From Letharia columbiana (taxonomy: Eukaryota; Ascomycota; Lecanoromycetes; Lecanorales; Parmeliaceae), in the NCBI RefSeq assembly GCF_014066305.1, contig NW_023501061.1, forward strand, positions 496,001 to 560,000: a DNA stretch of 64,000 nt. Direction: 5' to 3'. Below the pieces are notes generated by a model. The model was not told the origin of the DNA. It saw nothing but the letters and a program-made list of their open reading frames with translations, and did not search any database. Numbering within the stretch: the stretch's first letter is position 1; the number at the start of each line of letters is the position of its first letter. Below are positions 1-64,000 of this stretch, in pieces. The translations under genes were made by a program, and so were the position numbers.

Positions 1-2530
1 GCTTTAAGATCATCGACGTTCTGCATGTCCATTTTCTGGCCACCAAGCACAGAGGAGAACCAAGAACAAGACCCAGACGGAGTCTTAATATCGATCTTGC
101 AATGTTCCAAAGAACGTTGGTAAGGACCAGAACAAGGATGCATGTGATGAGAATGGTATGCCGTGTCAACCTTCAAGAGCCTGGCGAACTTGCCTTCGTC
201 TTCCAGAATTTCCTTGGCCTGCTCCACAGCTTCTGCGTTACCGGACAAAGTAACGCTTGCTGACGAATTACTGGCGGCGACTTGTAGCTTTCCTTCGAAT
301 TCGGGAAGGGCGCAGAGTTCGCCGGCGTCCTCCATGGATGTTCCTACTGCAAGCATAGCGCCAGATTCGTTGTCAGGGCCGCGAGCAAGTTTGCTGTACA
401 CGCCTCTGTAGTAGGCAATGCGGATTGCGTCACGCGCACATATGAAACCGGCTGCGTAAGCGGCGGCAATCTCTCCACTGGAGTGACCGACAACATTATC
501 GAATTCGATACCAGCCTGGCGGAGAAGGTCCACTAGGACGACTTGAACTGCTGTGCACAGAGGCTGCGAGAACTCCCCCTTGCTAAGGCGAGACGACGTT
601 GCTGGAGCAAGCATTTCAGTCTTGAGAGACCAGGTGGGACGGTCTGCCTCTGGGAGCTCTGCCAGGGACCTTTCGAGCTTATCGACGATGCTCTCGGCGA
701 AATTTGACGCCAAGATTAGCTCTTTACCCATAGTAGCCCATTGGGCACCTTGGCCAGTAAAGACACCCAAGATTCCGCGATGCTTCGTAATTGGTCGAGT
801 CGCAATGGAAGCAGATCCGGAAGATTTCTCCTCGAGTTTGGCTTCGATTTTGGAAGCAAGATTTTCTGCGGTAAGAGCGGAGAACGATGCTCGGAAAGGA
901 AACGCCGATCGTCGAGACAGCGTCAGAGACATATCTCTAAGGTTGAAGCCGACGTTTCCGCGCAAGAAAGCAACGTAAGTCTGGAGCTGGGATATGAGAG
1001 ATTTCTCCGAAATCGCTGAGAAGGTAAACGGCGTGGCGACAGTAGAGACCTGCTTGCTAACCTCGTTAGAAAAAGTGTCGTTGGGCTCATAATTCTCAAT
1101 GATCGCGTGTGCATTGGTGCCACCAAATCCTACAAACGGTCGCACATGTCAGTACTGGAACCCTTGATAAGGATGATGGAAATTACCAAAGCTGTTTACA
1201 CTAGCCCTGCGGGTGCCCCCCTCAGGTAGCGTAGGCCATGCCTGTGCCGCTATTGGCACTTGTAAATGGCCATAGAATGGCTCCAGGTCGGGATTGAGAG
1301 TGTTGAAGTGCATATTAGGAGGGATAATTTTGTTTCGGATGGCCATAGACGCTTTCAGAAGGCCGGCGATACCAGCAGTACCCTCTGTGTGCCCAATGAC
1401 AGTCTTGATAGAGCCGACAAAGAGAGTCTCGGTAGCATCCGTGGTGTTCTCCTGAGAGAAGAATGCCTCGTGAATGGCTCTCGCCTCTTGAGGGTCACCC
1501 GCCTTAGTACCGGTACCGTGAGCTTCGAAAAATTGAGGTCGATCAGCCTGCTTCGCCAGGTCCAAGCCAGCTCTGGCGTAAGTCTGACGGATCAAACTGG
1601 CCTGGGCTGTGGAGCTTGGCATAGTAATACCAGTGGTGCGGCCGTCTTGGTTGACACCGGTTTCTCGGATCAAACATTCAATGGTATCACCATCTGCTAT
1701 AGCAGCACTGAGGGTCTTGAGTACAACAGCTGCAATACCCTCTCCTCGTGCATAGCCATCCGCATTGGCGTCCCACATTCGAGAGCGGCCAGTTGGGGAC
1801 AACATGTTGAGGTTGCTCTCGGCGATGTACATCTCTGTCAAAGGTCGAAGCGATTAGTAAACAGTAACTAGAACCGGCATTTACAAAATCAAGAAGACTT
1901 ACTGGGTCCGAAAATGAGATTGGCCCCAGCAGCGACTGCAACGCGAGACTCGCCGCTCCTGAGAACTTGAGCAGCCTGGTGGACAGCAACCAGACTGGAG
2001 GAACAGGCAGTGTCAATGGTCATTGATGGACCCTTCCAGTCGAAGAAGTAAGAAATTCGGTTTGACATAATGCTGCGGGCACTACCAGTTGCAGCATAGG
2101 TCGGAATTGACTCCGTATCGTGATATACGATCTCGGCGTAGTCATCGCACATTACACCAACGTACACTGCGGTTGGCGATCCTTGCAAGGCTTCGATTGT
2201 TTGGCCAGCGGACTCGAGAGACTCGTATATAGTCTCAAGCAGTAAGCGCTGTTGCGGATCAATACAGTCCGCCTCTCCTCCCTGGATACTAAAGAAGTGG
2301 GCGTCAAAGGCGCGGGGGTCCTCTGAGAGAAAATAGGACTCGCGAACATTGCTTGCGCCATGATGATGGCCATCGACGTTGTAGAAATTCTCCGCCTTGA
2401 ACCTGTCAATTTTTGTCAGGACATCACGCGGTTGATGCAAGAGCTCCCAAAGTTTGGAGGGCGATGTCGCTTCTCCGGGGAATCGACAGCCACTTCCAAT
2501 GACCGCGATAGGCTCGTTGAGTTGAGTCAT
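1..2530 (-). CDS. Highly reducing polyketide synthase (or PKS-NRPS), N-terminal KS-AT part, truncated by window edge
   Basis: Starts at 2530 with Met followed directly by the KS signature [14 protein letters not shown], so the N-terminus is complete; the 3' part lies beyond base 1. The ketosynthase has its active-site Cys in DTACSSS (about residue 176), the His of EAHGTGT and the GHTEG motif. The acyltransferase follows with [14 protein letters not shown], read near 420-540. Two introns were placed: 1902-1835 (rejoining FGP to KMYIAES) and 1186-1130 (rejoining NSFG to FGGTNAHA). The opening residues resemble LovB and PKS-NRPS hybrids rather than other PKS clades (from memory of the family). 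DH, MT, KR and any NRPS half are outside the window. The LovC-type reductase at 8961 suggests its own ER is inactive or absent, which cannot be seen here. It would make the reduced polyketide backbone of the left cluster. Confidence 0.93.
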
Positions 2531-4350
2531 GTCGTAAGCGTAGGAGTAAGGACTGGGTTTTTCGGTTCTATTCTAGAGGAGGACTAGAGTACTATTGGAT
2601 TCTAGACTGTGGGTATCCTAAGACTGTGTGACACAGCGCGAACTAGTCAGCTATTCAATAGGGGTTTTACCTAGAGAGTGGAATATGTCTTTCTATATGA
2701 CAGAAAGATAGAATATGTTGTTTCTGTGGAGTTGCCTTTGAAGCCGGAAAGGTTTATTCTGCGTGTCTGAAGGAGTTTCCTCGGTACCTGCACGAGTTAT
2801 CCTGTTCTGACTGGGGACCGTACCTGGGTAGTAGAGTGATCTGTTTGGCGGGAGACAATAATCTCTGCAGAAACAGTGTCCTATTTCTAAGACCCAAGGG
2901 TTCGTCGTGCGTGGGTGGAAAAGTTTCTTCTTCACCTGTGTAAGTTATTTATTTATGTGCAAGGGGCTTACCTAAAGAGTCAAGTGACTAGTTCAGTACG
3001 GTAGAAGGATGTGGGGGGATTGACTTCGTCTGAAAATTTTGAGAGTTGAATCTCTGTGGCAAATAAATACCTACTCTTGAAGTGTATACAAGATGATTTC
3101 GCTTTATTCGCAGCAGAACTGTCCATATAAAAGACATAGCACCTACCTTGACCACAGCGGCGTAGGCTCATTGCTGCGGTCGAGTTCTGATTGCTACAAT
3201 GCCATACGTGGGAACAATGTGCCGACCAACGGTTCATCTCATCAGTCAAACGAGAGCTGAAACCGCGTCCTCCAACCGAAGGATGCAGATGAGCCTCCAC
3301 CGGTGACATGAGACGGTAAGATCAGATACGACATTGAAACGGTCTCAGATCGCAATGACCTGCAGCGCGGGGAGATTATGCCACGTGAAGAATGCAGCTG
3401 AATATGTGCAGGCCTGAGGCGAAAGAAATGCACAGCAGGCATGCCTGTCGGGCCCAGAGACTCAGCACAACAAGAGGCCGGAGCGTTTAATGATCCTGAA
3501 GTTCCCTTATTGCGACATCATCCGTTTCGAGAGATATAGTGCTGACGGTTGACCTGAAAGAGCTGACCCATCTGTTTTTGTATTCATTTTATGCTTGTTT
3601 CATGTCATTGTCATGTCATGCTCATATCGCCCCCAGATTTTCAGTGGCGGAGTACGCTAGCAGAAATAGCATGAGTAGATATCTGGACCAATCAACTACT
3701 TTGCTGACTGCTATGAGATCGCGCTAGTAGGTGAGCTGAGCACCAAAACAACGTCGCGTCTCGGAAGTGCCCCCCTTGGCCCCGAAAGTAAAACTCGCAC
3801 GCCGTAGCTCTGGAAGCGCGCCTATAGGCCTGCGAGGGCCCACCGATTTAAGAGCCTTCTACGCCTAGGGTTAGGGCTTGTGTTAGACAAGTGGGACGGG
3901 CGAGGCCATTGCGACACTGTCATTATCGCGTTATGTTCATAAAGGCAACGATTATGAACGCCTTCTGCAGTCCAGACCTACTGGGAGCCTGCTCTACCAC
4001 TGCTTTCAGAAAGAGCATGGTGAAGAATGAAATGTCCAATAATTGACGTTACTTTGTTTGTCAATATTCAAGTTCCGCAGGTATTCTCCTGTTAGGATGT
4101 CTGAGTGCGTATGACTGTGAAAGCGATTTATAGAGAAACAGATAGAGAGACGGACACAAGTCAGACGCTGGTTCTACATTTGAATCGAAACACCAGTGCG
4201 CAGAATTCGCCCAATAGCCTACCTATGTCTCCCTGTGCTATCAAGCCGTAATCCTGATGCTACGATCCATCATGGCTTTTCCCCAAGCGCCATAGCCATC
4301 TGAACATAACCAGTGTCATAATCATCCACTCAACATCCCGCCAGCAATCT
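2531..4350. other. Intergenic region upstream of the PKS
   Basis: About 1.8 kb between the PKS start (minus strand, 2530) and the 3' end of the P450 at 4351. Open frames here are short, overlap on both strands and show no recognisable domain. It must hold the PKS promoter and 5' leader. A short TAGGGTTAGGG stretch near 3870 looks telomere-like but is only about two units long. Confidence 0.5.
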
Positions 4351-6111
4351 CTACCACCCCTCTACAATCTTCGCTTTGACCCAAATCCCCTTCAACGGCT
4401 TTGCCGAAAACGCTCCCCCGGAAACAACCACATTCTTTTCATCCAACTCCTTCTCGTCCCTCAACACAAATTCAAACCTCCCCACCCACGCAGCCACGAC
4501 GCACGCCATCTCTGACCTCGCGAACCCAGAGCCAATACAGTTCCTCGGCCCATGCATAAACGACAGAAGTCCATACTTGCTGCTAGCACCTCCAGTGGCA
4601 TCAGGCTTGCCTTCGGCCGTCATCCAGCGCTCTGGTCTGAACTGATCGGCGTCGGGGCCCCACTGGTTCTTGTCCCTGTTCGTGCCTGTGATGGCGACGA
4701 TGATGCGGGTTTCCTTGGGCACGAAATGGCCGAGGATCGTGGTGTCGCAGGCCGCGGTGCGCGTGGTCATGGGAATGGGAGGCCAGTAGCGGAGGATCTC
4801 GTTGCAGAAGGCGTTCAGGAGAGGCATCTGGTCGATGTCCGTACTGGCGATGTTGGTGTCGCTGCTGAGAGGGCTTGGGAGGCTTTCGCGGACTTCGGCG
4901 CGGAGACGGGCTTGCCAGTCGGGGTGCACGCACATCATGTAGATCGCCCAGGTGATACCGACGGAGACTGTCTCGTGGCCGGCTGCGAGGAAGGTCATCA
5001 TCTGGTCTACCATACCATCTTCAGCGATCTCTTGGCTCTTGACCATGATGCTGAGGATGTCGATGTCGGTCAGTTCTTTCCTAGCCAGCTTCTCCTGCTT
5101 GATACGGATCACATCGCGGCAGGTCGCTTTGATCGTTTGCGCGGCGTGTTCCATGGCGAGGTTGCGTTTGATGGGGATGATGTTTACAATCCATCCGGGA
5201 ATGACGCCTTTCAGGATCGCAAATATTTGGAGTAGACGTGTAGGTTCGAAGACGATACGGTAGGTGCGGTTGAGGGGCGTTTCTGGGTCTTTAATTGCTC
5301 CGAAGTCCTTTCCCAGCGCTGCGAGTGTGATGACGTCTAAAGCGGCTCGCGATGCCCATTCTCCTATGTCGAAGGTGGAAAGTTCCTTCTCCTTCGATGT
5401 ATCATTCTTCATCAACTCCGTCATTTTGTCTGTCACTTCCTTGGCTTTTTCCCAGAAGACCGGATACAGATCCTTGATGTGCTTGACAGCAAACGCCGGC
5501 ATGAGAAGCTTCCTTTGTCGCTTGTGTTCGTCTCCATCTGCCAGGACAAGACCAGGACCGAGGATTTGCCCTCCGATGTACGTTAGCTGTCGAGGTTTGA
5601 TAAATTCGTAGTTTCTCGTGCAAATCTCGGCAAGCGCTTTCGGGGAAGTGGTCACAAGTCGTTCGCTGTTGAAGATACCCAAGTAGCGGAATACACCGTC
5701 ATGGGGGATTGTGCGTAGCCTGGAAAGACGGTTAACTGTCTTTACTATGAATTCTTGGGGTATCTATGCCATACCATTCAGCGGCCGGAGCGCCGTTGGC
5801 CTCTGAAAAGATTCGTGCTGCGTTACCGTTCCACCAACTTGCATTCTAAAATCATTAGTACGTCGTTCTCCTTGATCTTGCAGAAGACCAATTACCTCAG
5901 GACCTGGCAAATGCCTCAACGGCGAGAAGTATTTGGGATACAGAATGACTTTCCAGAAAGCCCATATTGAAAAGCACAGTGTCCAAATCTGAAAGAACGT
6001 CCCAACGAAGCTTGGCCGAGAGGAAAGCAGAATGTCTGGTTTGTAAGTGACAAGTGCGTATGCCACAAGAGCTGAGAAGCCAGTCACAGGTCTCACGGGT
6101 ACATCCGACAT
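4351..6111 (-). CDS. Cytochrome P450 monooxygenase
   Basis: Spliced model 6111-5896, 5845-5775, 5719-4351, giving 551 residues, a normal length for a fungal microsomal P450. Introns are 5895-5846 (GTAATT..TTTTAG, 50 bp) and 5774-5720 (GTATGG..TTCCAG, 55 bp). Splicing yields a continuous proline-rich hinge (LRHLPGPE) followed by NASWWNGN. The N-terminus is hydrophobic, consistent with an ER membrane anchor. Motifs in order: I-helix oxygen-binding AGHET, K-helix ExxR in NEILRYWPP, FRPERW, and the haem-binding FMHGPRNCIG with its Cys ligand. It lies downstream of the PKS on the same strand, so it probably oxidises the left-cluster polyketide. The substrate cannot be read from sequence. Confidence 0.93.
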
Positions 6112-7009
6112 TGTCGCGAAGGTCTGTCAAGATCAAAAAGCTCGCGAAGATACTGTTCAAATGAGAAAGGAGACTGCCACTTAGAAAGACAAAATATTGT
6201 ATCTCCAAGATTTCGAGCCAAAAAGAGAATCCTGAATTCTTCTTCTTGATAGATTTGGGCAAGCAGCGAGACAAGCGCAAGAACACTGACTCAACGGAAT
6301 TGACAGCGTCCGTACCTCGGCGTGAGGATCTTTGCTGACACCTGCTGTGCCAACATAGCAACGACAGCAGGACTTTTGCCTGAAACCATCTCGAAGCAGT
6401 GGTTCGATGTTACATGTGTCCCAAACACATTATTAGACACAGTTCAACAAGTCTGTCACGAATGACATTGTACTAGCGCAGCGCAACCCTCGCTTGTCAC
6501 GCTTAAGGCGTAGACGCAGCCTTCGCTTATTTTTATGTGACGGCTTACTTCATGGAACACCAACTTGGTCATGCATAACATCAGCCGAAACGTAGGATTC
6601 ACAAAGATGGCCTGTCTGGGGCTGATGTTTGGCCCCAAGGATCAAACCTTGTCAAGATCAAGCTTTGGTCTCGCAGATCCTGCCGACAAGGATCGAGTCG
6701 GGTCATTTGGGCTCGCCTCCTCCTTATGCATGCACCTCGCACAGGATTTGATCTCACAATACGAAACGATGGCGTGCCCGAAAAGACTCTGGCCGCGGGC
6801 TGTGGGGTGCGAAAATCTATGCTGTCAGGACTGAGCGTGCTTCTCAAGGACCCTGGAATTATACATTTGAGTCTTGGCTTTCCTTCTCCGTCTCTCATAT
6901 CGCTCTATTGCAGTATTGTCTCGATCTTTTCTCTATTTACCACACTTCTGCCATCTTGAATCCCTACAGTACGATCGTATTTGAGTCCATTTTAGCAACA
7001 GCATCAAAG
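6112..7009. other. Divergent intergenic region
   Basis: Lies between the P450 (minus) and the membrane protein (plus), so it should contain both promoters. No open frame here has a recognisable domain. Confidence 0.5.
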
Positions 7010-8018
7010 ATGACCATCACATACCGCGATGGCGTCGCCATTCTTCAAGTCGTTGCCTTCGTACCAACTCTCGCCTTTGGCATCATACTGGCAATGCGTC
7101 ACGGATTTGCCAAAAGCTCTGGCTGGGTCCTCCTGATTTCTTTTTCCATCTGCCGCCTCGTAGGCGCGATCTGCCAGCTTATAGCGATATCGCATCCGTC
7201 AACGGGCGTCTATACGGCCGCTATCGTCTGCATTTCCATCGGTCTCTCGCCATTGACTCTGATCTGTTTGGGACTGCTTACTAGAGTGTATGCGTTTCTC
7301 CCCTGCACAAAGCCGAATCAGTTCTAACATGCACAACAGAAACAACTTCATTCCCCGCCCAATACCACGGCCTGTTTTCCAAGGCATAAGCATCTTCAGT
7401 CTTGCTGGGATGAGTCTTGGTGTCTATGGCGGAATCAAAGCCAGCGAATCGAAAACCCCCTTCGTTCTGAACCCAGAGAGCAAAACCGCAGTTGCCCTCT
7501 TCACGACCGTCTTTGTCGTTGTGCTCATCGTCTTTGTCGTGCTCATGGCACAGATCGTATATGTGGAACCGGGAGAACGAAGACTTCTCTACGCGGTCGC
7601 CATGGCATCGCCACTCATCGCTGTCCGGCTCACCTACGGCCTGATTGTGGATTTTGCCCAGAACAAGCATTTCAGCTATTTTTACGGAAGCGTTACGATA
7701 TACCTCTTCATGGCTGTTGTACCAGAGATCATCGCATGTGCAATCTACATCATCACCGGTGTCACTCTCCGAAAATTGCCAAAGGACGACACGGGCAAGC
7801 ATGTGCCTCTCGACGACATGCCAGGCCACTATAGCCCCACCAGTACCACAGGGATCTGGCCGGGGGCTCCTATGGAGACTCAAGATCAATACGAGCAGCC
7901 AACCGCTGGCTCAACTCGGCTGCAGCCTGATTCACCGCCTCCAAAGAGAAAGGGAGGAGGGCCGATCTCGATGCTCTACTACTTGGGGAAAGACGCTTAT
8001 CAGTCGAGGAGAGGCTGA
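7010..8018 (+). CDS. Multi-pass integral membrane protein (DUF7702-like)
   Basis: Spliced model 7010-7287 and 7340-8018, 318 residues. The intron 7288-7339 (GTATGC..CAACAG) joins LLTR to VNNFIPRP in frame. The start is the Met of MTITYRDG, in good context (AAGATG). The first three quarters carry about six or seven hydrophobic segments typical of a polytopic membrane protein; the last 70 or so residues are polar and probably cytosolic, ending in SRRG. The opening residues and topology match a fungal family of unknown function that I recall as DUF7702; the family name is from memory. No catalytic motif is visible. Its position between the P450 and the trans-ER makes cluster membership possible but unproven. 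Confidence 0.8.
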
Positions 8019-8960
8019 AGCGGCTAACAGGCATGTGGTTGAGAATTTGTCATGTATGATAAGAGTTGCATAGCATTCTGGACCGCGTTTCATTTGTTCT
8101 GTTGGAATTAGAAAAGATGAACTTCATGATGGCCGGCGTAAGGAACGGTGGGGAAGAGGGATAAAATGGCCGCGCCAAGGTGCGGAGCGGCGCGATTACC
8201 CGTGGTGGACCCTAGCGGTCATGTAATTTAAATGAGTAAAAGTACTTTTAGGTATCACAATGTTTCCAGCCCTACAATCAATGACGACGGCTTTCTCATT
8301 TCAAAACGACGGTTGAGGCTTTCTTTGAATGTTGTCATTTTGCTGTTGCGAAGCTCTTGATGTCTGTGATGAGTTTCACTTCGATATTGGTATGCTGCCT
8401 CGTACAGAAAAGAAAAGATCTGATTGATCCGGCTGCGGCGTGAGGCTAGGGTCCGAGCTGTTACGTGTATTTCTTTCTTTTTGACGAAGGCGCATCTTGC
8501 TCTCCACGCAGATGCTACCATTCCAAGACTCAACAGCTTCACCGCCATCTCTGCAGTAATCGTTGGTCTAATGACACAGGGTCACGCAGTTCAGTTGTAT
8601 CATCGTGCAAGATGTCGTGAGAATCTAGTTTCAGAGATCTCAGCCTCGCAGGAACCGGGCTTGCCGCAGTCATGCACCGCAGGTCAGCTTGCACCAACAA
8701 GACAAGTGAAGAGGCGGTCTCGAGCCCAGCTGAATGCAGCGTTGGGGCAATGGCAAGCGTCTCGACTAAATAACGTCTTACAGCATTGTTTCAGCATGTC
8801 TGGTCTATTGTTATGTCACGCCATGAAGGCACGGTAGATCAAGCTCGAATTTCTCCATTCATATTATTACAAGCGCTCCATCTCAGACACTGCATTTTCA
8901 CCACTACAAACTTATCTAAAAGCCAGACGCTTCAACACTTACATCTTCATCTTAATCATT
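8019..8960. other. Intergenic region upstream of the trans-enoyl reductase
   Basis: About 940 bp without a supportable gene. It contains the 3' flank of the membrane protein and the promoter of the reductase. Confidence 0.5.
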
Positions 8961-10095
8961 ATGGCCAGACAGGACAACCTCCCATCCACCCAGACAGCAA
9001 TCGTCGCTGGTCCCGCTGGCGAATTCGTTATCTCCCACGATGTCCCCGTCATCGACCTCGAGCCCGACGCCGTCATTATCAAAACAGCGGCGGTGGCTCT
9101 CAATCCCGCGGACACCAAGATGGTCGGTGACTTTGTCGTTCCCGGTGCCATCTTTGGCTTTGACTGCGCAGGAACGATTGTTGCTGTCGGTTCTGCCGTC
9201 AAGAAAGACTTAGTAATTGGTGATCGCGTCTGCGGAAGTGCAGATGGTATGAGCCGTCTGCGACCGCTGGGTGGAGGTTTTGCGCAATACGCTTCATTGC
9301 CTGGTGATATGGCTTTGAAGATTCCGGACAACGTTACCTCTGATGCTGCTGCTGCTTACGGCACTGCACTTGCGTCTGCGGGCATGGCGCTGTTTTATTC
9401 ATTGAAAATTCCTGCAACATTGCTGGAAGAGCCTGCGAAGATCCCTTTTCCCGTTCTGGTTTATGGAGGTAGTACTTCTACCGGAACCATGGCTATCCAA
9501 CTTCTCAAAGCGTATGATCCCCAATCACCCACAGAATATCGCTGGACAGACAGGCTAACGCGAATACAGATGTGGGCTCAAACCTATCACAACTTGCTCC
9601 CCTAAGAACTTCGCCTTCGTCAAATCTTTCGGTGCCGAAGAAGCATTCGACTACAACTCCCCCACTTGCGCCCAGGACATCAAAGCCTACTGCAAAAACC
9701 AGCTCGCCTACGCCCTCGACTGCATCACGCAGCAACAAACCATGAAAATCTGCTACGCCGCCATCGGCCGCGTAGGCGGACGCTACACCGCTCTGGACCC
9801 ATACCCTGAGAACCAAGCTACCCGCAAGATCGTGAAGCCAGACTGGATCTTGGCCACAAGAATTACGGGCAAGGGCTGCACTTGGCCCGAGCCATATGGC
9901 AGTGCGCCGGATCCAGAGCTACGCGAGTTTGCGCACCCGTTCTTCGGGGTTATGCAGAAGCTGCTTGATGAGGGGAAGATCCGGCCGCATCCTGCGAGGC
10001 CGAGTCAGGGTGGGTTCGAGGCGCTTATTGAGGGAGTGGGGATCATCAGGCGAGGAGAGATTAGTGGTGAAAAGCTTGTTTATCGTCTTTCTTGA
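8961..10095 (+). CDS. Trans-acting enoyl reductase (LovC-type, MDR superfamily)
   Basis: Spliced model 8961-9511 and 9570-10095, 358 residues, normal for the family. The intron 9512-9569 (GTATGA..ATACAG) rejoins LLKA to CGLKPITTCSPKNF, keeping the NADPH-binding fold intact. Visible features: N-terminal GroES-like part with LNPADTKM and FGFDCAG; the nucleotide-binding stretch VYGGSTSTG; then CSPKNF, as in LovC/ApdC-type stand-alone reductases; C-terminus GEKLVYRL. No zinc-ligand set is apparent, as expected for this branch. These proteins work with highly reducing PKSs whose own ER is non-functional, reducing the enoyl thioester at chosen extension cycles. The PKS at 1-2530 is the obvious partner. 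Confidence 0.93.
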
Positions 10096-10610
10096 GCATG
10101 TATGGCGATTGTGATATTCTTGTCATTTGTGGAGGTTCTTGAGCGAAATGAAAGGGTGCACTCAATGTATGATAGGCTATGCGTAGGTGTGCTCAAATGG
10201 CGTGGCAATAATAAGGATCGGAGCAGAAGACTGATCAATTTTCATCTCAGAACTCTTGCTGGCGTATCCTAACAGGAAATTACGCCAATTGGTCGAAGCA
10301 GCAAATCTTTTGCTATATCTGCTCAGGATGATTACACCACTCTCTTCCCACTATGAAAATCGAACTCTGCAACTCTCGGTTTCCCCACTCAGAGTTGCCT
10401 TCCCCTATCAAAAAGACTGTCCTACTGAATAAACAATCTGAACCCGAGACCTTCTCTAAACTCGCTGAGCCGAATCTATCACAAGATATGCGAATACCTC
10501 AACCTCATCCCCAAACTCCGCGCCTCCAACACCTCCCAAACCCACCCCCTCTACCCCTCCACAACCACCCAAACCATCCAAGCCAATCCTCTCTACCCAG
10601 CCCTTGCTGT

Positions 10611-10641
10611 ACCAAACCAAACCAAACCAAACCAAACCAAC
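10611..10641. repeat. (CCAAA)n pentanucleotide microsatellite
   Basis: Five to six consecutive ACCAA/CCAAA units in intergenic DNA. A simple-sequence repeat likely to vary in copy number. Confidence 0.85.
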
Positions 10642-12253
10642 CTTCCACCCCCAACCCGTTCCAGCCCTACTCCTCCACCCCATGCGACGTTGCAGATCCC
10701 ACGGGAAGCCTAAACCAGACCACGATCCGTGGCGTGTAAAACGGCCTTGCCTTACCGCAGTTGTGCAGGAAGCCTGACTGACGAAAGGGACCGGACGCCG
10801 GAGATGGGCCATGACGGCCGACCGATCGATCGATGACGGTTTCCGGCCCCCGCACATCCGTCATGCGCTAGCATCTCACGCTGACGTGCATCCTTTACCT
10901 ACCACTTTAATCCGACCTCGCTTAGAGGGAAGAAATAAGCGGCGGGCGCAGCTCGTGACTGCGTGCGTGACGTGACGTGACCATTTTTTGGGGCTCTGGC
11001 TGCAGGGATTGCGGAGGTGCATCAGGTGACCGGATCGGTGGTGCGTGACGGATGTGAGATCGGCGGGGCGGGGCTCTGATGCGGGTACGCGGGGTTTGGC
11101 GGACTGACTGACTGCCTTGCGGTGGTCTTGGGGGATTGCGTGGGTCTTGGCCTTGTGAGTCGCTTTGGTGTCGATGTTGGCGGGTGGAGTGTACTGGAAT
11201 TTGTGTTGCGGTAGGGATGTTGGGGGTGTGTGTTTGGGTTGTTGGGGGGAACCATTGGAGTTTATTTTTACTGGTGGCTTACATGGCGGAGATTGAGGTG
11301 CATGACTGGATCGAGCCGTCTGGTGCCTACATCTGGGATCTGCGGAGTGGTTTGGTTCATTGCACGTGCGATGCCGAGATGCGTGACCTGAGGGAGAGTT
11401 GACCCTTTTCGATCGGCAATGCATGTCTTACTAAGACGAGACGATGCTCTTCCCAATTTACCCATCTCCCAATGGTGTATGACCGACATCAATGTCCTAC
11501 TAACACCATCCCTAAGATCCCCACGAACACCCCCATCCCATGATCTCCCTTCGGAGACTTTCTGTGCTCCTCCCACGTGCCATACCAACGTGGTGACCAG
11601 CTCCGGCACACGTGGGACTGCATGACCGGGTCGGCGGCCTTGGCATGCTGAAACACCGAATGAATATCCGACTTGGACCCTCTTCCTAGAATAGAAGCTG
11701 GATTCGTTGTACATCATCACCCTTACCCAACGTTGTATGGCACGGGTCAATACCTCTCATGGGTCGGGCGGTGTGTGTGATTGAGATGGGTACCTCAGTC
11801 AAGCAGGATGAGATTGGCCCCCGTTGATGCTTACTTGTGTTGTATCAATGTCCAAAACAGGGGGAGAGGGGAAGACGGTGAGCACTGCCATTCGTTGTGA
11901 GCGCTCTGTTGTCTTTATGTAACATACCAACGTGATGACACGGGCGAGAATCCTGTGCGAACAGGAGATGGGTCTGACTGTCAACGGTGTCTTGCCGATG
12001 TGAAACAGGAAGTTGTTGAACTGCAACCCTTGTAAGTAAGTCTGAACATGAAGGCTGTGAGCAGAGATAGACAAGGCGTGGCGAGGGGAAAGAAATGGCC
12101 GTCCCGCACACACAATTACTCCCCCCAACGTTCAAAATTTCCCTTCTACCTCGAGTTTGAAATCAATCCAAACTCTCAACCCTTCTACACATCTCTCCAA
12201 ACCATCACCAAGTCCCTCACACCAGAGCTCACAACAAACCTACCCACCATCCG

Positions 12254-12286
12254 CACTCACTCACTCACTCACTCACTCACTCACAC
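12254..12286. repeat. (CACT)8 tetranucleotide microsatellite
   Basis: About eight perfect CACT units immediately upstream of the FSH hydrolase start, in its probable 5' leader. Confidence 0.9.
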
Positions 12287-12314
12287 CTTCGCCACCTCCA
12301 CCCCCCGCACCACC

Positions 12315-13043
12315 ATGCCCCCCCCCCGCCCCTCCATCCTCTGCCTCCACGGCTCCGGCACCTCCGCCGCCATCTTCTCCGCCCAAACGCGCCGCCTCCG
12401 CTCCGCCCTCCGCCCTTACTTCGACCTCATCTTCGTCGACGCCCCCATCCCCTCCCCCCCAGGCCCCGGCGTCCTCCCCTTCTTCAGCGACTCGGGCCCC
12501 TACTACAAATGGTTCTCCCCCACCACCACCACCACCACCACCACCACCACCGTCGAAGCGCGGCAGCGGACCACCTCGGAAATCGCCGCCGTCACCGCCG
12601 CCATCGAGCGCGGGCTCGCGAAGCAGGGACGCCGGGTGGCGGAGATGGCGGGCGTGTTGGGGTTTTCGCAGGGGACGGTCGCGGCGGCGCTGCTGTTGTG
12701 GTTGGGGCGCGGGGGCGAGGGCGGCTGGGCCGGGTTGCGGTTCGGGGTCATGCTGTGCGGCGGGTGCAGGGCCGACGTTGTGGGCATGATTGGCGACCGG
12801 TTGGCCGTCCCGACGGTGCATCTGCACGGCTTGGCCGATCCGTTTCTGCACGCCAGTCGCTTGCTGACGGAGTGTTTCCGCCCGGAGTTTCTGACGGTGA
12901 TGGAGTTTGAGGGCGGCCATCATTGTCCGTCGGGGGAGGGGGATGTGGATCGTTTGGCCGGGTTGGTCGTGGAGGTGGGTGGGGGGGGGGGGAGGAGGGG
13001 GAGGGGGGGCGGGGGGGTGACGGCGGCTTTTGGTGTGGTTTGA
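12315..13043 (+). CDS. FSH1-family serine hydrolase (LovG-like thiohydrolase candidate)
   Basis: 242 residues from the Met at 12315 (CACCATG context), chosen because MPPPRPSILCLHG is the usual FSH1 opening; the longer frame from 12048 would translate a microsatellite. Alpha/beta-hydrolase features: LCLHGSGTS near the N-terminus, the nucleophile elbow GFSQG (Ser about residue 120), the acid in LHGLADPF and the His in FEGGHHCP, so the triad is complete. Two oddities are a run of ten Thr encoded by an ACC repeat, and a Gly/Arg-rich C-terminus encoded by a long G tract, where the true reading frame is uncertain. Family members beside highly reducing PKSs, such as LovG, hydrolyse the finished chain from the carrier domain; that role is inferred from position. 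GC content is much higher than in neighbouring genes. Confidence 0.85.
   Translation: MPPPRPSILCLHGSGTSAAIFSAQTRRLRSALRPYFDLIFVDAPIPSPPGPGVLPFFSDSGPYYKWFSPTTTTTTTTTTVEARQRTTSEIAAVTAAIERGLAKQGRRVAEMAGVLGFSQGTVAAALLLWLGRGGEGGWAGLRFGVMLCGGCRADVVGMIGDRLAVPTVHLHGLADPFLHASRLLTECFRPEFLTVMEFEGGHHCPSGEGDVDRLAGLVVEVGGGGGRRGRGGGGVTAAFGVV
12521..12551 (+). repeat. (ACC)10 trinucleotide repeat inside the hydrolase gene
   Basis: Encodes ten consecutive Thr residues in the FSH hydrolase, between WFSP and VEARQ. It falls in a loop region before the nucleophile elbow. Confidence 0.9.
12973..13017 (+). repeat. Poly-G tract at the 3' end of the hydrolase gene
   Basis: Runs of up to twelve G broken by single A or C bases. 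The tract encodes the Gly-rich tail and is a likely site of sequencing indels, so the C-terminus of the hydrolase should be treated as provisional. Confidence 0.85.
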
Positions 13044-13567
13044 GGGCTCGGGTTGAGGGTTGAGGGATTGGGTTTGGGGTGAGGTTCTTTTAGCAAGGGT
13101 TTTATAGGAAAGGGAATGCTCTGATGGCTAGGATCTGGCGTTCTTTTTTCTAATCACTTTTTCGAGATTTAGATAGCTCTTAAGACATTTATTTCCTTTT
13201 TCTCAGATCAAAAACATGCTACCAAGCGTGACCAGTGCTCGGTAGAAGCTGCTGCAGGATGAATCACCACTTATGAAAAATAGGTATAACCCAAGTGACA
13301 GAATCCGACGAGGATTGATTTTGGTAGAAAAGCTGAGATGTTGTCACTTCCGAGAAATACTTGCCTGTTCGCTAGTCTCCTGTTCAACTTATATTCAGAT
13401 GAAAGTATTCATGTAACGCAATTACTCCATCGCTAACTTCGCAGTAGCGATTTCAAAGAAATCTATAGTAGCGCCCCGCGATGCCCAGTGATACGTACAA
13501 ACTCAGGAAACATACTTTTTGTTTACGGCTAGTATTCCACCCAACACCGTGCCATGCCATTGTCTGT
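13044..13567. other. Convergent intergenic region
   Basis: Holds the 3' flanks of the hydrolase (plus) and the SDR (minus). AT-richer than the hydrolase gene; no gene seen. Confidence 0.5.
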
Positions 13568-14667
13568 TTAACTCAAATGACTCGTGAGCGACATACCCGC
13601 ATCGATCAGCAATCCAGTACCGTTGATGTAACTTGAGGCAGGACTACATAAGAAAATGATCATGCCTGCAACCTCCTCCGGCATCGCCATCCGACCAACA
13701 GGTCCAAGGATCTGCTTAACTCCTTCTGGGTTTGAACTCTTGTTCAACGCGTGCTGCATCATGGGTGTCGAGACGAAGGACGGGCAGACAGCATTGACGC
13801 GGATGCCTTCCGCTCTGCAATCAAAAGCTATATCATACCGGTAGTGGTTAGACCCACCAACACACCAGAGAGGAACAGATGACTTCGACAAGGAGCGATA
13901 GCTTACCAGCTGCCTTTGTCATTCCCAGCACTGCGAACTTAGAACTGATGTATGGCAGGCTTTTAGGTCCCGCGATGTACGAATTGACGGATCCAAGGTT
14001 GACAATGCAGCCGCGACCCAGATCTCGCTCTCCATTGCGACTTTGGTACTTGACGCTCTCCTGCGTAAGCATAGCTTTCGACACAGCGCGCATGCAGAGC
14101 ATAGTGCCCTTCGTGTTGATCGCAGCAATCTTGTCAAACTCGTCTATAGAAGCATCGTAGATACGGTCTCGCACGTCCATCGCAACCTAGCATGCAAGTT
14201 GTTAGACTTAGGACCCACTAGCATTTAGCAGGATCCTCAATACCATTCAACAGTGGGTTCAATTGCTTACTTACGCCGGCGCTGTTGACGTTATAATCTA
14301 TCCTGCCAAACTCCTTCATTGTTTGGTCAACCATCTCTTGAACGCTTGATGGATCCGTCACATCTACTGCGACGGCAATAGCGCGATAGTTGGGGGTTTG
14401 GGCATAGCACTTGCTCTCCTCGGCTGCTTCTCGAGCTCCTTGCTCATTGCGGTCTGCAAATACTATGCCAGCAACGCCAGCCTCGGCCATGGAAAAGCCG
14501 GTCTCTCTGCCTATTCCCGAGGCTGCCTATGGTAAGTGAGAACACATCATGTTAGCCGGCAACTCCAGGGCTGAGAGGCTTGTAGAAGGACTGTAGACGA
14601 AAATGTGTGAACTTGCCCCAGTGATCAATGCAAATCCGGTGATGCTGTATGCCGTTGGTGCTGTCAT
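13568..14667 (-). CDS. Short-chain dehydrogenase/reductase (SDR)
   Basis: Four exons: 14667-14617, 14526-14275, 14186-13907, 13827-13568, total 280 residues, the classical SDR length. Splicing gives the nucleotide-binding TGAASGIG across the first junction, NSAG, the catalytic Ser in NLGSVNS, YISSK (YxxxK), and IRVNAVCPSFV, all in order. The first intron, 14616-14527, starts with GCAAGT instead of GT; no GT donor gives the TGxxxGIG motif in frame. The other introns are 14274-14187 and 13906-13828. Such enzymes oxidise or reduce a hydroxyl/keto group with NAD(P)(H). The substrate is unknown; position suggests tailoring of the left-cluster product. Confidence 0.92.
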
Positions 14668-15506
14668 GTTCACTGTCTTTTTTCTCCACATAATGAGATC
14701 GTTATTGCTCGGGAAAAATTGGTTCCACGATCTGAAAACTATGAGGGAGCGAAACCAGTATCGATTTCTTCACCGCCATATGTACAGCCTCGTACTTCAG
14801 CTCATGGAATTTGAAATTACCGATGAAGGTTGCAATTTGTTGTGCCCGTTATACGCATGGCGAGCCCCCACAAGGATCAGGTACTGAAACCGCCCCATGG
14901 AGCATCACAATTACACATGATGGTTCTCACGTAGCATCAAACCGCAGGCATAGACCCTGTATTCTAAGTTTGTTTCCGCCCTGTCAGATATCTTGACTCA
15001 TGCTGACTCGGATCGCGCGACAGCTAGCAAGGTCTGTAGGAGAGAGATCGGCCAGGCACAGCCATTCAGCGCGTCTACATCCGGTACCAATCACCTCGTC
15101 CGCTAAAAGTGAAAAGAGGAATCCTGTGCGATCGAATTCCTTCCGCGAATGAATCCTAAGAAAGACAAAATTGGTGATATGAGACTCGTCTCACAGCATG
15201 TGTATTCACGGTGTTTCAGGAGGCGAGAGAGGATAGGAATACCTGAGGCTTGAAGATTTTAAGGCCACAGTAATCCACAGACGGCACTAAAATTTAGTGC
15301 CGGGCTAGTCGACCGTCACAGCCCTGGCCTGGTGGGCCTAATAAGGCTCGGGGGGCGCGAAAAAAAATAAAGGGGGGATAATTTTTTCCCAAAAAAAAAA
15401 AAAAATTTTTTTTAAAAAAAAAAAAAAAAAAAATAACCCCCCCCCCCCCCCTAAAAATTTTTTTATTTTAAAATTTATAAAAAAAAATAAAAATAAAAAA
15501 ATAAAA

Positions 15507-15542
<36 letters not shown>

Positions 15543-16508
15543 AAAAAAAAAAAAGAAAAAAAAAAAAAAATTTACCTTACACTGTGCCTTGCAGCCTCAC
15601 ACGCGACACTTTCGTGTTTTATCCTGTCTTTTTGGAGACCAATTGAAAGGATTCACTGACTGTCTCTTCGCACTGCGTGGGGTGATACAGGGTCGTTATG
15701 TCGAGTGTTGAGTAATGTTTCATGATCTTTGCTGACTGGGCAAAAAGAGAGTAAATCATGAAAGAATCTCATCGGTCCTTCCTCCAAAACACTCAACGCT
15801 CAGAGGTGCATAGACCAACAAGTTTAAGCATAGTTCTTACGCGAAAACCAACTATTAGACGAAGGAAGAGAAGCTGCTTACACAGTTTGTTGGCAGAATA
15901 GCACGCCTGAGACATTACAAGGTTCCCCGAAACTAACATGGAAGGTGGCGCCAAGCTGAGCCTTTACACGAACGTTATGCGAACCTCTTTATTACATGAT
16001 CTCCCAATACAAGTTTCATACGCCTTTGCCTCTTCTTCCTCCGGGCGGTGTACCTTTCGTGGTTACATTGCCCGCTGAGATGAGACTGTCCATCGTGTGA
16101 GGCGAGAAAGAGTTGGATTGGCTCACATAACATGTCTGCCCGCCCATCTATGTGCTGATGGGGCCCATCAGACACCCACTCCATGAGTCAATCGCTCCCA
16201 ATGCACAATGCAGAATGATGCCATCGGAGCAAACTACACCTCTCCATACGTACCCCATCACACTCGACGAGATCGATCCTCAACACCTGCAGCCGTGCAA
16301 AGGCGGAGAGTTCTCAACCGGATTGCACAGCAAAACCATCGTGAGTCCAGTCTCCCAATGGGATGAGTTGTGTCACTGACGTGGATGAGCAGGACGAAGA
16401 GTCAAGGAAAGATCGAAAGAAAACTCGGCAGCAAGCGACAGTGACCGAGACAATACTAAAACTTCGACACATCCTCCACCCCAATTATCGCACGACATAG
16501 CCAAGAGT
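14668..16508. other. Intergenic region with a homopolymer-rich stretch
   Basis: About 1.8 kb between the SDR start and the first supportable exon of the possible regulator. Apart from the low-complexity tract at 15349-15573, the sequence is ordinary and no domain is recognisable. Upstream exons of the regulator may lie in 16150-16500 but could not be joined in frame. Confidence 0.5.
15349..15573. repeat. Extreme low-complexity A/T/C/G homopolymer tract
   Basis: About 220 bp made almost entirely of runs of A, with blocks of T, C and G (for example 14 or more C in a row near 15440). The transition from normal sequence is abrupt on both sides. It resembles low-quality consensus or a collapsed gap more than natural DNA. 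Confidence 0.85.
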
Positions 16509-17831
16509 ATGGATGTCTTGGGGACAACTACTGCAGCCCCTTGGTATGGTTGGCCACAAGAAGCTCCCACATTTGGAAATGACGGGAATACGTTAATGTT
16601 CGATCAAGATTTCACGAGTATGTCACGCTCAGTCGTAAACAACAGAACATCCGTTAATGTTTTTGAGTTGTACAGAGAATACCAATTGGTGCAATTGCAG
16701 TGCTATGTCTGGACCATGTGATTTTCATCAAGAGCAGATGAAATCAAAATGCTCATCTGCCATTGCAACGCCGAAAGCCAATCCAAATCTTCGCCAGGCC
16801 ACTCAAATCCAAATGGACCCCTCAATTCCGGTCATGAGACCGAAGCCTGCACTACAAGTCCCCACCTCGTCCACGCAGACGTCTTATTCACCCCCAGAGA
16901 GAATACCATCCCGCAAATCGTCAACGAACAATTTTCACTCACCTCCGGAAAGTGAGCCCTCGCAAAAGGCCAAGAGGCACCGAGGCCATACACCAAACAC
17001 AACCACCACATCCAGCCGCAACAGCAGCGCAGCAACCCAGTTCGAAGGCAATAAAGATACTAACACCACGCGCTTTCAGACCATCATCGACGCAGTCCAA
17101 GCGGCGGGCTTTGAAAGTTTCGATGCTGCCGTCTCAGGTTACTATACCCATGCCTTCGAAAAAAATTCCGCCGCCGACCTGGCGCAAAAGACAAGCCGTG
17201 CCCGCCGTCTCGCCGGAGTAATGACCTCACTGCACGAGAGCTCCGCTACCTGGACGCTCTGGGAAGCAAGAGGTTACCGACATCAAGTAGTCGAAGCCGC
17301 CGAGAGTATCTACTCGTCGGAAGTCACCCGGCTTGCCAATAGGCGGAAGAGGAAAAGAGGTCACAGTATAGCTCCCGGTCGCGACTCTCGCAGTTCCTCC
17401 GAATTTGAAGGTAGTTCCAGCGAATTCGAGTCTAGCACTCCCTCCACCACAAGCACCAAATCTGGGCACGGATCAGAAAATCCCCGAACTTCGCTCGGGG
17501 AATTACAGCGCATCTTTCAAAACAAGGTCCGCACCACTCACCCCATCCTTTTCCGCTCAAGATATCAAACAACGTTTACTAATTTGGCAAAATAATCTAG
17601 CTCCCAAATCTCTGGGCATTACTGACGGAGCTCGCGGGAACACAGGGGTTGCAATGCGAGCGGGCCGCGCTGGCGGTTGCGTTGCTGCTGAACAATAACA
17701 ATAATAGTAATAATGACAATACGCGCCCATGTGGGGAGAGAGATCTGAGAGAGCTTATCCTCGATTTGGTGCATCAGACCGAGTGGAAGAAGGATATTTC
17801 TGATGGTAGGAGGGGTTTGTGCGATTACTGA
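16509..17831 (+). CDS. Putative fungal regulatory protein, N-terminus unresolved
   Basis: Model from 16509 (MDVLGTTTAAP) to the stop at 17831 with two introns. One runs from the GTATGT at about 16619 to the CAG at about 16675, giving QDFT-K-NTNWCNC in frame. The other is 17527-17600 (GTCCGC..TCTAG), joining FQNK to LPNLWALLTELAG. Visible parts are a Cys-rich stretch (WCNCSAMSGPC), a long Ser/Thr/Pro-rich region, a conserved-looking helical block starting RFQTIIDAVQAAGFESF, a basic RRKRKRG patch, and an Asn repeat near the C-terminus. I recall this helical block from fungal proteins annotated as bZIP-like factors, but no bZIP basic region is seen, so a DNA-binding role is a guess. Earlier exons (an Arg/Lys-rich stretch at 16390-16470) may belong to it. 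Confidence 0.55.
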
Positions 17832-18146
17832 TGGCTTTATAACGACGCACGGTCGCTTGGTTTGTAAAAATATTGTATGGCTCTCCGGGAATCGGGTTGG
17901 CTTTTTCGATACCATGGAGCGACGGCTTTCGTAAAGCGCTCTGGTTGTACGAGTAGCCAGATATTTGAAAATACGAGACCCATGTTCCCAATGGTTTAAT
18001 AAAAAAATCTTTTGCCCAATCCCCCATCGAACCCGAACAACAACCCCTTATCCTCCACCTCCTCACTCACGTCCCCCAAAATAAAAAAAAACTATCAAAA
18101 CATCCCCAGGTCCTGCATTCCAGTCTCGCATATGATGTTCGGAACC

Positions 18147-18175
18147 CATCCATCCATCCATCCAACCAACCAACC
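18147..18175. repeat. (CATC)n/(CAAC)n microsatellite
   Basis: Short tandem CATC units followed by CAAC units in intergenic DNA. Confidence 0.8.
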
Positions 18176-18404
18176 GCCGTCCCAACTCAGCTCTCAGCCT
18201 CCGTATACTATACTGCGTCCCTCCTCTGGCCCTTGGGGGCGCCCGAATCGGTGCTCCGCCATGGCACGGACGGTCTCAGCCTGGGTTCGGGATTGAGCGT
18301 GCTGGGCGCGTACTAGTACCTGCAGACTGGTCCGGGCGGGGCTGAGGCGGTGGGGTTTGGGATGAGGGCGGGTGGGCGGGTGGGGGCTCTTTTTCAAGAG
18401 AGGT

Positions 18405-18625
18405 TGTTTGGGGGTTTGTGGTTGGGGTTGGGGTTGGGGTTGGGGTGTGGGGTGGGGTGTGTGGGTGTGGGGTGGGGGGGTGGGTGGGTGGGTGTGGGTG
18501 TGGGTGTGGGTGGGTGGGATGGGTGTGGGTGGGGGGAGGGAGGGAGTAGGGAGGGGTGAGGGGAGGGGGTGGGAGTGGATGGGTGGGGGGGGAGGGGGGG
18601 GGGGAGGGAGGGGGGGGAGCGGGGT
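18405..18625 (+). repeat. G-rich tract with TTGGGG repeats (G-quadruplex-prone)
   Basis: About 220 bp with almost no C. It includes four TTGGGG units around 18421-18445, then GTGGG/TGGG units and long G runs. Many closely spaced G3-G9 runs satisfy the usual quadruplex pattern on the plus strand. It lies just past the 3' end of the P450 on the minus strand. Confidence 0.85.
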
Positions 18626-18753
18626 ATGCGAAAAGGGTTAGATGATTGTATGTATGCAGGTCTGATTGCAATAGCGCTCGTTCGCATCCTCATCCTCATC
18701 CCCATCACCCCCACCCCCACCCACGGCGACGCAGGAAAGATCCCCCACACGAT

Positions 18754-20376
18754 CTATCCATCCATCCACCTCCCCACCAACCCCACCCTCACCCCCTCCA
18801 AACTCGCCGTCGTCAGCCCAAACTGCTCCCTCCACGCCCCGCCGTCCCGGTCCTCGACGGCGCCAAACTCCTGGCACAGCCGCACGACGGCGTACGCGGC
18901 CTCCGTCAGGGCGAACTGCTGCCCGACGCAGATGCGCGGGCCGCCGTTGAAGGGCAGGTAGTTCCAGCCGACGCGCAGCGTGTCCCAGCGGTCGGGCCGG
19001 AAGAGGTGGGCGGTGGGGCCGTAGGCGGGGGAGAGGCGGTGCATGGCGTGGACGGAGTAGGTGACGCTTTGGCCGGCGGCGATGTGGATGGGGGCGGTGC
19101 CGGCGGGGCCGCCGCCGCGGGGGAGGAGGGTCGGTTTGTTGGCGAAGCGGGAGTTGGTGGGGACGACGGGGTAGAGGCGGAGGGCTGGGTGGGGCGGGTC
19201 AGAAGGGGGTTGTGGTCATGGGGGAGGGGAGGGGACTTGCATTCGTTGAGGAGGTTTCTGACGTATTTCATGTTTCGGAGGGTCTCGTAGTCTGGTTTCT
19301 CGCCGTTGAGCTCGTCGACTTCGGCTTTGAGTTTGGACCAGATGTCGGGCCGGCGGGCGAGGACGTGGAATGTGTTGCTCAGGAGGCTGGCGGTGGTGTC
19401 TCGACCCGCGAGGAGGATGTTCAGGAGCTCGTCTCGTAGTTGTCGTGGGTCGTTGGTTACTTTCGCGAGCTCGTTCAGGAAGACGTAGCGGCCTGGCGGC
19501 TTCTCTTGTGCATCCTTGCTCTCGCGATGAGCTAAGGCATTATATACGAATTTATCTGCGAAATCGTGCACGGTCTTGCATGCCTTGTCGAATTTTCTGT
19601 TCGCAGAAAACGCCAAGAACCGTAGGGGGCTTCGTCGATAGAGGATTTGGCCTTGTGCGTAGTCGAATGCGCTGGCGAAAGTTTGCTGCTCGGATCCTTG
19701 GGGTGCAAGCATTGAGTTTACAGACTCGCCAAAGAGAAATTCGGTCGCGCTGTCTAGGGTGAGCCGGAAGAAAAGGGGCTGAAGGTCGACTGTGGACCCG
19801 TCGCGGGGTATCAGGCTGATGAGTTCTTTAATGTGGACTTCGAAGGTGTTCAAGTCTTGGATTTGGGCTTTGGAGAAATTCGGCCGGACCAGTGCCTGTC
19901 AGCAGTAAAGTCAGCACTGCTTTCAAATATATACAGCAGGTGTTTGCACATACACGGGAATGCTCCCAATGTGCGCCATCAGTCGTAAAGATGCCTTTTC
20001 CTAATAGTGGTCCAAACGTGTGCAGTCGATGCCCTAGTCCAAAATCATTAAAATTTGTTGCAAGAACCGCCTTGATGTTCTCCGGATCGATGGTGTTGAC
20101 GAAAACACGACCCATTGCCGTAGAAGACCATGTCATGCCGTGCTCCTCGTATCGCTTCAGCGTGGTTTCAAGTAGCGTTTTATTCCTGGCAGCCTCCATT
20201 CGTTCTTTAAAGTAGCCATAGCCAATTATGCGCTCTGATTGAGGAATTCGATGAACTGGCTCACAGCCGTGTGCTTTTGAGAAGGCGCGCGCGGAAACGT
20301 AGGCGATGATTTTCTGAACAATAACGTAGCAGGTCAGACAGGAAAGACTCAGAAGAACATAAGCATGATAACCCAT
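18754..20376 (-). CDS. Cytochrome P450 monooxygenase (CYP52-like)
   Basis: Three exons: 20376-19954, 19895-19241, 19184-18754, giving 502 residues. The start [11 protein letters not shown] opens directly into a membrane anchor; an in-frame ATG at 20454 is less likely. Intron 19953-19896 is GT-AG. Intron 19240-19185 starts GCAAGT and ends CCCAG; only this junction gives the K-helix ExxR in NESLRLYP. Other motifs are I-helix AGRDTTAS and the haem loop [11 protein letters not shown] with the Cys ligand. Length and motifs fit the CYP52-type n-alkane/fatty-acid hydroxylase group, which often oxidises alkyl chain ends; the exact subfamily was not checked. The last exon is very GC-rich. It may tailor the polyketide chain or be an unrelated lipid enzyme. 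Confidence 0.9.
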
Positions 20377-21154
20377 TTCTACGGCGAGTGGCACAAGGCA
20401 AGCGATACTCTTGTCGCTGCTAGGAAAATGAAGACAGCGTTGAGCAGAAAGCAAAGCGATGACGAGTATAAGACGTGGAAGTCGCGGATAAATCTCTCAG
20501 CCTTACTTACATCTCGAAAATCCCTGAGCGGATCCGCAGAGGGGTGTCGGTCTCTGGTTTACACAACGTTGAAGTCCGTGGTATTGGTTGTATGGCGTAT
20601 GCATGAGATGACTTGCGCAACTTGTCTGGAGCTTAGCACACTCATGTTGGAGATTGGGAGGATTGTGTTTCAGCGAACACGTGTCACGTGATCAAAGCTG
20701 GCTGACAGTCATGCCACCTCAGCCTCGGTTGGGACCCTTCAGCCCAGGCTCGCTGTCATTGATTGTCATCTTGTGTATAGCCAATATCTGTTCTCTTATG
20801 GCAGAGCCCTGCATTGTTGTCATCCAGATAGACCGGACTGGGCTGAACAGGACAGCCTTATTGGTGAAGCTGGGCTTATTTCCACCCGTGACCAGATTGT
20901 CTGCTGACAAATAATCCAATTCGCTTGGTTGATAGAATAAAGATAGTAAATCTAGTACATTCACAAATAAATGTTGGATGGTCTTTTGATGGATGTTTCG
21001 AAATACTCAGGTATCTAGTGTTTATGCTAGTAGTGATGATTAAAACACTAGCGTTACCGCAGTGCCAAGGTAAGAGGTAAAATATCGTCATCAGCCCCCA
21101 CGCTAATCAAATTTTCATTTACATGTATCATAATCTCTCCCCATCATACACAAT
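20377..21154. other. Intergenic region
   Basis: Promoter side of the second P450 and 3' flank of the ATP-grasp gene; no gene recognised. Confidence 0.5.
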
Positions 21155-22708
21155 TTACTTACGCACTCTATCAACATTGATTCTCTCAATCATCTGGCGT
21201 AGATGAGCTGGAGTCTCTCCTCCCACCGCAACCGATGAAATGCTGTACTTGTATCTCCCACCTGGGCCTCCCGAACCATTGCACCACCCACAAATGACAA
21301 TCTGACCTTCTTGGATCTCTTTCTCGAACCGGCGCTGGAAGTCATCTCGCGTGCCTTTGAGGGCCAGTGGGTAGAGTAGAGCGGCGTCATGGAAGCCTCG
21401 CTGAATCGAAAAGTGCTTTTTGAGAAAACCCAAGGGATAGCTGGTGGGAACTCGCACGTTCAGATCGATGACGAGCTGTTTGCCCTTCAAATCTGTCATC
21501 ACATCTGCGCCGAGGGGTCCGTAGTATCCTTTCCGGTGCATGTAGGTGGCCATTTCTTGGGCGATGTCGGCGTACTGTTTGCGAAGATTGTCTTGTTGCT
21601 TATAATCAATGCAACCGCCATCCCAATGTCCGTGGTTATCGAAGATCTGTTCAGTACAGCCCGTGAAAACACTTCGTCCCTTTTTGGTGACGAACAGAGA
21701 TAGCGCTACAGCTGTTCCTGGAATCGTCTCTTGAAGCACGAGACTGGCGGGTCGCATGTGTTTGTTCGACTCGTTTATTTGTTGGATCATTCTTTTGACT
21801 TCGACAGTCAGTAGCCCGATGGCCTCTTGCTTTTCTGCATCTGTTTGAACCACGAAGACGCCTTGACTACCAAGAGATTGCGGAAGTTTGATGACAAAGG
21901 GAATTGGTCGCTCGATGATAGGCTTCATCATGCGCTCGACCTCATCCTTCAAGAGGCTTTCGTCATTCACCTGGTCGGGCTGTAGGTTGCAATCGATGAC
22001 ATCCGACTCAGGAGTTGGGATTCCTGATACAGCCAGTCCTGTCTTTGACAGAAGACCGTAATGCTTCTCGGGGTCGAACAAGTGTGGAAGGTGAACAAGA
22101 CAGTCCATTGGATTCCAAATAGCAATTTTGTCATCGGGGCTCGTAATGATTTCGGTTGGTGAGGAGACGAACCGCAGCTCTGGACGTTGGGCCGGTGCCA
22201 GCTGGTCGAAGACTTTGAGAGCATCCGCTTGATGGGTTTTTATCGGTGACAGCATGTGCTCTACCTGGGCCGCTTCGTCTCCAGCGGCATCGACGTCGAA
22301 GAGGACCAGAGGCATGTTGCCAGAGACGAAACCGTACGATTGAGGCCCAGCTTGCAGATTTGTTCGTGCCAAAACGTTACTGTCCATTTTGAGTGCTCTA
22401 GGAGATTGATAGGCAAATCTTGTTGAAAGTGGGATAGAAGAGGTCATCTGTGTTGTTGCCGATGGTATGGCATAGACTTGGATAATGTTTTGGCCGTGGG
22501 GGTTATCCAGAGAGTAAAGTTCGCGGAGAGTAGTATCCAGCTCAACCGCCGGCAGTGTATGAGCAATTTTCCGGTATGTCCTGGCTGAGAACCTGCTCAA
22601 CAGCACTGAAAGCCATTCCTTGAAGAATGAGAATGGGTACAGACTTTGCGGCGAGAATGTGAGGATAAAATTTGGGACAAACATGGTGAGTGTGGTGCTT
22701 TCAGTCAC
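21155..22708 (-). CDS. ATP-grasp ligase (solid-state-culture-specific protein family)
   Basis: Single uninterrupted frame of 517 residues. An internal Met at residue 9 is an alternative start. The N-terminal half is family-specific and includes FYSLDNP-like ELYSLDNPHGQN. The C-terminal half reads as an ATP-grasp fold: FVIKLPQSLGSQGVFVV (the ATP-binding Lys and Gly-rich loop), LVLQETIPG, then GADVMTD and LVIDLNVRVPTSYPLGF, which supply the metal-binding acidic and Asn residues. ATP-grasp enzymes activate a carboxylate as acyl phosphate and join it to an amine or similar nucleophile. I recall fungal homologues labelled solid-state culture specific; their substrates are not established to my knowledge. 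It is divergent from the ABC exporter at 23558, suggesting joint control. It could install an amide bond on the left-cluster product. Confidence 0.85.
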   Translation of the reverse strand: MTESTTLTMFVPNFILTFSPQSLYPFSFFKEWLSVLLSRFSARTYRKIAHTLPAVELDTTLRELYSLDNPHGQNIIQVYAIPSATTQMTSSIPLSTRFAYQSPRALKMDSNVLARTNLQAGPQSYGFVSGNMPLVLFDVDAAGDEAAQVEHMLSPIKTHQADALKVFDQLAPAQRPELRFVSSPTEIITSPDDKIAIWNPMDCLVHLPHLFDPEKHYGLLSKTGLAVSGIPTPESDVIDCNLQPDQVNDESLLKDEVERMMKPIIERPIPFVIKLPQSLGSQGVFVVQTDAEKQEAIGLLTVEVKRMIQQINESNKHMRPASLVLQETIPGTAVALSLFVTKKGRSVFTGCTEQIFDNHGHWDGGCIDYKQQDNLRKQYADIAQEMATYMHRKGYYGPLGADVMTDLKGKQLVIDLNVRVPTSYPLGFLKKHFSIQRGFHDAALLYPLALKGTRDDFQRRFEKEIQEGQIVICGWCNGSGGPGGRYKYSISSVAVGGETPAHLRQMIERINVDRVRK

Positions 22709-23557
22709 ATGAGATTTCTTGAAAGCGGACGAAGCGCAAATATACAGTTCTGATGCAAAGTCTCAGTCAAACTGAACCCAAAGGACTCTATGCTCTACAA
22801 ATACAGCAAATGTGTTTTCTTCGTCTAGTACGTCTGGAAATTGTGAAAGGTGTAACCATATCCCTATTTTTGGTACTCAACTGAAGCAAAGCCACTCCTG
22901 TCATGCTTGTCATGGTCAGCGTTTCAAGCTGCAAATGAATAAGCGAAAAGCGTAATCTAAATCTGGTTAGCTGTACGAACTGTGAACCGCATGTCATGCA
23001 TCCGAGCCAGCTCTGTGGGGCCCAACATTGTTAGTAAGGTCAATAGCAAGGCATGCCAGCCTGTGAAGATCTACACAGCAAGGGTCCTACAACCGGATCC
23101 TACCAAAACCTGAGACCCGACCGAACACCGAGGCAAAGTGCCCACAAGGAAGGATCTGAGGTCTGGACGGGTTTAAGTTCCATTGGCATGGAACTTATTG
23201 CTTCTTGTTGGCTGGACTCCAAACTTCCTATGTCTTACGTTTTGTGCCGCTTCACTGCCTGGGCTGAGAACCGTTGTCCACAGGTTGAACGTTCGGATCA
23301 CTAAGATCCGTGGTTGACTTTGGGCTTAGCTGTTGAATCCACATCACTATCATTAGCTGTATGGATCTATGGCTGATATTTGAAACCGGAATACTACGGT
23401 GTGTGACAGTAAGAGTGGGACCCCTATCATGTGAAAACAGAGCTATCCACTACAGTCTACCTTTACACTGAAAATTGAACATTCTGATTTTCCCACTGTT
23501 GCCCTCGCCAACACTAACCTAGTACAGGTCTTGAGATAAACAATTTAGCAGCGAGAA
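22709..23557. promoter_or_regulatory. Shared divergent promoter region, ATP-grasp gene and ABC exporter
   Basis: 850 bp separating two genes transcribed away from each other, with no recognisable coding sequence. It must contain both promoters. No individual factor site is claimed. Confidence 0.5.
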
Positions 23558-26500
23558 ATGCCTTTACGGACGAGGAAGAAGCAGTTGACGTTCACTGTTC
23601 CCATACCTACCTTTTCTCCACCCAGAGCAGAGGAATGGAATCCAAAGAAAGAACACAGAAGAACTAATACCATCGAGAGTAATCAGACAGATGCAAGGGA
23701 AAGTACATCTGGTTCCTCGGATTCACGAGACGGAGCCAAGCTCGAAGCGCAGAAGCCAAAACGTCGGAAACCTTGGTACAAGAGGTTGAATCCTCTAAAG
23801 CAATCACGTAAACCTCCATCTCCAGTGGAACGCACTGTCTCTCGTGAATATGGCGCGAGTCTCTGGAGTCTTTTCACATTCAGGTGGATGTCTCCACTTA
23901 TGGCTGTGAGTGCCCGTTGTGATGCGGATCTATGGATCGCCTTTTACAGCGTGACTGACGAGTAATTACAGGTCGGATACCAGAGGCCCCTCGAGATTGC
24001 CGACATCTGGCTTGTCAACCCCAACCGTTCGGCGGAGATCCTTACCGCTAAGGTGCAAGCTTCCTACAAGAAGCGCTTCAAGCGGGGAGACCGACACCCC
24101 TTGCTGTGGGCCATGCACGAGACATTCAAGATCGAGTTCTGGCTTGGCGGCATCTGCCAACTCTTCGCCAACATACTTGCGGTCGTCTCCCCATACACGC
24201 TGCGGTACCTGATCAAGTTCGCCGCGGAGTCCTACGTTGCGAGCTTAGAGCATACGAAGGGGCCAAGCATAGGCAAAGGGGTCGGGCTGGTCCTCGGCAT
24301 CACCGCCATGCAAATGCTACAAAGTATGGGAACCAGTCATTCTCTCTACTTCGGTATGATGGTCGGCGGTCAAGCACGCGCTGTCTTAATTGCCATGATT
24401 TTCGACAAGTCGATGAGAGTCTCAGGGCGAGCGAAGGCGGGTGGGAAGGCTATCACCGAGGCTGGGGAGACCAAATCTCACCTCGATCAAGTTGTCGACA
24501 TTGGAAAAGAAAAGATGAATCAGCGGACGAAGAAAGAGAAGAAGAAGCCCGTTCCGAAGCATACTCCCGGCATTACAGGCGATGGCTCGGGCTGGGGCAA
24601 TGGGCGGGTAGTCAACCTGATGTCGGTTGACACTTACCGCATTAGTCAGGCATCAGGAATGTTTCACATGATCTGGACTGCACCGGTCTCTATTAACCTT
24701 ACGCTCGTCCTCCTGTTGGTCAACCTGGGCTACAGCGCTCTGTCCGGGTTTGCCCTGCTTCTGGTCGGCCTACCTTTTCTAGGGAAAGCGGTAAAGTTCT
24801 TGTTCACTCGCCGCAAAGCTATTAGTAAGATCACCGACCAGCGAGTCAGCTTGACGCAAGAAATCTTGCAAGCTATGAGATTCGTCAAGTTTTTCGGATG
24901 GGAGAGGTCGTTCATGAACCAGATCAATGAGATCCGCGGAAGAGAAGTTCGATCCATTCAAATCCTCCTCGCTATCCGGAACATCATTGCTACAGTCTCC
25001 ATATCCATGCCTATCTTCGCCATGATGCTGTCATTTGTTACCTTCTCTTTGACTAGCCACAAGCTCGACCCCGCGGCAGTGTTCTCGTCGGTTGCTTTAT
25101 TCAACGCTCTCCGGATGCCTCTCAGCATGCTTCCTGTTACTATTGGACAAGTGGTTGACGGCCGAGCCGCGCTTGAACGGATCCAAGACTACTTATTAGC
25201 GGAGGAGATGGAGAAGGATGGTAAAGTCAACACTAAGACGGTAGAGGCAGTCCAGGTGAAGAACGCGGACTTCACATGGGAACGTACTCCCACTGCCGAC
25301 CCTGCTCAGGCAAAAGCGAAGAAGATTGCCGAGGCGAAGGCTCAAGCCAAAGCTGCAACAAAGGGAGCGAAGCAAAGTGCCAAGGAAAAGGAGAGTGGAC
25401 TCGTCACTAGCACAAAGAATCTTGACCAGGATGATTCTTTTGAAACCAGTGAGACGAGGCGGCCATTCCAGCTCCATGAGATGAGTTTTAATGCTCAGCG
25501 CAACGAATTGATCGCTGTAATTGGTGGAGTCGGCTCAGGAAAATCCTCCCTTCTGGCAGCTTTGGCCGGGGATATGCGGAGAACGAACGGCCAGGTCATC
25601 TGGGGAGCATCGAGGGCTTTCTGTCCACAAAACCCATGGATCCAAAACGCGACTGTAAGGGACAACATCCTTTTCGGAAAAACCATGTACGAAGGCTGGT
25701 ACAAGAAAGTTGTGCAGGCCTGCGCTTTGACCACGGATCTTCACATGCTCCCGGATGGCGATGCTACGGAGATTGGAGAGCGTGGAATCACAGTATCCGG
25801 CGGTCAGAAACAACGCTTAAACATCGCACGCGCAATCTACTTCGATGCAGAAGTTGTGCTACTGGATGATCCGCTCAGTGCAGTGGATGTGCATGTTGGA
25901 CGGCACATTTTCGACAATGCCATATGTGGTCTTTTGAAAAACAAATGCCGTATCCTGGCTACACACCAACTGAATATCCTCCACAGATGCGACAGAGTCA
26001 TCTGGATGGAAAACGGACGCATCCGAGCGTTTGACACCTACGATAAGCTCATAAAAAGGAATCAGGACTTTGCCAAAATGATGCTTACCACAGCTTTGGA
26101 GAAGCAGACAGAAGTAGCAGAAGCTGCCAAGCAAGAAGAGGCTATCGAGGAAACGAAGCCTGAAGAAGCGAAGAAAGCCTTGGCCACCAAGAAGAAGACC
26201 CAGCTGATGCAGGCCGAAGAGCGGGCAACGAAGAGTGTGCCCTGGAGTCTATACATGGCATATATCCGAGCATCAGGCACCATCTTAACCGCGCCGCTCA
26301 TCGTGTTCTTGCTGGTTCTCGCGCAAGGCACAAACATCGCAACCAGCCTCTGGCTCTCCTACTGGATCTCTAACAAATTTGGCTACAGAAACGGCGTCTA
26401 CATCGGCATCTACGCGGCCTTGGGAGTCTCACAGGCTCTGCTGATGTACTTCTTCGCCATAACCCTTGCTTTGTTGAGCACCAGGTCCAGTAAAACCATG

Positions 26501-28166
26501 CTCAACCAAGCCATGAAGAGCGTTCTTCGGGCGCCTATGTCATTCTTCGATACAACGCCCATGGGCCGTATCACCACTCGCTTCTCCAAGGATATCGATC
26601 AGATGGACTTTGAGCTGACGGATGCTATACGGCTCTACTTCGTCACGCTAGCAATGATCGTCTCCATCTTCACTTTGATCATTGTCTATTTCCACTACGT
26701 AAGCCTCCAACTCCGCGTACTATCGAACTACTGTGCTAAAAATACAACCCTCAGTTCGCAATCGCCCTTGCACCTCTCTTCCTCCTCTTTCTTTTCTACA
26801 CTTCTTACTACCGCGCCTCCGCCCGTGAGATCAAACGCCATGAATCTGTCCTCCAATCAGTCGTCTTCGCCCGCTTCAGCGAGGCCCTGTCCGGAATCGC
26901 ATCCATTCGCGCTTACGGTCTCGAAGACATCTTCGTAGACAAACTCAAAGCTACGATTGACAACATGAACAGTGCTTACTTCCTCACTTTTGCGAATCAG
27001 CGCTGGCTGTCAGTCCGTCTCGACCTGGTCGGCAATATCCTCATCTTCACGGCAGGTATGTTGGTGGTGACTTCGCGCTTCGACGTTTCGCCTTCGATTG
27101 CTGGGCTAGTGCTTTCGTATATCCTGAGTATTGTACAGATGATACAGTACATCGTCCGGCAATTCGCTGAGGTAGAAAACGCGATGAATGCTACCGAGCG
27201 CTTGCATTACTATGGAACGAAGTTAGACTCGGAAGCGCCTCTGCACCTTGCTCAGATTCCTCCATTCTGGCCGGCAACAGGCGAAATCACATTTTCCAAC
27301 GTTCACATGCGTTATCGGGCCGATCTGCCTCCGGTGTTGAAAGGAATCTCGATGTATATCCAGGGCGGCGAGCACATTGGAATTGTCGGCCGAACAGGCG
27401 CCGGGAAGTCCAGTATCATTACCACACTTTTCCGGCTCAACGAGATCTCTAGTGGTTCGTCCAATCCATCCTCTTCCTGTCACGAAACCACACTAACTCC
27501 TCAACCCGCACAGGCTCCATAATAATCGACGACCAAGACATCGCGCGCGTTGGTCTTCAAGACCTCCGCTCCCGCCTCACAATCATCCCTCAAGACCCCA
27601 ACCTCTTCAAAGGCACCATTCGCTCCAATCTCGACCCCTTCTCCCAATACACAGACCTAGAGCTCTGGTCCGCCCTTCGCCAATCCACCCTCATCCCCGA
27701 AGACGACATCTCCATCACCTCTCGCAAATCTGGCTACATCCACTTGGACGACGTTGTCGAAGAAGAGGGCGCGAACTTCTCCCTCGGGCAACGTCAGCTC
27801 ATGGCCTTAGCCCGCGCATTGGTGCGGAATTCGCAGATCATAGTCTGTGATGAGGCTACCTCGTCGTTGAACATGGAGACGGATGTGCAGATTCAGAGAA
27901 CGATGCAGACGGCTTTTAAGGGGAAGACGTTACTGTGTATCGCGCATCGGCTGCGGACGATAATCAATTACGACAGGATTTGTGTGATGGATCAGGGTCA
28001 CGTCGTGGAGCTGGATACGCCGAGGAATCTGTTTGAGCAGGGGGGCATTTTCAGAGAGATGTGCGATCAGGGGGGAATTCGGGTGGGGGATTTCCCGCGG
28101 AAGACGTTGTGGGATCATGTGCTGGACGGGTTTAAGGATGATAAGATTAGGAGGGGTTGGAGTTAG
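23558..28166 (+). CDS. ABCC-type multidrug exporter, YOR1-like
   Basis: Four exons: 23558-23905, 23972-26698, 26755-27454, 27514-28166, total 1,475 residues, the length of full YOR1-type ABCC transporters without an N-terminal TMD0. Layout: polar basic N-terminus, first membrane domain with a Lys-rich insert (about residue 280), NBD1, a charged linker, second membrane domain, NBD2. NBD1 has Walker A GGVGSGKSS, signature VSGGQKQR, Walker B followed by Asp (LLDDPLSAVD, usual for ABCC NBD1) and H-loop ATHQL. NBD2 has GRTGAGKSS, LGQRQL, Walker B ending CDEATSS with the catalytic Glu, and H-loop IAHRL; its D-loop reads SSLN rather than SSLD. It would export an amphipathic metabolite across the plasma membrane, as product efflux or self-protection. 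Divergent from the ATP-grasp gene. Confidence 0.95.
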
Positions 28167-28704
28167 GGAGGTGAACAGGGGAGAAACTACAGATAGCGTG
28201 TTTGCTGTACTTTTAGAGCGGCATTGGTGTCTTCGTGGATCATGTATCCCCTGCGTTGACCCACTTGGAGGTTAGGGCTCCCCCAGCTGTCAGGCTTTGG
28301 GGGGATGAGGGGAGAGCTCTGGCTAGCATAGGTTCAGGCCAAGCTTTAATGTGGAATGAAAAGGGCATGATCTCCATTGAACAAGTTTGAACAATGATAG
28401 GTGAAAATATATAGTACTGGCAAGGATTACAACTGACTAAGCATGTCAAACAAGATTAACCAATCATAGGGCCAGAATTTGTTACAGTCTTGGCGCTCGG
28501 CCTACGCGCTTCAAAGCACCTTCCATCCGAAACAATCTTCCCTGCTCACAACGCTCTCCCTCCTCACGACCATCACTATACTACCGCCATTGTACTTCCC
28601 CGGCTCAGCCAAATTACTGCAAAAGCCAGTTTAGATCAACACTGGTATCGATCCCGCTGTGGTCTCTATCTACCGACAAGCAACAGAGCTCGCCCAACGC
28701 CAGA
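28167..28704. other. Intergenic region
   Basis: Nothing recognisable; 3' flank of the ABC exporter and promoter side of the F-box-like gene. Confidence 0.5.
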
Positions 28705-30129
28705 ATGGCCTCCGTACCACCAGAACTCCTACATCTCATTGTCTCGCAAGCCGCCCTCTCATATGTGTACTATCCCAAGAAAGGCGAGGTCAAAAAGGAC
28801 CTTGGCACCCTCAGATCCTTACGCCTTGCCAATCGGAAGCTCTCCAAGGTGGCATCCGAGTATCTGTTTGAAGAGCTCACTCTCTATTCTACGGAAGCTA
28901 GCCATGCCAAAATGATGGCCGTTGCCCATCATCCTACCTACAGTGCTTACGTTCGATCGATTGGAATTTCTCAAAAAGCCATCTTTGGACCTTTCTTGGA
29001 CAGATACGCGTTTGGGCAATGGTTCCATCAAGCAAGGCCTCTAGTCATGTGTGATGGCTTACCCAAAGGTTACTTCTATGTACCACATCGCATGGCGTAC
29101 CTACCCACGAAAGAAGCCCGTGTAATCGACTTCCATCATGCGGAATACACATCCCTCTACAAGAAGCAAGAACAACTGTTCGACAAGGCTGGAGATCTCT
29201 TGAAGACTGCCATCGGTTGCTTTTCACACCTAGAACTAGTGGAACCGTCTGTGCGTACACCTCGCACAACATATCCCGTACCCTCTACCGACGACGCCTT
29301 CATCAGTGATCTGTGGCAAGACAGCGCATGCTATTACGAATACGATCTCGAACATTCAGCCATGATCCTGACAGCTCTATATCAAGGTAGATCACTCGCT
29401 GCGACCCAGATCAACATCAGCGAACTATTCTACAAGATGGACACCATGGTAATGGATCTTCCGGACCCTGTCGCTTCTGGAGAAATTCAAAAACTCGTTG
29501 CCGATGCGAAGAAAGTGAACCTCTCCATCCAGACTTCTGACTATGCCGGATTGCAAAAACTCCTCAACACAAGCAAATGCGAGAAGTTCCTAGGTTTGAT
29601 GAAGAACCTTGAGTCACTTGCATGTTCGACATACGAGCTTCAGGGTTCTCCGCTTCCATACCCACTACTCTTTGACATCTTTGGTCATAATACATGGGAA
29701 CATCTCCATTGCCTAGACCTCGGTCTGTTTCGCACCCCTGCCATCAAGCTTGCCAAGCTTCTCGGCCGTCACAGTTCCACTTTGGAAAAGCTTACCTTGC
29801 AGCATATCCTGCTTTCTCAAGGGTCCTGGTTTGACATTTTCATCAACCTCCGACACGGTGCGCTACGCGTTGTTCAGCTCCACCATCTCGGCTGCGGAAA
29901 TGAGACCGACGAATTCTTTGACGACGTTGACGCACTTGAATTGAGGCCGATACCGTCCTCACACCCGCTCTTCGCCTTTTTGTTTCGAGGGGCGTCGTGG
30001 GTACCATACATGGAGAAGGTGCTGGAAGGGTCAGAGTTAGATTCGGAGGGTAGTCGTCCAGATTCGGAGGGTAGCCGTCCAGATGCTACTGATTGGGAGG
30101 ACATGGACTCCGAGGACGACGTAGATTGA
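28705..30129 (+). CDS. F-box-like protein of unknown target
   Basis: Intronless frame of 474 residues starting MASVPPELLHLIVSQ, which resembles the opening of an F-box (LPxELLxxI), followed by LRLANRKLSKVASEYLFEELTLY, as in many fungal F-box/LRR-like proteins. The middle holds scattered leucine-rich segments (LECLxLxGLF-type in HLHCLDLGLFRTPA). The C-terminus is strongly acidic and contains a short tandem repeat, DSEGSRP twice, before ending EDMDSEDDVD. F-box proteins recruit substrates to SCF ubiquitin ligases; assignment here rests only on the N-terminus and general pattern. Nothing ties it to either cluster. Confidence 0.65.
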   Translation: MASVPPELLHLIVSQAALSYVYYPKKGEVKKDLGTLRSLRLANRKLSKVASEYLFEELTLYSTEASHAKMMAVAHHPTYSAYVRSIGISQKAIFGPFLDRYAFGQWFHQARPLVMCDGLPKGYFYVPHRMAYLPTKEARVIDFHHAEYTSLYKKQEQLFDKAGDLLKTAIGCFSHLELVEPSVRTPRTTYPVPSTDDAFISDLWQDSACYYEYDLEHSAMILTALYQGRSLAATQINISELFYKMDTMVMDLPDPVASGEIQKLVADAKKVNLSIQTSDYAGLQKLLNTSKCEKFLGLMKNLESLACSTYELQGSPLPYPLLFDIFGHNTWEHLHCLDLGLFRTPAIKLAKLLGRHSSTLEKLTLQHILLSQGSWFDIFINLRHGALRVVQLHHLGCGNETDEFFDDVDALELRPIPSSHPLFAFLFRGASWVPYMEKVLEGSELDSEGSRPDSEGSRPDATDWEDMDSEDDVD

Positions 30130-32356
30130 TCAGAGAAGGGAACCTTGGAAGATTAGAGAGCAGGAGACGGAACTGAGGAGTAATTCACGGCGGAGAGCAC
30201 AACGATGCTAATATCATGACGTGCTTTGCATCCCATCACCGACACCAAGCAAGAACGCAGACCCCTCTCACATTTGTTCGCATGAATTACACACCGCTGC
30301 TGTAGCTATCGCATCCTAGACCCAAGCGGTAATCAATGTTTCAGAAAGCTACCGAAAACAAGAAAAAATGGTGCAGAACTATGTGCCACCAAAGACCGTC
30401 GATCCTCCGACTTGACACCTTCCTTTTTTTCCCATCACTCGCTATGTGGTGGGCGTAGCATATTAGTACAGTGTTTGCATGTCGCATACGCGATGTCATC
30501 CATACCCATGTTGTGTATCTTACTTGTCATCTTCGCTTTCTTCATTGCTTAGCTCCCTACACTTAGCCATAGCTCCTACCTGCTTGTTTATCATCCTTCC
30601 TCATATCATATTCATAATAGAGTCATCCATCGATACCATTTGTTACTCCACTCCTACCCCTATCTCTTTATTCGTGTTCTTTCAACCATATTATTGTCCC
30701 TCCCTCCCTACCTCACCTATTACCTACCTTCTATTTTCCTCCATCTACCTGCCTCTACCTACCTCCCTACCTACCCCCTACCTCCCTACTTTTCCCTACC
30801 GCTATTTGCATCTACCAGACACAACAGGTTTCAAATCAGAAACAGCGCCTTCGACACGGCTGGTAGGCAGTACTTATTTACAGGACAGGTTCTTCATTGG
30901 GATCGAATTGAACGGGATTGGGGTTGATATAAATATTACGAGTTCGATGGGCTGGGGATAAGCTTTGTGATCATTGCTGTCTTGGAAAAAAGATTACGGC
31001 GGTTGGGGGTGACGGTGTTTGATGTGAAGTGCTTGTTTTGCGAGATTACATTTTTGGTTTCCAATATTCAGTTTTGAACTTTCAATGTCTTCTTGTTCGT
31101 CTGTTGGCCAGTATACGGCATGTTTTGACGTTTGAAACTTGATATCGCTAAGCCTGACATTGCTAGATATCAAAGATTCATCCGAGGCCTCTCGTAGTGC
31201 CGTAAGGTTGGATTCTTCGCGATGTAACTTCTGTAGCTGGCCGTCCCAAGGAACTGGGATTGAACGAACGCCCGGGCCCGGTGAAAGCCTGGCTTCGTAT
31301 GCACATTCCACCAATACAGATGCGGTCGCCGGCATGGGTTCTCTCCATTGAAATGTGGATTTTGGATACCTCTAGCCGCGGCCTTAGTCCCATGTCGTCA
31401 CTATCAAACCCCAAAGACATACGCATCGCCAGACTGTTTTTTCTTGTTGTTGTTGTAAGTGCTCTTCTTCAACCGAGTACAACTGGATAGCCATTTGCGC
31501 CCCGAAGTAGCTGAGGCTGAAAGCCACGTTATAGGATGGTGCGAAGGAGGTAAATTTGTGGTAGTGAAGGATCTAATATTTAGCATGGTATTTGATGGAT
31601 GGAGGGAGGGTTTGCGGTTTTGTAGAGCAGTCTTGCTAGCAGAGAGCGGAAAATGCGGCATCAGAGGTCGAGTAGTCACAATTAACATGGGAACAGATGC
31701 GGACAAGGTCGACAGGCGCCGCTAGTGAGGGCGTTGTATCTGCGAATAGGAATTGAAGGAGCAGAGCCGCAGCTCAAGGCAAGGAACACGCGTGCCAAGT
31801 GGTATTTCTCTTCAGCAAAGACGTCTCCAGCAATGGTGCAAAGCGGATGGATGTGAAGAGGCAGAGACAGAAGTTTAAGCCCAGAATCCAGTCTGATCAT
31901 CTACTGTCTCGTTCTCACATTCGGTTGTGAGTGCAAGACAATGGTGTGATGGAGAAATACATTATCGAGAACGATGCCGCTGCTGCACATACCGGCGCAT
32001 TGCCGATGTGATCCGCGTCATATAGACATGGCGTTCTCGAAAGTGTCGCGTGTCTTGGAACTAGTGCCATCGTTTCAAGCCGAGACTCGCTGTTTCAACC
32101 AAGGTGCAGCGGGTAAACCTGTCGAAAAGTGGCCCCCGCGCATCCCAGCCACCGTGTTTTCCAGCCACCTGATTTTGTACTGTATTTAGGACCTGGCCCC
32201 GGAGAGGTTTTAGAGAATTAATCCGTTCGTTCTACACATCACATACCTGATATTTCAACTAAACCGACCAACAGACGCAAGCTTTGCGCCAGGCGAGGTG
32301 TTGTGATGATGTGATCAATCACTATAGCGCTCCAGAGGTACCAAGCCGCTCCAGGT
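30130..32356. other. Intergenic region, including a pyrimidine-rich stretch
   Basis: 2.2 kb between the F-box-like gene and the 3' end of ISN1. A CTAC/CTCC-rich pyrimidine tract runs from about 30640 to 30815. Several frames of 70-160 codons exist (for example 30479-30961 plus, 31335-30994 minus), but they are low-complexity or lack any domain, so none is called. Confidence 0.5.
30640..30815 (+). repeat. Pyrimidine-rich CTAC/CTCC tract
   Basis: Degenerate tandem CTAC, CTCC and CTAT units over about 170 bp of intergenic DNA. Confidence 0.7.
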
Positions 32357-33994
32357 TCATCTTTGTCCCTGGCTGTGAGTGGTCAACTCGTCCAGTAGCT
32401 GGACGGTCTCTCCAGGATTTGCTATCCATGCAGTTGTACACGCCAACCTTGCTTTGAAGTCATTGGCTCCAGCGGACAGGAATTGATCTCCAACATGCAA
32501 GGTCTTACTTCCCTCGATACCGCCGAGGTATCGTTGACATGCGAGAACACCCCATCCCTTGTCGCCAATATCCACGAACACATCATTGCCTCCGTTGAAA
32601 GCGCAAAAAGGCAGCCTTCGTGCAGCTGGTGACATTTCAACAACTTGTTGCGTTACTAGTACAGTTTCTTCTAGTTGCTCACGGGTGAACTTTCGAGCTT
32701 TTGGCGCTGTGGTTGGAATGATCCCAACGGCCCGTTCTTTCCTCAAGATTTCGGCCGACAACTCCATGCCAGAGATACACTCACGTAGGGCTTTCTCAGC
32801 GACATCCAACAAAGCTTGGATGTCTTCCTCAGTCCACTGTTGCATTTCCGGGAGCAGCCATTCGTTCCTTTCGACGTATCTCAGAAGGTATTCAGCGGAA
32901 GTGTCAAGTTGGAAGAGGAAGTTGCTTTCTCCGCCCAGAATGATCAGCTCTGGATTGGTCACTTGTTTCAGGGTCACAGCGGCTTTGATTGCTTCCAAAA
33001 GGCCATATAGACGGCCGTAGTATTTCTTCGCTTCAGTGTAGCCTGCTGCTGTCACGATGCCGACCTTGGTACCCTGAGCTAAGAGGCTCAAAATTCTTGG
33101 GATTACCGGATTGTCAGCGGTCAATGACTGACCATCGTCTGAGGAAGGAAGATATTAGCCGTGAAAAGGTCTTGGGGGGAAAACAGTGTATTGTGGGAGA
33201 GTCGGGGACTATAGGCTAGCTGCCCGCACATCAGAAAGCTGGGACAGAAGCCATTATTTGTCCAATGATTGGAAGTCGAACGACGAATCACCACCGTCAG
33301 ATACGCACCATAAAGCGTCACATCCCCATCAAACGTCACCAGCTCCAGAGGCCCACCCCTCACCAGACTCAGAACCTGCGCCGAATTCAAGATCAACCGA
33401 ATATCGTTGAAAGAAGGCGGCACGAAGCGGCGCGAGCTGATCCTCCGCTGTCGGTCTTGATACTCAAACGCCTCTTCCAGCAGCAACGGCGTGAAAAAGA
33501 CCCCGACGCTTGGAACCAGCAGCTTCAACTTGGACCGTTGGTGCGTACCGTCCCTTTGGTGCGCGATGTGGTCGTTGATCAGGTCTTCCACCTGAGGACG
33601 TGTGGCCGGTCAGTCAGTCTCGGTCTTAAATTGGGAAAACTAATTTGGAGTAGCAGAAGCGTGAGGGGCTACGGGTGTACGAGAGCAGGAGGTAAGTAGA
33701 TGCATATGGCGGGAAGGGTGCCCTCCAGCAGTCAATCCTTTTCCTTCTTGCCTTCCTTGCCGTCGGGCTAACCAGCCACGAGTATAAATACGCACATACA
33801 TCATGCAATATCTCCGCGTACCGTCTGTGAGCCGTGCGGGCCATCTTGACCAGGATGTCCTGCCGGTTGTCGTATGCGGCCGTGGGCTGCGAGTGTAGCA
33901 CAAAGGGGACGGCGAGGAGACCTTTGATCCATTCGATGAGCTGGTCCCGTCGATGGGTCTTGAGTGCGTATTCGACTCGGTAGCGGGTTGTCAT
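32357..33994 (-). CDS. ISN1: IMP-specific 5'-nucleotidase
   Basis: Three exons: 33994-33800, 33591-33309, 33138-32357, total 419 residues, near the length of yeast Isn1. Introns 33799-33592 (208 bp) and 33308-33139 (170 bp) are clearly longer than others in the window. The start MTTRYRVEYALKTHRRDQ and the block VEDLINDHIAHQRDGTHQRSKL are characteristic. The HAD-type catalytic motif lies in TFDGDVTLY, spliced to DDGQSL; a later part of the fold includes GDQFLSAGANDFKARL. The enzyme hydrolyses IMP to inosine in purine salvage. It is a primary-metabolism gene and marks a break between the two metabolite neighbourhoods. An alternative is that it is simply a syntenic resident around which clusters were inserted. 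Confidence 0.92.
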
Positions 33995-34625
33995 CTCGGG
34001 TCGGGGCGGAAGTACTTGGTGGTATGGGTGAAAGCATCGAGGTGGTCCCTATGAGTGCAGGCCCACGGCTAGCGCCGGAGAAGTTCGGGCCGAGGATCTG
34101 CCGATGTAATCCCAGCGGGTTTTTCCCGTTGCATACAACGACATCAATCACCCACCTTCCCCACCCCTCCTCTACAACCACTACCCCTTAACAAACCCCA
34201 TCAATCAACCAACTGACACCGCGTTGCAACACCTCTCCTAGCAGCCCCATGACCGTGCACCGACTACATTAATTCCCTTCCGAAGGGGGGAAGAGCGAGA
34301 CTTCGCGCCCTTGCTGCTCGTCAATTGGGAGATAGAACTTACTCAGGTCGAGGATAGGGAGATGGGATGTTGGAGTGGATGTATAACGGTTTTGAGGGTT
34401 CGGCTACAGTACAGCATTCGTGGAATTTGATTGATTGATGGATCAGAGTATGTACTGGTGTGTATAGGATAGGAAATGCAAGAGACGCTTTTGTTCGGTT
34501 TGTCGTTGCGGAAAGACTGGCGGAGTTTGACAATTTTTCCCCCTCCCCCTTCCCCTTCCCCACCCCCACTCGATCGCCATCAGAGGAACTCTCCTACTCC
34601 TTTATTATCGTCATCATTACCGTCA
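33995..34625. other. Intergenic region upstream of ISN1
   Basis: Promoter side of ISN1 and 3' flank of the second ABC transporter; pyrimidine-rich patches around 34540-34660, no gene seen. Confidence 0.5.
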
Positions 34626-37600
34626 TCACCCCCCATCGGGGACCGAGCTCCTGTACAACTGACTAAATGCCGACGACGGCTGCGCCAGCAGCTTGTACGG
34701 ACTGTCCAGCTCGACCAGCGTCCCCTTGTCCAGGACGGCCACTTTGTCGAAATCGGTGATCGTGTCCAGTTTGTGCGCTACGGCGATGATGGTGTGGCGG
34801 GAGAATTTCTGCCGGATGATGCGCTGCATCAGCGCGTCGGTTACGTCGTCGAGACTGTGCGGATGGGGGTTAGTCGATATGTAGGTATACAGTGGTGAAG
34901 TGGAAGTTGGGTGGGCAGAGGGTAGTGTGTGCTGGGATGATGGGGGGAGGAGGTGCATACCTGCTTGTGGCTTCGTCGAGAACGAGGATAGAACTCTGCC
35001 TCAACAGCGCTTGAGCCAGACAGAGAAGCTGCTTCTGTCCATGGGAGAGATTCACGTCTTCGATATCGGCGTCTAGGCCCCCTTTCCCCTGTATCCCCTC
35101 CCACAATCTTACATCCTGCAAAGCCGCAATGATTGCTTTGTCCGTAGCCCGCCCGTACGGATCGATGTTCAGCCGCACGCTCCCATTCAGGAGGAATACA
35201 TCCTGCGGCAGCCCGATGATTCGGGACCGCACTTCGTGTCGCGGGATGGTGCTCAAGTCCAGCCCGTCAATCGTGATACTGCCCGCGCGCAACTCTAGCA
35301 TCCGGAAGAGCGCCAGTATCAAAGATGATTTGCCGCTGCCGGTGCGCCCGCAGATTCCGATCTTCTCGCCGCCTCGGATGGAGAGCGTGACTTCATTGAG
35401 GACCGCGCGGTTGCTCTCGTAGCCTGCGCTTACGGAGTGGAATTCGATGGCGCCTTGGGCGGGCCAGTCGGGTGGCAGTACCGCGGTCTCTTGGGACGTG
35501 TCTTCAGGGTTAGTGGTGCTGGTGAAGTTCCGGATTCGGCTGACGGCTCCAATGTGCGTTTCGAGCATCGTCCAGTACTGCAATACGAGCTTTAGGGTCT
35601 GGCTGAAGAGGATTACGTTAAGGAGCGCGATGCCGACGTAGGCGCCACTGAGGACACCGCGTAGGCCAGTGATGAGCGACATGAGCATTATGGCTATTGC
35701 GGCGACGAGAAGGTCGAGCACTAGTTGTAGCCAGCGCTGCACGGAGAAGAGGAGATAGAATGGTCGCTGCGACTGGTCCAGGAGGTGGCGGTTTTTCGCC
35801 TCTAGAGAACGTTGCCAGCCGAATGCGCGGATCGTGGTGAGCCCGGCGATGGTCTCGCTGAATAGAGAATAGAGTGGTGATTTGGCTTCGAGATCGAGGA
35901 ATCGTAGTTGACGGGAGGTGCGCAGGTAGAATTTTTGGATCAAGTAGACGAAGAGAAAACAGACGGGGAACGATATCGCGGCGTAGACTGAGGAGATTCC
36001 GATGAGGATGATCTGCGCGATGCAGAGGATGAAGGCTGCAACGAAATTCAGTGCGGAAAGAGGAAGATCCATATCAATGAGTTGGAGGTCTTGCGAAAAT
36101 CGGTTGAGCGTAACACCGGTGTCGGTCGTAGAGAAAAAGGTCAGTGGAGCTGCGAGCACCGTTTTCAGCAGTCGATGGTGGAAGTTTTCGCCTGATTGGG
36201 GTACCATGGTGATGATGATCTGCCAGCAACTGATGATTAGAGAGATGAGGCCCATCACACCGAGCATAGCGTAGATGCCGAGATAGTAGCCTAGCTTTTG
36301 GTTTGGGCGCTGAGCATTTGCGGCCGCCCACCAGCCAAGCCAGACTTGTGGAAAGGAGATACAGAATACGTAAGCGCACATGGCGACGATGAAGGTTACC
36401 ACTGCAAACCAACCGACAGATCTCGCGTAGTAGGTGTAGATGGCAAGATCACCGGTTCGCTTGTTGGCTTCGAATTCTATCGTCTCTGTCGCTTCTTTGG
36501 ATGGTGGCAATGTGGGATGGACGATTTTACTCGTAGTGGTCATGGCTAAGACTTGATCTAGGTTTGTCATCTCTGTGGATTGAACAGTCCAATCCGCTGG
36601 TTGCAGCTCAAAGCTTGAGACATAGCCGCCGGCTGAATTGAGCTCCTTAAAGCTTCCCTGTTCAGATAGTTTGCCGTCCACGTCGAGGACGACTATGTGA
36701 TCTGCGAAGGGAACTCGCCTGCTGGAGGAGGAAGCGAGGATACTGGTGGTACCTTGGCGGCGTAGTAACCCATCCCGGCCGAAAAGACTGTGAAAGACCC
36801 GCTGTTCGGTGTCCATATCTAGACCGCTGAGTACGTCATCGAGGATGCATAGGTCATGTCGTGAGTAAGCAGCGCGAGCCAATGCGAGCCTCTGGCATTG
36901 GCCTCCACTCAGTGCGATGCCCTTGCTTCCGATTTGTGTCTGGTCACCCAACGGCATCTGACGCAGATCTTCGTCCAGAGCACAAGCCTCGAGTATAGTG
37001 TTGTACCAACGATCATCGTACTCGGAAAATGCGGTGATACTGTCCCGTACGGTGCCGTTCATGTGGAAAGGTGACTGATCGCAGTAGGATACGTCACCGG
37101 CAAACAGTTTGATGGTCCCGGACAGCGCAGGGACCTCGCCCAGGAGCGCTTTCAGCAGTATCGTTTTGCCACAGCCTACAGGACCCACTATCATTGTCAA
37201 CTTTCCTTGCGGAATGCTCAAATTGATCGACGACAGCAGAGCTTCCTTCTCTGTTTCCCAGCCGAAGCTAGCGTCTTCTACGCACATGAAGTCGGCATGA
37301 GACCCTGGAAAAGACATGATCCCTCTGTCATTGGTGGAAGTCATGCGAGACTGGGAGGACTTCTCGGTCCATCTGAGACTGTCACTGGCGCTGGTATCGC
37401 TTTGAGAGCTTTGTCCATTGTCAGATTCGTACTGAAAGGGCTTGATCCTTTTATCTACATGTTCAGGCGTATCCAAAAAGACTTGAATGCGGCCAAAGCA
37501 GCCTAAAGAGCCGGCAAAAGCACTCATGGCCATGATCAGCGAGGACAGAGGGTCAGCGAGAAGCGCAAACAGCGAAAGCGACGTGAAAACTTTGCTAGTA

Positions 37601-39343
37601 TCCAGGGTGCTGTTACCATTGCTCCTTAGAGCTATGAGCGAAAAGACCATAAAAGTCAGGACGGGAGCAATCACAGGGGTAGTGTAAGCGAAAAACATGC
37701 TTCCAATTAGTAGTCTTCGGAAACTTTTGGAGATCTCTAATTCTTGCAACCTCAGGCTGTGCAGATTATCGAACAGAGTGTCGGCTAAGCCGCACATCTT
37801 GATGCGTTTCATCGAGCCCAGCATTTTTGTGGTGGCGCTGATTCGTCTCTCTATAGCTTCGAGCCAGAGAGCCTGTCTTTGCACCACCAAGTTCATGACG
37901 AATAGCGAGCCTAACAATGAAACTATGATAGGGAAAACCTGTCAGCACTGGAGACGTACCTAAGTTGCCACCTGTGGTGACCACGGTCGCTCCTGGTCAA
38001 TGGGAAAGGTTGACTTGCCTATGGCCACTGCGATTGGAATAGCACAAGCTGCTCCAAGCTGCCGTTCCAGCAAGTAGATAGCAAGGGCAATCTCAATTGG
38101 ATTCGCCCAAATCTCGTGCATTGTCTGCCATCCGTTGGTGACCCTTTCGATATCAGCACTCATAAGAGTAAGTGATGTCGCAGGATCAGCTGCATTTGCT
38201 TTCAATGACGATGTCTTGGCGAACAGCATCGAGACAAGCCCTCCTCTGGCCATGGTTATTGCGCGATACGTCAGGTGCTGGTATTGGCCGGTCGTGATGG
38301 CAATGCCAGCGTACACGAGAAAGTATGCGCCGATCAGGCCATACCCTACGTTGTTCGGATCTTCGGACTTGGACCGCGAGGAGAAACTGATGGCGCGTTG
38401 GATCAAGAACGGTTGGCAAAAATTGAACGCGATGAGGCCTAAGCGCGGTGGAACCGCTGAGAGAAGACGCCATTTGAGCCTGCCGAAATATAGAAAAAGA
38501 AGCGACCGGGGAGCCTTGGTCGGCACATTTACCCAGGCTGTCTGTAGTCTGTCGTATAGGTAGCCGCATGTTAGGTGCTTGTCGAGCGGAAGCAAATCTT
38601 CCATAGAGAGAGACCTTTTGAAACCAGTTCGGAAAAGACCGTTGAGCCACCAGAAAACGGATCGGCTAAGTAATCCGCTGGTGGCTTCGGGCGAAGTCGA
38701 CTTCCATTCAGGATGCAAGATACTGCGTTTTTCGACCGCCTCACATATGATGAGGAGAAACTTGAGTGTAAATGCAACGGTAGTGACAGCAGCGACAGCA
38801 TTGTTGTAAGATTGCAGCCAAAGTGTTCTGACTCGAGCGGCATCAAGCAGAAGAGTCAAAGACAAATAGGACTGTATTACTAAGGAGGGTCGGATGGAGC
38901 GCTCGTGCTCCACGAAGGAGAGGATCGCTAATGCAAGAGCACCCACTGAGCTAAGGACAGCATCTGCTACCGATGCTGTGGTCTTGGTAGCTGTCGGCTT
39001 TGCCCATAGCGCAACGAGAGCGAGCTGCGTCGCTCCGAGAACTGCATAGAGAACCTGCACCGGCAGTTTCAGCTTCATTCCAACGAGCGGTGCAATGCGA
39101 TATGCAGCGTTGGGTGGGGCCACCTACCAGTTTAGACGCTAACCAAGAACTCGGATCGACTTTGATCGTTCTTCGAAAGAGGTATGAGATTCGAAAAGGT
39201 ACCACGATGAGCAGCAAGGCCATGGGGAGGATTGATAGAATGCTTTCTTCGAACAGTAAAGTGAAATCAAACCCGCCGCGGCAGCCTTCTGCATAAGGGC
39301 CAAAGGTGTCATCGACTTGCTTGCATGATTCCGGTGTCGCCAT
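34626..39343 (-). CDS. ABCC-type multidrug transporter, divergent from the NRPS
   Basis: Four exons: 39343-39128, 39054-38019, 37922-34961, 34854-34626, total 1,480 residues. Start MATPESCKQVDDTFGPY leads into GFDFTLLFEESIL, a common opening of this fungal ABCC group with an N-terminal membrane region (TMD0). Intron 38018-37923 has a GCAAGT donor and rejoins one transmembrane helix (PIAVAI to VSLLGSLF). NBD1: Walker A GPVGCGKT, signature LSGGQCQR, ILDDVLSGLD, but the H-loop position reads LASSSSRR with no His. NBD2 is complete: GRTGSGKSS, LSHGQKQ, LVLDEATSSLD, VAHKL. Transcribed away from the NRPS across 2.6 kb, it is the best candidate exporter for the peptide. Confidence 0.95.
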
Positions 39344-41903
39344 TCCCGCTGTGATGGAGTACTCGACAAGATTGTGGCCTGAAATGCAGCCCTCGCGCAG
39401 GGTCTTGAGGCTGTTGGTCTTGGGAGTCCTTTGGTAGATCCGAGAGAGAGGTTGTTCATGAGCATGAGATTGACCCGGAGTGCGTGGATCAGATCCGGTT
39501 GAGCATACGTGGGGAATGCATTCCCATGAGGACGAGGCTAGGAAGCACAGCTCGGTTGCCAGCGTCCAGTGTACAGGTACAGGGTGTGCAGCGGATTGGA
39601 ACGCATCGTGTTGAGTGCATGCTTGCAGGAGTAGGGTCACAACTTGCAGCCGCTGATGCAAGGTTTACCTCTTTCGGGTAGTTGTAGCCTTATTGTTGAT
39701 AGCTCTTTGATGGACGGCAACACTGGCTCCATCCCGGTTGTGCGGATAATTAGCGCTCACCTCGTTGGTCATGTCCCATGTACTTTCGGAAGATGAGCTA
39801 TACCAGATCTCCTGTATTAAATTTACGGCCACACATCGAGTACTCACCTGGCGCCGTGATGTGAAGTATGAAGCTGCAGTCTAAGTTAGTGTCCCTTGGA
39901 ACTCGATAGCGTGATTTCATCCCAATCTCAATCCTCGCCTGGGAGCGGCGAACCCGACTCATCGGACTCCACGCACAGAGAGCTATTTACTCTAAGAGGT
40001 CAGAGATCTATTCGGAATCGGGGCCGTTGTATATGCGCCGGCTAGAGGACGATTGAAAGCAAGGATGAATATGTTTTTCTGCACGGTCATTGGACGAACC
40101 ACATAGCTAGTCTGGTCAGGATTCGACGGTTAGAAATAGGGGAATTTTAGAATGGGGGAAGAACGAGATTTTTTAATCGAATTTTGAATTTTGAGGGTTT
40201 TCGGTTGTCACAGCCAAAGCTGCTAAGCCTGGTTGAGAAGTACAACTAAGGTAAAGTATTAAAAGTAAAACGCCTCAGCGGCTTGGAAAAACATGACACT
40301 TAACGGCATCTTCCAGACTTTGCCCGAAGCAGTATTGTGGCGTCTGGGGGAATCATCACATCATGACTGTTCCTTGGCTAGCGAGCAGGCTAAGAACGCT
40401 AAATCCCTTAGGGCTACTCGAAATAGGGCTAAGTACCCTAGGGCTAAGTATCGAGTAAAGTACCGTCACTCTTCCCTCCCTCCCTTCCGCACCTACCCAC
40501 TCACTACCTGCTCAGAATTCAATCAGACTAGAATATACACATCTTATACCCATTCTTCTTTCTATCATGACCTCCAGGAATGATCAAAAGTCTTCATTGA
40601 ATGATCGGCCTCATCATCTAATAATGAGCGGCATCGACATGGGGTCGGAGATTACCTTACAGAGTATGAGTGAATGTATACCCCTGTGCTCCCTGCAAGA
40701 TCAATGCAACAGCGATCCGAGCACATGGCGTCGCATGCAGAAACGGTCAACTCGCATGTAACGGTAAACTTAAGCGCTTTGCAGCATTTTCCGACCAACC
40801 AAAGTACCCAGGTATTTTGGCTTTGTTCGTGCATACGACTAATCTACTCAAATCATGCAGCTGAAAATTTCCATCTTTCTACCCCGCAATACCCCCACGC
40901 TCCGCCGCTGCGAAACCAAGAACTTACCTGAACGTGACACATGTAAACCTGCTGATTGAGATGCCATCGTGATGCCCCAACCTCCACCTGCACAAGAAAG
41001 GGACAAGGACAACGATCTCTCAATTTAAAATGTCTTGTCAGACCTACATACTAGGACAGTGTTCGCTTGTAAGCGAGTATGATTCGTCGACAAACCCTCT
41101 TTTACCCCAGCCACGCTCTCCTAAATACTATCGAGCTACCTTTTGGGAGATCAGAGAGCCTCCTCTTCCCTGTTGCGGAAGTATGCCAGCGACGCTATGG
41201 AGATCTTGGCGCGTCATTCAGAGCGAGAGCTGAGACCTGACGGCCGCTAACAGGACCCTGGTCTGACCACACATGGAGCGTGAATCCAGCTTCAACATTT
41301 TCCTTCCTTAGTCGTGTCACTTGGTGTCGCCGCCAAATACTCCTTCCCCTCAAGTTCTCAGGACTCCACAACGGAACGGCGCCACCAGCGGGTCGCATAC
41401 CACATAGCGATTGTTTTGATGTAATGGAATCAAACTACTCTCTACAGGAATGACAGCCGTTGCATTAGCCTGTCAGGCTTCCGGTTTTGACCGTTAGGGA
41501 AAGCCTACACATTTGGTGAAACGTCATCTAGGGATCGCCTTGAGCAACCAGGATAGAAACTTGGTTTCTGTCTGGGAATACGCACAGATGCAGGCCGGTC
41601 TCCTTTGGGGTCCACTTGCGTGGAGCTCGGTCTGTTGCTAAATGAAGAAGTGACCAATCATGTCGGCAGTGGAAGCCTCGGCGTCAAGCATCACCTCCAG
41701 CTAATGCTCACGAATAGCGGCGGAGCACAACCGTTCCCAGTTTGGTCCTTTACATCCTGCAGAGCGAGAAAGACTGCACACTCACAACCAAATTTCAGGA
41801 AAGGACCAGACACCTTCGCTTTACGATCTTCAACCTCACCTGTATCACTTTACAGAATCATATCTAGACCCGAAAACAGAGAGCACAAGTCCTCGTTACC
41901 CGC
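39344..41903. promoter_or_regulatory. Divergent intergenic region between ABC transporter and NRPS
   Basis: 2.56 kb without a supportable gene, expected to hold both promoters and 5' leaders. A short repeated element, CTAGGGCTAAGTA-like, occurs twice near 40435-40455. The frame ahead of the NRPS start is closed by a TAG at 41865, so a start at 41904 is the simplest reading unless an upstream exon exists. A 100-codon frame at 41605-41907 shows no condensation-domain motif. Confidence 0.5.
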
Positions 41904-44900
41904 ATGAAAGTCGAACACGCAGCCATGTCCCAACTGAAAGCAATGTCTTGCAAGCTCTCTCTACTGGACGGGGAAGACACTACTAGATCTCGGCTGATGA
42001 TGACTGAAGTGGAACTTGAGAATCCAGACAGACTCCAGAATCTAGGCAAGGGAGACCGAGCATCTTTCAATGACATGCTATGTACCGCCTGGGGCCTTCT
42101 CTTGCGCTGTTATACAGGCCAAGACAATGTATCCTTCCATTTTGGACAGGGCAACGTTGATGGCCTGGCCTCAAAGTCAGCCATACCCCGAGACCGCCAG
42201 TCCATTTTTCGAATGGAGTTTTGCGAGCGGGAAAGTCTCTCGACGTGTGTTGCGAGGGCGAAAGATAGCTATGCAGATAATGAGCGGGGAGTTCCGTCTT
42301 TAGTCTCAACAGTATCAGACTCGAGATCTTTCTCTGCGTCACATTACCAAAACACCCATGTATGGGTCGAGGACGCTAGTTGTAAAGATACGCAAGATGC
42401 TGCTATTCAAAAGGTATTCTGATCCACCAGCGCTAGTTTCCATCAAAAAGTACAATCTGACATCTGCGATAGGGAGACCTTTGGCTCCTTGCGGCCTACA
42501 CATATAGTGGGGTGAAGCTGACTTTGAAATCGCATAGCTGCGATGTCTCTCCAGGCTATATGCAGATCCTTGCGAGCACTCTCGATCACCTATTGACTAC
42601 CATTGTTGTTTCGCCAGAGACGCAATTGGTGGACTTGAGTTACGTAAGCGACCGCCAGAAGCGTCAGATCGATGTTTGGAGTCAGCCTCCAATTGAGCAG
42701 TCCAATGAGTGCGTGCATGACATAATCCATGGACAGGTTCTGAAGAACCCCGAAACTGAGGCGGTGTGTGCATGGGATGGGTCTCTGACATTTCGTGATC
42801 TATGGATTCATGTTGAGCGCATGGGACGAGTCTTGTCAAGTATGGGCGCTGGCCCGGACGTCGTTGTGCCACTCTGTTTCGAGAAATCCATCTGGACGAC
42901 GGTTGCAATACTGGCTGTTCTGGAAGCGGGAGCAGGATTCTGCCTTCTAGACGCGACACAGCCAATGACTCGTCTTGAAGGTCTCACACGCAAGCTTGGG
43001 GCAAAGATTTTGCTGTGCTCACGGACGCATTACCCAAAGCTATCATCTCTTGTCGATAAGGTTCTTGTGATTGACGCCGAGACACTCAGGTGTTTACCTG
43101 GAAGATCTTCAGATATAATGACTCGAGCTTCGCCATCAAACATTGTCTATGTCGTTTTCACGTCTGGGTCGACCGGAGAGCCCAAAGCGATTGTCATTGA
43201 ACACGGCGCATTCTGCTCAGCTGCCAAAGCCCAAGAATCAGCGCTGTGCATGGACCGGGGCCTGCGCGCCCTACAATATGCGTCCTATGTGTTTGACGCA
43301 TCCATCCAAGAGACTCTTTGCCCTCTCATGCTCGGGGGTACTGTCTGCGTTCCGAACGAACAGTCGCGTATCAATGAGCTTGCCGCAGCGATCAATCAAA
43401 TGCGGGTAGAATGGGCCGTGCTCACACCTTCTGTTGCCAATTTCCTCACTCCTTCCGCAGTACCTCGACTGAGGACTCTGCTTCTTGTTGGGGAAGTAAT
43501 GAGCCAGGAAAACATCTCGACGTGGTCTTCTATTAAACTCATTAACGGCTACGGTCCAGCTGAATGTTCAGTCGCTGCAGTGGCAAATTCTAACCTGTCT
43601 GCGAACAAAGATCCTACTCAAATCGGACGTGGTATCGGCGTGCGGTGTTGGCTTGTCGATCCACAAAACCACGAGCGACTTCTTCCTCCTGGCTGCCTGG
43701 CAGAGCTTGTGATAGAGGGTCCTACTTTGGCACGAGGATATCTGAACGATCCACAGCGAACACGCGATTCTTTCATAGAGAGTCCTGCTTGGGCGACCAA
43801 TGGCGGCGGAGATTCCCCCAAACGATGGATGTACAAGACCGGTGACCTTGTCAGATACAACACTTCAAATGGTATGCTTCATTTTGTCGGACGCAAAGAT
43901 ACACAAGTGAAGCTTCATGGACAAAGGATTGAACTCGGCGAGATTGAATATCATCTCGCAAACGAACCAGCTGTTCACCAGTCCGTTGTATTAATGCCCA
44001 AGGCTGGTTTTTGTAAGCATCGTCTTGTGGCTGTGGTCTCTTTGCAGGCTATATCAGCAGCAAGCGTTGGAATGGACGGCTCCGCTCTTCAATTCGTCAA
44101 TAAAGCGAAGCAAGAGGAAACACAAGCTACTGTCGCTATGGCGCGCGAAAGAATCTCAAATCAGCTCCCTGCTTTTATGATTCCTTCTATTTGGCTTGTT
44201 GTCCAATATGTACCACTTCTGAAGTCTGGAAAGCTTGACAGAAAGGTGGTCTTCAATGAAGTCCAAGACATGAGTGAGGAGACATATGCCCAATGGGTTC
44301 GGGGTGAACAGAAGGAGGAAAAGCCAGCCACTGACCTCGAGGCCCGGTTAAGATCGATTTGGGCTGACGTCCTGAATCTACGGGCCACCCAGATTGGCCT
44401 GAAACAATCATTCCTGAACTTGGGAGGAGACTCCATATCCGCGATGATGGTACAAAGTCGATGCAAGAAGAACAAGATTGGCATCACAGTCCAAGATATC
44501 CTTCGCACAAGATCGTTGTCTCATCTCGCGACTGTCGCAGGAACGGTTGGCCAAAGCGTCGAAGAAGCTGAAGTGATCGAAGAAGATTTCGATCTCTCTC
44601 CAATTCAAAGCTTGTACTTTGAGTTCCCTGACCGCAAAGGCCACTTCAACCAGAGCGTCTTCGTACGTTTAGCGAAAGCCTTTCAGCCCGGCAATCTGCA
44701 TCAGGCGATCAAGGCCGTCGTGAACCGTCATTCAATGCTGCGAGCTAGATTCCGTCTGTCGGCCTTTGATGATGAGTGGAAACAACGGATCACTACGGAT
44801 ACCACAGGCTCGTACTCCTTCCGTGTGCACGAGTGCTCTTCGAGAGAAGAGGCTGAGCCCATAATGTCGAAGACTCAAGCCTCGCTTGATCCTGTAAACG

Positions 44901-47900
44901 GGCCGCTTTTTGCTATGGACCTCTTCAACGTTGAGGGTGGTAATCAGCTGCTTTTTATGACTGCTCATCATCTCGTCATTGATCTCGTATCTTGGCGCGT
45001 AATCCTCCAGGATGTAGAAGAGCTCCTCACGAATCCCACGTCGGTATTGGATGCACAACCGTCTTTGTCATTCCAGACTTGGTGCAAAAAGCAGGTGGAA
45101 CATGCCTATAAAGTTCCACTTAACTCTGTCTTGCCAGCTAGTAATCTACCACAGCAAAGCTTCGCATACTGGGGACTCGAAGAAGGTGAGAACACGTATG
45201 GCAACGTGTCCTGTGAAGGGTTTGAACTAGATACCCTAGCTACTGCCTTCATCACGTCGAAGTGCCATCAAGCTCTGCGTACCGATACGGTTGACGTACT
45301 AATCGCAGCAATGATGCATTCATTCTCGCAAACTTTCACGGATCGTGGACCCCCAACGATCTTTAATGAAGGTCATGGGCGCGAACCATGGGATAACAGC
45401 ACCGACCTCTCACGAACCATTGGCTGGTTCACCGCCATGTTCCCGATATACGTCGCGTCGTCAGAACCCGCCGATTTCGTGGACACTTTGCAGCGAGTCA
45501 AGGATTTCAGGCGTGCTGTACCCGCTAACGGAAGGCCTTATTTCGCAAGTCGACTACTTACGTCCAAAGGCGGAAAGAAATTTGGCAACCATTGGCCACT
45601 TGAGTTTACCTTCAATTACCTGGGAATATACCAGCAGCTTGAACGTGAGGATGCTCTGCTTCTCCCTGTCGAAGAGTTGGCAGGAGAAGCTCGTGGAGCA
45701 GGCGGCAAGTCTGACGTGGGTCACGACACCCCTCGCTTTGGCTTGTTTGAAATCTCCGCCGTCATTGCGCAGGGGAAACTTCGCTTCTCGTTCACTTTCA
45801 ACCGGCACATGAGCCATCAGGAGAAGATCATGGCCTGGATATCCGCATGTCAGGAGACTTTGACTACGGCGCCGCCAAATCTTGCCAAGATGGTGTATCA
45901 GCCTACACTGAGCGATTATCCCCTGATTTCGATGACTTACAATGGTTTACAGCAACTTATCACAGAAAGACTTCCCCGGATCGGAATTCCGGATGTGAGT
46001 AATGTTGAAGACATTTATAGATGCTCACAGATACAACAAGGCCTTTTGATCAGCAGGCAGAAGGATGCAGGGTTCTATGCAATTCATGGCACGTACAAGG
46101 TAAATTCAAAAGATGGTGTGCGCGTTGACAGCCACAGGATCGCAGATGCGTGGCAAAAGGTGGTCAATCGGCACCCCTCATTACGAACGATATTTGTCGA
46201 CAGTCTGAGCGAAGAAGATGCGATCTACGACCAGATCGTTCTCAAACATGTCGAGGCCATCATTGTGCGCCTGGACTGCGAGAGTGATATGAACGCCACT
46301 CAGGTACTCAGCTCGCAAAGACAGATGGAATACAAGGAACACAAGCCATCTCATCGGCTCACGATCTGCGAAACATCGACGCACCAAGTGTTTTGCAAAT
46401 TAGAACTCAGCCACGCAATTGTGGACGGTGCGTCCATATCAACCATCTTCCGGGAACTCGCGTCCTTCTACGAAGGTAAAATACTCTCCGAGACTGGGCC
46501 ACTGTACAGCAACTACATTGCCTTTCTGCAAAGCCAGCCGCATAAAGCAGGCATTGGGTATTGGAAATCATACCTCGTCGACATCGAGCCAACCAACTTC
46601 CCCGTGCTCAATGACGCCGCATCTATTGAACGTCAATTGCATTCGAAGCGCATCCCCATGGACGACGTCTCGGAAATCCAAAGCTTCTGCAGCCTGCATG
46701 GAGTGACGATGGCCAACGTTTTCCACACCGCATGGGCGTTAACACTCCAATGCTACACCGGCTCCAATGACGTTTGCTTCGGATATCTGATGTCCACCAG
46801 AGATGATTCTATAGAGGAAGTAGAACACCTCGTGGGATACCTTGTCAACATGCTAGTCTGCCGGATAACGCTCAATCCTGAAACACCGCTCATCGCAATT
46901 ATGCAGCAGGTCCAGACAGATCTCTCTGATGGCCAAGCTCATCGTCAAACTGCCTTGTCAGAAGTTCTGCACACTCTGAAGCTTGCCGGGTCTTCTCTCT
47001 TTAATACTTCTCTATCTTATCGAAAACTTCCCCTCGAGACCCTGGGCCAGAAGAATGCAATATCATTCGATGAGTGCTTCCCTTACTATGATCCCACAGA
47101 ATACAGCGTTTCCATCAACATCGAGGTCGCAGGGGAAAGCGCTGCCATCGACTTGGATTACTGGACCGACTGCTTGTCTGACGGACATGCCACGAATGTA
47201 ACAAATACCTTTCTCAATGCACTGAAAAATATCATAGATCACTTTCAATCGAATGTTGGACAGTTGCATGCAGTCAGCGAGTCGGACCAGGAACAAATGG
47301 CAACTTGGAACAGCTGCATGCCAGAGACGATAGAGAAGTGCGTTCACGAGGTTGTTGGTGTACAAACAGCTCTTCGTCCCAAAGCATCCGCAATCAAAGC
47401 TTGGGATGCAGAACTCACTTATGCCGAGCTCGACACCCTTGCGGGCAGACTTGCAGGATATCTCACTTTGTTTGGCGTCACTGCAGAGTCATACGTCTGT
47501 CTCTGCTTCGAGAAGTCGGCATATACCATTGTCGGAATGCTGGGTGTTTTGAAGGCTGGGGGTGCTTTCGTGGCCTTGGACCCCATGCATCCTATGGCCG
47601 CCCTTGAGATGCGTATCCAAGATACACAGGCACAAGTCATTTTGACATCTCCATGTTATACTGCAATGTTTGCGGGTATGGGAATTCATGCCGTGTCCAT
47701 TGACCAAGTGTTCCTTGATAAACTGCGGCCACTACAACATCCCCAGTCTTCACCAGCAAAGCCGCATGATCCGTGTTGCGTCATCTATACCAGCGGAAGC
47801 ACAGGGCAGCCTAAAGGTGTTGTACTGGAGCACAGGGCTCTGGTGACAAGCTCTAATGCACATGGATCAGCTTTGGGTGTTGGCCAAGACACACGGTTCC

Positions 47901-50900
47901 TGCAGTTTGCCAGTTACACATTCGATAACAACCTCGAGGAAATTTTCACAACACTCCAGCGCGGTGGTACGGTCTGTGTACCCTCAGATCAAGATCGCTT
48001 GAACGATCTTCCAGGTGCCGTGTCAAGACTTGGAGCTAATTTCATGGATCTGACGCCGACTGTTGCCACCTATCTAAACCCAGCCGAGATGCCAATGATC
48101 AAGACGCTGTGTTTAGGTGGTGAGGTTTTGACGAAAGCAGTGCTGGAGGTTTGGGGAGACAAGGTTGAGATCCACAATCAATATGGGCCGTCTGAGTGCT
48201 CCATCAACTCGACTCACAGGCCAGACGTTGGCAAATCGAGTGATTCGTCTAATATTGGACGCTCGGTAGGAAGCGTCTCCTGGATTGTTGACTCATCAGA
48301 TCATACTCGCCTCGTCGCAATCGGTTGTGAGGGTGAACTATTGATTGAGGGCCCCATACTCGCTAGGGGTTATCTCAACAACAAAGAGAAGACCTCGCAA
48401 GTCTTCATCGAAGACCCCAGGTGGGCGCTAAGCTTCGACATCGGTAGGAACCGAGGCACCCGCCGCATGTACAAGACAGGAGATCTAGTGCGATACAACT
48501 CTGATGGCACCATATCCTATATCGGTCGCAAAGATCAGCAAGTCAAGCTGCACGGCCAAAGAATCGAGCTGGGCGAGATCGAGTATCACGTTCGAACTCA
48601 TCTTGAGGCTGATTGGCATCATGCTGTCGAGTTAATCACTCCTGGCGACAGCGCAGATAGCATGAAAGCTCTCGCCCTCTTTGTCTGCCCTCAGGAGGAT
48701 GGTAGCGTTCCTGCTACCGTGCCCGAGAATGGACTGCTGCCATTGTCTACTACGCTACTGACTACTTTCAAAACCCTTGAGGCATCTTTGGCAAAGGCCC
48801 TCCCGAAGCACATGGTGCCTGCATTGTATATTCCCTTGGCAAGATTGCCCCTGACAAGTTCGGGAAAGCTTGATAGAAAGCAGCTGCATGCCCATGCGAA
48901 AGCCATGACGGAGAGCCAAGTGACAATGTTCAGGCTTGCGGGTAGCAGTGGTAGAGAGCCCTCGACTGATATCGAAAAGACACTGGCAGGCTTGTGGGAG
49001 TCTGTGTTGCATCTTGATACAGGATCAATCGGTATGGACGCCCAATTCTTCCGGATGGGAGGTGATTCAATCGCAGCGATTCGCCTGGTTACTGCCGCTA
49101 GATCCAAGGGAGTCAGCCTTACAGTTGCTGACATCTTCCGCAATGCGACACTTTCCGAAATGTCCAAGAATGCGTCTTTCTCTGACGCGGTCAACCCAGG
49201 ATCTGTACAAAATGGTCCGCAGCCGTTCGCCCTTCTCCCAGCCACCATACCGACCGACCTAGTCCTTAGCGAGGTAGCACAAATCTGCAAGATTAAAGAG
49301 ACAAGTGTTGAGGACATATACCCTTGTACCTCGATTCAAGAAGGCTTGATCGCCTTGAGCAGTAAACAGCCGGGTGCTTACGTCGCTCAAAACGTATACC
49401 GTCTCTCTTCCATCGACATTTCTAAGTTCAAAGAGGCTTGGGAGGCTGTCGTCGCCGCAGAGCGTATTCTGCGGACTCGCATCGTCTACACGGATTCTCT
49501 AGGATTCCTCCAAGTCGTTGTTAGCGAGTCGATCGACTGGTCTGAGCCGGGAAGCTTGGATGAGGTATCTGCCACGGAAAGAATCAAGCCAGCCTACAAC
49601 GGGGCCAGCCTTACCGGGTTCTCCGTCATCAACAAAGATCCCAAGCAAGCCTTTTTCGTGTGGACCGTCCATCACGCTCTTTACGACGGATGGTCAAGTG
49701 ATCTGCTTTTGGCCAAGGTCAAAGCATACTACGAGGGATATGAACCCGTCAAGAACATACCCTATTCAGCTTTCATCCAATACCTCTCCAGCGTAGATGC
49801 CACCGAGTCAGATAAATTTTGGCAATCAAAACTCGAAGGCACAACATCGCCACAGTTCCCAATGTTACCAAGGCCGACTTACGAACCACGCGTCACAAAA
49901 AAAATTATACATACCGCACCCCTCGCTCGAAGACCAGAGACGGAAATTACCGCGGCATCATTGATTCGCGCGGCATGGGCTTTGACCCTTTCGGCCTATT
50001 CCAATGCAGAAGACGTTGTCTTCGGTGAAACCGTGACAGGCCGCGATGCTCCGGTCTTGGGCATCGCCGACATGATCGGCCCCGCATTCGCGACAATCCC
50101 AGTACGAGTGCAGACTGGGCGCGACCTTACGATTGCTGAGTATCTGAAAACCCTCCAAGATGGATTTACGGAGGCAATGCCTTACCAGCATGCGGGCCTT
50201 CAGCGAATCAAGCGTATCAGCTCTGACACGGCTAAAGCTTGCGAGTTCCAGAACCTGATCGCCATCAATACTGAAGCTCCGGATGCCGGTCACGATTTTT
50301 GGCAGGCGGAGAATATTGAGACTGATGATTTCTTCACTTATGCGCTTACAGTCTCTTTTGATGTCGGCGCCACGGAAGTGAAGATGAGTGCGCACTATGA
50401 TCCTGACGTTCTTCCTGAGTGGCACCTGGCAAGACTGTTCCGTTACTTCGAATCTGCCATGACGCGGCTCAACTCAACAGATGGGATTTCTCTAGTATTA
50501 GGCGATATCAGAATCATACATGATGAAGACCATGCTTCGATACAGCAATGGAACTGCAGCCCACCAGTATCCGTCAACAAATGTATCCATGAACTTGTTC
50601 ATGACCAAGTACGGGCTTTGCCTCTCTCAACCCCAGCCATCTGTTCATGGGATGCTCAGCTCACGTACCAGGAGCTGGAAGATCTGGCTACCTCATTTGC
50701 CTGCCATCTGCGCGAGCTTGGCATAGGCCATCGATCCTATGTGCCGATCTGCTTTGAGAAATCTGCACTGACGATAATCGTCATGCTTGCAGTACTAAAA
50801 GTAGGAGCAGGCTTCGTAGCAATCGACGGGGACTCTCCGAAAGCACGCTTGCAGAGTATTGTGTCGGATGTTGAGGCTGAATGGGTTGTCTGCTCATCAA

Positions 50901-53900
50901 AATTTGAAGACGTGTGCGACTCGCTGGGTACTCAGACTGTCGTCGTTGACCTTCAAATGATCTCTGGCGCAGCCAAGAAGTCCAAGCCATTTCCAACCTG
51001 CGCGAGTAGCGATGTGGCATACATCGTCTTCACTAGCGGCTCAACAGGAAAGCCTAAGGGCACTCTGGTTCCTCATGAGGCTTTTGTCAGCGGTGCACTC
51101 GCCCACGGCCCGGCAATGCGAATGTCGTCAACATCTCGGGTGCTTCAATTTGCATCATATACCTTCGATGCCTCTATTGTGGAAATCTTCACCACGCTAA
51201 TTTTAGGTGGCTGTATTTGTGTCCCGGACGACGAAGCTCGACTGAACGACCCGACAAAGGTCATAAACGACATGAAAGTCGACTGGGCTCTGCTCACCCC
51301 ATCTTTCGCTCAGATGATCTCGCCGAAGGATGTCCCTGGCCTGAAAACATTGGTCCTCGGCGGTGAGGCTATGTCGCAAAACCATCTCTCCACCTGGGCT
51401 GATCATACGCATCTTATCAATGCGTATGGTCCCAGTGAGTGTGCGGTCGTGGCTACTGTGAATAGCCACGTTGCTTCGACCTCGAGTCCGTCGAATATAG
51501 GCAGAGCGGTCGGAGGTCGTTGCTTCATTGCTAATCCGCATGACCCTAATAAGCTAGTCCCCGTTGGTGTAATCGGTGAGCTTTTGGTCGAAGGTCCTAT
51601 TCTGGCGCGTGGTTACCTCAAGGAACCCGTAAAGACCAAGCAAGCATTTCTTCGCAATCCCGAATGGATTCAACCATTTTATCCAAATCAAAGCTCAGCG
51701 GTGCATATGGTCTACAGAACGGGGGATCTTGTCAAGTATGCTGAGAATGGGTCCATCCTCTATCTTGGCCGGAAGGACAACCAGGCAAAACTCCATGGCC
51801 AGAGATTGGAGCTCGGCGAGGTAGAACACCATTTGGGCCAAGTACCGACAATCCAACACGCCCTAGCCGTCATCCCCTCCCGAGGTCTCTATGAAAAGAA
51901 GTTGGTAGTGGTGCTCTCCTTCAAGCAAAGATTGGAATCATGCATGACCCACGAGACCCTCCACCTAGTTGCGCGGCAGGAAGCAGAACCCCGCGTTCGC
52001 AGTGTGCGGGACCACGCAGCCAGTCGCCTGCCGCCATACATGGTCCCCTCTAATTGGGTTGTCTTACAAGATATTCCTCTGCTTCCAAGCGGAAAATTGG
52101 ACCGGAGACGAATGGCAACATTGGTCGAGGACATGCCGGAAACCATCCATCGGGAGCTCTCTGGAATCGAGCCCGAGGATGGCCAGGTTCAAGGTTCGGA
52201 ATTGGAGCAGCGGCTCCAATTGGTGTGGTCCAGGATTTTACACCTGCCATTTGAACAGATTGGGCTCGATAAGAATTTCCTCTACCTTGGTGGCGATTCT
52301 ATATCCGCTTTGCAGGTCGCATCGCAGTGTCGGACTGAGGGTCTGGGTGTGACCGTCCAGGACATCATGCGTAGTCAGTCCATCTCCCACTTAGCCGAAC
52401 GCGTTACTTTGCCAAGGAGTGGCGAGTTTGGAAATGAAGAGTTTGACAAGCCGTTTGATTTATCTCCCATCCAGCGGTTGTTCTTCGACTGGGTAGGCGA
52501 TAACTTCGATCATTTCAATCAGAGTCTCATGGTGAAATTGGTCGAAAGACGAGATGTTGAAAAGGTTTCTGCCGCAGTCAAGGCTCTGGCCAACTCCCAC
52601 TCAATGCTCAGAGCGCATTTCGAGCGACAGCTTGACGGTGGATGGAAACAAAGACTGGACAAAGAGGCCTCCAATTCGTATCGGTTCACCGCGCACTCCG
52701 GCACGTTCTCATCTGGACGCATCAATTCCCTCGTAGAGCAAAACCAGAAGAGCCTGGATATTCAACACGGACCGATATTTGCGGTCGACCTTTTTGAAGC
52801 CGAAGAAGGTAATATGCAGGTCCTTTCAATCGTTGCGCATCATCTTGTCATCGATATTGTCTCGTGGGGTATAATTCTTGAGGATCTTGAGGCTCTACTT
52901 GTCTCAGGGAAAGCGATGACCCAGCCATCACTCCCGTTTCAGATTTGGTCCCGCCTTCAAAGTGAGCATTCGATGTCGAAACCTTCAGTAGGAATGCAGC
53001 TTTACAATGATACCCCGGTGGCCGACTACGCTTACTGGGGTATGCTAGACAAAGCAAACACATACGGCGCTGCTCATGAATTGGAGTTTAAGATTGACGT
53101 TGAGACCACGGGTAGACTGCTCGGTCCAGGTCAACAGCCGCTTCAGACCGAACTCATTGACGTACTTCTTGGCTCCATTCTCTACTCCTTCTGTCGATCT
53201 TTCCCTGATAGGCAATCCGCACCAGCAGTATTCAACGAGGCTCATGGCCGAGAACCTTGGAATCCGAGTCTTGACTTGACTCATACCGTTGGCTGGTTCA
53301 CGACTATTAGCCCAGTCTTCCTCCCTGCTGAAGCTACTCAAGATTTGGACATCACGAAGGTGATTCGCTGGGTCAAAGATCAACGGAGTCGCAGTGTAGA
53401 GAAAGGTCGTGAATACTTTTCGCATCGGATGTTAACGGAGAAGGGGAGAGAGGCTTTTGCTAGCCATTGGCCGATGGAAATAGCTTTCAACTACTTGGGT
53501 CAAGAGAAACAATTCAAGAGACATGGTGCGTTGCTTCAGCCGTTGGACGAAGTGTCAACCGGATCCGACATTGGCGCGTCGGTTCCTCGATTCGCTCTGT
53601 TCGAGATCTCTGCGTCAATCGTTGAGGGGGCATTGAAGATTGCTTTCTCGTACAGTCGGAATATTCAGCGCCAGACCGGCATCAAACTCTGGGTATCAGA
53701 ATTTGAGAGAGCTCTACGACGCTCTTCAGAGCGGCTTCTTGAGCTAGAACCTCAACCTACGCTCAGCAATTTCCCTCTTCTGCCGCTGGGCTATTCTGCT
53801 GTTGAGACACTCCAGGCCAGATTGCCTTCCATTGGTGTGCCGTCTCTAGCTGACCTCCAAGACGTCCATGGTTGCTCACCCATGCAGCAAGGTCTACTGC

Positions 53901-56900
53901 TCAGCCAAATCAAGAACACTGGGCAGTATATGTACCAGTCGATATTCTCAGTCGATTTCGTCGACTCGGCCAATCGCATTGACACTAAACGTCTTGGTCG
54001 CGCATGGGAGAGGGTTGTGGAGAGACATTCAACGCTGAGAACAGTCTTCATAGAAAGTGTGTCGCACGAGGGTCTCATGGATCAGGCAGTGCTCAAGAGC
54101 ACCTCACCCCGAATAGTATTGCTCGATTCCGACACAGCCATGGCAGTCGGTCTTCTTCGGGAACAGAAACCGCTGCGATTTACAGAGGCTCAACCGCACC
54201 ATCAGTTGACAATCTGCCTAGAGAGTAGCGGACGGGTTTTCTGCAAGCTGGAAATGAGCCATGCTCTCTGCGATGGTACCTCGATACCAATCATCTTGCA
54301 GGATCTTGCCCAGGCTTATACTGACCAACCATCAAAACTGGAAGAGGCGATGCGCTATAGTCAATACATATCTTACATCCAGCAGACCTCTCGGGATGAA
54401 GACGTCGCTTATTGGCGCCGTTATCTAGAAAATGTCGAGCCATGCTACTTTCCAGCTTTAGCGGATGGTAACAAGATCGAGAGAGAGCTACGAACACTTG
54501 AGCTAGAGCTTGAAGATGTTTCTCAACTACAGTCATTTTGCGCTCAGCATAGTGTGACACTTTCAAATGTGCTACAGCTTGTCTGGTCGTTAGTCCTTCG
54601 AGCTTACACCGGTAACGAGAACGTCTGCTTTGGTTACCTCAGCTCGGGTCGGGATGTCCCGCTCGATGGCATCCAGGACGCTGTAGGGCTATTCATCTCG
54701 ATGCTGGTATGTCGAATAGCTCTCAGCAATGACCTTGAGGTGGGCACTGCCCTCAAGCAGATTCAGGGAGACTACACGCAAAGTATGGCTCACCAGGCCT
54801 TCTCTTTGGGTGACATGCAACATGAGTTGCAGCTTTCTGGGAAGTCGCTCTTCAACACTGCTTTCACATTCCAGAGGCGGCCAGACGCACAAAACGAGAA
54901 GGCCGAGCAGCTGAGATTCGATGTGGTGGAAGCTTATGATCCTTCCGAGTACGATTTCACTGTGGGTGTAGAAGCCTGTAAAAACGACGTTGCCGTTCAC
55001 TTTAACTACTGGACGGACTTTGTCAGCGACGCTCAAGCTCGAAACATATCCGACACCTTTGGTCAGGTCCTGCGCTCCATAATGCGGCCTGAAAACCCAC
55101 ACCAGATGATTGGAGCTCTCGAGTTCTGCAGCGACGCTCACAGGATGCAAATTCTCCAGTGGAATCGACAACCTCTGCCAATGGTAGATCAGTGTGTTCA
55201 CGATGTTATCCGTCATCAAATGCAGTCTCTTCCGCCGACAACACCTGCAGTATGCTCATGGGACGGAGACCTGACCTATGGGGAGCTCATGTTGCTCGCA
55301 AAACGGCTTTCAAAACGCCTTGTAACCTTGGGGATTGGACCTGAAGCCTACGTGCCTATCTGTTTCGAGAAATCATCATGGGCCGTTGTGGCCATGTTGG
55401 GAGTGCTTCAGGCTGGTGGAGCTTTTGTTCCTCTCGAGCCGACGCACCCCGACACCCGAATAAAATTCATCATGGACGATATCAAGGCGAGAGTTGTCTT
55501 GACATCTTCGAAGTATGTGGAGAAGTTTGCAAGCTTTACCGAGGTCACAACTTTGGTTGTGAATGAAAATCTGACTAGCCAGGCTGAGCCTGTGGTAGAG
55601 CATGACGTGCCATTGCCAACACCGGACAATGCAGCATACTTGATTTTTACAAGTGGGACTACGGGCTTGCCGAAAGGGACTATCATCTCCCACCGTGCGT
55701 TCGCAACAGGTGCTACTAAGCATGCACCTGAGATCCTTATGACTAAAGCTTCGAGGGTCCTACAGTTCTCTAACCTCTGCTTTGATGCTTCCATCATGGA
55801 AATCCTCACCTCGCTGATAACAGGTGCTTGTGTATGTATTCCGAGCGATGAAGAGCGTATGAACAACATCTCTGGCGCAATACGTCGCATGTCAGTCAAT
55901 TGGACACTCTTGACCCCTTCGGTAGCGAAAGTGCTGAAGCCAGAGGAGGTTCCGAGCTTGCGAGTTTTAGTGACTGGGGGGGAAGCAATGCAAGCCGGAC
56001 ACATTGCCAAATGGGTCGGGAAGACCAGCGTTGTGAACGCGTACGGACCCTCCGAGTGCGCTGTGATTGCGACAACGAGCATCAAGGTAGATGGACATGG
56101 CCATGTGCTGAATGACGACCCCGCCGTGATTGGACGCGCTGTGGGGTGTAGGAGTTGGGTCGTGGATCCGCATGATCATGGTCGGCTTATGCCCGTTGGC
56201 GGTGTTGGAGAGCTTGTCCTTCAAGGCAATACTGTCGCACGCGGGTATTTGAACAATGAAGCGAAGACTGTGGAAGCATTTGTCGCTTCTCCAAGCTGGA
56301 TGCTCAGCGATGACCACGATGTGGCTGGTGGCTCGGCTAAATTGATCTATAAGACAGGTGATTTGGTGCGCTACAACTCGGACGGGACCATTGTATATAT
56401 TTCCCGAAAGGACAGCCAAATCAAGCTCAACGGTCTGCGAATCGAATTGGGAGAAATCGAGCATCATGTGAAGCGGAACGTACGTGGCGATCTCCAGACT
56501 GCGGTTGAGATGGTTGCTCCAGCAGGCCAACAATCCCTCTTGGCGATGTTCTTTGCCTCATCAGAATACGAAAAGCACTCGGAAGTTGTACATGCAGATA
56601 TGGATCCCTTGCTGCTGCAGATGTCCGACACAGCCATCTCACTTTGCAAGGCCCTCAAAGCCAGCCTTGCCGGAACACTCCCTACCTACATGATCCCATC
56701 TCTGTTCATCCCTCTCTCCCAAATGCCGTGGACCGCTTCAGGAAAACTTGACCGGCTCAGGTTGGCTAAAATAGTTCTATCGCTTTCGAAAGAGGATACA
56801 GCGCCATTCAAACTTGCAAGTGTCACCAACAAGCGAGATCCAACTACTGATACGGAGAAGAGGCTTCGATCACTATGGGAAACGGTACTGAGTCTGGAGC

Positions 56901-59900
56901 CTGCGTCCGCCACTCTCGACGACAGCTTCTTCGTACTTGGTGGCGACAGCGTGCAAGCTATGAGACTCGTTGCGGCAGCTCGGGCCGAAAAAATCTCCTT
57001 GAGCGTGCTCGACATCTTCCGCACGCCAACTCTTGCCGGGATGGCGAAGGCTTGCAGCCACTTGGAGGAGGAAGATCAAACTGTGCTCAAGCAGTTCGGC
57101 TTGCTCACCAATGTTGGAGCTCTCGATCAACTGCTGGATGAGATCGTGGCACAGTGTCGCGTGGAGAAGGAGGAGTTGGCCGATGCATATCCGTGCAGCC
57201 CTCTACAGGAGGGTCTCATCACCCTGTCTATTAAGCAGCCTGGTGCCTACGTTGCTCACAACGTGTTTCGCCTGCCCAATGCTGTTGACATTGTGCAGTT
57301 CAAGGCGGCATGGGAGAAGGCGGTAGAGGACGTGGACATCCTGAGAACCCGGGTCGTCCATACTAGCTTGTCGACCTTCATTCAAGTCGTGTTGAAGCAG
57401 GAGAGAATCGAGTGGTATACGGCAGACAGCACAGTAGATGCAACCAATGCAGCCCTACAGCTTCCGGAACACAGCGGTTCTCCGCTCATGAGATTCTCAA
57501 TTGTCGACAGTAACGATGGGGGGAACCGCTTTTTTGTGTGGTCGATCCATCATGCGCTGTACGATGGTTGGAGTATGCCAAGAATGCTACAGAGAGTGGA
57601 AGATATCTATTTCGAAGAATCACCTGTTTCACCAAAAGCGCCCTACTCTCACTTCATCAAGTACCTCAGAAACACTGATAGCCAGGCGTGTGACCGATTC
57701 TGGAAATCCAAATTCGACGGTTTACAGTCCCTGCAATTCCCAAAGATCTCCTCCTTGGATGCGGACCAAGACGCTCGAGCTGAGACACTGAAGTACACTG
57801 TACGATTGCCAGAAATGGCAAAGGGTACGGGTTTCACACTACCAACGATGATTAGAGCCGGCTGGGCCATTTTGCTATCTTCGCATACCGGAAGCGAAGA
57901 CGTGGTGTTTGGAGAGACCATGACCGGGCGCGACGTTCCCGTCGATGGCATCATCGATATGCTAGGACCTACTCTCACCACTGTACCCACAAGGATCCAA
58001 GTGAACAGCTCGTCGACCATCCTAGAATATCTGCAGAAAGTCAATCAGATGGCAGCAGATGTTATTCCATACCAGCATATAGGCCTGCAGCATATCCGCA
58101 GACTCACATCCGAGACAGCGACGGCTTGCGACTTTCAAAATTTGCTTGTGATCCAGACGGCCGAAGCCAACAGCGAGTCGAAGATGTGGGACCCTGTCAA
58201 TAGCGGTGTTGGTTCAAATTTCTTCACGTATCCGCTCGTCGTGGAGTGCAACGCGGATGCATCGAGTATCCACGTGGATGCCCACTATAATGAAAACGTC
58301 ATCAGCAAATGGCATGTCGAGAGGCTGCTCCGACAGCTCGAGTCTATTTTGAGTCAAATTTGTTCCGCTACGTCTGCCAATGATGTCAAGTTGAGTGAGG
58401 TGCAGGTGATTAGCGAGGAGGATGTCGAGACAATCCGATCCTGGAACAGCTACCAGCCAACTGTGGTCAACAAATGCATACATGATCTCTTTCTACAACA
58501 GGCAGTTCTAAAACCTCAGTCGCGAGCTGTACATGCCTGGGACGGTGACCTCACCTACACAGAGCTAAGAAACCAGGCGGGACTCCTGTCTAACCACCTA
58601 AAACAACTTGGCGTCGCACCTGAAGTCCTCGTACCATTCTGTATGGACAAGTCGCGATGGGCTCTTGTAGCGCAGCTGGGTGTACTCATGGCTGGTGGAG
58701 GCATCGTCCCCCTTGATCCGGCACATCCTTTGACTCGTCATTCGGAGATTGTACAAGATACAGAGGCCACCATCTTGCTGTGTTCACCTGCGTATCAAGA
58801 TCGATACACCTCCATGGTCCAAACGGTGATTCCCATTGATGAGCGATCACTATCTCAACTCTCAGTCCCCGAATACAGCAGCTCATCTGGTTTGCACGCG
58901 AATAGCAAGAACACTGCCTACGTCATCTTCACTTCTGGCTCGACGGGACGTCCCAAGGGAGTAGTTGTCGAGCACGAAGCTTTTTGTACGAGCTCAATGG
59001 CGTATTGCGAGGCTATGCTTATGAATCCCAACTCGCGCGTCTTCAACTTCGCTTCGGTCACTTTCGACGTTGGTCTGATGGAAAATTTGTCGCCTCTGAC
59101 CATAGGCGCGTGCGTCTGCATGCCTAATAACGAAGCGAAAATGACGGATACCGCCGCCGCCATTGACAGCCTCGGTGCCACATGGGCCTTCTTGACCCCA
59201 TCTGTCGCTAATCTGATTGACCCAGCTCGTGTTCCGTCTCTGAAAGTCCTTGTGTGCGGAGGTGAAGCAATGTCAAAGGAGAATGTCATCAAATGGGCTG
59301 ATCGTGTAACGCTGGTGAATGGATATGGCCCGACCGAAGCCTCTGTGATCTGCGTGGCTAATGGACATGTATCGAGAGATAAAGATCCTTCCAACATTGG
59401 CTATGCTCATAGTAATGGGTACGCATGGATTACCGAGCCCGGTAACCATGACCGGCTTGCACCCTTGGGATGCAGTGGGGAACTTCTCATGGAAGGCCCG
59501 CTTCTTGCTCGCGAATACCTCCATGATCAAACCAAGACGGATGCGGCTTTCATCAAGGACCCCGTCTGGGCTCGACGATTCGCCACCCCATCGGCTCCCT
59601 CTCGCCGCTTCTACAAGACTGGCGACCTGGTGAAGTATAACGAAGACGGGAGTATCGGCTTCATTGGCAGAAAAGACAATCAGATCAAGTTGCACGGACA
59701 GCGAATAGAGCTTGGGGAAATCGAACACAACATCGAGCTTCATACGAAAATTCAGCACGCTGTCGCACTATTACCCAAAGCAGGCTTGTGCAAAAAACGC
59801 CTTGTGGCGGTATTATCGATGTCCGATTTGTGTGTTGGATCAACAGCGTCAAAGGCCGATGAATGCCAACTCTTGTCCGGAGAAGATCGCATGAAGACAG

Positions 59901-62900
59901 CACAAGCTCAATTGAGAGATCTCCGTGAATTCCTGTCTAGTGTAATACCTACGTATATGATACCGGCCGTGTGTGTGCCCATAGAGGCAATACCCATCAT
60001 GGTTTCTGGCAAGCTCGACAGGAAGAAAGTAGAACGATGGATCGAGAACCTCGACCAAGCGTCCTACCGGCAGATTACGAGTCACGAGGACAATACTTAC
60101 GACGTAGCACCTATTACAGAAACGGTGCAGCAACTGAGGGAGGTCTGGGCTTCTGTCTTCAATTTTCCCATCGACAAGATCGACCCAGGCCAGTCTTTCA
60201 TGGGCCAGGGCGGTGACTCCTTGATCTCAATGACCATCATTGCTCGGTGCCGCAAGATAGGGATCATTCTTTCACTGCAGGAGATCCTGCAGAGCAAGTC
60301 TCTGTTCCAACTTGCGGGTCTGGTGGATTCAAGAGGTCAGTCCTCGAAAGCTACGACGACTAGGTTCCATGAGGAACAGACGGACCAAGTATTCGATCTC
60401 TCGCCCGTCCAGAAGCTATACTTTCAGCTGGCCGGGCCGGATTGCGATCACACGCGCGATGGCCGCTTCAATCAAAGTCAGCTGCTGCGCATTAAGCGCA
60501 AGACCGAGCCGAAGACCGTGCAAAATGCCGTCGAGGTTATCGTTCAGCAGCACTCGATGTTTCGAGCGAGGTTCTCCCAGAATCAGGCGGGCGCCTGGCA
60601 GCAGCGCATCAGCCCGCTCGCTTCAGGCTCTTACCGCTTCCGTGAGCATCATGTTGATCATTCGGCTCAGATCTTGCCGTTGCTTGCTGAGAGTCAGACA
60701 AGCTTGGACATCGAGCGCGGGCCCCTCTTCGCTGTGGAGCTCTTCAACACGGAAAAAGATGGACAAATCCTATCTCTCATTGCGCATCATCTGATCATTG
60801 ACGTCGTCTCGTGGAACATCATCCTTCCTCAATTAGAGGATCTACTCACCTTCAGTGTCGAAACAATAGAGAAGCCTCTGTCATTCCAAGTCTGGTGCGG
60901 GTTGCAGATTGAGCATACTAGTCAGAGGGACGCCTCCCACGTCAAAAGCATCCTGCCTTTTAACATCAAAAGAGCGGACATGGCCTTTTGGGGCATGTCA
61001 GATTGCGCCAACACGTATGCGGACGTCAAGCACGAGTCGTTCCTACTCGACAGGTCAACATCTCGGCTGGCTCTTGGAAAGTCGAATAAGAGTTTACGTA
61101 CCCAGCCGGTGGAGATCTTCCAGGCGGCATTGATTCATTCATTTCGGGGCCTATTCCCGCAACGCGCCACGCCAACGATCTTCAACGAAAGTCATGGTCG
61201 CGATGCCTGGGACACATCCGTAGATATCACAGGGACCACGGGCTGGTTCACAACGATTTATCCTCTCAATGTGTCAGCTGAGAGCGAGACGGCTAGCGCT
61301 TTTGAAGTGCTGAAACGGACGAAAGATCTCCGTCGCTCTGTCCCGGCAAACGGAAGGGAGTATTTTGCTCATCGCTACCTGACAGCGGATGGACGATGGC
61401 GCTTTGGCGACCACATGCCAATGGAAATTCTTCTCAATTATACAGGTCAATCACATCAGGATGAGCAAAGTGGCTCTCTGTTTCTGCCTTTCGACCTCGC
61501 TAAGAACGAGGACGACGAAAGACTCACGGCAGATGTTGGACCCAAAGCAACAAGAATGGCATTGTTTGAAATCTCAGTGGCAGCCACTAATGATCAGATC
61601 GGGTTCTCCTTCATGTACAACAAACACATGCAGCACCAGAACGAGATCCACAAATGGGTAACGAGTTGCCGAGACACCCTCAAAAACCTCGTGGAGCAAT
61701 TGGCCGATTCCACGCCGGAGCCAACGTTGAGCGACTACCCTTTGCTGCCTACCAATTACAGCGGACTTAAAAAACACGCCACCGAGACATTCCAAGATGT
61801 CGGAATTTCTAGCTTGGATGAGGTAGAAGACATGTATGTCACCGCGCCTACACAAGATGGATTGCTCCTATCGCAGATCAGGAATCCTGATCAGTATGTC
61901 AACTACGTCATCTCGGAGGTCCAACTGGCACAGAACAATTATCGGATTGATCCACAGCGGCTTGTAAGAGCGTGGCAGAAAGTTGTTGATCGTCATCAAT
62001 CTCTGAGGACCGCCTTCGTCTACAGTGTCTGCAAGGGTCATGCGTTTGACCAGATTGCGCTCAAGCACGCAAACGGAGGCGCTAAAATTGTTCGTTGTGA
62101 GGATTCGCAGTTTGAGACGGAGTTGGGCAAGGTGTCTTTGAGGGACGTGAATCGAGTAAGGCGGCCAATGCTCCCGCACCAACTCACCATTTGCACGACG
62201 ACGTCTGGTCGGTGCTATACGAAGCTTGAACTAAATCACGCGGTCATCGATGGAGGATCGGGAGCTTTGATAACGCGAGATCTAGGATTGGCTTACCAGG
62301 GTAACCTGCCAGAAGGTCCGAAACCATTGTACTCTGATTACGTCAGGTACATCAACAGCCTCGGCGAGGGTGCCGGGGTTACCTTTTGGAAGACTTACCT
62401 GAGCGGGATTCAACGCTGCCATCTGCCGACTTTGAATGCCACGCTGGGGGAACCAAAGCGCTTGAACGCCATCTATCTGCATTTCGATCGATTTGCGGAA
62501 CTTCAAGCTTTCTGCAGAGCAAACTCGTTCACGCTCTCCAATGTCATGCTTGCCGCCTGGGGTCTCGTCCTCAGACAGTACACTTCTACAGAAGATGTCT
62601 GTTTCGGCAATCTCACAGCAGGCAGGGATGCACCAGTGGACGGTATACAAGACTCTGTGGGCGCGTTCATCAACATGCTAGTGTGCCGTGTGAACTTTTC
62701 CCAGCCAAGCTCACTGAAGGCCATCATCCGCAGCGTTCAAAGCGACTACCTCGAGAGTTTGCCGCACCAACACTGCTCGCTGGCCAAACTCCAACATGAT
62801 CTTGGATTCTCTGGAGAACCACTGTTCAATACGGCTGTCTCGATTCAGAACCAGATCTCGACGCGGGATGCAGAGAAAGAGGGGGATGCGATTGAGTTTG

Positions 62901-64000
62901 AACCCATCAGTGATCATGACCCTACAGAGGTAAGTTGCAGAGCGCTTGCCTTCAACAACTGAACGATTGCTGACTGTAGCTCTACAGTACGCTGTTACAG
63001 TGAACATACGCAGTGCTCCCGGAGACGAAGGTGCTCGCATCAAGCATTGGACAACTCATGTCTCCGTCGAGGAGGGCGAGAAATTGACCAGGACTTACGC
63101 TCATGTCCTCGGCGCAATCCTGGATCATGCCAATCAAACAATATCGCAAATGGACAACGCGACGAATAAAAGCTCAGACCATTCCACTTCGAAACAATCC
63201 GGCGTGGCTGATAAGGCGCAAGTTCAGAACGATAACCAGGTGTCAGTAGAGAAGACAAAGGCTAACCAGGGCTCAACGCTTGGCAAAGATCTTCCCAAAC
63301 GACCAATCTTTCCGCGACAGAGAACTCGCGAGATCATCAAGGCGGCCGTGGGCGAGACCATTGATGAAATGCCTACTCGACCAAACCTACCCCGTCAAAG
63401 AACCCGCGATATCATCAAGGCTGCCGTGGGCGAGACCATCGACCAGCTGAAAAAGAGTGGGTCCTTGGTTCGCCGCGTGTCTAACTCGGCAACCCTGACA
63501 GATATCGTGGGCCGCCAGCTTCACAGCCGGAACGGTTCGAATGCAGTGAGTACGGACGCGAAGGATGTTTTGTCATCGAACGAGCCTAAAGAGGCATTGA
63601 GCAGCTCACGCTACGAGGCAGAGCCCCCGGAAGAAATGTGTAAGATTCTTCGCTCGCTGTGGAGTCCGCTGTTGAACATCCCGGAAGAGAATATACGCGC
63701 GGACAACTCATTCTTCGGCCTTGGAGGCGATTCGATCCTGGCTATGGAGTTGGCCCGTGGTGCTCGTGAACACGAATTGACGCTGACAGTGGCGGATATC
63801 TTCGGCTCGCCCTCTTTCTCGGACATGGCGCGAGTCCTTGCCAGCTCGGCGAAGCGAAGGCAGGAGCGCTTGAATGGCGCGCAGGTGGCTATCCTCTCGG
63901 AGATTAGACGTGGATCGGTGACGGTGGAGCAAGAAGACAGTCGCTTTTCCCTCGTCGACTCCACGAACACCGAAGCCTTCATCCAGGATTACATCTGCCC
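41904..64000 (+). CDS. Giant multimodular nonribosomal peptide synthetase, six carrier domains, 3' end outside window
   Basis: Exons 41904-42413, 42473-62929 (20.5 kb without a stop) and 62988-64000+, over 7,320 residues here. Intron 42414-42472 restores DLWLLAAYTYS; intron 62930-62987 restores DPTEYAVTVNIR. Domains by approximate residue: half-C 1-240; A1 250-760, T1 820, E1 875 (HHLVIDLVSW); C2 1350 (SHAIVDG), A2 1790, T2 2368; C3 2450 (HHALYDG), A3 2875, T3 3445, E3 3500; C4 3967 (SHALCDG), A4 4412, T4 4993; C5 5073 (HHALYDG), A5 5505, T5 6082, E5 6145; C6 6620 (NHAVIDG), linker, T6 7235, then AFIQDYICP, which looks like the start of a terminal C domain. All six carriers keep GGDS. Epimerases in modules 1, 3 and 5 predict D residues there. 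Module 6 lacks an A domain. The order fits the Fusarium NRPS4/fusahexin type, as recalled. Release is probably macrocyclisation by the terminal C domain. Confidence 0.97.
63300..63455 (+). repeat. Tandem 78-bp (26-residue) repeat in the NRPS linker
   Basis: Two adjacent copies start at 63300 and 63378. Each encodes RP-(I/N)-(F/L)-PRQRTR-(E/D)-IIKAAVGETID. Copies differ mainly at third codon positions and a few residues, so the duplication is retained at protein level. It sits between C6 and T6, where an A domain would be expected. Confidence 0.9.

Follow-up and report, generated by a model that had tools for sequence, protein, structure and literature searches.

The principal point of reference for the locus analysed here is the synthetase of fusahexin, the primary report of which is Westphal 2021. 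This enzyme is identified as NRPS4 of Fusarium graminearum (FGSG_02315; PMC10455296) and is described in a review as having five modules, the fifth of which is reused to supply both D-Leu and L-Leu (PMC10967133); the review and citing papers give the residues of fusahexin as three Leu, one Ala, one allo-Thr and one Pro. Borrowing of A domains is also described for other synthetases. In SidC, A3 charges T4 within a joined construct and also T5 when two proteins are assayed together, aided by the upstream C domain, so that charging between separate chains is possible (PMC10192304), and bacterial CmnI, of the capreomycin system, borrows the A domain of another module (PMC12400406). ChNPS4 of Cochliobolus was placed in the EAS subfamily in a 2010 survey (PMC2823734). 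The charging of the sixth carrier, which a preliminary description of this DNA had named as the biochemical question of interest, has therefore been addressed before: the review gives an answer for NRPS4 in its account of module 5 reuse, and SidC provides a biochemical precedent.

In the window, the whole 64,000-nucleotide stretch of Letharia columbiana DNA that was analysed, an NRPS gene begins at position 41904 and runs on the + strand to 65861, with an open frame over two introns and no internal stop (Table 1). It encodes a product of 7,946 aa and overruns the window end, the last 1,861 bases of exon 3 lying outside. A domain search of the full protein, including the part to the right of the window, revealed CT and a degenerate T7; the whole protein, read to its end, has the order (C)-A-T-E-C-A-T-C-A-T-E-C-A-T-C-A-T-E-C6-T6-CT-T7. 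E domains follow T1, T3 and T5, in agreement with the preliminary description, which had placed them in modules 1, 3 and 5, and the D-L-D-L-D-x product pattern that it predicted is supported. The divergent neighbour of the NRPS gene is an ABC transporter gene, whose N-terminal part lies further right than the tabulated stretch.

Table 1. Features of the NRPS gene and its neighbour, in window coordinates continued past the window end at 64000.
Feature	Position	Strand	Remarks
ABC transporter gene	34870-37917	-	two ABC_tran stretches and one ABC_membrane stretch
NRPS exon 1	41904-42413	+	
NRPS intron 1	42414-42472	+	GT..AG
NRPS exon 2	42473-62929	+	
A1	42590-44149	+	841 bits (own A profile); pocket code DAQVLVGVA
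T1	44309-44530	+	
E1	44543-45913	+	motif HHLVIDLVSW
A2	47219-48784	+	pocket code DNEDCGQIN
A3	50462-52018	+	pocket code DAVLVGAVV
T3	52175-52396	+	
E3	52406-53767	+	motif HHLVIDIVSW
A4	55073-56653	+	pocket code DAMLVGAVI; candidate donor for T6 as well as T4
A5	58355-59920	+	pocket code DVMFVGGVI
T5	60095-60316	+	
E5	60344-61732	+	motif HHLIIDVVSW
C6	61781-63200	+	residues 6607-7060; post-E type condensation domain, NHAVIDG; split by intron 2
NRPS intron 2	62930-62987	+	GT..AG; interrupts C6
NRPS exon 3	62988-65861	+	beyond window after 64000
Linker helix motif	63321-63371 and 63399-63470	+	two tandem copies
T6	63609-63830	+	residues 7197-7270; FFGLGGDSI; Ser7238 at 63732-63734; no A domain
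CT	63987 to ~65327	+	residues 7323-7769; terminal condensation domain, SHAQYDG; mostly outside window
T7	65553-65555 (Leu for Ser)	+	degenerate carrier after CT; outside window

A sixth module without an A domain, with a linker of about 150 residues ahead of an intact carrier, had been proposed in the preliminary description, and it is borne out: the gap between C6 and T6 is 137 residues long and holds no A domain, and the serine of T6 is kept. In this protein and its first 120 homologues, the C-to-T distance has a median of 546 residues in C-A-T units (145–702; n = 514) and of 113 residues in C-T units (67–221; n = 65). Exon 3 gave no AMP-binding match (Pfam, E up to 0.001), and the A-domain core motifs whose presence would have refuted the earlier reading are absent between C6 and T6 both here and throughout the 148 compared proteins that extend to T6. 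The compared set was made up of 203 distinct homologues, taken from the best 120 listed of 718, of 2,499 and of 1,859 matches in three protein searches, and the protein itself, 204 sequences in all, many of the homologues being unnamed or from metagenomes, so that the sequences are not independent species. In all 148 proteins long enough to include T6, the last E is followed by no further A domain, so that the missing A6 is genuine and not a fault of the assembly. The remaining 56 proteins end at C6 with at most 61 residues left, a pattern that would follow from gene predictions breaking off at an intron such as the one within C6 here. That A6 exists and is missing from this assembly or annotation only has a probability close to nil, given the identical gap in 148/148 proteins and a linker that holds a conserved motif of its own. 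A remnant of an A domain in the C6-T6 linker was also rejected: permissive scanning with a profile of the protein's own A domains gave a best score of 10.1 bits over 148 linkers, against 820–853 bits for A1 to A5. The A-less sixth module is therefore not peculiar to Fusarium and is common to the 148 proteins, from many fungi, lichens included.

Both remaining domains of the sixth module are conserved. The T6 serine position holds S in 145 of 148 proteins, with a gap in the other three, and the C6 motif xHxxxDG is present in 139/141. The preliminary description had left two fates for T6, loading by an upstream A domain or no loading at all; the first stands by analogy with SidC, whereas this conservation makes it very unlikely that T6 is never charged and serves as a relay or relic in a synthetase of a pentapeptide. 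Loss of A6 could leave such a relic behind, but fusahexin, as the review describes it, has six residues from five modules (PMC10967133). Among the 84 full-length proteins with the complete five-A order, the closest paralogue of T6 is T4 in 48, T2 in 32, T3 in three, T1 in one and T5 in none, and that of C6 is C4 in 49 and C2 in 35 (84/84). These resemblances suggest that the ancestor would have been a two-module unit (C-A-T-E, C-A-T) in triplicate, from which A6 was probably lost, and lost early, before the compared lineages separated.

The C6-T6 linker carries a short conserved helix motif in 141/148 proteins, found in shuffled controls in 2/740 at >=5 bits and 0/740 at >=8 bits. The T7 motif occurs in 141/147 proteins, and the serine is missing in 141/141. 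Unlike the Letharia enzyme, Trichothecium P0203 (aligned over 33% of the search region at 43% identity), which we take to be the only relative in the compared set from the order of Fusarium, has neither the linker motif nor T7. Searches of the open-licence literature showed no account of the linker motif, of a T7 without its serine or of the register shift discussed below, and the linker helix and the serine-less terminal carrier stand as conserved parts without known function.

The A domain that charges T6 was sought in the pocket codes, which were read from alignment columns in the 84 complete proteins; dropping proteins with a gapped code position left 82 for A3, 83 for A4 and 78 for A5. 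The code of A3 of tentoxin synthetase served as the fungal Leu reference (PMC4999850, Table 1). The available parts of papers on cyclosporin, peptaibiotics, pneumocandin and scopularide held no usable pocket codes, and the pocket-code strings had no match in the open-licence literature. A4 matches the tentoxin synthetase Leu domain at 7/8 positions here, is nearest to that code in 82/83 proteins, and has the code that varies least among the five (7.89/9 positions shared over 1,200 sampled pairs; 4.5–6.6 for the others). A3 is nearest to Leu in 72/82 proteins. A1 leans to Leu (mean 3.96/8, vs 2.35 for Thr), is nearest to Leu alone in 34/84 proteins, and in Trichothecium P0203 matches Leu at 5/8 and Thr at 1/8. 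A5 is nearest to Ala alone in 39/78 proteins and to Leu alone in 19/78; here it matches one Ala code at 5/8 and the other at 2/8, and the Leu, Glu, Asn and one Gly code at 4/8.

These codes bear on the published proposal for NRPS4 (PMC10967133), according to which A5, the A domain nearest to T6, would charge both T5 and T6 by using module 5 twice, with position 6 repeating the residue of position 5 in its L form. In the published register fusahexin ends in D-Leu-L-Leu; in both SidC (A3) and SidD (A1), an A domain loads the module that follows it (PMC10192304); and A5 codes are on average slightly nearer to Leu than to Ala (4.49 vs 4.28 of 8). The register, however, demands Leu for A2, Thr for A3 and Pro for A4, and instead A3 and A4 are both Leu-like and form the most similar code pair in 59/84 proteins; A2 matches the Leu code at only about 2/8 positions, and A2 and A5, both assigned Leu, share a mean of 2.1/9. 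Donation by A5 is a tentative reading, close behind that by A4.

Three cuts of the fusahexin ring keep D at positions 1, 3 and 5, and were scored, Pro excepted, in the 75 proteins without a gap in any code. Against a small reference set (one code for Leu, two for Ala, one for Thr and none for Pro), and in proteins most of which need not make fusahexin, the cut allo-Thr-Pro-Leu-Leu-Ala-Leu was the sole best in 68/75, with a mean of 4.85/8 against 2.91 for the published cut and 3.34 for the third; the published cut was the sole best in three proteins and tied in two. The lead of the shifted register comes mainly from A3 and A4; this register requires A1 to be Thr, yet A1 leans to Leu, and A5 to be Ala, where A5 is split between Ala and Leu. 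Since A3 and A4 are leucine-like, a fusahexin register shifted by two, with T6 charged by A4, is favoured on these codes, although it has poor support from A1 and A5. The class of a T domain may depend on whether E or C lies downstream of it and not on its A domain, so the resemblance of T6 to T4 speaks only weakly for A4. With its leucine-like pocket A4 may be the likeliest single donor, at somewhat less than an even chance.

Charging of T6 in trans, by a free-standing A domain or one of another NRPS, has precedents in CmnI, which uses CmnA-A1 in trans (PMC12400406), and in the two-protein assay with SidC A3 (PMC10192304); it is nevertheless improbable here, the A-less module being kept over many lineages, in which a conserved partner gene would be required. 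A gap at A6 that is common to relatives in many fungi makes it most likely, by analogy, that the enzyme borrows an upstream A domain for its sixth residue. The architecture, the absence of A6, the intact T6 and C6, their wide conservation and the paralogy of the modules, all read from sequence, fit a synthetase of cyclic hexapeptides of the NRPS4/NPS4/Pes1 architecture that would have lost A6 early and in which, with good probability, an A domain of the same synthetase charges T6. We infer that this domain, in the manner of SidC A3 with T4 and T5, would reach across modules to place a residue on T6; C6 would then link the peptidyl on T5, in D configuration, to the L-aminoacyl group carried by T6, and CT would close a six-residue ring. 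A more specific and rather doubtful version is that A4 charges T6 over the skipped C-A-T-E module, that the fusahexin assignment is off by two, that the linker helix in place of A6 helps T6 to reach A4, and that T7 is a structural part of CT. The codes of A4 and A5 differ and may predict different residues at position 6, which makes the charging question testable. If A4 is the donor, the printed fusahexin assignment would need correcting, and such enzymes could usefully be read with the rule that an A domain may reach beyond a complete module.

In its sequence the Letharia columbiana NRPS fits as a new member of the NRPS4/NPS4/Pes1 architecture group, and the NRPS4-type kinship suggested earlier is supported by the architecture and by homologues that bear the names 'nonribosomal peptide synthetase 4' and 'Pes1'. 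It has the five A domains of the group, E in modules 1, 3 and 5, and an ABC transporter gene beside the NRPS, a putative counterpart of that in the Fusarium cluster. The nearest listed homologues are from lichen fungi (over the search region, 93% for Cornicularia and 90% for Usnea), in keeping with a lichen-forming host and not a Fusarium; the record of Usnea florida P0013 (Pes1), which matches at 90% across the entire search region, breaks off at C6 and shows an identical order up to that point, and Xylogone P0176 (Pes1) ends C-T-CT-T7 without A6. The 'nonribosomal peptide synthetase 4' proteins of Stemphylium and Curvularia were found via intermediate queries and have the same order apart from A1. 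The NPS4 proteins of Pleosporales (Stemphylium P0189, Curvularia P0197, Bipolaris P0184) share the C6-T6-CT-T7 end and the lack of A6 but begin at T1, A1 being absent too, as in 47 of the 204 sequences. Among the best 120 of 718, of 2,499 and of 1,859 matches, none carries a Fusarium name; NRPS4 of F. graminearum, as described in the review, is alike in its five modules, six-residue ring of alternating D/L and ABC transporter gene in the cluster (PMC10967133), and differs in its host and in that the A-domain codes of the Letharia protein do not have to yield fusahexin. As in the capreomycin system, where CmnI is charged by CmnA, an A-less module would be served by the A domain of another module, although that system is bacterial and consists of separate proteins (PMC12400406). 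The likeness to SidC, the ferricrocin synthetase, is that of A-less C-T modules before a terminal CT, charged there by an upstream A domain (PMC10192304); SidC has two such modules and makes a siderophore, whereas the Letharia enzyme has one, with its carrier serine intact, directly ahead of CT.

Joined across its two introns with bases fetched from beyond the window, the exons of the NRPS gene (Table) encode 7,946 residues with no internal stop. Own-domain profiles and Pfam on pieces gave the order partial C, A1 T1 E1, C2 A2 T2, C3 A3 T3 E3, C4 A4 T4, C5 A5 T5 E5, C6 T6, CT, T7 (C, condensation; A, adenylation; T, carrier; E, epimerization; CT, terminal condensation; numbers denote modules). 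The gap between C6 and T6 is 137 residues, as against a median of 546 between C and T in the C-A-T units, and no A-domain signal was found in it by Pfam or by a scan with our own A-domain profile. The sixth module is therefore without an A domain, as the preliminary description had claimed; extending the domain search to the right of the window, a check it had proposed, added CT and T7 behind T6. The Fusarium cluster for fusahexin (synthetase NRPS4) is also described as having an ABC transporter gene (PMC10967133), and the AT-rich stretch to the right of the NRPS gene is as left by repeat-induced point mutation.

Table. Features in and around the window (bases 496001-560000 of contig 26, 52.2 Mb genome); L009, sequence beyond the right edge; C26, contig coordinates
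Feature	Position	Strand	Remarks
Polyketide synthase piece	within 3-5682	-	with acyltransferase; left edge
Cytochrome P450	4351-5682	-	
Serine hydrolase (FSH1) match	12048-13043		
ATP-grasp match	21155-22708		
Second ABC transporter gene	24053-27522	+	
IMP 5'-nucleotidase (ISN1) match	32357-33124		
ABC transporter gene	34870-37917	-	divergent; by matches
NRPS gene	41904 to past right edge	+	three exons; introns 42414-42472 and 62930-62987
Partial C domain ahead of A1	41904-42413	+	C-terminal part only; own-domain profiles
A2	47219-48784		
Linker motif, tandem copies	63321-63470		
T7, behind CT	L009:5298-5858 (65298-65858)	+	Leu for Ser
AT-rich stretch	L009:6700-10000 (beyond 66.7 kb)		GC 22%, TA/AT 1.19
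Further C domain	C26:489119-490402		in a 1,653-residue open frame; left of window by about 5.6 kb

The best 120 matches of each of three protein searches (718, 2,499 and 1,859 found) yielded 203 distinct homologues (P numbers). Together with the query, 148 of 204 proteins reach T6 and in none of the 148 is the last E followed by an A domain, which argues that the A-less sixth module is not an assembly artefact; the remaining 56 end at C6 with at most 61 residues more, where this gene carries an intron. Among the matches listed, lichen proteins are the closest that carry a name: over residues 6180-6819 of exon 2, identity is 93% with the protein of Cornicularia and 90% with that of Usnea florida, and one further protein stands at 99%. 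Named homologues come from Usnea, Caloplaca and other lichens, Trichophyton, Talaromyces, Alternaria, other Pleosporales, Chlorociboria, Chaetomium and Trichothecium. Separately, 47 of the 204 proteins (P0184, P0187 and P0189 among them), many from Pleosporales, start at T1 without A1 and so have two carriers lacking an A domain of their own.

Besides this wide conservation, the analysis adds the module's likely origin by loss. In 84 proteins with the complete five-A order, domains were matched against the paralogous ones of their own protein: C2, C4 and C6 form one group and C3 and C5, mutually closest in 84/84, another, and T1, T3 and T5 stand apart from T2, T4 and T6 with few exceptions. 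Because of this grouping, the protein looks like a tripled two-module unit whose last copy was deprived of its second A domain. Within its own protein T6 comes closest to T4 (48 proteins), T2 (32), T3 (3) or T1 (1), never to T5, and T5 comes closest to T1 (54), T3 (28) or T6 (2). By this comparison T6 is no duplicate of T5, and since the class of a T domain may follow the domain downstream, T6 paralogy supports ancestry more than donor choice.

The analysis further adds two conserved parts. The first is a motif in the C6-T6 linker, where a roughly 25-residue profile (consensus PDLRSLVRECVQEVIEQLFKSGELV) scores at least 12 bits in 141/148 linkers; shuffled linkers reach 5 bits in 2/740 cases and 8 bits in 0/740, a contrast that is flattering because the profile was refined on the same linkers. 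The pattern of this motif suggests a helix; it is doubled in six proteins, the query included, and missing in seven (P0170, five of Chaetomium and kin, namely P0182, P0186, P0196, P0201 and P0202, and P0203 of Trichothecium). The second is T7, a terminal carrier-like domain that aligns with the carrier profile at an hhalign probability of 98.5 and, given alone, reaches 21.0 bits with Pfam PP-binding (cut-off 20.8). Its motif is clear in 141 of the 147 proteins with CT, the last residue being I (97), L (30), V (8), F (5) or M (1), never S; T1-T6 together have S in 1,154 and a gap in 6 of 1,160. Among the other six, the tails of P0035, P0038, P0073 and P0191 are short or gapped, that of P0033 reads as unrelated sequence, and the predicted P0203 protein stops directly behind CT, so that Fusarium NRPS4 may also lack T7.

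Pocket codes (A-domain specificity residues) of this protein, taken from aligned columns, are DAQVLVGVA (A1), DNEDCGQIN (A2), DAVLVGAVV (A3), DAMLVGAVI (A4) and DVMFVGGVI (A5); those given for tentoxin synthetase of Alternaria are DALLVGAVS for Leu and DVWFCGGTF for Ala (PMC4999850, Table 1). The nearest code is Leu for A4 in 82/83 proteins and for A3 in 72/82, and for A5 it is Ala alone in 39/78, Leu alone in 19 and a tie of the two in 7; the A4 code is the most conserved of the five (7.89 of 9). The A2 pocket, with two acidic residues, is largely conserved, DNEDAGQIN being commonest (25/84); its code is reminiscent of hydroxyornithine-type codes, whereas fusahexin has no basic residue.

Fusahexin is cyclo(D-Ala-L-Leu-D-allo-Thr-L-Pro-D-Leu-L-Leu) (PMC12340964; PMC10967133), with module 5 reused for D-Leu and L-Leu according to a review (PMC10967133). 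Three cuts of the ring keep D at 1, 3 and 5. Scored out of 8 against reference codes, with Pro left out, in the 75 proteins whose codes have no gap, the cut allo-Thr-Pro-Leu-Leu-Ala-Leu was best alone in 68 and averaged 4.85; the published cut averaged 2.91 and the third 3.34. With this shifted cut T6 would need Leu from A4 or A3, not A5, an alternative donor that can be put to the test. Several points count against this cut: its lead is owed to A3 and A4; A1, needed for Thr, averages 3.96 for Leu versus 2.35 for Thr; and A5, needed for Ala, averages 4.28 for Ala versus 4.49 for Leu. For P0203 of Trichothecium the scores from A1 to A5 are 1, -, 7, 7 and 4 with the shifted cut and 5, 3, 2, 7 and 2 with the third. 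Precedent for the charging of an A-less carrier comes from SidC, whose A3 is reported to charge T4 when a joined construct is used and, in an assay with two proteins, T5 as well (about 35% in 60 min); carriers lacking the C domain ahead of them are described as staying uncharged (PMC10192304). The preliminary observation is sound and its interpretation right in kind, but the charging of the sixth carrier, put forward there as the biochemical question of interest, has already been described for fusahexin and is, by analogy, understood in outline from SidC.
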